NCBI GenBank assembly: GCA_903834825.1
Contig: CAILKQ010000180.1
Location: 1-35,289 of the forward strand
DNA length: 35,289 nt
Reading direction: 5' to 3'
Origin: an uncultured bacterium
GTDB lineage: Bacteria; Bacteroidota; Bacteroidia; Chitinophagales; Chitinophagaceae
The notes under the pieces were generated by a model. It was given only the letters and a program-made list of their open reading frames with translations. It was not told the DNA's origin and ran no database searches. Every line of letters begins with the position of its first letter. The first letter of the stretch is position 1. The translations under genes were made by a program, and so were the position numbers. Positions 1-35,289 of the stretch are shown in pieces.

Positions 1-1
1 G

Positions 2-1669
2 AAAATCGTGGGTGATGTTCAAGCAGGGTACAGTGATACTGCTCTGAATACAGCAAAGGGGTTGGGCATTCTGCACAACGATTTCAGCCGCTCCATTCAA
101 AACAATCCAGTGCACAATCTATTTACAAAAATGGAGCACGGGGACATGTTGCTTGAATTTGATTTCATGATGGCCAAGGGCTCCAATTCCGGCTTTTATT
201 TACAATCAAGGTATGAGGTGCAGCTCTTTGATAGCTGGGGAGTGAAAGCCCCCGGGTACGGTGATTTGGGCGGTCTTTACCAGACCATCAAAAAAGGGAA
301 TGGAATGAAGGGAAAGGCGCCCATGAAAAATGCTGCACTGGCACCAGGCCTTTGGCAACACATGGACATCTCTTTCCAGGCGCCAAGGTTTGATGCCAAC
401 GGAAATAAAACAGAAGCCGCCAAATTCATTCATGTAAAACTGAATGGCGTCACTTTGCATGAGAACATCAATGTAGATGGACCAACAATATCGGCAGCGT
501 TTGAAGATGAGAAGGCCTTTGGCCCTTTGATGATTCAGGGAGACCACGGAACCTTGGCCATAAAAAACATGAAATACCTTGCACAAGACGACCTGAAACC
601 AAATCTCCATGATATCAGCTTTCAGTATTTTGAAAAATCTGCCGCCAATTTGGCGGAGGCCAAGACCACAAAGCCAACCCTTCAAGGGAAGGCCAATGCC
701 CTTGATTCAAGGCTGGCATCAGCAAGAGACAAATTTCTGTTGGTGTTTGAGGGAAAATTAAACATCCCAACCGCTGATAACTATACGTTCACCTCACTTT
801 TCTCCGGCACAGGAAGCCTTGAAATTGATGGTAAAAAAGTACTCGAGGCAAAGGACTTGTTTTTGAACGGAACGCCTGTTGTGGGAACAACAGAACTGAA
901 AGCTGGCGAACATGCATTCAAACTCTGGATCAACAAGGACTTGGATTGGGCAAGACCAGGACTTTCGTTGTACGTAGAGAAAGCCAACAGCAAATCAATT
1001 GCCCTCCATGCGTCGGGCTCCATGCCAGAACGCAGTTCCCCGCCACTGATTGCGGTAAAAGCAGAAAGCGGACCCGAAATGATTCGCTCTTTTATGAACC
1101 ACAACAATAAAAAATTGACCCATGTGGTTTCTGTTGGAGATCCTTCACAGGTGCATTATTCCTACGACCTCATGCAGGGAGGAGTCCTTCAGGTATGGAA
1201 AGGGGATTTCCTCAACACCACAGACATGTGGCATGAGAGAGGCGAACCGCAGACTGCAACAGCACTTGGGGCTCCCATTGTACTTGCCGGAAATTGCCCG
1301 ATCTATGAAAGGGCCATTGCCAAAGACTCCATCGCTGATTACCAATACAAAGGCTATACCCTTTCGGCAGGGCTTCCCACCTTTTCCTACACATACAAAA
1401 CACTCAGCATCAAGGATAAGATTCAGCCTGAGGGAAAAGGCCTGAAACGCAGCATCAGCGTTACAGGAGAAGGAAAAGAAAAAACCATGATCAGGATTGC
1501 CCAGGGCAGCAGCATCACGCCGCTTGGCAACGGCTTGTACAGCATCGGCAACCAAGCCTATTTTGTGCAGATTGCCGCAGGCCTGTTTCCCAAGCTTGAA
1601 GGCTATCTTGGTCAACAGGTATTGCTGCTTCCCGCAGGCGAAACAATACAATATCAATTGATTTGGTAG
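2..1669 (+). CDS. DUF1080 / PA14-like secreted protein, 5'-truncated by the window edge
   Basis: The reading frame is open to the left edge (Lys-Ile precede the first possible GTG at 8), so the true start lies outside. The visible first ~195 residues match the second half of a DUF1080 fold (Pfam 3-keto-disaccharide hydrolase; a concanavalin-like sandwich). They show GSNSGFYLQSRYEVQLFD and a closing QGDHGTLAIKN, comparable with GNSGIIFGV and LQDHGNLVW in the second DUF1080 protein of this window. Residues ~240-325 look like a PA14 carbohydrate-binding domain (FEGKLNIPTADNYTF, then SLEIDGKKV). The last ~200 residues are a domain I do not recognise. Likely role: envelope or secreted cleavage of oxidised glycosides (inference). 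The downstream secreted propeller-cupredoxin gene suggests related substrates. No signal peptide can be judged because the N-terminus is missing. Confidence 0.8.
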   Translation, partial: KIVGDVQAGYSDTALNTAKGLGILHNDFSRSIQNNPVHNLFTKMEHGDMLLEFDFMMAKGSNSGFYLQSRYEVQLFDSWGVKAPGYGDLGGLYQTIKKGNGMKGKAPMKNAALAPGLWQHMDISFQAPRFDANGNKTEAAKFIHVKLNGVTLHENINVDGPTISAAFEDEKAFGPLMIQGDHGTLAIKNMKYLAQDDLKPNLHDISFQYFEKSAANLAEAKTTKPTLQGKANALDSRLASARDKFLLVFEGKLNIPTADNYTFTSLFSGTGSLEIDGKKVLEAKDLFLNGTPVVGTTELKAGEHAFKLWINKDLDWARPGLSLYVEKANSKSIALHASGSMPERSSPPLIAVKAESGPEMIRSFMNHNNKKLTHVVSVGDPSQVHYSYDLMQGGVLQVWKGDFLNTTDMWHERGEPQTATALGAPIVLAGNCPIYERAIAKDSIADYQYKGYTLSAGLPTFSYTYKTLSIKDKIQPEGKGLKRSISVTGEGKEKTMIRIAQGSSITPLGNGLYSIGNQAYFVQIAAGLFPKLEGYLGQQVLLLPAGETIQYQLIW

Positions 1670-1696
1670 GAAGTCTAGTATTTATAGGTATTTTTG
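1662..1696 (+). promoter_or_regulatory. Candidate Bacteroidota-type promoter
   Basis: TTTG at 1662-1665 is followed 23 bases later by TATTTTTG at 1689-1696, an exact match to the Bacteroidota -7 consensus TAnnTTTG. It overlaps the end of the preceding DUF1080 gene. Transcription would begin near 1702, leaving a leader of about 160 bases before the histidine decarboxylase start. A chance match is possible in A+T-rich DNA. Confidence 0.35.
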
Positions 1697-1702
1697 CAAC
1701 AG

Positions 1703-1798
1703 ATGAGACCCGATTTTCCTTTCAAGCTGTTCAATGATAAAAGCGACACCTATGCATGCCTGATGCAGTCGCTTGCAGAAGATGCTGTAAGAAATTAA
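1703..1798 (+). CDS. Possible 31-residue leader ORF upstream of hdc
   Basis: An ATG at 1703 opens a 31-codon frame ending in TAA at 1796-1798. The peptide begins MRPDFPFKLF and ends EDAVRN. It sits 6 bases after a perfect TAnnTTTG element, about where transcription would start, and is followed by a weak hairpin. It has no histidine codons, so a classic histidine-attenuation leader is unlikely. I recognise no family; it may be a chance ORF. Confidence 0.15.
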   Translation: MRPDFPFKLFNDKSDTYACLMQSLAEDAVRN

Positions 1799-1805
1799 TT
1801 TTTTC

Positions 1806-1828
1806 ACAGGAACAAATCCCTGTTTTCT
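1806..1828 (+). other. Weak stem-loop in the hdc leader
   Basis: ACAGG (1806-1810) pairs with CCTGT (1819-1823) across an 8-base loop and is followed by a short T-rich stretch. It lies between the small ORF and the hdc start. The stem is only 5 bp, so a regulatory or terminator role is speculative. Confidence 0.2.
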
Positions 1829-1860
1829 TACCTCACATTCTCATCAAACCCATTTCTACA

Positions 1861-2955
1861 ATGGAAAGTCTTGAACAATTTCACCAAAAAATCAGTGAAA
1901 GGTCAAAAACCTATATTGGATACCCTGTAGCCACTGACTACGACTATTCTGAACTCTATCCCTTGATGCAATACAGCATCAACAATGTTGGAGATCCCTT
2001 CATAGAATCATATGACATGCAATGCAAATCATTTGAACGAGAAGTGGTTTCTTTTTATGCTGAATTTTTTAATGCCCCGGCCAACAACCACTGGGGTTAT
2101 GTAACCAATGGGGGCTCGGAGGGAAACCTTTACGCACTCTATCTTGCCAGGGAACTCTATCCAAACGGAATCGTTTACTACAGCGAGGCCACCCACTACA
2201 GCGTTCAAAAGAATCTTCACCTGTTGAACATGAAAAGCATTGTGATCCGCTCCCAGCCCAATGGAGAGATGGACTATGAAGACCTTGCCCAAATGATCCA
2301 ACTGAACCGCCAACAATCTGTCATCATCATGGCCAACATTGGCACCACCATGACCGAGGCCAAAGACAGCGTTCCCACGATCAAGGAAACACTGAACAAA
2401 TACGCCATCAAAAGCTCCTATATCCATTGCGATGCGGCCCTTGCAGGATCATATCTACCCTTGCTGGGTGCCAGCGATTTCGATTTTGCGCATGGCGCAG
2501 ACAGCATTGCCATCAGTGGCCATAAATTCTTTGGATCTCCCATCACCAATGGTATTGTACTGGTGAAGAAATCCTATAAAGACAGGATTGGCCGTTCGAT
2601 CAACTATATCGGAACGCTGGATACTACGATCACCGGATCGCGCAGCGGAATGAATGCATTGATCGTATGGTATGCCATTAAAAAATGGGGAAGAGAGGGC
2701 ATGTTGAAAAGAACCATGACCAGTTTGGAAAATGCTGCCCACCTCAGGGTTCACCTCAACGCCATTGGCGTCAAGGCATGGAGCAACCCCAACGCATTGA
2801 CCGTGGTGATGCCAAAGCCCTCCGATGAGATTTGCAATAAATGGCAACTTGCTACAGACAACGACATTGCCCATGTCATTTGCATGCCTGGCATCTCCAG
2901 GGAAAAGCTTGATGAATTCATCGAAGACATGAAGATGTCTCAAACCCATCGATAA
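1861..2955 (+). CDS. hdc: Histidine decarboxylase, PLP-dependent
   Basis: A 364-residue group II amino-acid decarboxylase that should convert histidine to histamine and CO2 in the cytosol. The PLP-binding lysine is K222 in SGHKFFGSP. The HCDAALAGSYLP block (H189, D191) supplies the conserved Asp that contacts the PLP ring nitrogen. TNGGSEGNL near residue 83 is the phosphate-binding region. Length and the SGHKFFGSP context fit bacterial PLP-type histidine decarboxylases better than glutamate or aromatic amino-acid decarboxylases, though serine or another amino acid cannot be excluded by eye. I chose ATG 1861 over an upstream in-frame start at 1756 because the family homology begins there and the extra 35 residues look non-conserved. 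No antiporter gene is adjacent, so it is not an obvious acid-resistance pair. Confidence 0.85.
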   Translation: MESLEQFHQKISERSKTYIGYPVATDYDYSELYPLMQYSINNVGDPFIESYDMQCKSFEREVVSFYAEFFNAPANNHWGYVTNGGSEGNLYALYLARELYPNGIVYYSEATHYSVQKNLHLLNMKSIVIRSQPNGEMDYEDLAQMIQLNRQQSVIIMANIGTTMTEAKDSVPTIKETLNKYAIKSSYIHCDAALAGSYLPLLGASDFDFAHGADSIAISGHKFFGSPITNGIVLVKKSYKDRIGRSINYIGTLDTTITGSRSGMNALIVWYAIKKWGREGMLKRTMTSLENAAHLRVHLNAIGVKAWSNPNALTVVMPKPSDEICNKWQLATDNDIAHVICMPGISREKLDEFIEDMKMSQTHR

Positions 2956-2991
2956 CATTTGATTGTGCGCGCAGGAAAGCAGGAATTTGAC

Positions 2992-2999
2992 TATCTTTA
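2992..2999 (+). promoter_or_regulatory. Candidate -7 element for the propeller-cupredoxin gene
   Basis: TATCTTTA matches TAnnTTTG at seven of eight positions and lies 23 bases upstream of the ATG at 3023. I see no well-spaced -33 TTG, so this is a weak call. Confidence 0.3.
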
Positions 3000-3022
3000 A
3001 GTCAACAAAATTCCTGTTTCCC

Positions 3023-5020
3023 ATGCGCATCATTCGATCAATTTCCCTCGCAACAGTTTCACTCTGCTTTGCCTTTGTTTCAAACGGGCAAACCAATGTC
3101 GTACAAACCGAAAAGGATTTCTATTCCCTCAGAACCATTGTTATACCAGAAGAGATCAAGCTTGAAGTAGGCGGTGTGGCTGTAATGCCCGACGGAAGGA
3201 TTGCGGCATCAACAAGAAGAGGAGAAATTTGGATCATCGAGAATGCATACGGAAACGGGCAACCTTATTTTTCCAAATTCGCTTCTGGCCTTCATGAGGT
3301 ATTGGGATTGGCTTACAGGGATGGCGCATTCTATTGCACACAAAGGGGTGAATTGACCAAAATTGAAGACAAGGATGGAGACGGCAAGGCCGATAGCTTC
3401 ACGCCGATCAGTATTTTTCAACTGAGTGGAAACTACCACGAATATGCTTACGGTCCGGTATTTGACAAGAATGGTGACATGTATGTTACCCTCAATGTTG
3501 CCTGGGTGGGCTTTGGCGACGGGCTGGGGAAATGGCATGGATGGTTGTTGAAAATAAAGCCCAATGGCACAACAGAACCCATTGCCACCGGGCTTCGTTC
3601 ACCTGCCGGATTCAACATCAACAGCAGTGGCGATGTTTTCTATGCTGAGAACCAGGGAGACTGGGTAGGAAGCGGAAGGGTTACCCACCTCGAGAAAGGC
3701 GATTTTGCAGGAAATGCAGGCGGATTGAACTGGACCAAAGAGCCGGAATCTCCACTCAAACTCACCAAAGATGACCTAAAAGTTGTCGACAATGGTCAGC
3801 CCATGCATGAGGCGGCCAAAATCATCAAGGAACTCAAACTTCCGGCGGTATGGTTCCCACATACATTGATGGGCATCTCTACTTCAGACATCCTGGAAGA
3901 TGAAATGGCCGGCGCATTCGGACCATTTGCTGGTCATTACTATGTTGCTGACCAGGGCCATTCCAAGATCATGCGCATGACGCTGGAAAAAGTAAAAGGA
4001 AAATACCAGGGCGCCTGTTACCCTTTTTATGAGGGATTTGCCTCCGGACTCCTGCGCCTGCGTTGGGGGCTTGACGGTTCCATGTTTGCGGGGATGACCA
4101 GCAGGGGATGGTCCAGCACCGGTAAGGCAGATTATGCCTTGCAGCGCCTTGTCTGGAGCGGAGAAACGCCTTTTGAAATGAAAGACATCCATGCGCTTCC
4201 TGATGGATTTGAAATTGAATTCACCCTTCCTGTTGATGCGGCGAAACTGAAAAATGCGATGAACTATTCAGCCAACAGTTTCACGTACAAATACCACCAT
4301 AATTATGGCAGCCCCATCATTCAAAATCAAGTAAGAAAGATCAAGGGCATCATCCCATCAGCGGATGGAAAAAAAGTAAAACTGGTCATGGACAGCCTTA
4401 TTGAAGGCCATATTCACGAAATCAAGGTTCAAAACCTGACATCATCCAATGGCAAAGCACTGTTGCATGATGTTGCGTATTATACCATGAACAATATTCC
4501 TGAAGGTGCTGCAACAGTCGTTACCGAAGAGCAAAAAGTGAAGATGATGGACATGAAGCATGACATGAAAATGATGCCCGAAACAAAAGCCCCTGTCAAC
4601 ACCGTCTCGGCCAAGCGCAAATTGACCATGCCTGGCGATTGGGGTCAACCAGATGCTGTGATCAAGCTCGGTACCAAGCCAGGACTGAAATTTGATGTGG
4701 CCCGTTTTGAAGTGAAGGTGGGTGCCAAGGTAAGGTTGATGTTCAGCAACAATGATGACATGACACATAACGTGGTGGTGGTGGCCCCAGGTGCTGCTGA
4801 CGAGGTAGGAAACCTTGCCTTACAACTCGGACTAAAAGGATCAGAAATGAGTTATGTTCCCAACAGCCCGAAAGTCTTGTTCCATACCAAACTCTTGGCG
4901 CCGGATGAAATCGAAAGCATTTATTTCTCTGCGCCAACCACGCCTGGTGAATATCCCTTTATTTGCTCTTATCCAGGACATGCCTCTGTGATGCGCGGCA
5001 TCCTGAAAGTGGTCAAATAG
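3023..5020 (+). CDS. Secreted beta-propeller dehydrogenase-like protein with C-terminal azurin-type copper domain
   Basis: 665 residues. The N-terminus is a Sec signal peptide (MRIIRSIS, hydrophobic core, likely cleavage after SNGQ), which is why ATG 3023 is preferred over the in-frame TTG at 2963. Residues ~30-400 resemble a PQQ/sorbosone-dehydrogenase-type propeller (GGVAVMPDGRIAAST; GLRSPAGFNINSSGDVFYAENQGDW). A Met/His-rich linker lies around residues 507-522 (KMMDMKHDMKMMPE). The last ~125 residues form a type-1 copper domain with ligands H582 (THNVV), C648, H653 and M657; the C-x4-H-x3-M spacing is that of azurin/auracyanin. The protein probably oxidises a substrate in the periplasm and passes electrons directly to its own copper centre (inference; cofactor and substrate unknown). 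Its stop is one base from the next start, suggesting co-transcription. Confidence 0.8.
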   Translation: MRIIRSISLATVSLCFAFVSNGQTNVVQTEKDFYSLRTIVIPEEIKLEVGGVAVMPDGRIAASTRRGEIWIIENAYGNGQPYFSKFASGLHEVLGLAYRDGAFYCTQRGELTKIEDKDGDGKADSFTPISIFQLSGNYHEYAYGPVFDKNGDMYVTLNVAWVGFGDGLGKWHGWLLKIKPNGTTEPIATGLRSPAGFNINSSGDVFYAENQGDWVGSGRVTHLEKGDFAGNAGGLNWTKEPESPLKLTKDDLKVVDNGQPMHEAAKIIKELKLPAVWFPHTLMGISTSDILEDEMAGAFGPFAGHYYVADQGHSKIMRMTLEKVKGKYQGACYPFYEGFASGLLRLRWGLDGSMFAGMTSRGWSSTGKADYALQRLVWSGETPFEMKDIHALPDGFEIEFTLPVDAAKLKNAMNYSANSFTYKYHHNYGSPIIQNQVRKIKGIIPSADGKKVKLVMDSLIEGHIHEIKVQNLTSSNGKALLHDVAYYTMNNIPEGAATVVTEEQKVKMMDMKHDMKMMPETKAPVNTVSAKRKLTMPGDWGQPDAVIKLGTKPGLKFDVARFEVKVGAKVRLMFSNNDDMTHNVVVVAPGAADEVGNLALQLGLKGSEMSYVPNSPKVLFHTKLLAPDEIESIYFSAPTTPGEYPFICSYPGHASVMRGILKVVK

Positions 5021-5021
5021 G

Positions 5022-5750
5022 ATGGTCAGAGAAATCCACCAATGGTACAGCCCAGCGCTCAGTAAAGAGATGCCCGTTGCTGTCTATGGCCATTATGGAT
5101 TTGCCTTGTTGATGATTCCCACCGCAGCCGCAGACTACCTGGAATACGAAAGGTTTGAACTCATCCATGCGCTGAAACCCCTTCTGGATGCGGGCAAACT
5201 GAAGATTTTTTCTGTCAACAGCATCAATACCGAAAGCTGGATGAACAAAGAGATGGAAGGCGCGCACAAGGCCATCCGCCAAAACCAGTTCAATGCATAT
5301 GTTTTCGATGAGGTGGTTCCTTTCATCCAATCAATGACCTCCCGGGACACCCCGATTATCACCTGCGGAGCCTCCTTCGGAGCCTTTCATTCGATGAACC
5401 TGTTTCTCAAAAGACCAGACCTGATCAATGGCGTCATTGCGATGAGCGGAGTCTACGACCTGATGGAATACACAGACGGGTTTTATGACGACCAGGTCTA
5501 TTTCAACTCTCCGATGCATTATATTCCCAACCTCACTGATCATGATACCCTTGAACAGATCAGGCACGGAAAAATCATCATGGCCACAGGAAGCGGCAAC
5601 CATGAAGATCCCGAAGCCAACAAGAGATTTTCAAATATTTTACACAGTAAATCCATTCCGCATGATCTGGAGGTTTGGGCTGCTGACATCCACCACGACT
5701 GGCCTACCTGGAGAAAAATGTTGCCTTATTTTATCGATATGAAATATTGA
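5022..5750 (+). CDS. Alpha/beta-hydrolase, esterase-like
   Basis: 242 residues with no signal peptide, starting one base after the preceding stop, so translation is probably coupled. The nucleophile elbow is CGASFGAF with S118 (G-x-S-x-G). The catalytic His is likely H224 or H225 in ADIHHDWPTW, and the acid probably lies around D196 in GNHEDPEAN. The fold resembles small cytosolic putative esterases (COG4947/esterase D-like). The substrate cannot be read from the sequence; an ester or acyl-sugar is a guess from the neighbourhood. Confidence 0.75.
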   Translation: MVREIHQWYSPALSKEMPVAVYGHYGFALLMIPTAAADYLEYERFELIHALKPLLDAGKLKIFSVNSINTESWMNKEMEGAHKAIRQNQFNAYVFDEVVPFIQSMTSRDTPIITCGASFGAFHSMNLFLKRPDLINGVIAMSGVYDLMEYTDGFYDDQVYFNSPMHYIPNLTDHDTLEQIRHGKIIMATGSGNHEDPEANKRFSNILHSKSIPHDLEVWAADIHHDWPTWRKMLPYFIDMKY

Positions 5751-5803
5751 TGCATCCCCTGCGCTGCTGAAACACTGGGTAGTGAAACTGGTTGCGAAAA
5801 GAG

Positions 5804-5811
5804 TAACTTCG
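5804..5811 (+). promoter_or_regulatory. Candidate -7 element at the polA start
   Basis: TAACTTCG lies four bases (AAGC) before the polA ATG at 5816 and matches TAnnTTTG at seven of eight positions. Transcription would begin at or within a base or two of the ATG, implying a leaderless message. The inositol-monophosphatase-family gene has the same arrangement (TATCTTCG-CAGC-ATG). No clear -33 element is visible. Confidence 0.3.
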
Positions 5812-5815
5812 AAGC

Positions 5816-8641
5816 ATGGAAAAAAAGCTGTTCCTTATCGATGCATTCGCGCTGATCTTTCGTGCTTACTATGCACTGATCAGAAGCCCGCGCATCACCA
5901 GCAAAGGGAAAAACACCAACGCACAGTTTGGCTTCACCAACGCATTGATTGACCTGCTCAACAAACAAAAACCCACCCACCTGGCCGTATGTTTTGATAC
6001 CGCCGCCCCAACTGAAAGGCATCTTGATTATGCCGAGTACAAGGCAAACAGGCAAGAGGCTCCGGAAGACCTGTTGGCCTCCATCCCCGACATCAAGAAA
6101 ATCATCGAAGGCCTGAACATTCCTATTCTGGAGACCGATGGTTTTGAGGCCGATGATGTGATTGGCACATTGGCTAAACAGGCAGAAAAAGCAGGGTACC
6201 AGGTGTTCATGGTTACGCCCGACAAGGATTATGGACAATTGGTTTCCGACAACATCAAAATATTCAAGCCGCCCTACCAGGGCGGAGATTTTGAAATCAT
6301 TGGCCCCAAAGAGGTCTGCGAAAAATGGAACATCAAAGATGTTTCGCAGGTGATTGACATCCTGGCCATGATGGGCGATGCTGTTGACAATATTCCGGGC
6401 ATTGCGGGTGTTGGAGAAAAGACTGCTGCGAAGTTGTTGGCAGAATACGGCACCGTTGAAAACGTGTTGGCCAATGCAGACCAACTCAAGGGTGCACTGG
6501 GCGAGAAAGTGAGGCAGGGAAAGGACATGGCCATCATGAGCAAAAAACTGGCCACCATCATCACCACGGTTCCCGTTGCGTTTCATGAAGAAAACTTCAA
6601 GGTTACAGAACCCAACAAGGAAGCGCTATTGGACATTTTCAGTGAGCTGGAATTCAGGACCATTGGAAAAAGAATCCTGGGTGAAGACATTCCCGTTGCG
6701 GGCCCGGTTGAAAAAGGAACCACGGTGCAGGGAGATCTTTTTGGAGGAGGTGGCACCACCGTTGCAACATCCAACAACAATGTGGGTGCCGAAGAAGAAA
6801 ACAGCACACCCCTGTTTGCCGATAAAAACATCAACAATACGCCGCATAGCTATGGCTTGGTGGATACAGCCGAAAAAATAGCAGCGCTGATTGCTTTGCT
6901 GGAGAAGGAAAAAGAGGTTTGTTTTGATACCGAAACCACCGGGCTGGACGCCAACCAGGCCGATATCGTGGGCATCAGTTTTTCCATCAAACCGGGCACG
7001 GGTTGTTATGTGCCCTGCCCCGATACCCGAGACAAAACCAAATCCTTCCTCCTGCAATTCAACCGCCTTTTTGACGATCCTTCCAAGGTCTGGATTGGCC
7101 AAAACATCAAATACGATCTCCTGATCCTCAAGAACCATGGATTCACACTGAAAGGAGAAATTTTTGATACCATGCTGGCGCATTATGTGATCGATCCAGA
7201 AGGAAAAAGAAGCATGGACCTGCTCAGCGCAAAATACCTGGGCTACGAGCCTGTCCACATTGTAGAACTGATTGGGAAAAAAGGAAAGGGCCAAGGAAGC
7301 ATGCGGGATGTAGAGGTAGAAAAAATCAAAGAGTACGCCAGCGAGGACGCAGACATCACCCTTCAACTCAAAAATATTTTTGAGCCCCAGCTCAAGGAAA
7401 AAGCAGTCGAAAAGGTTTTTTACGAAGTAGAGAATCCGCTGGCAAAAGTCCTTACAGACATGGAATACGAGGGCGTCAGGGTGGATGTTGATTTCCTGAA
7501 TGAATATTCAAAAACCCTGGAAAAAGAAGCCAAGATTGCAGAAGAGTCTGTTTATGCCACTGCTGGAGTGCGCTTCAACCTTGCCTCTCCCAAGCAGTTG
7601 GGTGAAGTGTTGTTTGAGAAGCTGATGCTGGATCCAAAAGCGAAAAAAACCAAAACTGGCCAATACCAAACCGGTGAGGATGTGCTTCAAAAACTGGCCA
7701 ACCAGTTTCCGATTGTGGACGATATCCTTGCCTTCAGGGAGCTCACCAAATTGAGGTCAACCTACGTGGATGCCCTGCCGCAACTGATCAATCCCAACAC
7801 AGGCCGCGTGCATACCACCTACGCACAAGCCGTTGCGGTTACAGGCAGGCTGGCCAGCAACAACCCCAACCTCCAAAACATTCCAGTGCGCAGCGACCGC
7901 GGAAAGGAAATCAGAAAAGCATTCACTGCCAGGGACAAGGACCATGTACTGGTGTCTGCCGACTATTCACAAATTGAACTGCGGATTGTGGCTGCCATCA
8001 GTGGAGATCCCAACATGTGCGAAGCATTCCGATCCGGCAAAGACATCCACACGGCAACAGCAGCAAAAGTATATGGCATCAACGAAGAGGATGTCACCAA
8101 GGAAATGCGGTATAAGGCGAAAAGCGTGAACTTCGGCATCATCTACGGTCAAGGGGCTTTCGGGCTAGCAGAAAACCTTGGCATCAGCCGAACCGAAGCC
8201 AAAACCATCATCGACAATTACAAAAAAGAATTTCCGGGCATCACCCAATACATGGAATCAACCATCCAGTTTGCCAAAGACAATGGTTATGTAGAGACCC
8301 TGATGGGAAGGAAACGCTGGCTCCGCGACATCAACTCTTCCAACTTCACGGTGCGCGGATTTGCAGAGCGCAATGCCATTAACTCGCCCATACAGGGAAC
8401 TGCTGCAGACATGATCAAACTGGCGATGATCAAGGTACACCATGCGATCAAAAAAGAAGGATTCAAAAGCAAGATGATCCTTCAGGTGCATGATGAATTG
8501 ATTTTTGATGCGTTGAGGTCTGAAGCAGAGGCCCTGAAAGCCTGTGTCCTCGAGAACATGGAAAATGCGCTTCATCTTCCGAACAATGTTCCGGTGATCG
8601 CAGAGGCCGGGATTGGCGACAATTGGCTGGCAGCACATTAA
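5816..8641 (+). CDS. polA: DNA polymerase I
   Basis: 941 residues, full length for Bacteroidota PolA. It fills gaps and removes RNA primers during replication and repair. Residues 1-~290 are the 5' nuclease (LIDAFALIFRAYYAL; TPDKDYGQLV; helix-hairpin-helix GIAGVGEKTAAKLL). A low-complexity linker follows (~295-340). Residues ~350-540 are the 3'-5' proofreading exonuclease, apparently active because FDTETTGLD keeps D371 and E373. The polymerase domain has motif A at DYSQIELR (D716), the O-helix RYKAKSVNFGIIYG and motif C QVHDE (H892, D893). The start is ATG 5816, which leaves the nuclease N-terminus complete. It is apparently a separate transcript from the upstream hydrolase. Confidence 0.98.
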   Translation: MEKKLFLIDAFALIFRAYYALIRSPRITSKGKNTNAQFGFTNALIDLLNKQKPTHLAVCFDTAAPTERHLDYAEYKANRQEAPEDLLASIPDIKKIIEGLNIPILETDGFEADDVIGTLAKQAEKAGYQVFMVTPDKDYGQLVSDNIKIFKPPYQGGDFEIIGPKEVCEKWNIKDVSQVIDILAMMGDAVDNIPGIAGVGEKTAAKLLAEYGTVENVLANADQLKGALGEKVRQGKDMAIMSKKLATIITTVPVAFHEENFKVTEPNKEALLDIFSELEFRTIGKRILGEDIPVAGPVEKGTTVQGDLFGGGGTTVATSNNNVGAEEENSTPLFADKNINNTPHSYGLVDTAEKIAALIALLEKEKEVCFDTETTGLDANQADIVGISFSIKPGTGCYVPCPDTRDKTKSFLLQFNRLFDDPSKVWIGQNIKYDLLILKNHGFTLKGEIFDTMLAHYVIDPEGKRSMDLLSAKYLGYEPVHIVELIGKKGKGQGSMRDVEVEKIKEYASEDADITLQLKNIFEPQLKEKAVEKVFYEVENPLAKVLTDMEYEGVRVDVDFLNEYSKTLEKEAKIAEESVYATAGVRFNLASPKQLGEVLFEKLMLDPKAKKTKTGQYQTGEDVLQKLANQFPIVDDILAFRELTKLRSTYVDALPQLINPNTGRVHTTYAQAVAVTGRLASNNPNLQNIPVRSDRGKEIRKAFTARDKDHVLVSADYSQIELRIVAAISGDPNMCEAFRSGKDIHTATAAKVYGINEEDVTKEMRYKAKSVNFGIIYGQGAFGLAENLGISRTEAKTIIDNYKKEFPGITQYMESTIQFAKDNGYVETLMGRKRWLRDINSSNFTVRGFAERNAINSPIQGTAADMIKLAMIKVHHAIKKEGFKSKMILQVHDELIFDALRSEAEALKACVLENMENALHLPNNVPVIAEAGIGDNWLAAH

Positions 8642-8674
8642 TTAAGGTTTGTCATAAAGCCGAAAAACAGCAGC

Positions 8675-9238
8675 ATGATCACTCGTTTCTTCATTCTTAT
8701 TTTCAAACTCCGCGGCTGGAAGATCGTGGGGACCGTTCCTCCGGAAATCAAAAAGGCCGTGGTGATTGCAGCTCCGCATACCTCCAACTGGGATTTCATT
8801 TACGCGATGGCCATTTTTAGTTTGTGTAAACTAAACGTACGCTACTTGATCAAGAAGGAGCTCAACTTTTTTCCCCTGAGCATCGTGCTGAAAAATACCG
8901 GGGCCATCCCCGTAGACAGGACCCAAAAAACCAACCTGACCGAGGATGTCATTGCCCGGTTCAAAGAGGCAGATCAGTTGTTCATCACCATTGCAGCCGA
9001 AGGCACAAGGAAAAGCGTTGAAAAATGGCGAACCGGATTTTACCACGCGGCCCTGGGCGCCCATGTTCCGGTATTGCCGGGCTACCTGGATTACAAACGC
9101 AAAGAAGGTGGTTTTGGTCCACCGATTTACCTGACCGGCAACAAGGCAGAAGACATGGCCAAATTCAAGGCTTTTTATGCAGATAAAAGGGCTAAATATC
9201 CTACTTTATTTAACATTGATGCCGTTCGGCTTGGTTGA
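8675..9238 (+). CDS. PlsC-like lysophospholipid acyltransferase family protein
   Basis: 187 residues. It has the glycerolipid acyltransferase motif H-x4-D (HTSNWD, H35 and D40) and the acyl-acceptor motif AAEGTR (E109-R112). A hydrophobic N-terminal stretch (FFILIFKL) suggests peripheral or shallow membrane attachment. It probably transfers an acyl group from acyl-ACP or acyl-CoA to a lysophospholipid or another lipid at the inner membrane. It is shorter than typical PlsC (~240 residues) and belongs to the short HTSNWD type often annotated only as '1-acyl-sn-glycerol-3-phosphate acyltransferase', so the precise acceptor is uncertain. It follows polA by 33 bases, and a new promoter lies at its 3' end. 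Confidence 0.85.
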   Translation: MITRFFILIFKLRGWKIVGTVPPEIKKAVVIAAPHTSNWDFIYAMAIFSLCKLNVRYLIKKELNFFPLSIVLKNTGAIPVDRTQKTNLTEDVIARFKEADQLFITIAAEGTRKSVEKWRTGFYHAALGAHVPVLPGYLDYKRKEGGFGPPIYLTGNKAEDMAKFKAFYADKRAKYPTLFNIDAVRLG

Positions 9239-9258
9239 ACAATTGCACAGTATATTTG
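9231..9258 (+). promoter_or_regulatory. Candidate promoter for the sterol-desaturase-family gene
   Basis: TTG at 9231-9233, a 17-base spacer and TATATTTG at 9251-9258 fit the Bacteroidota TTG-N17-23-TAnnTTTG promoter, with the -7 element exact. Transcription would begin near 9264, a few bases before the ATG at 9271. The -33 part overlaps the end of the upstream acyltransferase gene. Confidence 0.5.
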
Positions 9259-9270
9259 TAGTGATTTAAT

Positions 9271-10023
9271 ATGGAATTAGAAAAATACTTTAGAACACTG
9301 ACCATGATAGCTGGACGCTATTTTATAATAGCTGGACTGGCTTTCTTGTTGTTCTATGTCTTATTGAAAAAACTGCTTGCACATAAAAAGATTCAGCAGC
9401 GCTATCCAAAAACAGCCGACTATATCCGTGAAATAGGTTACTCAATCCTGACCATTTCCATTTTCGGATTCGTGCCTGCGTTTTTTATTTACAATCCTGC
9501 TATCTCAAAGTATACGAACTTTTACCGCGATATTGATGAACACAGCATGCTCTATTTCTGGGCCGCCTTCCCCATCATGCTCTTCATGCACGACACTTAT
9601 TTTTACTGGATGCACCGCCTGATGCACCAAAAACAGTTGTTTAAACTCTTTCACCTGATTCACCACAAGTCTACCAATCCATCCCCCTGGGCCGCCTATG
9701 CCTTCCACCCTTTGGAGGCAATCGTTGAAGCCGGTATCCTGGTTGTTTTTCTTTTCACCATTCCTATGCATAAATTTCATTTTCTGATCTTTTTCTTTTT
9801 CATGATTGTATACAATATTTACGGACACCTTGGCTGGGAACTTTACCCCAAGAATTTTCATAAAACCCGGATTGGCAGATGGATCAATACCAGCGTTTGC
9901 CATAACCAGCACCACCAGTATTTCAAGGGCAACTACAGCCTTTACTTTTTGTTCTGGGACCGGTGGATGGGAACCCTGAGAGAGGATTATGACGCACAGT
10001 ATGAAAAGGTGAAATCCCAATGA
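9271..10023 (+). CDS. Sterol desaturase / fatty-acid hydroxylase superfamily protein
   Basis: 250 residues, an integral membrane di-iron oxygenase. The histidine clusters are HDTYFYWMHRLMH (H107, H115, H119), HLIHHKS (H128, H131, H132), GHLGWE (H186) and CHNQHH (H211, H214, H215), which together form the iron site. About four to five membrane segments surround them (~17-33, 58-75, 93-106, 152-182). In Bacteroidota, members hydroxylate fatty acids, carotenoids or other lipids; the exact substrate is not readable here. Its stop overlaps the next start by four bases (ATGA), so the two are translationally coupled. Confidence 0.88.
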   Translation: MELEKYFRTLTMIAGRYFIIAGLAFLLFYVLLKKLLAHKKIQQRYPKTADYIREIGYSILTISIFGFVPAFFIYNPAISKYTNFYRDIDEHSMLYFWAAFPIMLFMHDTYFYWMHRLMHQKQLFKLFHLIHHKSTNPSPWAAYAFHPLEAIVEAGILVVFLFTIPMHKFHFLIFFFFMIVYNIYGHLGWELYPKNFHKTRIGRWINTSVCHNQHHQYFKGNYSLYFLFWDRWMGTLREDYDAQYEKVKSQ

Positions 10024-10673
10024 ACCCCAAAATCATTTATTGCTATGATGCTTATTGCGGATGGTGTTATGGCTTTAGCCCGGTGATCAAAGAACTTTGG
10101 CTGAAACACAGGGAGCAGTTCGATTTTGAAACGATTTCTGGCGGGATGATTCCTGTTGAAGACACAAAACACATTGGCAACATTGCGCAATACATCCAGG
10201 GCGCCTACCAAACAGTGGAACAGGCAACTGGGGTGAAATTTGGCAAGGATTACCTCTGGCATATCTTCAATCCAGACGAGAGCGATTGGCACCCCAACTC
10301 AGAAATGGCAGCGATTGCGATGGCCGTTTTCAGAGAAAGCTATCCGGATCAAACCATCGCGTTTGCCTCAGATCTCCAATATGCCCTTTATGAAGAAGGG
10401 AGAGACCTCACAGACAAAGAGGCCTATCGGCATTTGCTGGAACAGTACAACATCGATGCAGCAGTCTTTTATCAAAAACTGGGCAGTGAAGCCTACAAAG
10501 AGATGGCCTATTATGACTTTAGCCTGATCAAACAATTGAAGGTGAATGGCTTCCCTACTGTATTCCTTCAGCTTGATGATGCCAAGCTGTACATGATCTC
10601 CAGAGGATTCAGTACCCTGGAAGTTGTTGAGCAGCGAATGAACAAGATCCTGGCCGAAAACAATATTCAGTAA
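10020..10673 (+). CDS. DsbA-family thioredoxin-fold protein (FrnE-like)
   Basis: 217 residues with a C-x-x-C redox motif near the N-terminus (AYCGWCYGF, C13 and C16) and no signal peptide, so probably cytosolic. The long helical insertion and the cis-proline region VNGFPTVFLQ fit the DsbA/FrnE oxidoreductase family; 2-hydroxychromene-2-carboxylate isomerases share the fold but usually lack CxxC. It may exchange disulfides in stress responses. It starts inside the end of the hydroxylase gene (overlap 10020-10023). A link to the di-iron enzyme is suggested only by position. Confidence 0.85.
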   Translation: MNPKIIYCYDAYCGWCYGFSPVIKELWLKHREQFDFETISGGMIPVEDTKHIGNIAQYIQGAYQTVEQATGVKFGKDYLWHIFNPDESDWHPNSEMAAIAMAVFRESYPDQTIAFASDLQYALYEEGRDLTDKEAYRHLLEQYNIDAAVFYQKLGSEAYKEMAYYDFSLIKQLKVNGFPTVFLQLDDAKLYMISRGFSTLEVVEQRMNKILAENNIQ

Positions 10674-10706
10674 AATGGTTGTAACTTGCAACACTAAATC
10701 GTGGAC

Positions 10707-11126
10707 ATGGAATACAACAAACTCATATCGGTAACAGGATTTTCAGGACTTTTTGAACTCGTAACCAGCAAGACTGACGGTGCTGTTGTCCGTTCGCTGG
10801 AAGACAATACAACCAAATTTGTTTCAAGCAGGGTACACCAGTTCTCTCACCTGGAATCCATTGAAGTGTATACCACTGATGAGAATGTAAACCTTGCGGA
10901 TATATTCAAGGCAATGGACGCATCGGCAGAAGCGCTTCCTTCCGAAAAAGACAACAAGGCCGTAAAAAGCTATTTTGAAAAAGTATTCCCCTCCATGGAT
11001 TTCGAAAGGGTGTACAGCAGCGACATGAAAAAAATGGTCCGCTGGTTTGGTGTCATCAAACAACAGAACATTGAAATCGTCCTCCCCGAAATGGATGAGG
11101 AAGAGGAAGAAGGCAACGAGGGTTAA
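10707..11126 (+). CDS. DUF5606 family protein
   Basis: 139 residues. The N-terminus MEYNKLISVTGFSGLFEL and the following block (GAVVRSLEDNTTKFVSSR; SHLESIEVYTTDENVNL) are characteristic of DUF5606, a conserved Bacteroidota family of unknown function. The C-terminus is acidic (EMDEEEEEGNEG). No signal peptide, membrane segment or catalytic motif is visible. I chose ATG 10707 over GTG 10701 because the family begins with MEYNK. It precedes the M3 peptidase by 22 bases, so the two are probably co-transcribed. Confidence 0.88.
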   Translation: MEYNKLISVTGFSGLFELVTSKTDGAVVRSLEDNTTKFVSSRVHQFSHLESIEVYTTDENVNLADIFKAMDASAEALPSEKDNKAVKSYFEKVFPSMDFERVYSSDMKKMVRWFGVIKQQNIEIVLPEMDEEEEEGNEG

Positions 11127-11148
11127 TATCCTTCCAAAAACATTTACC

Positions 11149-12867
11149 ATGCCATACAGCGCCGATATTCAGAAACTGAAGCACAGTTTCCTGCCCGAGC
11201 ATTTCAGCCTTACCGACTGGGCTACGCTTGAACCCTATTTCATTCAACTCCAAAACAAGGAAATCAACTCAGGCGAGGACCTTGAACAGTGGCTCAAAGA
11301 CATGAGCGAAATGGAAGCATTCATCAGTGAAGACGCCTGCTGGAGGCAAGTGCGCATGACCTGTGATACAGAAAACAAAACACTGGAAGAGGCTTTCAAT
11401 TTCTTCTTCATGGAGATCCAGCCGAAGATCCAGCCCTATGCTGATATCCTCAACAAAAAGCTGGTTGACTGCCCCTTTACAAAAGAGCTTGACCAGGAAA
11501 AATATTTCACCTACCTCCGCTCTGTCAAAAAAAGCATTGATCTTTTCCGCGAAGCCAATATCCCATTACAGGCTGAAGCAGCCGTATTGCAACAACAATA
11601 TGGCAGCATCGCCGGCAAGATGATGATTGAACAGGATGGACAGGAATATACACTGCAACAGGCAGGAAAATTTCTTGAAAGCGAAGACAGGCAGATCCGT
11701 GAAACAGTGTACAAGAAAATTGCGGAAAGAAGGCTGGTTGACAAAGAACCACTGAACGAATTGTTCAGCAAACTGGTTGCCCTCAGGCACCAGGTTGCCC
11801 TCAACGCTGGCTTCAGCAATTACCGGGATTACAAATTTTCGGAGATGGGTCGTTTCGATTATACGCCTGCGTCCTGCTTTCAGTTTCATGAGGCCGTCAA
11901 AAAAGAAGTAGTCCCCCTGGTCAACCAGATATACCAAGAACAACAACAAAGACTGGGCCTGGACAACATGCGCCCTTGGGATACAGAAGCTGAGCCCGCG
12001 GGTATTGAGCCGCTGCGCCCCTTTACAGATGGCCGCGACCTGCTTGATAAATCCATCAAATGCCTGGACGCACTAAATCCTTTTTTTGGCGACTGCCTCA
12101 GAAAAATGGATACACTCAATCACCTTGACCTTGACAGCAGAAAAGGCAAGGCCCCAGGAGGATACAACATGCCGTTGGCAGAAAGTGGTGCACCCTTCAT
12201 CTTCATGAATGCGGCCTCCCAGATGTCTGACCTCACCACCATGGTGCACGAAGGTGGTCATGCCATCCATTCATTCCTGGCGCATGAACTTGAGCTTACA
12301 GGCTTTAAGGAATACCCAACGGAAATGGCCGAAGTAGCCAGCATGTCGATGGAACTCTTCACCATGGACCATTGGGATGTTTTCTTCGACAATGAGGAGG
12401 AGATGAAAAGAGCCAAGCGCCACCAGCTCGAAAGGGTGATCACGATTTTCCCCTGGATTGCTACCATCGACAAATTCCAGCACTGGGTCTATGAAAACCC
12501 AACCCATACCATTGAGGAAAGGAAAGAAAACTGGCTGAGGATTTTGAATGAGTTTGCCACCAACGCCATCGATTACAATGGGCTCGAGGCCTTCAGGTCT
12601 TACAACTGGCAGCGACAACTTCACCTGTTTGAAGTGCCTTTCTATTATATTGAATACGGAATTGCCCAACTCGGTGCCATTGGCATGTGGAAGCAGTACA
12701 GGGATAACCCAGAAAAGGGCCTCGCAAATTACATGAAGGGATTGAGCCTGGGCGGAACCAAGACGCTTCCAGAACTGTATGCGGCGGCCGGAATTGATTT
12801 CGACTTCTCTCCTGAAAAGATCAGCGAACTGATGATTTTCGTCAAAAACGAATTGGAAAAACTTTAA
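11149..12867 (+). CDS. pepF: M3 family oligoendopeptidase
   Basis: 572 residues. The zinc-binding motif is HEGGH (H367, E368, H371 in MVHEGGHAIHSF), followed by the third-ligand region TEMAEVASMSMELF, as in PepF-type M3B peptidases. It should hydrolyse oligopeptides of about 7-17 residues in the cytosol. There is no signal peptide. The start at ATG 11149 is preferred over in-frame codons from 11047, which lie inside the preceding DUF5606 gene. Length matches M3B enzymes of Bacteroidota. The symbol is a family-level assignment. Confidence 0.93.
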   Translation: MPYSADIQKLKHSFLPEHFSLTDWATLEPYFIQLQNKEINSGEDLEQWLKDMSEMEAFISEDACWRQVRMTCDTENKTLEEAFNFFFMEIQPKIQPYADILNKKLVDCPFTKELDQEKYFTYLRSVKKSIDLFREANIPLQAEAAVLQQQYGSIAGKMMIEQDGQEYTLQQAGKFLESEDRQIRETVYKKIAERRLVDKEPLNELFSKLVALRHQVALNAGFSNYRDYKFSEMGRFDYTPASCFQFHEAVKKEVVPLVNQIYQEQQQRLGLDNMRPWDTEAEPAGIEPLRPFTDGRDLLDKSIKCLDALNPFFGDCLRKMDTLNHLDLDSRKGKAPGGYNMPLAESGAPFIFMNAASQMSDLTTMVHEGGHAIHSFLAHELELTGFKEYPTEMAEVASMSMELFTMDHWDVFFDNEEEMKRAKRHQLERVITIFPWIATIDKFQHWVYENPTHTIEERKENWLRILNEFATNAIDYNGLEAFRSYNWQRQLHLFEVPFYYIEYGIAQLGAIGMWKQYRDNPEKGLANYMKGLSLGGTKTLPELYAAAGIDFDFSPEKISELMIFVKNELEKL

Positions 12868-12958
12868 TGCCTACTGCTTTTGTGGTATGCTTGAAATTAG
12901 TGGCCTGATTTACCGAAAGTTATCTTTATGGTGCTACTGATCAGCGCCTTAACGAAAT

Positions 12959-12989
12959 GTCCCAGTGTTTTTAGATTGGGACTTTTTTT
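12959..12989 (+). terminator. Rho-independent terminator after pepF
   Basis: GTCCCA (12959-12964) pairs with TGGGAC (12977-12982), with an adjacent G-T wobble, and is followed by a run of seven T (12983-12989). The T-run reaches into the stop codon of the convergent fur gene. On the minus strand the hairpin is not followed by a T-run, so it acts for the plus strand only. The gap 12868-12958 otherwise contains a lone TATCTTTA at 12921 and nothing I can name. Confidence 0.75.
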
Positions 12990-13407
12990 ATTTACAGGAT
13001 TTGCAAATGCCGTTCACCACCATGTTGATCTCTTTCATGGTATAGCCCTTCGGTAAGTTTACTGCGGGTATATTCACATCGTCCAGGCAAACTGTTTTAC
13101 CACATTGATCACACCTGAAATGCACATGGTTATCGTGATGATGCCCTGTGGTGATGCAGGCTTCGTTGCACAGCGCATACCTGACCATGTTGTCTGTAGA
13201 AGGGATGTTGTGGATGATCCCTCTTTCAAGAAATGTTTGAAGCGTTCTGTAAATCGTAACACGGTCGTATTGGTCGGCACATTTTGTTTCAATGTCTTGA
13301 TGGGCCAATGCATTGTCGGCGGCAAGAAAGATGTCAAGTATCCGCTTTCTACTGGCCGTAACACTGAGCGCGCTGTTTTTCAATATGTTTTCTCCTTGCT
13401 TTTTCAC
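12988..13407 (-). CDS. Fur-family transcriptional regulator
   Basis: 139 residues. The winged-helix DNA-binding domain covers ~10-80 (TASRKRILDIFL; YDRVTIYRTLQTFLERG is the recognition region). The dimerisation domain carries a histidine cluster (TGHHHDNHVHF, ~88-96) and a structural zinc site of two CxxC pairs, C99/C102 and C135/C138. Members repress metal-uptake or stress genes when loaded with Fe, Zn, Mn or peroxide-sensing metal; the metal cannot be assigned here. The start is a GTG one base after the stop of the SCO1-like gene, so the two form an operon. A perfect palindrome upstream of the operon (14072-14086) is a candidate operator. Confidence 0.92.
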   Translation of the reverse strand: MKKQGENILKNSALSVTASRKRILDIFLAADNALAHQDIETKCADQYDRVTIYRTLQTFLERGIIHNIPSTDNMVRYALCNEACITTGHHHDNHVHFRCDQCGKTVCLDDVNIPAVNLPKGYTMKEINMVVNGICKSCK

Positions 13408-13408
13408 C

Positions 13409-14014
13409 TTATTCCTTGATCAGGATTTTGATGTCTGTCACCAGTTGGTCCACCTCTTCTTTTTTAATGCCATCATATACACCACGCACGCGGCCCTGTC
13501 TATCAACGAGGGTAAAAAACTGTGTATGCAGAAACTGTTCATCAATGTTTTTGCTGCTGTTCTTGGGGTCATCCAGCAAATAGCTTTCGCGGGCGGATTT
13601 GTAGAGCTTGTCCTTGCTTCCTGTCAGGAACCACCAATTGGAAACATCGGCACCCAAAGAATCTGCATAATGCCTCAACACTGGCAATGAATCCGTACCT
13701 GGATTTACTGTATGCGATACAATCAGAAAATTGCTGTCCGTTTTGAATTGCTCGTAGATGGCCTTCATGTTCTTGTTCATCTTCGGACAAATACCCTTGC
13801 AAGTGGTGAAAAAATACTCTGCCACATATACCCTGTTGCGGATATCTTTCTGTGAGGCCATGGCACTGTCTTGTCTCAGGAATTCAAAAGGCTGTACCGT
13901 ATTCAACACAGGCAACTTCACTTCTTCAAAATCCGTGTATTTTACCATGGCATAATAAAATCCACCCAGGAGCAGTCCAAAAAAAACCAGATAGCTTATT
14001 GCCTTTTTACCCAT
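13409..14014 (-). CDS. SCO1/SenC/PrrC family copper chaperone
   Basis: 201 residues from ATG 14014 (an in-frame TTG lies two codons upstream). An N-terminal membrane anchor (~7-23, YLVFFGLLLGGFYYAM) leaves a thioredoxin-fold domain in the periplasm. The copper ligands are present: TTCKGICPKM (C72, C76) and H163 in LHTQFF. SCO proteins deliver copper to, or reduce, the CuA site of cytochrome c oxidase. It is the first gene of a pair with the Fur-family regulator (one-base gap), linking copper-protein assembly to metal-dependent control. Confidence in the family is high; the exact client is unknown. Confidence 0.92.
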   Translation of the reverse strand: MGKKAISYLVFFGLLLGGFYYAMVKYTDFEEVKLPVLNTVQPFEFLRQDSAMASQKDIRNRVYVAEYFFTTCKGICPKMNKNMKAIYEQFKTDSNFLIVSHTVNPGTDSLPVLRHYADSLGADVSNWWFLTGSKDKLYKSARESYLLDDPKNSSKNIDEQFLHTQFFTLVDRQGRVRGVYDGIKKEEVDQLVTDIKILIKE

Positions 14015-14071
14015 AATCAATTATTGAAACAAAATTACGCTTGTCTTACCAATTATAACAACGATTAAAAA

Positions 14072-14086
14072 TGCAACTTTGTTGCA
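14072..14086. promoter_or_regulatory. Perfect 6-3-6 palindrome, candidate metal-regulator operator
   Basis: TGCAAC-TTT-GTTGCA lies in the 96-base gap between the divergent SCO1-fur operon and the merC-like gene, 25 bases before the merC-like ATG. A TAnnTTTG-type element (TAATTTTG, 14094-14101) follows closely. A bound repressor would block the merC-like promoter and possibly the divergent one. The Fur-family protein encoded next door is the natural candidate (inference). Confidence 0.45.
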
Positions 14087-14110
14087 AAAGTATTAATTTT
14101 GTTGCCCACC

Positions 14111-14500
14111 ATGTTGAAGATTAACTACGATGCCCTTGGAATTGCCGCTTCGGTAGCCTGCGCCATCCATTGTGCGCTTTTGCCGCTGGTATTGACAAGC
14201 CTTCCGGTGCTGGGAATCAACATCATCAACAATACATGGTTTGAGGTTTTCATGATCTTGCTGGCTGCTGCCATCGGAAGCTATTCGCTTACCCATGGTT
14301 ACAAAAAGCACCACCACCACAAACAGGCCATTTACATTTTTGCATTGGGAATCACCATGCTGCTGCTCAAACAAATTTTCCATGCCTATCAGACCTGGTT
14401 TCTTGTTCCCGCCGTCATCCTGATTGTAAGGGCCCACTACATCAATTACCGCCAGTGCAGAAAGGCTGCACATTGTCATACAGAAGACTGCAACCATTGA
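14111..14500 (+). CDS. MerC-domain membrane protein
   Basis: 129 residues with about four transmembrane helices and the MerC-type cysteine pair in the first one (ACAIHC, C17 and C21). The cytosolic loop KKHHHHK and the C-terminus (CRKAAHCHTEDCNH) are rich in His and Cys, suggesting metal binding. MerC proteins of mercury operons import Hg(II). In Bacteroidota, such genes without merA/merR, as here, may instead handle Zn or another soft metal. I chose ATG 14111 because the upstream in-frame TTG (14099) lies within the -7-like element. It is divergent from the SCO1-fur operon, with a palindrome between. Confidence 0.8.
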   Translation: MLKINYDALGIAASVACAIHCALLPLVLTSLPVLGINIINNTWFEVFMILLAAAIGSYSLTHGYKKHHHHKQAIYIFALGITMLLLKQIFHAYQTWFLVPAVILIVRAHYINYRQCRKAAHCHTEDCNH

Positions 14501-14570
14501 TCATTGCCATAAACAGGTTGACAGAATTCAGAAACGAATGTGTAAATTGTAGCACCTAAAAACAAATGGC

Positions 14571-15461
14571 ATGACATCAAGAAGGGGTTTCGTTCAGCAA
14601 ATGGCATGGGTTGCCGCGGGTTCGTTTTTTATCAACGATGCGCTTGCGATCGAGGGTGTAAAAGATAAAAAAATTGGGGTTCAGCTCTATACCGTTCGGG
14701 ATGACATGGCAATAGACCCCAAGGGAACCCTCAAGCAAATTGCCGCCATGGGATTTGGTGAAGTGGAGAACTTCGGATACAATGGCAAATTCTTTGGGAT
14801 GGAAGCCTCCGAATACAAAAAGGTATTGGATGAATATGGTCTCGTTGCGCCTTCTGGCCATTATCTCTATGGCAATTTCGGCAACAAGCAAAACCCTGGA
14901 ACAGTTTTGTTTGGATGGGACAAAGCAGTGGCCGATGCCAAAGCCATTGGTCAAACCTATATGGCGATTGCCTTTCTGATGCCAGAAGAAAGAACCTCTA
15001 TAGCAGCTTATAAAAAAATTGCTGCAGACCTGAACAAGGCTGGTGCCATTTGTAAAAAAGCGGGCATTCAGCTCTGCTACCACAACCATGATTTTGAATT
15101 CCAGGAATTGGATGGACAAATTCCTTTTGACATCCTGGCCAACGAAACCGACCCTGGCCTGGTAAAATTCGAACTGGATCTTTTCTGGGTATCGAAAGCG
15201 GGAAAGGATCCCATTGATTTATTTAAACAATACAAGGGAAGGGTTGCCCTCTGGCATGTCAAAGACATGGACAATACCCCCAACAAGAACTTTACCGAAG
15301 TGGGAAGTGGGGTCATTGATTATGCAAGGATTTTCAAACACGCCAAAACCGCTGGAATGAAACATTTCTTTGTTGAGCAGGATGTTTGCCCCGGTGCGCC
15401 TTTGAACAGCATTCGAAAGAGCATCGCTTATGTACAATCAACCCTCCTGAAAAACCTGTAA
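14571..15461 (+). CDS. Sugar phosphate isomerase/epimerase-family TIM barrel, Tat-exported
   Basis: 296 residues. The N-terminus has a twin-arginine signal (TSRRGFVQQ followed by a short hydrophobic segment and INDALAI), predicting folded export to the periplasm. The remainder is an AP_endonuc_2/xylose-isomerase-like barrel with likely metal ligands in CYHNHDFEF, FELDLFWV, LWHVKDMD and FFVEQD. Family members isomerise or epimerise free sugars or sugar acids; some act on keto-sugars. Substrate is unknown, but the surrounding DUF1080/ThuA genes point to oxidised glycosides. It is followed after two bases by a TMEM220-like gene (coupled). A promoter-like TTG-N22-TAAATTGT lies at 14518-14550. Confidence 0.85.
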   Translation: MTSRRGFVQQMAWVAAGSFFINDALAIEGVKDKKIGVQLYTVRDDMAIDPKGTLKQIAAMGFGEVENFGYNGKFFGMEASEYKKVLDEYGLVAPSGHYLYGNFGNKQNPGTVLFGWDKAVADAKAIGQTYMAIAFLMPEERTSIAAYKKIAADLNKAGAICKKAGIQLCYHNHDFEFQELDGQIPFDILANETDPGLVKFELDLFWVSKAGKDPIDLFKQYKGRVALWHVKDMDNTPNKNFTEVGSGVIDYARIFKHAKTAGMKHFFVEQDVCPGAPLNSIRKSIAYVQSTLLKNL

Positions 15462-15463
15462 GG

Positions 15464-15838
15464 ATGAAAACATTCAATTATATTTTCTCTGGACTTTTTG
15501 TTGTTTTTGCCTTGTTGCAAATCAATGATCCCGATCCTTATTTATGGATTCCCATCTATGGCTATGTTGCCCTTGTTTGCTTTCTTGATGCAAGAGGTAA
15601 ATATGATGCATTTGCCCATATCGGCACCCTGATTTTTTGCTTTTTCTTTGGACTGAAGTTACTGCTGGCAACAGATGGGGTGATGGCTTGGTTCAATGAA
15701 CACGAGGCGGAAAGCCTTGTCCAGAGCATGAAAGCAACCAAGCCCTGGATTGAGCAATCAAGAGAGTTTGGCGGACTGCTCATCATTTCCATTGTTATCG
15801 CCATCAACATGGTCGCCAATAAAAAAAGCCGGAGCTGA
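15464..15838 (+). CDS. TMEM220-like small membrane protein
   Basis: 124 residues with about four hydrophobic segments (~4-18, 28-42, 51-68, 104-118). The pattern FALLQINDPDPYLWIPIYGY is typical of the transmembrane protein 220 family, whose function is unknown. The start at ATG 15464 directly follows the stop of the exported isomerase (two-base gap); an earlier in-frame start would lie inside that gene. Its TGA stop (15836-15838) falls in the loop of the terminator hairpin, an unusually tight gene end. Confidence 0.8.
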   Translation: MKTFNYIFSGLFVVFALLQINDPDPYLWIPIYGYVALVCFLDARGKYDAFAHIGTLIFCFFFGLKLLLATDGVMAWFNEHEAESLVQSMKATKPWIEQSREFGGLLIISIVIAINMVANKKSRS

Positions 15839-15857
15839 TTCACCTCCGGCTTTTTTT
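15821..15857. terminator. Bidirectional Rho-independent terminator
   Basis: Seven A (15821-15827), GCCGGAG (15828-15834), a nine-base loop, CTCCGGC (15844-15850), then seven T (15851-15857). Both strands therefore have stem plus T-run, ending the plus-strand TMEM220-like transcript and the minus-strand ThuA-fusion transcript. The stop codon of the TMEM220-like gene lies in the loop. Confidence 0.92.
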
Positions 15858-15884
15858 GTTATCGCGCGCACATCAAGCCATTCA

Positions 15885-18800
15885 TTATTTTTTAGGAACA
15901 AGCTTCATCGAAATGATGGCCAACCTGTTTGTCTCCTTGGCATCCAACCGCTCCAATTTCATGTAGAGTTTTCTGTCGCCCGACACCACATTTTGCAACT
16001 GCAATTCTTTTGTGCCAAACATGGTGCTTGAATGGTTTTCCAATTTGAACGATGCAATCGCAGGCCCGTTGGGAGCATCCTGGTGCAAGCTGATCTGGTA
16101 GCCCTTCATCAGTTGTGCAGGAATTCCGTATGCTAATTCAATCGTCCCAATGTTTTCCAAATCAATGTTGGAAAACTCCATCCATCCGTTGTTTCCCTGG
16201 CTGATGTTCAGGAATGCAGCACGTTGTTTGTTCCAGTCCTTGGTCTCAACCCTAAGGTTGCCGCTGTTGCTTGGTATATTCACCAATGCACTTTTGAGTG
16301 ACACAGAACCCACCGCACTCAGTGGCCTGATGCCTGCGCCGCCCCTGTCTGTATACGTGGCGGTAATCAACATCAGGTTTCCGGAACCCATGTCATTTTC
16401 TGACGGTGTAATGGTTCCATTGGAAGGCAAGGAGGGGGCATCTTTCTTGTTCAGGCTCAATACCCAATCAACAATCATTCCTGCCTCTTCGGGTTTTAGG
16501 TCTGGATGGGCGGCCATGGCCACTTCTCCCCAAACACCGCTTCCGCCATTGATGATTTTATTGGTGAGGTAGGACCTGGCTTTGGTATCCCCTTCATATT
16601 TCTCTGCCACCATTTTATACGCTGGTCCTACAGATTTCTCCGCTTCTTTGTGACAGGCCTTGCAATCCAGGGTTGCTGCCAGGTTCTTCCCTTCCATGAT
16701 GGCGGTCATCACCTGGTGGCCAACCACCTGTGCCTTGTCTGGTCCGTTCACGTAATCAACTTTTACATAAATCGATTTTTTGTCAACGCTTCCTTTTTCT
16801 GTAGTGCCATCTTCTTTGTCCTTCACATTTACAGTATAGGGTACTGGCTGGCCAGGAAAATAAAATTTGTTGCCCGCATCGAGTTTTACACTCACCTCAG
16901 GTGCTTCGTTTCCTGCATAAACCTTTACCACTTCGCTCCTGGTAACACCGCCCTTGGAATCTTTCACTTCAACATAGATGGCATACTCGCCAGCTTTGGT
17001 TAAAGTGAAAGAGGTATTGGGCGTGGTTACTGGCGGACGAACAGCAGCACCAAAATGCCAAACATAACTCAGGGCATCATTGTCAGCATCGGTTGATCCA
17101 ACCGCATCCACCTTAAGCGTAAATGGAATGCTGCCTGAAAGTTTAGGCACATTGATTTTTGCCTTGGGAGCCCTGTTGCCTCCATTATAATCGATTCTTG
17201 AAAGGGCGGCATCCGCATTCTTGCTGAACCATCCTGAGCCATACTCGAGCACATAGAACCTGCCATCAGGACCCACCTCAACATCCATGGCGCTTTTGAA
17301 CTTGGTAGATTCCATGAAGGGCTCCATTTGCTGGTAATTGCCTTCGGCATCCATGCTCACCATTTTCATCCATCCCCTGATCCATTCGTAGAACAAGAGT
17401 TTTCCGTTGAAATAATCTGGATACCTTGTGGCCTTGGGATAGAACTCTGTGTAATAAACCGGTCCCGCCATTGCATTTCTTCCCCCCGTGCCCACTTCTG
17501 GAAACTCAGTTGAGGCCGCATACGGATACCAAATAAAAGCAGGGCTTACCGGAGGCAGTTGCTGCAAACCGGAATTGTTTTTGGAGAGGTTCATGGGTTT
17601 TTTAGGGTCGAAGAATTCACCCACTTCACCTGTTTCATAGTTGAACTGGCGGTATGGATAGTTGTTGCCAATGAACAGCGGATAACCAAAATAACCTGCC
17701 TTGCGGGCCTGGTTCAACTCATCATATCCCCTTGATCCTTTTTCATCTGGTTTGTCATTTCCTGCATCAGGACCAACATCACCCCAATACAAAAACCCCG
17801 TTTTTCTGTCAACCGATATCCTGTAGGGATTTCTGGTACCCATGGCATAAATTTCAGGCCTTGTTTTGGGTGTTCCCGGAGGAAAAAGATTTCCTTCAGG
17901 AATAGAATAAGATGCGTCAGGATTGACCTTGATGCGCAATACCTTTCCCCTCAAATCATTGGTATTGCTTGATCCTCTTCTTCCATCAAATTGCTCAAAT
18001 CCTTCCCTGTTGTCTATTGCGCCGAACCCTTCCAGGGTATATTTTGAGTTGGGCTGGTTGAACGGTGTTGTATTGTCGCCAGTAGAAATAAACAGGCTTC
18101 CATCGGGTCCGAATGTCAATGAACCCCCCGTATGGCAACAGATTTTTCTTTGAGAAGCAACATCCAAGACCTTTTTTTCGCTTTTAAGGTCAAGCTTGCC
18201 ATCCTTGAAAACAAAACGCGACAAGCGGTTCGCCGCAGTATCATTGGTGGCATAAAACATGTAGATATAGTTGTTCTTCGCAAAGTCAGGATCTGCGGTG
18301 ATGCCCAGCAGTCCCTCTTCTGCATTGATGCCCTGTACACCAGACTTGGAATAAAGATCAAATTTGGCAACCTGCGTTACTTTTTTTGTGGTATTGCTGT
18401 AGTGCATTACCTCCCCTTTTCTTTGTGTAATAAGGATATCAAAATTAGGAAGGATGGCCATTTCAGTTGGCTCATCAAAAACACCACCGGCCAGTACATT
18501 CTTGGTAAAGCGGTCTTCATCTGGAACCAGCATTGACTTAGTCTTGCTATAATCCTTCTTTGCATTATTGCCGATGGCGTACTTGATGCCACCCAGGATA
18601 TGCTTCAGAAAAAGGGGATCTGCAAAGGATTCATTGGTATGACCAAACTCAGTATAGAAGGCCCTTCCGCCGTCATAGTCGTGGTACCATGCCATGGGAT
18701 GGCTGTCTCCATTTTGACCACCTTCATAGGATTTCTCATCGATGCTGATGAGAATATTCACTTCTTTACCAGGTACTACTTTAAAGTTGTACCACTCATC

Positions 18801-19277
18801 ATAGCGTTCCCAAATTTCGGGAAGATGGGATGTGCTGATATGGGTCCTGTTGTGCACAATGAGTTTTGCCTTCTGTTGTCTGGGGTGGTTCTTAAAATAG
18901 GCCCCAGCCAGTTTTCCATACCAGGGCCAATTGTATTCACAATCAGTGGCCGCATGAATACCCATGTATCCTCCACCCGATTGGATGAACCTTTCAAAAA
19001 TAGCCTGCTGTTTTGGATTGAGCGCATCACCGGTTGTGTTCAGAAAAACAACTGCCTGGTATTTTTTGAGGTTCTCTTCCTTGAATGCTTCTGCATCTTC
19101 AGTAGTATCAACTGCAAATCCATTTTCTTTTCCCAATTGCATGATGGCTGTTTTTCCAACACCGATGGATCCATGCCTGAAGCCTGCAGTCTTTGAAAAA
19201 ACCAATACCCTTGATTGTGCATTGGCAACAAAGCTCAAACAGCCATTCAACAACAATAACAATAAGACTCTTCTCAT
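15885..19277 (-). CDS. Secreted ThuA / glucose-sorbosone dehydrogenase-like / PKD / cytochrome c fusion
   Basis: 1130 residues from ATG 19277. A signal peptide (MRRVLLLLLLNGCLSFVANAQ) is followed by: ThuA domain (~22-240, VLVFSKTAGFRHGSI, GGGYMGIHAATDC); PQQ glucose/sorbosone dehydrogenase-type propeller (~260-700, EEGLLGITADPDF, HTGGSLTFGPDGSLFIS, GTRNPYRISVD); PKD domain (~703-790); an Ig-like segment; class I cytochrome c (~850-945, heme site CKACH at C872, C875, H876, probable axial M921 in VAMAAHP); and a C-terminal CBM6-like domain (~965-1130). ThuA domains occur in trehalose/keto-sugar use. The layout suggests periplasmic sugar oxidation with electrons handed intramolecularly to heme c (inference). 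Terminators flank it, so it is probably monocistronic. Such fusions are recurrent in Bacteroidota, but the physiological substrate is not established to my knowledge. Confidence 0.9.
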   Translation of the reverse strand: MRRVLLLLLLNGCLSFVANAQSRVLVFSKTAGFRHGSIGVGKTAIMQLGKENGFAVDTTEDAEAFKEENLKKYQAVVFLNTTGDALNPKQQAIFERFIQSGGGYMGIHAATDCEYNWPWYGKLAGAYFKNHPRQQKAKLIVHNRTHISTSHLPEIWERYDEWYNFKVVPGKEVNILISIDEKSYEGGQNGDSHPMAWYHDYDGGRAFYTEFGHTNESFADPLFLKHILGGIKYAIGNNAKKDYSKTKSMLVPDEDRFTKNVLAGGVFDEPTEMAILPNFDILITQRKGEVMHYSNTTKKVTQVAKFDLYSKSGVQGINAEEGLLGITADPDFAKNNYIYMFYATNDTAANRLSRFVFKDGKLDLKSEKKVLDVASQRKICCHTGGSLTFGPDGSLFISTGDNTTPFNQPNSKYTLEGFGAIDNREGFEQFDGRRGSSNTNDLRGKVLRIKVNPDASYSIPEGNLFPPGTPKTRPEIYAMGTRNPYRISVDRKTGFLYWGDVGPDAGNDKPDEKGSRGYDELNQARKAGYFGYPLFIGNNYPYRQFNYETGEVGEFFDPKKPMNLSKNNSGLQQLPPVSPAFIWYPYAASTEFPEVGTGGRNAMAGPVYYTEFYPKATRYPDYFNGKLLFYEWIRGWMKMVSMDAEGNYQQMEPFMESTKFKSAMDVEVGPDGRFYVLEYGSGWFSKNADAALSRIDYNGGNRAPKAKINVPKLSGSIPFTLKVDAVGSTDADNDALSYVWHFGAAVRPPVTTPNTSFTLTKAGEYAIYVEVKDSKGGVTRSEVVKVYAGNEAPEVSVKLDAGNKFYFPGQPVPYTVNVKDKEDGTTEKGSVDKKSIYVKVDYVNGPDKAQVVGHQVMTAIMEGKNLAATLDCKACHKEAEKSVGPAYKMVAEKYEGDTKARSYLTNKIINGGSGVWGEVAMAAHPDLKPEEAGMIVDWVLSLNKKDAPSLPSNGTITPSENDMGSGNLMLITATYTDRGGAGIRPLSAVGSVSLKSALVNIPSNSGNLRVETKDWNKQRAAFLNISQGNNGWMEFSNIDLENIGTIELAYGIPAQLMKGYQISLHQDAPNGPAIASFKLENHSSTMFGTKELQLQNVVSGDRKLYMKLERLDAKETNRLAIISMKLVPKK

Positions 19278-19335
19278 AATGATCAAGTTATAAAGTATAA
19301 ATGAGGTATAAATTTAACGAATAATCGGGCGAAAT

Positions 19336-19363
19336 AAAAAACGCCGCATGACTTATGCGGCGT
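19336..19363 (-). terminator. Terminator of the DUF1080 operon
   Basis: ACGCCGCAT (19341-19349) and ATGCGGCGT (19355-19363) form a perfect 9-bp stem with a five-base loop. Read on the minus strand it is followed by TTTTTATTT, so it ends the transcript of the four-gene operon before the ThuA-fusion gene. Confidence 0.85.
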
Positions 19364-19388
19364 TTAGGATAAATTAATTGGTGCGATG

Positions 19389-20105
19389 TTACAATTGCTT
19401 GATCTTGATATTCCTGAACCATACAAGATTGCCATGGTCCTGCAAGGAAATTTTTCCTTTCCTGTACTTGGCAAAACCAGGCCAGTTCTTGAATTTGGAC
19501 CCTGCAACCAGTTGGTTGAATTGGTCATCGCCAACGGTTGTCGTTACAACAATTTCACCATTGAGCTTCAACGTCAGGGCGCCGTTCATATAAATAACTT
19601 CAGCGTGGTTCCACTCCATGGCGGGTTTTGCCGTTTCCCTGTTGCACTTGATCAGGTCATACAAGTCACCAGCCCTATGCCTTGGGTTTTTGGCATCCCC
19701 GGCTTTTTCATTGTCCAACACCTGCATTTCCATACCGGTAGCGTAGGAGGACTTGAATTTAGGTTCTTCGTGCACACCAAAGATGATACCACTGTTGCCG
19801 CCTTCTGAAATCTTCCACTCCAAACTGAGGTGATAATTTTCGTATTCAAGGTCGGTTGTAAGGTCTCCGCCCCTTTTAACACCGGGTTTCTTATCCTTGT
19901 CCACGTCGCAATAGAGCACACCATCTTCTACTTTCCACAATTCTCCGGTTGCATCATTGTTGTAAATATGCCACCCGTTCTTGGTCTTTCCGTCAAAAAG
20001 CTTTTTCCAGCCTTTTTTGACATTGTTCTCCGGCTTGGGTCCGTCAGTAGTTGGTGTTGCTGAAAGCAACAAGGCAGCAAAGGCAATCGTTAAAAGGGAT
20101 TTCAT
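19389..20105 (-). CDS. DUF1080 protein (3-keto-disaccharide hydrolase family)
   Basis: 238 residues. A Sec signal peptide (MKSLLTIAFAALLLSA) precedes a complete DUF1080 domain: WKKLFDGKTKNGWHIYN at the start, GNSGIIFGVHEE and GMEMQVLDNE in the middle, HRAGDLYDLI, and the closing LQDHGNLVWFRNIKI. Pfam names this family 3-keto-disaccharide hydrolase, and characterised members act on 3-keto-glycosides by hydrolysis or lyase chemistry. It should act in the periplasm on C3-oxidised glycosides. Last gene of a minus-strand operon with Gfo/Idh/MocA oxidoreductase, TIM-barrel isomerase and cytochrome c; the cytochrome stop is five bases upstream. Its substrate is inferred from family and context only. 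Confidence 0.92.
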   Translation of the reverse strand: MKSLLTIAFAALLLSATPTTDGPKPENNVKKGWKKLFDGKTKNGWHIYNNDATGELWKVEDGVLYCDVDKDKKPGVKRGGDLTTDLEYENYHLSLEWKISEGGNSGIIFGVHEEPKFKSSYATGMEMQVLDNEKAGDAKNPRHRAGDLYDLIKCNRETAKPAMEWNHAEVIYMNGALTLKLNGEIVVTTTVGDDQFNQLVAGSKFKNWPGFAKYRKGKISLQDHGNLVWFRNIKIKQL

Positions 20106-20110
20106 TGTTG

Positions 20111-20551
20111 TTATTTTTTCATTGATAAGATATACGCTACCATTGCTGAGGCATCATCAACACTCAGGTTGGGATGTCCTGCCATTGGGATTTCACCCCA
20201 ATTGCCCTGACCACCCTGAAGTACTTTTTCTGCCAGCATTTTTACATTTTTAGCATTGTTCTCATATTTATTGGCCACATCCTGGTAAGCTGGTCCAATC
20301 AATTTTTGATCGTCCTTGTGACAGGTACGACAATCAGAACCTGCGATGAGGGCCTTGCCATCTTTTTTTGCTACGGCCTTGGTCTCTTCTTTTGCTGGCT
20401 CCTCTGCTTTTGTTGTTGCTTCTTCCTTTACGGGAGCAGCAGTCTCTTCTGTTGTTGCATTGCTGATGGGCTTTGTTTCCGTTGTTTCTTCTCCACCGCC
20501 ACAGGCATAAAGCCCTGCTGCGATCACCATTGTGAACAGTACCTTTTTCAT
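20111..20551 (-). CDS. Cytochrome c lipoprotein (class I, c551/c552-like)
   Basis: 146 residues. The signal ends in a lipobox (GLYAC, C17), so it is predicted to be membrane-anchored by lipid. A long Glu/Thr/Ala/Lys-rich tether (~20-65) leads to a cytochrome c domain with heme motif CRTCH and probable axial Met in IPMAGHP. By eye the domain is about 40% identical to the cytochrome domain of the 1130-residue fusion protein (shared G-x-W-G-E-x-x-M-A-x-H-P). It should shuttle electrons in the periplasm, plausibly from a sugar dehydrogenase. ATG 20551 gives the normal lipoprotein signal; an earlier in-frame start at 20575 would add eight residues before it. Third gene of the operon. Confidence 0.92.
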   Translation of the reverse strand: MKKVLFTMVIAAGLYACGGGEETTETKPISNATTEETAAPVKEEATTKAEEPAKEETKAVAKKDGKALIAGSDCRTCHKDDQKLIGPAYQDVANKYENNAKNVKMLAEKVLQGGQGNWGEIPMAGHPNLSVDDASAMVAYILSMKK

Positions 20552-20583
20552 TGTTTGTTGTTGTTTTGTTATCATATTTATTA

Positions 20584-21636
20584 TCAGATGCCTAAAATTT
20601 TCTTGTTGAATTCCTCGTTGCTGCCGGTTCCTGCAAAATCATCAAATGCTTTTTCTGTAACCCTGATGATCTTGTCTTTGATGAATACCGCGCCTTCTTT
20701 TGCTCCATCCTCTGGATGTTTGATGGCGCATTCCCACTCCATCACGGCCCATCCGCTGTAATCGTATGCAGTAAGTTTGCTGAAGATAGCTGAAAAATCA
20801 ACCTGTCCGTCGCCCAAAGAACGGAACCTTCCTGCACGGTCAATCCAATTCTGGTAACCGCCATATACACCTTGCTTGCCCGAGGGATTGAATTCAGCAT
20901 CCTTTACATGGAACATTTTGATGCGCTCATGGTAATGATCGATATAACTGAGGTAATCAAGGCACTGGAGTACGAAATGGCTTGGATCATACAGCAAGCA
21001 AGCCCTTTTGTGGTTGTTGGTTTTTTCCAGGAACATTTCATAGGAAATACCATCATGCAGGTCTTCTCCGGGATGGATTTCGTAACAGAGGTCAACCCCG
21101 TTCTCATCAAATACATCCAGGATGGGCGTCCATCTTTTGGCCAACTCGGTGAATCCTGTTTCTACCAATCCTGCGGGCCTTTGTGGCCAGGGATAAACCG
21201 TATGCCAGAGCAGGGCACCACTAAAAGTAGCATGGGCATTCAATCCCAGGTTGGCAGATGCCTTGGCTGCGTACTTGAGCTGCTCTACCGCCCAGGCTGT
21301 TCTGGCCTTGCTGTTGCCGCGTACGTTTTCCGGCGCAAACCCATCAAACAATTCATCATAGGCAGGATGAACGGCCACCAACTGACCCTGCAGATGGGTT
21401 GACAATTCTGTGATCTGCAAGCCCGCTGCCTCCACAATTCCTTTCACTTCATCGGCATAGGTTTTGCTTTCGGCAGCTTTCTGCAAATCGATACAGCGTG
21501 GATCCCAGGTGGGAAGTTGAACACCCACAAAACCCAAATCAGCCGCCCATTTGCAGATGGTCGAGAGGTCATTGAAGGGGGCCGCATCTCCCATGAACTG
21601 GGCAAGGAATATTCCGGGACCTTTTATCGTTTTCAT
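20584..21636 (-). CDS. Sugar phosphate isomerase/epimerase-family TIM barrel, cytosolic
   Basis: 350 residues with no signal peptide, so cytosolic, unlike the two Tat-exported relatives in this window. The TIM-barrel metal site is visible in CYEIHPGED, LLYDPSHFVLQ, MFHVKDAEF and VMEWEC, supplying Glu, Asp, His and Glu. FLAQFMGD and PFNDLSTICKWAADLGFVGVQ are typical of this longer subgroup, which often lies beside Gfo/Idh/MocA oxidoreductases. It probably isomerises a keto-sugar or its reduction product. Second gene of the operon, 11 bases after the oxidoreductase stop. Confidence 0.88.
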   Translation of the reverse strand: MKTIKGPGIFLAQFMGDAAPFNDLSTICKWAADLGFVGVQLPTWDPRCIDLQKAAESKTYADEVKGIVEAAGLQITELSTHLQGQLVAVHPAYDELFDGFAPENVRGNSKARTAWAVEQLKYAAKASANLGLNAHATFSGALLWHTVYPWPQRPAGLVETGFTELAKRWTPILDVFDENGVDLCYEIHPGEDLHDGISYEMFLEKTNNHKRACLLYDPSHFVLQCLDYLSYIDHYHERIKMFHVKDAEFNPSGKQGVYGGYQNWIDRAGRFRSLGDGQVDFSAIFSKLTAYDYSGWAVMEWECAIKHPEDGAKEGAVFIKDKIIRVTEKAFDDFAGTGSNEEFNKKILGI

Positions 21637-21647
21637 TCGTTTTTAAT

Positions 21648-22814
21648 TTAAACCGTGTGTGGAGTCCATTTTGTTGATGACTGGGAAGAAAGCACCACGT
21701 TGTCAATAAAGGCCATGCCGCGGATGCCATCCTCAACCCCAGGGAAATCAAGCATTTCGGCCGTTGGTGTTGTTCCATCAATCCGTGTGCCAAGGGTCAG
21801 AGAAAAATTCCTGTAAATGTTGGCAAAAGCCTCCAGATAACCCTCCGGATGTCCGCCCGGGGTCCTGGAATTATGGACTGCGAAAGAGGAAAGCCTGTCG
21901 GCATAGTTGCCGCCAGCCCTATAGATCTGAGTGGGCTGGTCCAGCCATTTGACCAGCATGGTATTGGGCTCGTGTTGCGCCCATTCGATGCCGCCTTTCT
22001 CACCATATACCCTGATCTTGAGGGCGTTTTCTTCTCCTGCAGCTACCTGAGAAGCCATCAATACGCCAGCGCTTCCGTTTTCAAACTTGAGCAAGACATT
22101 GCCATCATCATCCAGCATCCTGCCTTCCACCATTACATTGAGGTCTGCGCAGATCTGGGTGATCTTCAGGCCTGTAATATATTCTGCCAAATGTGCCGCA
22201 TGTGTTCCAATGTCTCCCATGCACCCGCTTTTACCGCTGCGCTTGGGGTCTGTACGCCATGCCGCCTGGGCATTGCCTTCGCGTTCTGTGAGTTTGCTGA
22301 GCCATCCCTGTGGATATTCCACCCATACCTTGCGGATGTTGCCCAGCTTGCCTTCCTTCACCATTTGCCTGGCCTGCTTTACCAGCGGATAACCCGAATA
22401 AGTATGGGTAAGGCAAAGCATGAGACCCGTTGCCTCCTGGATGCGTTTCAACTCCAGGGCCTCGTCCAACGTAAAGGCAATGGGTTTTTCAATAACCACA
22501 TGAAAACCATGCTCCATGGCCATTTTGGCTGGAGCAAAATGGGCGAAATTGGGTGTAACAATGGTCAAAAAATCCATGCGCTTGTCTTCCGGCAACTGGC
22601 TTTCTTTGGTGATCATCTCCTCAAACGTGAGGTAGATCCTGTCTTCGGCCAAAAAAAGCGACTTGCCTGAATCTTTGGCAATGTCTGGATTGATGCTCAG
22701 TGCACCACAGACCAATTCGATGAGTCCGTCCATTCCAGCTGCATGGCGGTGAATGGCTCCGATGAAAGCATCCTTGCCGCCGCCAACCATACCCATTCTT
22801 AGTTTTCTGTTCAT
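21648..22814 (-). CDS. Gfo/Idh/MocA family oxidoreductase
   Basis: 388 residues, cytosolic. The NAD(P)-binding Rossmann fold begins MGMVGGGKDAFIGAIHRH. The family motif E-K-P is present (E109-P111 in VVIEKPIAF), with K110 as the likely catalytic lysine and GDIGTH supplying D201 and H205. A long C-terminal alpha/beta domain follows. In keto-glycoside routes such enzymes oxidise sugars at C3 or reduce 3-keto-sugars back to sugars; direction is not readable here. First gene of the operon with isomerase, cytochrome c and DUF1080. No Tat or Sec signal is visible. Confidence 0.93.
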   Translation of the reverse strand: MNRKLRMGMVGGGKDAFIGAIHRHAAGMDGLIELVCGALSINPDIAKDSGKSLFLAEDRIYLTFEEMITKESQLPEDKRMDFLTIVTPNFAHFAPAKMAMEHGFHVVIEKPIAFTLDEALELKRIQEATGLMLCLTHTYSGYPLVKQARQMVKEGKLGNIRKVWVEYPQGWLSKLTEREGNAQAAWRTDPKRSGKSGCMGDIGTHAAHLAEYITGLKITQICADLNVMVEGRMLDDDGNVLLKFENGSAGVLMASQVAAGEENALKIRVYGEKGGIEWAQHEPNTMLVKWLDQPTQIYRAGGNYADRLSSFAVHNSRTPGGHPEGYLEAFANIYRNFSLTLGTRIDGTTPTAEMLDFPGVEDGIRGMAFIDNVVLSSQSSTKWTPHTV

Positions 22815-22941
22815 GTTGGTTGATTGAAAAATGTCAATAAAAATGAGGTTTAAAAATAATCAATTTAGCGCTACAATCCTTCAATATTTGATGTTGTTTA
22901 AAAGAAATCATTTCACGGCTTTTTGAGCATTGTGCTAAAAT

Positions 22942-22967
22942 AAAAAAGAGGGGGCAGTTGCCCCCTC
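22942..22967 (-). terminator. Terminator after the MFS transporter gene
   Basis: GAGGGGGC (22948-22955) and GCCCCCTC (22960-22967) form an 8-bp G+C-rich stem with a four-base loop. On the minus strand it is followed by six T, then ATTTT. It ends the MFS transcript and separates it from the Gfo/Idh operon. The rest of 22815-22991 is A+T-rich and should hold the operon promoter, but I see no clear element. Confidence 0.9.
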
Positions 22968-22991
22968 CTTAAAAATAATAGTACGATATGA

Positions 22992-24200
22992 TTATGCTTT
23001 TTGCGTCTTTCTGGAGTAAATGTACAGACCGACGAAAGCAACAATAAGAATGGCAGGAAAAAGGAGCATGTTGGACAGGGTAGACTGACCTGCAGCAAGA
23101 TCAGCGGCATCGCCCACCAATCCACCGGCTTCAGCCGCCGTCTTATTTTTTTGGATCCATCCACCAATCACGGGCTGGAACATGGAAGAAGAAAACATCC
23201 CGATACCACCCATGATGGAAAGACCGAGGGCGCCCGTTTGTGGAAGCGTCTCAGCTATAAAGCCAAGCATGTTGGGCCAGAAATAACAGATGCCCAATGC
23301 ATAAACAACCGCTGCAACATACAGCGCTGCCCCACTCATGGTGCTCAACATGTAAATACCAATCACGGCAAATACAGCAGAGCCCAACAAAACACCAACG
23401 GTATTCAATTTATGGATCAATGGACCGGCAAAGTACCTGCCCACAGCCATCAGACCGGTCACCAGGGCCAGGATCAGCATCGGACTTGCGCCTGCTTTGG
23501 CGAGGATGGGTCCGACCCACTGTTGTGGACCAAATTCAGAAATAGCGGTAAGGGCCATACATGCGGCCATGAACAAATACAAGGGGTTCAACATGGCCTT
23601 GAAATTGGCAACCGGTGAACTTGCTTCAGCCTTGGGCTGAGGAAATATTTGGCCCCAGAACATGATGGCATAGATAACAGTAGGAACAAGGATGACCCAG
23701 ATCTGTGCCTGCCAGGGAAGGCTTGCGTCAGTCATGAATTTTGAAATCAAGGAACCCAATACGATTCCACCCGGGAACCACATGTGAAAACGGTTCATCT
23801 TTTTGCTGAATTCATTGCCAGTATAGGCATCAGCAATCATTGGATTACAAGCCGCTTCTGTACATCCATTGCCAATGCCGATCAACAAGGTCGATACCAA
23901 CAATACATTGTAGCTGCTGGCATAGATGGTGGTCAAGATACCAATGGCATGTGCAACGAATGCGACCTGCATGATCAATTTAGGACCAATTTTGGCGTAA
24001 AAAATTCCTCCGAGGATCATGGAAATCGGAAAACCAAGGAACCACATCGAGTTGATGGTGCCAAGCTGAACGGTGTCCAGGCTCAATTCAGTCCCAAGCT
24101 GGGTGAGGATTCCCGCCCTGATACTGAAAGAGAAGGCTGTTGTAATGAGCGCAAAACAGCTCGCCAAAAAGAGGCGGTTTGCATTGATTGGCTGGGTCAT
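22992..24200 (-). CDS. MFS transporter, FHS/fucose-permease-like
   Basis: 402 residues with about 12 transmembrane helices and no large soluble domain. The half-barrel signature in helix 4-5 (GIGNGCTEAACNPMIADAY; NRFHMWFPGGIVLGSLISKF) matches the sugar:H+ symporter FHS family, which carries fucose, glucose or related sugars. It likely imports the monosaccharide or keto-sugar produced outside the membrane. It is transcribed separately from the downstream Gfo/Idh operon (terminator at 22942-22967) and diverges from the TIM-barrel gene at 24386. The substrate is unknown. Confidence 0.88.
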   Translation of the reverse strand: MTQPINANRLFLASCFALITTAFSFSIRAGILTQLGTELSLDTVQLGTINSMWFLGFPISMILGGIFYAKIGPKLIMQVAFVAHAIGILTTIYASSYNVLLVSTLLIGIGNGCTEAACNPMIADAYTGNEFSKKMNRFHMWFPGGIVLGSLISKFMTDASLPWQAQIWVILVPTVIYAIMFWGQIFPQPKAEASSPVANFKAMLNPLYLFMAACMALTAISEFGPQQWVGPILAKAGASPMLILALVTGLMAVGRYFAGPLIHKLNTVGVLLGSAVFAVIGIYMLSTMSGAALYVAAVVYALGICYFWPNMLGFIAETLPQTGALGLSIMGGIGMFSSSMFQPVIGGWIQKNKTAAEAGGLVGDAADLAAGQSTLSNMLLFPAILIVAFVGLYIYSRKTQKA

Positions 24201-24322
24201 TGTAAATTAGATTTGGTTAAGGGGTTTATAAAAATTCCACTTCAAGCTAATTAATCTTACAGACCTTGCCAAGTTTAGGGTTGTTTTTTTTGAGCGTTGT
24301 CGGTTTTTACTGCTGCACTTCA

Positions 24323-24334
24323 TTGGTTAACCAA
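24323..24334. promoter_or_regulatory. 12-bp perfect palindrome in divergent promoter region
   Basis: TTGGTTAACCAA lies between the divergent MFS and TIM-barrel genes, 51 bases upstream of the ATG at 24386. It overlaps a possible -33 TTG of a TTG-N24-TATCGTTG arrangement (24323-24357), so it could be a repressor site. No regulator gene is adjacent, and a 12-bp palindrome can arise by chance. Confidence 0.3.
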
Positions 24335-24385
24335 GATTTCATTGATCTGTATCGTTGTATCTGAATAGTTTCATTATTTTTAGGG

Positions 24386-25279
24386 ATGAGTACTCCAAAC
24401 CGAAGGTCTGCCATCAAGCATCTTATGCTGGGATCCATCGCAGCCAGCACCATCAGTGCTGAATCTTTTGGCAATCCAATCACAAAAACTGAAACAATGG
24501 ACAGTGCAAAGAAGCTGAAAGGAAACATCAACCACTCCGCCTGTCGATGGTGTTATTCAAGCATTCCGCTTGAAGAGTTCTGTCAATCTGCCAAAAAAAT
24601 TGGACTGGTAGGAATCGACCTGGTGGGTCCCAAGGATTGGGACATGCTCAAAAAATATGACCTTATTTCGACCATGTGCAATGGTGCAGAAATCAACCTC
24701 AACGATGGTTTCAACGATACAAAGTTCCACGAAAAACTCATCAAGAACTATACTGAAATGATTCCGCTGGTAGCCAAAGCAGGGTACAAAAACCTGATCT
24801 GCTTCTCCGGTCAGCGCCGCGGCAAGGATTCCGAAACGGGCCTGAACAATTGCGCTACCGGATTGAAACAAATCACTGGCATTGCAGAAAAACATGGTAT
24901 TACCCTTGTGATGGAATTGTTGAATTCCAAAATCAACCACAAAGATTACCAGTGCGACAGAAGCGACTGGGGTGTTGAGTTGTGCAAGCGGGTTGGCTCA
25001 GAAAATTTCAAACTGCTTTACGACATCTACCACATGCAAATCGATGAAGGTGATGTCATCAATACCATCAAAAAGCACCATGCCTATTTTGCCCATTATC
25101 ATACAGGAGGGGTTCCAGGAAGAAACGAAATCAATGAAACCCAGGAGCTGAATTATCCGGCCATCATGAAAGCCATTGTTGACACAGGTTACAAAGGATA
25201 TGTGGCACAGGAGTTTATTCCTACCTGGGATGATAAAATAGCTGCACTGAAACAGGGCGTGCAGATTTGTGATGTTTAG
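24386..25279 (+). CDS. Hydroxypyruvate-isomerase-like TIM barrel, Tat-exported
   Basis: 297 residues. The N-terminus has an Arg-Arg pair before a hydrophobic stretch (PNRRSAIKHLMLGSIAAS), a probable Tat signal, although the consensus Phe is replaced by Ile. The barrel contains LVMELLNSK, LLYDIYHMQID, HYHTGGVPGRNE and VAQEFIP, which match the hydroxypyruvate isomerase (Hyi) subgroup: Glu, Asp, His and Glu ligands plus the G-R-[HN]-E loop. It converts a hydroxy-keto acid or a sugar-like substrate; the export signal argues against a purely cytosolic Hyi role. It overlaps the convergent higA gene by four bases at their stops. Confidence 0.82.
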   Translation: MSTPNRRSAIKHLMLGSIAASTISAESFGNPITKTETMDSAKKLKGNINHSACRWCYSSIPLEEFCQSAKKIGLVGIDLVGPKDWDMLKKYDLISTMCNGAEINLNDGFNDTKFHEKLIKNYTEMIPLVAKAGYKNLICFSGQRRGKDSETGLNNCATGLKQITGIAEKHGITLVMELLNSKINHKDYQCDRSDWGVELCKRVGSENFKLLYDIYHMQIDEGDVINTIKKHHAYFAHYHTGGVPGRNEINETQELNYPAIMKAIVDTGYKGYVAQEFIPTWDDKIAALKQGVQICDV

Positions 25280-25632
25280 TATTGCTGCACAAGCACCTCC
25301 GTTGAAATGTTTAGTTTTTTGCTCAATGCCCGGATCATGTCAAGATTCAGCTTTCTTTTTTTGTGTAAGATTTCGCTGACCCTGCTTTTGTATCCGATGC
25401 AACCTACAAGATCGGACTGTGTATATCCCATTTGTTCCATCCTGAACTTGATTGCTTCAATTGGATCTGGGAAATCTATCTTAATTTGATCGTCTTCATA
25501 TTTTTCTATGAGGATGGACAATATTTCCAATTCATCTCCCTCAGGCGTGCCTTTTTTTGCATCAAAAAGATGCTCCAATTTTTTCAATGCCGCTCTGTAG
25601 TTTTTCTCTGATTTTATTGGGCTAATGTTCAT
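25276..25632 (-). CDS. higA: HigA-type antitoxin, XRE helix-turn-helix
   Basis: 118 residues from ATG 25632; in-frame codons further upstream lie within higB. The N-terminal half is the toxin-binding region (RAALKKLEHLFDAKKGTPEGDELE). The C-terminal half (~60-118) is an XRE helix-turn-helix (IEAIKFRMEQMGYTQSDL; SRVSEILHKKRKLNLDMI), the full-length HigA pattern of COG5499. It should neutralise HigB and repress the operon. The higB stop lies one base upstream. Its TAA overlaps the stop of the convergent TIM-barrel gene. The A+T-rich composition differs from the neighbours. Confidence 0.9.
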   Translation of the reverse strand: MNISPIKSEKNYRAALKKLEHLFDAKKGTPEGDELEILSILIEKYEDDQIKIDFPDPIEAIKFRMEQMGYTQSDLVGCIGYKSRVSEILHKKRKLNLDMIRALSKKLNISTEVLVQQY

Positions 25633-25633
25633 C

Positions 25634-25927
25634 TTATATAGTTTTGGCGTCAATTTGATCGTATTCACTATGTGTCCCCACAAACCTGATCCACATGATT
25701 TTAAATTGATAATTAATCCTTACCACTATCCTGTAATGATTCCCTTTGATATTGAAAACCACCCTTTGGTTGTCTAAAATACTTGCTGAGGGATATTTGT
25801 TTTTTATATGAACAGACGAACTCCAGGCCGTTCCCACCATTTCCTTGTGCCAGGATTTCAATTGTTGCTCTACTACAGGATGTTTCAACCAAAAATCCCT
25901 CAAAACCCGCTTGGCTATCACCCTCAT
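25634..25927 (-). CDS. higB: HigB-type mRNA interferase toxin
   Basis: 97 residues matching the HigB_toxin family (RelE superfold). Diagnostic blocks are RVVFNIKGNHYRIVVRINY, FKIMWIRFVGTHSEYD and an N-terminal helix starting RVIAKRVLRDFW. HigB toxins cut ribosome-bound mRNA. Toxin-first order with the antitoxin one base downstream is the normal HigBA arrangement. A perfect 8-3-8 palindrome 34-52 bases upstream of the start is the probable autoregulatory operator. The pair appears intact. It lies between two sugar-metabolism genes on the opposite strand, suggesting later insertion. Confidence 0.92.
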   Translation of the reverse strand: MRVIAKRVLRDFWLKHPVVEQQLKSWHKEMVGTAWSSSVHIKNKYPSASILDNQRVVFNIKGNHYRIVVRINYQFKIMWIRFVGTHSEYDQIDAKTI

Positions 25928-25960
25928 GTCTTTCTCTTTGTAAAATTAAACAAAAGTTAC

Positions 25961-25979
25961 CAAAATGGTAACCATTTTG
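25961..25979. promoter_or_regulatory. Palindromic operator candidate for higBA
   Basis: CAAAATGGTAACCATTTTG is an 8-3-8 perfect inverted repeat centred 43 bases upstream of the higB start. A second overlapping inverted repeat, GTTACC-AAAAT-GGTAAC (25956-25972), shares its core. HigA proteins bind palindromes in their own promoters, so this is the likely autoregulatory site (inference). The rest of 25980-26090 shows nothing I can name. Confidence 0.55.
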
Positions 25980-26096
25980 CAATATTTTTTCTGTTCTCTT
26001 TTTCTGATTGGAGTCCCGGGCCAGGTATCCGGCGATCATCTTCAATTATAATTCCCATTTAAAGTGCAAATAAATGATTTGAGAATTTCCTGCATT

Positions 26097-26130
26097 GTGA
26101 AAATCATCGTTTTAACCTGTGATTTTTCAC
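26097..26130. repeat. Imperfect inverted repeat upstream of the GMC oxidoreductase
   Basis: GTGAAAATCA (26097-26106) and TGATTTTTCAC (26120-26130) can pair with one bulged T across a 13-base loop. No T-run follows on the plus strand, so it is not a clear terminator. It could be an operator or RNA hairpin for the gene starting at 26182. A promoter-like TAAATTCG lies at 26152-26159. Confidence 0.25.
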
Positions 26131-26181
26131 TTTTATTAATGTGTTAAATCGTAAATTCGTAAGAAGGACAATACATTTTTT

Positions 26182-27852
26182 ATGCCCGAATCATTTGACT
26201 TTGACGCAATCGTGATTGGATCCGGCATTTCGGGTGGCTGGGCGGCCAAAGAACTCTGTGAGCGTGGGCTAAAAACCATTGTGCTGGAAAGGGGCACCAT
26301 GGTGGAACACATCAAGGATTATCCTACAGCCAACAAAAACCCCTGGGAGTTTCCGCACCGGAACAGCCTGACTGAAGAGGAAAAGAAAATATACACTGTC
26401 CAATCCCGCCATTATTCCATTGGGGAAGACAACAAACATTTTTATGTAAAGGATAATGAAAATCCATACGAGGAAAAACAGCGCTTTGATTGGGTGAGGG
26501 CTGATGTTTTTGGTGGAAGATCACTGCTCTGGGGAAGGATTTCAGTGAGATGGAGTGATGTGGATTTTGGCGCCAACCTGAAAGATGGCCATGGCGTAGA
26601 TTGGCCCATCCGTTACAAAGACATTGCGCCATGGTATGATTATGCAGAAAAATTCATCGGCGTCAGCGGGAGCAAAGAGAATTTGCCCATCCTGCCTGAC
26701 GGTATTTTTCAGCCCCCATTCGAAATGAACTGTGCAGAGAAGCATGTGAAGGAAAAGCTGGAAGGCAGGTTCCCGGGAATCAAAATGATCAACACCCGGT
26801 CAGCCAACATCACCCAACCCCTTGATGGAAGGTCCTCCTGTCAAAACAGGAACCTTTGTCACCGCGGTTGTCCATTTGGCGCCTATTTTAGCACCCAATC
26901 TTCGACACTTCCCGCGGCAGCCAAAACCGGTAACCTCACCATCCGCACAGGAGCCGTGGTCAACCGCATCCTTTACGATGAAAAAACAGGAAAGGCCTCC
27001 GGGGTTGAAGTCATCGACAGGGACACCCTCAAGACCTATGTCTATACGGCAAAAATCATCTTCCTCAATGCCTCAACGCTGGCCACTGCCTATATCCTGC
27101 TCAACTCCACGAGCAGCCGTTTTCAAAACGGCATGGGCAATGACCATGACATTGTTGGCCGTCATTTGATGGACCACCACAAAGGTTCTTATACCACTGC
27201 CGAGATTGAAGGCTTTGAGGACAGGTACACATTCGGGAAAAGGCCCACAGGGGTATATGTTCCGCGCTTCAAGAACATCGACAAACAAGAGGCCAACTTC
27301 ATCAGGGGCTATTATTACCAGGGTGCTGCATTCAGGGAAAGGGGCAACAGCAGTGATGCAATTGGTGAAGACCTTAAATCTATCGCAACCGAACCCGGAA
27401 AGTGGAAAATCAACCTCGGCTACTATGGCGAGACCCTTCCCTACGCAGAAAACCGCATCACCCTCAACAACAACATCAAGGATATTTACGGCCGGCCAGG
27501 GATGACCATCGATTGTTCCTTCAAGGAAAACGAAAAAGCTATTTTCAAGGATGCCTCCGAATCCATGAAGGCCATGTTCGAAGGGATTGGCCTGAAAAAT
27601 GTGAAACAATCCGGAACCATGTCCTTTCCCGGCAACGCCAACCACGAAATGGGCACCGCCAGGATGGGGCACGATGAAAAAACATCCGTCCTGAACAAAT
27701 GGAACCAGCTGCATGCCGTGAAAAACCTTTTTATCACCGATGGGTCCAGCATGGCCTCCAGCGCTTGCATCAATCCTTCGCTCACGTATATGGCACTTAC
27801 CGCAAGAGCGGTTGATCATGCCTTCAATGAAATGAAGAAAGGGAATATTTAA
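26182..27852 (+). CDS. GMC family FAD-dependent oxidoreductase
   Basis: 556 residues. The FAD-binding Rossmann motif is GSGISGG (13-19), with the ribose-binding E36 in VLERG. The C-terminal GMC domain has the catalytic pair H488 (ANHEMGTARMG) and N531 (CINPSLTYMALTARA). It probably oxidises a sugar hydroxyl; this size and motif set resemble the large subunit of glucoside 3-dehydrogenase and related sugar dehydrogenases that use cytochrome c. Relatives lack a signal peptide and are exported with a small Tat-bearing subunit 3. This protein also lacks a signal, but no subunit 3 gene is in the window. No neighbour on the same strand is close enough for a clear operon. Confidence 0.93.
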   Translation: MPESFDFDAIVIGSGISGGWAAKELCERGLKTIVLERGTMVEHIKDYPTANKNPWEFPHRNSLTEEEKKIYTVQSRHYSIGEDNKHFYVKDNENPYEEKQRFDWVRADVFGGRSLLWGRISVRWSDVDFGANLKDGHGVDWPIRYKDIAPWYDYAEKFIGVSGSKENLPILPDGIFQPPFEMNCAEKHVKEKLEGRFPGIKMINTRSANITQPLDGRSSCQNRNLCHRGCPFGAYFSTQSSTLPAAAKTGNLTIRTGAVVNRILYDEKTGKASGVEVIDRDTLKTYVYTAKIIFLNASTLATAYILLNSTSSRFQNGMGNDHDIVGRHLMDHHKGSYTTAEIEGFEDRYTFGKRPTGVYVPRFKNIDKQEANFIRGYYYQGAAFRERGNSSDAIGEDLKSIATEPGKWKINLGYYGETLPYAENRITLNNNIKDIYGRPGMTIDCSFKENEKAIFKDASESMKAMFEGIGLKNVKQSGTMSFPGNANHEMGTARMGHDEKTSVLNKWNQLHAVKNLFITDGSSMASSACINPSLTYMALTARAVDHAFNEMKKGNI

Positions 27853-27886
27853 TCTTGTTTCGATCCAATAATAAATATTGTATCCA

Positions 27887-27908
27887 TTGGGGCGATTGTA
27901 AACCCCAA
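27887..27908. other. Stem-loop between GMC and inositol-monophosphatase-family genes
   Basis: TTGGGG (27887-27892) and CCCCAA (27903-27908) can form a 6-bp stem with a ten-base loop. There is no adjacent T-run, so it is not a convincing terminator. It sits in the 102-base gap before the gene at 27955. Confidence 0.2.
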
Positions 27909-27942
27909 CGATCATCTCCCCGAGCCTTATTCCTTTTTGGGT

Positions 27943-27950
27943 TATCTTCG
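27943..27950 (+). promoter_or_regulatory. Candidate -7 element at the inositol-monophosphatase-family gene start
   Basis: TATCTTCG lies four bases (CAGC) before ATG 27955, the same layout as at polA. It matches TAnnTTTG at seven of eight positions and would give a leaderless transcript. No -33 TTG is seen at the right spacing. Confidence 0.3.
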
Positions 27951-27954
27951 CAGC

Positions 27955-28731
27955 ATGCTCAAAAGCACACTTCTTAAGGCCGCAAATGCAGCCGGACTGC
28001 TCATCAAAGAAAGAATCAACTCAACGTTCACCATTGCTGTTAAAGATGGTCCCAACGACCTCGTAACAGAGGTAGACAAGGCCTCCGAGGCCTTGATTAT
28101 GCAGATCATCCGCGAGGAATTTCCTGATCATTTTATCCTCAGCGAAGAAATCGGCGAAGTGAAAATGGATTCCAACTACAAATGGATCATAGACCCCATC
28201 GACGGTACCATCAATTTCGCCAACGGCATTCCGCTTTGTTGCGTAAGCATTGGCCTTGAAAAAGATGGCGAAATGATCATGGGTGCTGTGTACAATGCCA
28301 TGATGAATGAGTTCTTTTTTACTGAAAAGGGCCAGGGCGCTTATCTGAATGATCAAAAACTCCGGGTCAGCGAAAAAGACAACGTAAGGCATTCATGTCT
28401 GGTTACTGGATTTCCTTACACTTACCTGGACATGGAGAATGGACCCTTAGAAGTTTTTGGAAGGCTGATCAGAGAGGGTGTTCCCGTCAGGAGGCTGGGC
28501 TCCGCCGCGATTGATCTTTGTTGGGTGGCGGCTGGCCGGTTAGACGGCTTCTATGAACACAAACTCATGCCCTGGGACAGTGCCGCCGGATATTTGATGG
28601 TGGAAGAAGCTGGCGGGAAGGTGACTGATTTCAATGGCGATAAATATTCTCCCTATCAACACCGCATCGTTGCAACCAATGGAAAAATCCATGATGAATT
28701 GATTCATTGGATTCACAATACACATCAATAA
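27955..28731 (+). CDS. Inositol monophosphatase family protein
   Basis: 258 residues from ATG 27955 (an in-frame TTG at 27937 is less likely because it precedes the -7-like element). Metal- and phosphate-binding motifs of the family are intact: SEE with E65, DPIDGTINF with D80, D83, G84 and T85, and the C-terminal WDSAAGYLMVEEAGG. It removes phosphate from inositol phosphate or a related small substrate, with Mg2+. SuhB, CysQ and histidinol-phosphatase relatives share these motifs, so the natural substrate is uncertain. It precedes the thiamine-monophosphate kinase gene by six bases, so the two are co-transcribed. Confidence 0.93.
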   Translation: MLKSTLLKAANAAGLLIKERINSTFTIAVKDGPNDLVTEVDKASEALIMQIIREEFPDHFILSEEIGEVKMDSNYKWIIDPIDGTINFANGIPLCCVSIGLEKDGEMIMGAVYNAMMNEFFFTEKGQGAYLNDQKLRVSEKDNVRHSCLVTGFPYTYLDMENGPLEVFGRLIREGVPVRRLGSAAIDLCWVAAGRLDGFYEHKLMPWDSAAGYLMVEEAGGKVTDFNGDKYSPYQHRIVATNGKIHDELIHWIHNTHQ

Positions 28732-28737
28732 ACAACT

Positions 28738-29766
28738 ATGTCAAGAACAGAAATAAAAGATTACGGTGAATTTGGATTGATCCATCACCTGACAAAAAAT
28801 ATTGAACTGCAAAACGCATCATCAATCCTCGGTGTGGGCGATGATGCTGCTGTCATCGACCATTTTGGGAAACAGACCGTCATCACAACCGACCTTTTGG
28901 TAGAAGGCGTACACTTCGATCTATCCTACACCCCACTCAAACACCTGGGCTACAAGTCGGTGATCGTCAACCTGAGCGATGTCTATGCGATGAATGCCAT
29001 GCCGACACAAATCACCCTGAGCATCGGGCTCAGCAGCCGGTTTAGTGTTGAAGCAATTGAGGAGTTCTATGAAGGTGTTTATGCCGCTTGCGAAGAGCAT
29101 GGGGTAGACCTGATAGGTGGCGATACTTCTTCTTCACAGAAGGGTTTTATCATTTCTGTTACCGCCATCGGAGAAGTGGTGGCTGACAAGGTGGTGAAAA
29201 GATCTACTGCCCAAAAAGGCGACCTGATCTGTGTTTCAGGCGATCTTGGTGGCGCCTATCTTGGTCTTCTTTTTCTGGAAAGGGAAAAGAAAATATTTCT
29301 TGAAAGCCCGGCCGTACAGCCAGACCTCGAAAACGAAACCTATGTGATTGGCCGTTTGCTCAAGCCGAAAGCAAGAAAAGATATTTTCGAATTTTTTGAA
29401 GAGAAAGCCATTCTTCCAACGTCCATGATGGACATCAGCGATGGCCTCAGCTCAGAGCTGCTGCACATTTGCGAAAAAAGCGAAGTGGGCTGTGTGATAT
29501 ATGAAGAAAAGCTTCCCATTGCAGAGGATACAAGAAACGCAGCATATAAATTTGAAATAGACCCTACCGCCTGTGCGCTCAGCGGAGGAGAAGATTATGA
29601 AATGGTCTTCACCATCAAACAGGACGATTACGAAAAACTTACCCTCAGCGAGCAGATCAGCGTAATCGGTTATGTTACCGACGCTGAAGAAGGCGCCAAA
29701 TTCAAAAGCAAAGGTGGTAACACATTCGATATTACAGCGCAGGGTTGGAATGCGTTTAAGCAATAA
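28738..29766 (+). CDS. thiL: Thiamine-monophosphate kinase
   Basis: 342 residues, cytosolic. It phosphorylates thiamine monophosphate to thiamine diphosphate using ATP, the last step of cofactor synthesis. ThiL landmarks are present: the acidic metal site GVGDDAAVID (D35, D36), TTDLLVEGVHFD, VNLSDVYAM, GGDTSSS, and the C-terminal MMDISDGLSSEL and ALSGGEDYEMVF. Length is normal. The inositol-monophosphatase-family gene lies six bases upstream and the GH95-like gene 20 bases downstream. Confidence 0.96.
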   Translation: MSRTEIKDYGEFGLIHHLTKNIELQNASSILGVGDDAAVIDHFGKQTVITTDLLVEGVHFDLSYTPLKHLGYKSVIVNLSDVYAMNAMPTQITLSIGLSSRFSVEAIEEFYEGVYAACEEHGVDLIGGDTSSSQKGFIISVTAIGEVVADKVVKRSTAQKGDLICVSGDLGGAYLGLLFLEREKKIFLESPAVQPDLENETYVIGRLLKPKARKDIFEFFEEKAILPTSMMDISDGLSSELLHICEKSEVGCVIYEEKLPIAEDTRNAAYKFEIDPTACALSGGEDYEMVFTIKQDDYEKLTLSEQISVIGYVTDAEEGAKFKSKGGNTFDITAQGWNAFKQ

Positions 29767-29786
29767 TTTTTCTTACCTTAACCCAT

Positions 29787-32066
29787 ATGACAAAAACCAT
29801 TTGGGTGCTGCTATTTATTTTCGGCTTCACCCTTCAAACAACTGCCCAGGAAAAAACACACAACCTGCAGTTTGATACCCTGGCCAAACGCTGGGACGAA
29901 GCGCTACCCATCGGCAATGGCATGCTGGGCGCATTGATTTGGGAAAAAAACGGAAACCTGCGGCTATCGCTGGACAGGGCAGACCTTTGGGATGAGAGGC
30001 CGATGAAAGGCCTTCACCGGGAAGAGTTCAGCTTCAAGTGGGTCCAAGAACAGGTTGCCAAAAAACAATATGATACCGTTCAAAAACTGTTTGATCATCC
30101 CTACGACAGGGAGCCTGCACCAAGCAAGATCCCGGGTGGGGCCATTGAGGTTCCCATCAATGCCTGGGGGGCACAATCCTCTGCTACCATAGACATCAAA
30201 ACCGCCACCTCAACCGTAACATGGAAGAACGGAACCATTCTGAAAAGTTTTGTGCACGCAACAGCTCCTGTTGGTTGGATCAGGCTGGAGAATGTGCCTG
30301 AAGGGTTTGACATCAACCTTGTTGCGCCGCAGTACACCGGCGCCACAAAGAATGCAGGAGACCCAGTAAAGGGAGACGACCTTTCCAGGCTGGGCTATCA
30401 ACAGGGAAAGATCACCAAATTGGGCAACAGCATCAGCTACACACAAGAAGGGTGGGGTGGTTTTGCTTATACGATCAACCTCTTGTGGAAGCTGATTGAC
30501 AACAAAACCATAGAAGGCGTCTGGACCATCTCCAGCACCAATCAACTGTTCAAGAATCCTGAGACAAACGAGGCGATTTTAGAAAGACATCTTTCCTCCG
30601 GATTTAATCAAGACCATGCCTCACACAAGGCCTGGTGGGCAAATTTTTGGAGCAAATCAGCCATTCGAATTCCTGATGAGTTGATTGAAAAACAGTGGTA
30701 CCTCGAACAATACAAGTTTGGATCAACCTCAAGAAAAGGCGCTCCTCCCATTTCGCTTCAGGCCATCTGGACGGCAGACAATGGCAGGATTCCACCATGG
30801 AAGGGCGATTACCACCACGACCTCAATACAGAACTGAGCTACTGGCCCGCCTACAGCGCAAACCATCTTGAAGAAGGCATGGCCTACCTGGACCACCTCG
30901 ACCAAAACAAGGAAAACTACAAACGCTATACAAAGCTTTATTTTGGCATTGACGGCCTGAATGCACCGGGCGTTACCACCCTGGAGGGAACGGAAATGGG
31001 AGGATGGATTCAGTATGCGCTTTCGCCAACGGTTTCCTCCTGGTTATCTCACCATTACTACCTGCAATGGCGATACAGCATGGACAGGACTTTTTTAAAA
31101 GAACGGGCATACCCATGGGTCGCCGCTGCCGCTACGTATCTTGAAAACCTGACGATCATCGACAAAAATGGTTTCAGAAAACTTCCCATCAGTTCCAGCC
31201 CAGAAATCAACGGCAATAATCTATCCGCCTGGTTTCCCCAGAACACCAATTACGACCTATCGCTGATGGTCTTCAATTTCAAAGCAGCAAAAGAACTAGC
31301 GCTTGAATTGGGTTTGAAAAATAAGGCGGCACACTGGGATTCCATCCTGCAGCAGTTTCCTGCGCTTTCACTATCGGGAACCAATGCACTGAACATTGCT
31401 CCCGGTTTTCCTTATGCTGAATCACACCGTCATTTCTCCCACCTGATGTCGATACACCCACTTGGTTTGATCAAAACAGAAAATGGTGTAAAGGAAAAAA
31501 GCATCATACAAAATTCACTTCATCAACTCGATAGCATTGGTCCCGCAGGCTGGTGCGGATATTCTTATGCCTGGCTTTCCAACCTGAAGGCAAGGGCAAA
31601 AGATGGGGAGGGGGCAGCAAAAGCCTTGCAGATTTTCGCGAAGGCCTTTTGCTTGGTCAATAGTTTTCATGTCAATGGCGATCAGACAAAATCAGGATAT
31701 TCCAGCATGACCTATCGCCCCTTTACGCTTGAAGGCAATTTCGCCTTTGCAGCGGGCGTGCAGGAAATGTTGCTGCAGTCGCATGCAGGATTCATTGAAT
31801 TATTTCCTGCAGTGCCTGATGGGTGGAAGAATGTTTCTTTTCAAACGCTCCGCGCCGAAGGCGCGCATCTTGTAAGCGCGGTAAGGCAAAATGGTTTGAC
31901 CAAAAGCGTAACGATAACCTCGGAGAAGGGTGGCATCCTGAAACTAAAACTAGATACAAAAGGTTTTGAGAAAAAAGTTACTGGTAAGGCCAAAATGCTG
32001 CGCCAGGAAAAAGGCTATACCACCATAGAAATGGGGGCAGGCGGAAGCATTGTACTTACCAACTGA
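29787..32066 (+). CDS. GH95-like glycosidase, secreted
   Basis: 759 residues. Sec signal peptide MTKTIWVLLFIFGFTLQTTAQ. An N-terminal beta-sandwich starts LPIGNGMLGALIW with SLDRADLWDERP. The (alpha/alpha)6 catalytic domain contains LQAIWTADNGRIPPWKGDY, then HHDLNTELSYWP. SPEINGNN gives a candidate acid E473, and SHRHFSHLMSIHP is strongly family-like. The C-terminal block FTLEGNFAFAAGVQEMLLQS corresponds to QIDGNFG of GH95. GH95 enzymes cleave alpha-L-fucosides or alpha-L-galactosides. Compared with the characterised fucosidase AfcA as I recall it, the first Asn of N-x-N is D345 (N347 kept) and the base-assisting Asp is E649, so the substrate or mechanism may differ. It is 20 bases after thiL; linkage to that gene is probably only positional. 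Confidence 0.8.
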   Translation: MTKTIWVLLFIFGFTLQTTAQEKTHNLQFDTLAKRWDEALPIGNGMLGALIWEKNGNLRLSLDRADLWDERPMKGLHREEFSFKWVQEQVAKKQYDTVQKLFDHPYDREPAPSKIPGGAIEVPINAWGAQSSATIDIKTATSTVTWKNGTILKSFVHATAPVGWIRLENVPEGFDINLVAPQYTGATKNAGDPVKGDDLSRLGYQQGKITKLGNSISYTQEGWGGFAYTINLLWKLIDNKTIEGVWTISSTNQLFKNPETNEAILERHLSSGFNQDHASHKAWWANFWSKSAIRIPDELIEKQWYLEQYKFGSTSRKGAPPISLQAIWTADNGRIPPWKGDYHHDLNTELSYWPAYSANHLEEGMAYLDHLDQNKENYKRYTKLYFGIDGLNAPGVTTLEGTEMGGWIQYALSPTVSSWLSHHYYLQWRYSMDRTFLKERAYPWVAAAATYLENLTIIDKNGFRKLPISSSPEINGNNLSAWFPQNTNYDLSLMVFNFKAAKELALELGLKNKAAHWDSILQQFPALSLSGTNALNIAPGFPYAESHRHFSHLMSIHPLGLIKTENGVKEKSIIQNSLHQLDSIGPAGWCGYSYAWLSNLKARAKDGEGAAKALQIFAKAFCLVNSFHVNGDQTKSGYSSMTYRPFTLEGNFAFAAGVQEMLLQSHAGFIELFPAVPDGWKNVSFQTLRAEGAHLVSAVRQNGLTKSVTITSEKGGILKLKLDTKGFEKKVTGKAKMLRQEKGYTTIEMGAGGSIVLTN

Positions 32067-32103
32067 TAGAATGGTTATTCAATCCATTGCACGCTAATCA
32101 ATA

Positions 32104-32131
32104 AGAACAGAAAACTATTTGTTCTCTTTTT
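32104..32131 (+). terminator. Weak terminator after the GH95-like gene
   Basis: AGAACA (32104-32109) pairs with TGTTCT (32120-32125) and is followed by CTTTTTCT. The stem is short and A+T-rich, and it overlaps the 3' end of the convergent TMEM175-like gene. Confidence 0.35.
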
Positions 32132-32777
32132 CTAGAGCACGCTTGGCCAAGCCATTCAGTCCATATTTCAATATTAATGGAATAAATGCAGGTATCAATC
32201 TACCAAGAATTGGGAATTTCAATGACATCAGAAATGATAGAAAAAAAATGAATGGCACCACATAAGCGAAATACAAACCAAGTCGAATTCTTTCGGGTGA
32301 AATTTCGTGGGTTAATAATTTCTTTTGGGGGTTGCTAATATAAAGCCATAAAACAACATTCATGATTGCTGTTAAAACAATATTTAGAACATAGATGCCG
32401 TAAGGGATATGTAGCGCTAATTCCGAAGAATATTCACCCAACAACCCAGAGCTAAAGGGTAACAATACGACTGAAAATAAGAACAGTAAATTAAGCCATA
32501 TTAACCTTGAGGTATAGTTGTTTACGTAACCAAAAATTCTGTGGTGTACAGACCAATAATAGCCAACAATAAAAAAGCTGATTATAAAACCAAGTAGCCT
32601 CCAACCCATGTGCGCGAGTGAATCCCACAACAAAGTATCGGTAGCATCATGAATTATAGGAACCTTAAATTCAATGACAAGCAAGGTGATGGCAATAGCA
32701 AAAACTCCGTCACTAAAAAAAGAGATTCTATCCAACTGATAATGCATCTTAGATATGTCGTGTCTTGCCTCTCCCAT
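32115..32777 (-). CDS. TMEM175-family (DUF1211) potassium-channel-like protein
   Basis: 220 residues with about six transmembrane helices. The family signature R-x-x-x-F-S-D is present at R17-D23 (DRISFFSDGVFAIAITLLVIEF). Bacterial TMEM175 proteins form tetrameric K+ channels, each subunit with one such repeat, so this length is normal. The start is six bases after the cyclase gene end, so it is probably the last gene of an operon with STAS and cyclase proteins. A functional link between cyclic nucleotide and K+ flux is only suggested by position. Composition is A+T-rich like its operon partners. Confidence 0.92.
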   Translation of the reverse strand: MGEARHDISKMHYQLDRISFFSDGVFAIAITLLVIEFKVPIIHDATDTLLWDSLAHMGWRLLGFIISFFIVGYYWSVHHRIFGYVNNYTSRLIWLNLLFLFSVVLLPFSSGLLGEYSSELALHIPYGIYVLNIVLTAIMNVVLWLYISNPQKKLLTHEISPERIRLGLYFAYVVPFIFFLSFLMSLKFPILGRLIPAFIPLILKYGLNGLAKRALEKENK

Positions 32778-32782
32778 GGTTT

Positions 32783-34897
32783 TTAATTTTTGTTGGCTAT
32801 TTTTTCTGCGTTAATTTGTTTTCCTTTAAATCTGTTTGAATTAGCTGATGCTGTATAATATTGGTGCTTATTGAAAAAATCCAATTGGAGTTTTTTCCAG
32901 TCATTGGAGTTTAAATCATTGGTTCGCCTTATTTCAATTAAAAGCCTGTCACTAATCATAAAGTAATCATCTCTTCCTAAATAGTCAAGGTCCGCATCAC
33001 ATAAGATCTCCTGCATAAGATTTGTCGGTGTCTGGGGAATGCGAGTAGCCATGATCATTTCACAGATAGCATCAATTTCATCAAAAGCAAATCCCCAAGC
33101 GGGTAAGAATTCTTTTGCAAATTGACATCCTCTTGCTTCATGTGCTTTTTCATCCCATATATATCCAATGTCATGCAACCAAGCTGCCGTTTTCAACAAG
33201 TGCATTTTGTGCTCAGACAAATTTTCTAGACGCCCATATAACTCGCTTTTTTCAACAACATCGCGTATGTGATCAATGCTATGGTAAACCAAATGGCTAG
33301 GAAGATTGCTGATTAGAAAGTGTTCGATTTGATCATACTTTTCTTCTATAGAACTAAAAGAATCATTCTTAAAATAGGCTACTTCAAATACGTTAACAGC
33401 GTCTTCCTTGCCCTTTACGTGTATCGGAGTCAATGCACGAAATGCAAAATTTGACTTGTTTTTGAGTGCGGAAAAAACAGATTCTGAAACGATGATTTGA
33501 CCCGCTTTTGCAAAAGAACATAATCTAGATGAAAGATTAACCGCATCGCCAATTACAGTATAGTTCATCTGAACTTTGGATCCAATATTTCCAGAAATAG
33601 CTTTTCCTGTGTTAAGACCAATTCCAATTTCCAAAGGGGACTGACCCCTGGTCATTCGAACAACGTTCAGTTCTTCCAGCTTTTGTTGCATTTCTATTGC
33701 CGTCAACAAGGCCCTTTCTGCGTCATTGTTAGATCCAATGGGTGCTCCGTAGATAACCATCAGTGCGTCGCCTATAATCTTGTCAAGTGTTCCATTGTGT
33801 TTGAAGACAACCTCGATCATCTTATCAAAATACTCATTCAGGGAATCAACCACATCTTTGGGGCTCATTTTTTCACTCATTGAAGTAAAGCCCCTGATGT
33901 CACTAAAAAGTGTGGTTACCTCCAGTTCCTGACCACCCAAATTAAGATGGTCTTCGTTTTCTAATATCTGATCAACAATTTGCTTCGAAACATATTTCTT
34001 AAATGTTGATTTGAGCTTGTCTAAATTAGATAAGTCCTCCATAGCAACAACCGAACCAATAGGCTGACCCAGATCGTTCATCAATGGGGAAACCGAAATG
34101 TTAACAGTGGTGGATCTTCCGTTGCATTCTAACAAAATTTGACTTTCGGAAATTGTGATAGACTCTAACTCACATTTGTTAATGAGCTGGGTTATGAGTT
34201 GATTGGACCCAAAAACATACTCAAAGTGATTCCCTAAAACAAGGTCTTTCTCAAGATTAATAATTGCAATTGCAGCTCTGTTAATATGATTTATTTCACC
34301 CATTAAATTGGTGGTAAAAACCCCTGTCACGATTGATTGCATTACATTATCATTGAAGGTTTTGGCCTCCTTAATGTTTTCAATCAGTTTAATATTATTG
34401 TAAGCAACACTAGCCTGTGAAGCAATTGCAGATAACATATTTGCGTCAGCATCAAGAAAAGAGGAAAACCCTTTTCTTGATTCTTTATCAAATAAAATGA
34501 TCACTCCAACTAAATTCTTCTTATCTAAAAATGGCGCAATTAATCCAAACTTACATTCCGTTTTAGATAAAAACGAATCGTCCTCAATTTGAATATTTCG
34601 TGCTTTTCGGGATTCATTGATTTCGCTAATAATTCCCTTCCGCTTATTAAATATCAATCCTTTTAAAACAGAAATATCAATATTAAAATCGGCGCCAATA
34701 TGCAATACATCTGAATTGTCGTCCTCAATTAAAATTAAACCAGAACTGGCGTTCAAAACCCCACATGACTTTACTAAAATTTCTTGTAGTAATACAGAAA
34801 TTTGGTCAAATGAGTTAAGCTCATTAGTAATATCCAATAAAGTCTCTAATTCTAGATACTTTAACTGAAGATCATTGATTTTAAAATCAGAAGACAT
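32783..34897 (-). CDS. GAF-PAS-class III adenylate cyclase-HD domain protein
   Basis: 704 residues, no signal peptide or membrane helix. Domains: GAF (~25-170), PAS (~178-295), class III cyclase (~320-480) and an HD domain (~525-650). The cyclase has both metal aspartates (D333 in FSDIRG, D377 in KIIGDALM), base-selecting K373 and T447 (the class IIIb adenylate pattern), and transition-state residues N454 and R458, so it looks active for cAMP. The HD part has H539/H543, HD at H575-D576 and CDADLDYLG at D634-D638, so a metal phosphohydrolase site seems intact. The start ATG overlaps the STAS stop (TAATG), so the two are coupled. Inputs probably come through GAF and PAS. The substrate of the HD domain is unknown. 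Confidence 0.92.
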   Translation of the reverse strand: MSSDFKINDLQLKYLELETLLDITNELNSFDQISVLLQEILVKSCGVLNASSGLILIEDDNSDVLHIGADFNIDISVLKGLIFNKRKGIISEINESRKARNIQIEDDSFLSKTECKFGLIAPFLDKKNLVGVIILFDKESRKGFSSFLDADANMLSAIASQASVAYNNIKLIENIKEAKTFNDNVMQSIVTGVFTTNLMGEINHINRAAIAIINLEKDLVLGNHFEYVFGSNQLITQLINKCELESITISESQILLECNGRSTTVNISVSPLMNDLGQPIGSVVAMEDLSNLDKLKSTFKKYVSKQIVDQILENEDHLNLGGQELEVTTLFSDIRGFTSMSEKMSPKDVVDSLNEYFDKMIEVVFKHNGTLDKIIGDALMVIYGAPIGSNNDAERALLTAIEMQQKLEELNVVRMTRGQSPLEIGIGLNTGKAISGNIGSKVQMNYTVIGDAVNLSSRLCSFAKAGQIIVSESVFSALKNKSNFAFRALTPIHVKGKEDAVNVFEVAYFKNDSFSSIEEKYDQIEHFLISNLPSHLVYHSIDHIRDVVEKSELYGRLENLSEHKMHLLKTAAWLHDIGYIWDEKAHEARGCQFAKEFLPAWGFAFDEIDAICEMIMATRIPQTPTNLMQEILCDADLDYLGRDDYFMISDRLLIEIRRTNDLNSNDWKKLQLDFFNKHQYYTASANSNRFKGKQINAEKIANKN

Positions 34898-35238
34898 TAC
34901 AATTCATTTACTGCTGCTTCTTCCGTTTCGTAAACAGTTGAATATTTTGTCAATCCCATGATATTAAATGTTTTAGCAACAATTGGCGCTAAATTATAAT
35001 ACCCTATTTTACCATTCACCTCTTGTAATTTTTCAATGATCTCAATCAAAATAGAAACACCAATACTGTTTACAATTTTGGTGGCAGCCATATTAATCAA
35101 GAACTTGGTTTTACCCTGCGCCATTTTCTCATAAACAACCGCTGATACCGCTTCGCCACCTACATTGTTTAAATAACCATTGGTTTCGATGATAACGATG
35201 GAATTGTTTTCTTTTATACTTGTAATAAAATCGTTCAT
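34897..35238 (-). CDS. STAS-domain protein (anti-sigma factor antagonist-like)
   Basis: 113 residues. The STAS fold pattern is visible: a first strand IVIIETNGYLNN, then KTKFLINMAATKIVNSIGVSILIEI, with S58 at the usual phosphorylation position (N-S-x-G in place of the more common D-S-x-G). SpoIIAA-like proteins switch partner kinases or anti-sigma factors by Ser/Thr phosphorylation. No kinase or phosphatase gene is visible, although the window ends 51 bases upstream. It is first in the STAS-cyclase-TMEM175 operon and is translationally coupled to the cyclase, so it may regulate that enzyme (inference). Nothing recognisable is seen in 35239-35289. Confidence 0.88.
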   Translation of the reverse strand: MNDFITSIKENNSIVIIETNGYLNNVGGEAVSAVVYEKMAQGKTKFLINMAATKIVNSIGVSILIEIIEKLQEVNGKIGYYNLAPIVAKTFNIMGLTKYSTVYETEEAAVNEL

Positions 35239-35289
35239 AAATTAATTTTAGTTTTTGATATTTTTTTTCATTGTTACGGTTGTTCCTTC

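Follow-up and report, generated by a model that had tools for sequence, protein, structure and literature searches.

In a 35,289-nucleotide stretch of DNA from an uncultured member of the Chitinophagaceae (hereafter the window), we found a group of genes that very probably encodes a sugar-bond-breaking pathway starting with oxidation at C3. Homology makes it probable that this is glycoside breakdown of the Caulobacter lac or Agrobacterium GlycDH-OGE-HYD-Oxo type, with oxidation, beta-elimination, hydration and reduction as the likely order of steps. The locus is a counterpart of the clusters described in those organisms, not a new system.

A compact unit of four genes

The core of the locus (19389-22814, minus strand) encodes a Gfo/Idh/MocA oxidoreductase (GFO), a TIM barrel (HYD), a cytochrome c lipoprotein and a DUF1080 protein. 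These genes are real, and the gaps between them measure 5, 8 and 11 bases. Two terminator-like hairpins on the same strand flank them, one between the genes for an MFS transporter and GFO (22945..22970) and one 3' of DUF1080, which closes the unit (19339..19365). Their 11-pair stems top a list of 23 terminator-like matches (15.5, sd 3.2, in shuffled sequence); promoter-like matches were not enriched (21 vs 21.3 in shuffles). When two same-genus loci, L064 and L065, were inspected, the first hairpin had counterparts in both and the second in L065, with none found in L064. The short gaps and strong flanking hairpins bear out a preliminary description of this DNA, made from the letters alone, that called the four genes an operon. 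All genes that it named lie where it placed them with Pfam scores above cut-off, including the MFS transporter, Tat-type Hyi-like barrel and GMC oxidoreductase nearby.

Adjoining the unit is a gene for a 1133-aa protein (15885..19286, minus strand) with ThuA, GSDH, PKD, cytochrome c and CBM6 regions, the last under its Pfam cut-off (24.6 vs 28.9). The gene holds the same position in both same-genus loci. An operon that includes it is unlikely because the hairpin at 19365-19339 intervenes, although L064 has no such hairpin; it is probably a transcription unit of its own, and possibly a second feeder of the pathway.

A predicted cytosolic hydratase and reductase

HYD (20584..21636, minus strand; Pfam AP_endonuc_2, 127.1 bits, cut-off 31.1) has no evident signal peptide. 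It matches PDB 8ro4, which bears the name 2-hydroxy-3-keto-glucal hydratase, at full length and high identity (residues 1-350, E 3.2e-177, 592 bits; 243 of 350 aligned positions, or 69.4%, identical). The preliminary description had taken this barrel for an isomerase; its identity to the hydratase speaks against that, and cleavage would more plausibly proceed by elimination, with hydration as the next step.

GFO (21648..22814, minus strand; Pfam GFO_IDH_MocA_C3, 98.2 bits, cut-off 27), likewise with no evident signal peptide, is a predicted cytosolic 3-keto-glucose reductase of the Agrobacterium 'Oxo' type. The nearest solved chain is 3v5n (E 3.7e-105), and GFO is 46% identical to the hydratase neighbour in an A. 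tumefaciens locus (L136) and 44% in a Caulobacter locus (L147). Assignments of GFO as a levoglucosan dehydrogenase (104.4 vs an NCBIfam cut-off of 650) or as the BT_2158 or BT_2159 glycoside 3-dehydrogenase (28.2 vs 750 and 21.3 vs 650, NCBIfam) were rejected. It is also highly improbable that the unit serves an inositol or other polyol route with an IolE/IolG-like barrel and GFO: the NCBIfam IolE (75 bits, cut-off 290) and IolG (55.7, cut-off 355) matches that suggest it are far under their cut-offs, for which we rejected the assignment, and both the 592-bit match of HYD to 8ro4 and the DUF1080 and cytochrome partners argue against it.

Predicted exported partners and neighbouring genes

The cytochrome gene (20111..20575, minus strand; Pfam PF00034, Cytochrom_C, 38.5 bits, cut-off 21.3) encodes a monohaem protein with a lipobox and a CRTCH motif, a predicted periplasmic electron acceptor. 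All 33 clustered short homologues, the window's included, have one CxxCH, and 32 of the 33 match a simple lipobox pattern. The DUF1080 protein (19389..20105, minus strand) belongs to PF06439 (3keto-disac_hyd, 164.8 bits vs a curated cut-off of 26.8), has relatives in the PDB (8rr2, 8tda, 9fbe and 8v31) and is predicted to act as a periplasmic 3-keto-glycoside lyase or hydrolase. Its N-terminus is Sec-like, and a simple hydrophobicity test, like our Tat and lipobox tests a pattern rather than a signal-peptide predictor, found a hydrophobic N-terminus in all 38 members of its cluster. The MFS transporter that the preliminary description took for FHS-like (22992..24200, minus strand; MFS_1, 88.3 bits, cut-off 33.4; NCBIfam matches weak) is a predicted importer of the cleaved keto-sugar, and the hairpin 3' of its gene suggests a separate unit.

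Outside the region that the preliminary description covered, and overlooked by it, lies an OGE-like TIM barrel with a twin-arginine N-terminus (14571..15461, plus strand), a predicted exported Mn-dependent 3-keto-O-glycoside beta-eliminase. It matches the Agrobacterium eliminase AtOGE (PDB 8bvk) at E 8.9e-25 and 8tct at E 8.4e-37. AtOGE is reported to have eliminase activity, its metal ligands are H132, D163, H189 and E233, and H134 has been mutated (PMC10628242); we take H134 as the catalytic histidine. All five residues (H132/H134/D163/H189/E233) align with H171/H173/D203/H229/E269 of the window's barrel, which are invariant in 23 sequences.

A second barrel with a twin-arginine N-terminus, HyiT (24386..25279, plus strand; AP_endonuc_2, 86.3 bits, cut-off 31.1), is of the hydroxypyruvate isomerase or ketose 3-epimerase type by alignment and fold matches. 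Our simple Tat pattern detects only 14 of 29 HyiT sequences and gives a false match on GFO; residues R6, R7, E177, D213, H216, H239 and E276 are invariant in the 29. A fold search was headed by D-psicose 3-epimerase and 3ngf; YcjR came at ranks 9-10 and DgpB-C further down, in a comparison that discriminates poorly (328 chains pass E 0.001; identities of 12-25% in the best 50). We rejected HyiT as an OGE, 8bvk being absent among the 20 solved-structure matches listed.

The GMC oxidoreductase (26182..27852, plus strand; GMC_oxred_C, 72.8 bits, cut-off 24.6), with no evident signal peptide, is by homology a predicted glycoside 3-dehydrogenase catalytic subunit. It is 49.6% identical over 566 columns to the GMC protein of Caulobacter L147, and its nearest solved chain is the large subunit of fructose dehydrogenase (7w2j). 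No gene for the PF13618 small subunit, the usual partner of GMC, was found in the window; its absence next to the GMC gene escaped the preliminary description. The genome has two PF13618 genes, on contigs C50 and C111, the latter forming a set with a second GMC gene (GMC2) and a Tat-type Gfo/Idh protein. Of the 27 relatives' loci that have GMC within 9 kb, 20 have PF13618 there as well, and the other seven stretches end in or just past GMC genes.

Conservation in relatives

We compared 40 loci of our own choosing among HYD matches in genomes of the family, taken on long contigs and spread over genera (L058 and L059 come from one genome; L064 and L065 are of the window's genus). GFO is directly 5' of HYD in 38/40, cytochrome c directly 3' in 33/40, and DUF1080 3' on the same strand in 33/40. 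All four occur together in 29 loci, which upholds the four genes as a conserved set, and at least one is missing in the remaining 11. A transporter of the MFS or a second family (MFSb) lies within 9 kb in 30/40. Among 147 family genomes, HYD and DUF1080 occur together in 100, neither in 43, DUF1080 only in 4 and HYD only in none, in raw counts that ignore shared ancestry. Of the 100 HYD-positive genomes, 97 have a single HYD match, and all have DUF1080, with 1-21 domain matches each; the source genome has one HYD match and 13 DUF1080 matches, the latter spread over 11 frames, alongside GMC (three) and PF13618 (two). In a phylum sample, DUF1080 is absent from 1/78 HYD genomes and HYD from 83/160 DUF1080 genomes, again as raw counts.

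That 83 of 160 DUF1080 genomes of the phylum sample do without this HYD favours a reading in which DUF1080 hydrolyses the 3-keto-glycoside straight to the 3-keto-sugar and HYD serves the OGE-like branch only. In PMC9007349, moreover, BT2157 is called a 3-ketotrehalose hydrolase and hydrolysis is proposed for CCNA_01705. We consider direct hydrolysis possible but somewhat doubtful, given that every HYD-positive family genome has DUF1080, that only four have DUF1080 without HYD, and that DUF1080 lies 3' of HYD, in the same orientation, in most loci. Such linkage is expected if the DUF1080 product requires hydration, with the proviso that the counts ignore shared ancestry.

GMC is an inconstant partner of the unit. 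A same-genus genome in 110 contigs, G053, keeps the four genes; we found no full type-1 GMC in it, only pieces of 32-36% identity. Across 80 HYD loci of named genomes, window-type profiles matched GFO in 72, GMC in 10, DUF1080 in 6 and cytochrome in 3 within the fetched flanks, and 62 had GFO with neither a GMC nor a GMC2 match in the fetched stretch. G053 and these 62 loci, together with the HigBA pair that separates HyiT from GMC, the lack of PF13618 next to the window's GMC and the C111 set with its PF13618 gene, suggest that the unit might be served mainly by other dehydrogenases (those of C111, or the ThuA-GSDH protein), GMC and HyiT being loose neighbours. We entertain this tentatively; against it, GMC lies within 9 kb in 27/40 relatives' loci and HyiT then GMC occur in 24/40, the HyiT barrel adjoining GMC in Bacteroidota loci. 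G053 could likewise point to the cytochrome as a general respiratory carrier rather than the partner of GMC, as could the 7/40 loci where it is missing directly 3' of HYD. This is unlikely, since Caulobacter L147 likewise has a cytochrome c gene next after that of the hydratase, at the place where lacB would be expected from PMC9007349.

Proposed pathway

Gene content, conservation, co-occurrence, identities to named or characterised enzymes and the active-site residues of the OGE-like protein are observations; the reactions in the host, which way the sugar is carried, where the electrons go and a LacC-type subunit in trans are what we infer. In the periplasm, C3 of a glycoside would be oxidised by the GMC flavoenzyme, which a Tat subunit of the PF13618 (LacC) type, with its gene at another place in the genome, would bring to maturity; the cytochrome c lipoprotein would receive the electrons. 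The exported DUF1080 protein and OGE-like barrel would open the 3-keto-glycoside by beta-elimination, giving the aglycone and 2-hydroxy-3-keto-glucal. The latter would enter through the MFS carrier, be hydrated by HYD to 3-keto-glucose, and be reduced by GFO with NAD(P)H to glucose. Homology and conserved context support the C3 oxidation, 3-keto-glycoside cleavage, import and re-reduction of the preliminary description, with hydration as the likely step of the barrel that it named an isomerase. Points against the pathway are the 11/40 loci that lack part of the unit, seven without the cytochrome, G053 with no full type-1 GMC, the missing PF13618 neighbour of the window's GMC, the phylum-sample counts, the few GMC, DUF1080 and cytochrome matches in the 80 loci of named genomes, and the lack of a lactose phenotype for ten Pedobacter DUF1080 genes in PMC9007349.

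HYD and GFO may possibly form a single cytosolic hub, missed by that description, which many DUF1080 proteins and several dehydrogenases would feed. A broader reading, which we put forward as speculative, is that this near-invariant pair handles the shared product of many exported, expanding cleavers (the 1-21 DUF1080 matches per genome, OGE-like barrels and several dehydrogenases), and that HyiT is an exported YcjR-like 3-keto-sugar epimerase. By converting 3-keto-galactosides or 3-keto-mannosides into their gluco counterparts, HyiT would let one glucose-type hydratase and reductase deal with all. If true, this reading would answer the fate of 3-ketogalactose, left open in PMC9007349.

The locus links Caulobacter lac genetics, as described in that paper, with the Agrobacterium eliminase and hydratase enzymes. 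It also offers candidate reactions for genes annotated merely as sugar isomerases, as in a Hymenobacter record, and a possible marker of the route in the hydratase, carried by 100/147 sampled family genomes.

Comparison with known systems

The Caulobacter vibrioides locus L147 contains a transporter, OGE-like barrel, GFO, hydratase, cytochrome c (11087-11446, directly 3' of the hydratase gene), DUF1080, GMC and a LacC-type subunit. We take LacA to be the GMC catalytic subunit, LacC the PF13618 small subunit and, by gene position in L147, LacB the cytochrome c. In PMC9007349, lacABC, a DUF1080 gene, a transporter, two epimerases and a reductase are important on lactose, LacB is one of three components required for lactose use, and a role of the epimerases and reductase is merely suggested; the gene set of L147 fits this cluster. 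The window shares GMC, cytochrome c, DUF1080, a transporter, two barrels and a Gfo reductase with the lac type, and with L147 the OGE-like barrel and HYD. It differs in its additional Tat-type Hyi-like barrel, a lipoprotein cytochrome unmatched to that of L147 (window-type profile, 1e-6), a transporter from a different sequence cluster, a DUF1080 protein only 26% identical, and the absence of PF13618 next to GMC.

The preliminary description had proposed that a cytochrome c inside the operon made this a distinct version of known pathways. That is contradicted by L147, by a Hymenobacter plasmid (L089) that carries the gene set by annotation, and by LacABC-type dehydrogenases with DUF1080 in similar clusters of Bacteroidetes, reported in PMC9007349, which also describes ten Pedobacter DUF1080 genes with no lactose phenotype. 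The nearest named matches are from Hymenobacter, Mucilaginibacter and Cognataquiflexum, and make Bacteroidota the probable phylum of the host.

In A. tumefaciens L136 the genes for HYD, GFO, OGE, GMC and a PF13618-type protein follow one another. By homology to this locus, the Agrobacterium GlycDH-OGE-HYD-Oxo operon (PMC10628242), in which preliminary hydration is described for AtHYD, has the same enzymes as the window, GlycDH presumably being GMC. The L136 HYD shares 94.6% identity with 8ro4, the OGE-like protein of that locus equals 8bvk at 154/164 positions compared, and its PF13618-type gene is 46% identical to that of a relative's locus (L056), not to a window gene. Identities between window and L136 are 70% for HYD, 46% for GFO and 52% for GMC, but only 28% for the eliminase barrel, and L136 has no DUF1080 match to the window-type profile in the fetched flank.

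The Bacillus smithii levoglucosan pathway LgdA-B1-B2-C (PMC7676230) likewise runs through oxidation, elimination, hydration and reduction, with two barrel-annotated enzymes and Gfo-type dehydrogenases; unlike that predicted for the window, its first step is NAD-dependent. Bacteroides thetaiotaomicron BT2157-BT2159 also joins a DUF1080 protein (BT2157) with C3 dehydrogenases, whereas the window has the GMC/cytochrome route and a GFO far under the BT_2158/BT_2159 family cut-offs.

Gene content and layout of the locus

The preliminary description had named four genes in one unit, and all were confirmed on the minus strand: a Gfo oxidoreductase (GFO, 21648-22814), a TIM barrel (20584-21636), a cytochrome c lipoprotein (20111-20575) and a DUF1080 protein (19389-20105). 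The genes it had placed nearby, encoding an MFS protein (22992-24200, minus strand), a twin-arginine, Hyi-like barrel (HyiT; 24386-25279, plus strand) and a GMC enzyme (26182-27852, plus strand), were likewise found. On the minus strand, a terminator-like hairpin with an 11-pair stem lies 3' of the MFS gene and another such hairpin 3' of the DUF1080 gene, so that the pair encloses exactly the four genes; matches to the terminator-like pattern are common in the region (23 found versus 15.5 expected), and these two top the list. Both hairpins have counterparts in the same-genus locus L065, and only the first, after the MFS gene, in the same-genus locus L064. The source draft genome comprises 2.63 Mb in 205 contigs, the window being contig C180.

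Elsewhere in the window, a 1133-aa protein (15885-19286, minus strand) combines ThuA, glucose/sorbosone dehydrogenase, PKD, cytochrome c and CBM6-like regions. Its cytochrome region is similar to the operon's lipoprotein cytochrome, and it also adjoins the four-gene unit in both same-genus loci. A second DUF1080 protein (8-1669, plus strand; 78 bits) carries a weak PA14 match under its cut-off. The protein at 2963-5020 (plus strand) has a weak C-terminal NCBIfam match to azurin (40 bits, cut-off 105) and weak matches to the ScyE and PVC-type haem-binding families, and is possibly another electron carrier fusion.

A predicted hydratase and a predicted eliminase

The TIM barrel had been labelled an isomerase, and is better called a putative hydratase (HYD) from its full-length match to PDB 8ro4, deposited as a 2-hydroxy-3-keto-glucal hydratase, with 243 of 350 aligned positions identical. 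An A. tumefaciens assembly (L136) encodes a homologue that shares 94.6% identity with 8ro4. A study of an A. tumefaciens operon gives AtHYD as its second 'sugar phosphate isomerase', which on preliminary evidence appears to hydrate 2-hydroxy-3-keto-glucal, with the operon's Gfo enzyme reducing the product; the beta-eliminase is the first such protein, AtOGE (8BVK) (PMC10628242). In the window, a twin-arginine barrel at 14571-15461 matches AtOGE (E 8.9e-25) and 8tct (E 8.4e-37). AtOGE residues H132, H134, D163, H189 and E233 align with window H171, H173, D203, H229 and E269, which are invariant across 23 sequences. We predict from these alignments that this protein is an eliminase, overlooked in the preliminary description.

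The GMC enzyme and HyiT

We found neither an evident signal peptide in the window's GMC protein nor an adjoining partner of the PF13618 (LacC-type small subunit) family. The genome holds two PF13618 genes: the one on contig C50 has no GMC gene within the 10 kb fetched, and the one on contig C111 adjoins a second GMC gene. On C111 (L095, 6386-10296), this second GMC gene, the PF13618 subunit and a twin-arginine Gfo/Idh protein form a second set. In a same-genus genome (G053) the four-gene unit is present, yet GMC is represented only by pieces with 32-36% identity, which counts against a pathway of C3 oxidation by GMC, beta-elimination, import, hydration by HYD and reduction by GFO.

Between HyiT and GMC lies a HigBA pair (25276-25683 and 25634-25927, minus strand), its HigB toxin-like gene matching PF09907 (101 bits) and its helix-turn-helix partner weak at 21 bits (cut-off 23); co-transcription of HyiT and GMC in this genome is therefore doubtful. 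The HyiT model (mean pLDDT 85.2) matches the folds of D-psicose 3-epimerase and an AP-endonuclease-2-type Brucella protein; YcjR, which is the 3-keto-glucoside 4-epimerase of E. coli, comes at ranks 9-10. HyiT residues E177, D213, H239 and E276, which we take to be a metal site, are invariant across 29 sequences. Our guess is that HyiT might be an exported epimerase of 3-keto-sugars.

Conservation among relatives

The HYD barrel occurs in 100 of 147 sampled family genomes (E <= 1e-60), mostly at 72-93% identity and as a single match in 97 of the 100. We surveyed 40 loci, each spanning 12 to 20 kb and hand-picked from these HYD-positive genomes. GFO lies upstream of HYD in 38, the cytochrome downstream in 33 and DUF1080 downstream in 33; the complete four-gene set, whose conservation the preliminary description had asked about, is present in 29 of the 40. 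HyiT followed by GMC and a PF13618-type subunit within 9 kb were each found in 24 loci, and an OGE-like barrel in 19. Six loci (L044, L047, L048, L053, L054 and L060) carry three tandem GMC genes after HyiT.

Among the best 80 of 595 HYD loci from named genomes, GFO was matched in 72, and GMC, DUF1080 and the cytochrome in 10, 6 and 3, respectively, as counted on stretches that were sometimes short and with profiles from the window's relatives, which miss divergent members such as the cytochrome of the Caulobacter vibrioides locus L147. Given these counts, HYD and GFO look like the core and the remaining genes like attachments. No GFO match was found in the fetched stretch of eight HYD loci (L113, L114, L115, L123, L131, L142, L165 and L178), seven of them from Variovorax.

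One hydratase, many DUF1080 proteins

The window's genome has one HYD match versus 13 DUF1080 matches in 11 frames. By raw counts that ignore kinship, HYD and DUF1080 occur together in 100 of the 147 family genomes and are both missing from 43, and the other 4 have DUF1080 alone; the 100 carry a median of 6.5 DUF1080 domain matches (range 1-21), with up to 20 first-look candidates scored per genome. This pattern, in which all 100 HYD genomes have DUF1080, suggests that DUF1080 products need hydration in the window's family. Across 392 phylum genomes, again ignoring kinship, DUF1080 is present in 77 of 78 HYD genomes, and other lineages manage without a window-type hydratase, since 83 DUF1080 genomes lack one. 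Among the titles and abstract openings listed from an open library, none dealt with a single hydratase and reductase fed by many DUF1080 proteins. One article, whose title speaks of an alternative broad-specificity pathway by which bacteria break down glycans, reportedly describes DUF1080 proteins in connection with lyase and hydratase steps.

Comparison with known clusters

The predicted C3-oxidation locus is genuine, is well conserved and belongs to a type already known; it deserves notice mainly for its putative functional assignments, for the eliminase that had been overlooked and for the pattern of one hydratase with many DUF1080 proteins. In the A. tumefaciens assembly L136, HYD, GFO, OGE, GMC and a PF13618-type gene stand in a row, followed by a small CxxCH frame. 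The C. vibrioides locus holds DUF1080, a transporter, an OGE-like barrel, GFO, HYD, cytochrome c, DUF1080, GMC and a PF13618 gene, and its content and order lead us to equate it with the C. crescentus lac cluster; LacA, LacB and LacC would presumably be the GMC, cytochrome and PF13618 proteins.

A Hymenobacter plasmid record has, in one annotated run, GMC, gluconate 2-dehydrogenase subunit 3, a permease, Gfo, an isomerase (HYD), a c-type cytochrome, two barrels and DUF1080, and the Novosphingobium locus L092 has GFO, HYD, a PF13618-type gene and GMC. The C. crescentus study describes lacABC together with DUF1080 proteins, and upstream of lacB it places genes for a transporter, two epimerases and a reductase that are important on lactose; it gives the fate of 3-ketogalactose as unknown and reports lac-type clusters also from Halomonas titanicae, Algoriphagus and Indibacter (PMC9007349). 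Two further points count against the pathway from C3 oxidation to reduction: the window's DUF1080 protein is only 26% identical to one from the C. vibrioides locus, and ten Pedobacter DUF1080 genes gave no lactose phenotype in that study (PMC9007349). The proposal that this gene set, with its cytochrome c, is a distinct version of the pathway gives way to precedent, because similar sets occur in the A. tumefaciens and Novosphingobium loci and, with the cytochrome already included, in the Caulobacter locus and on the Hymenobacter plasmid.
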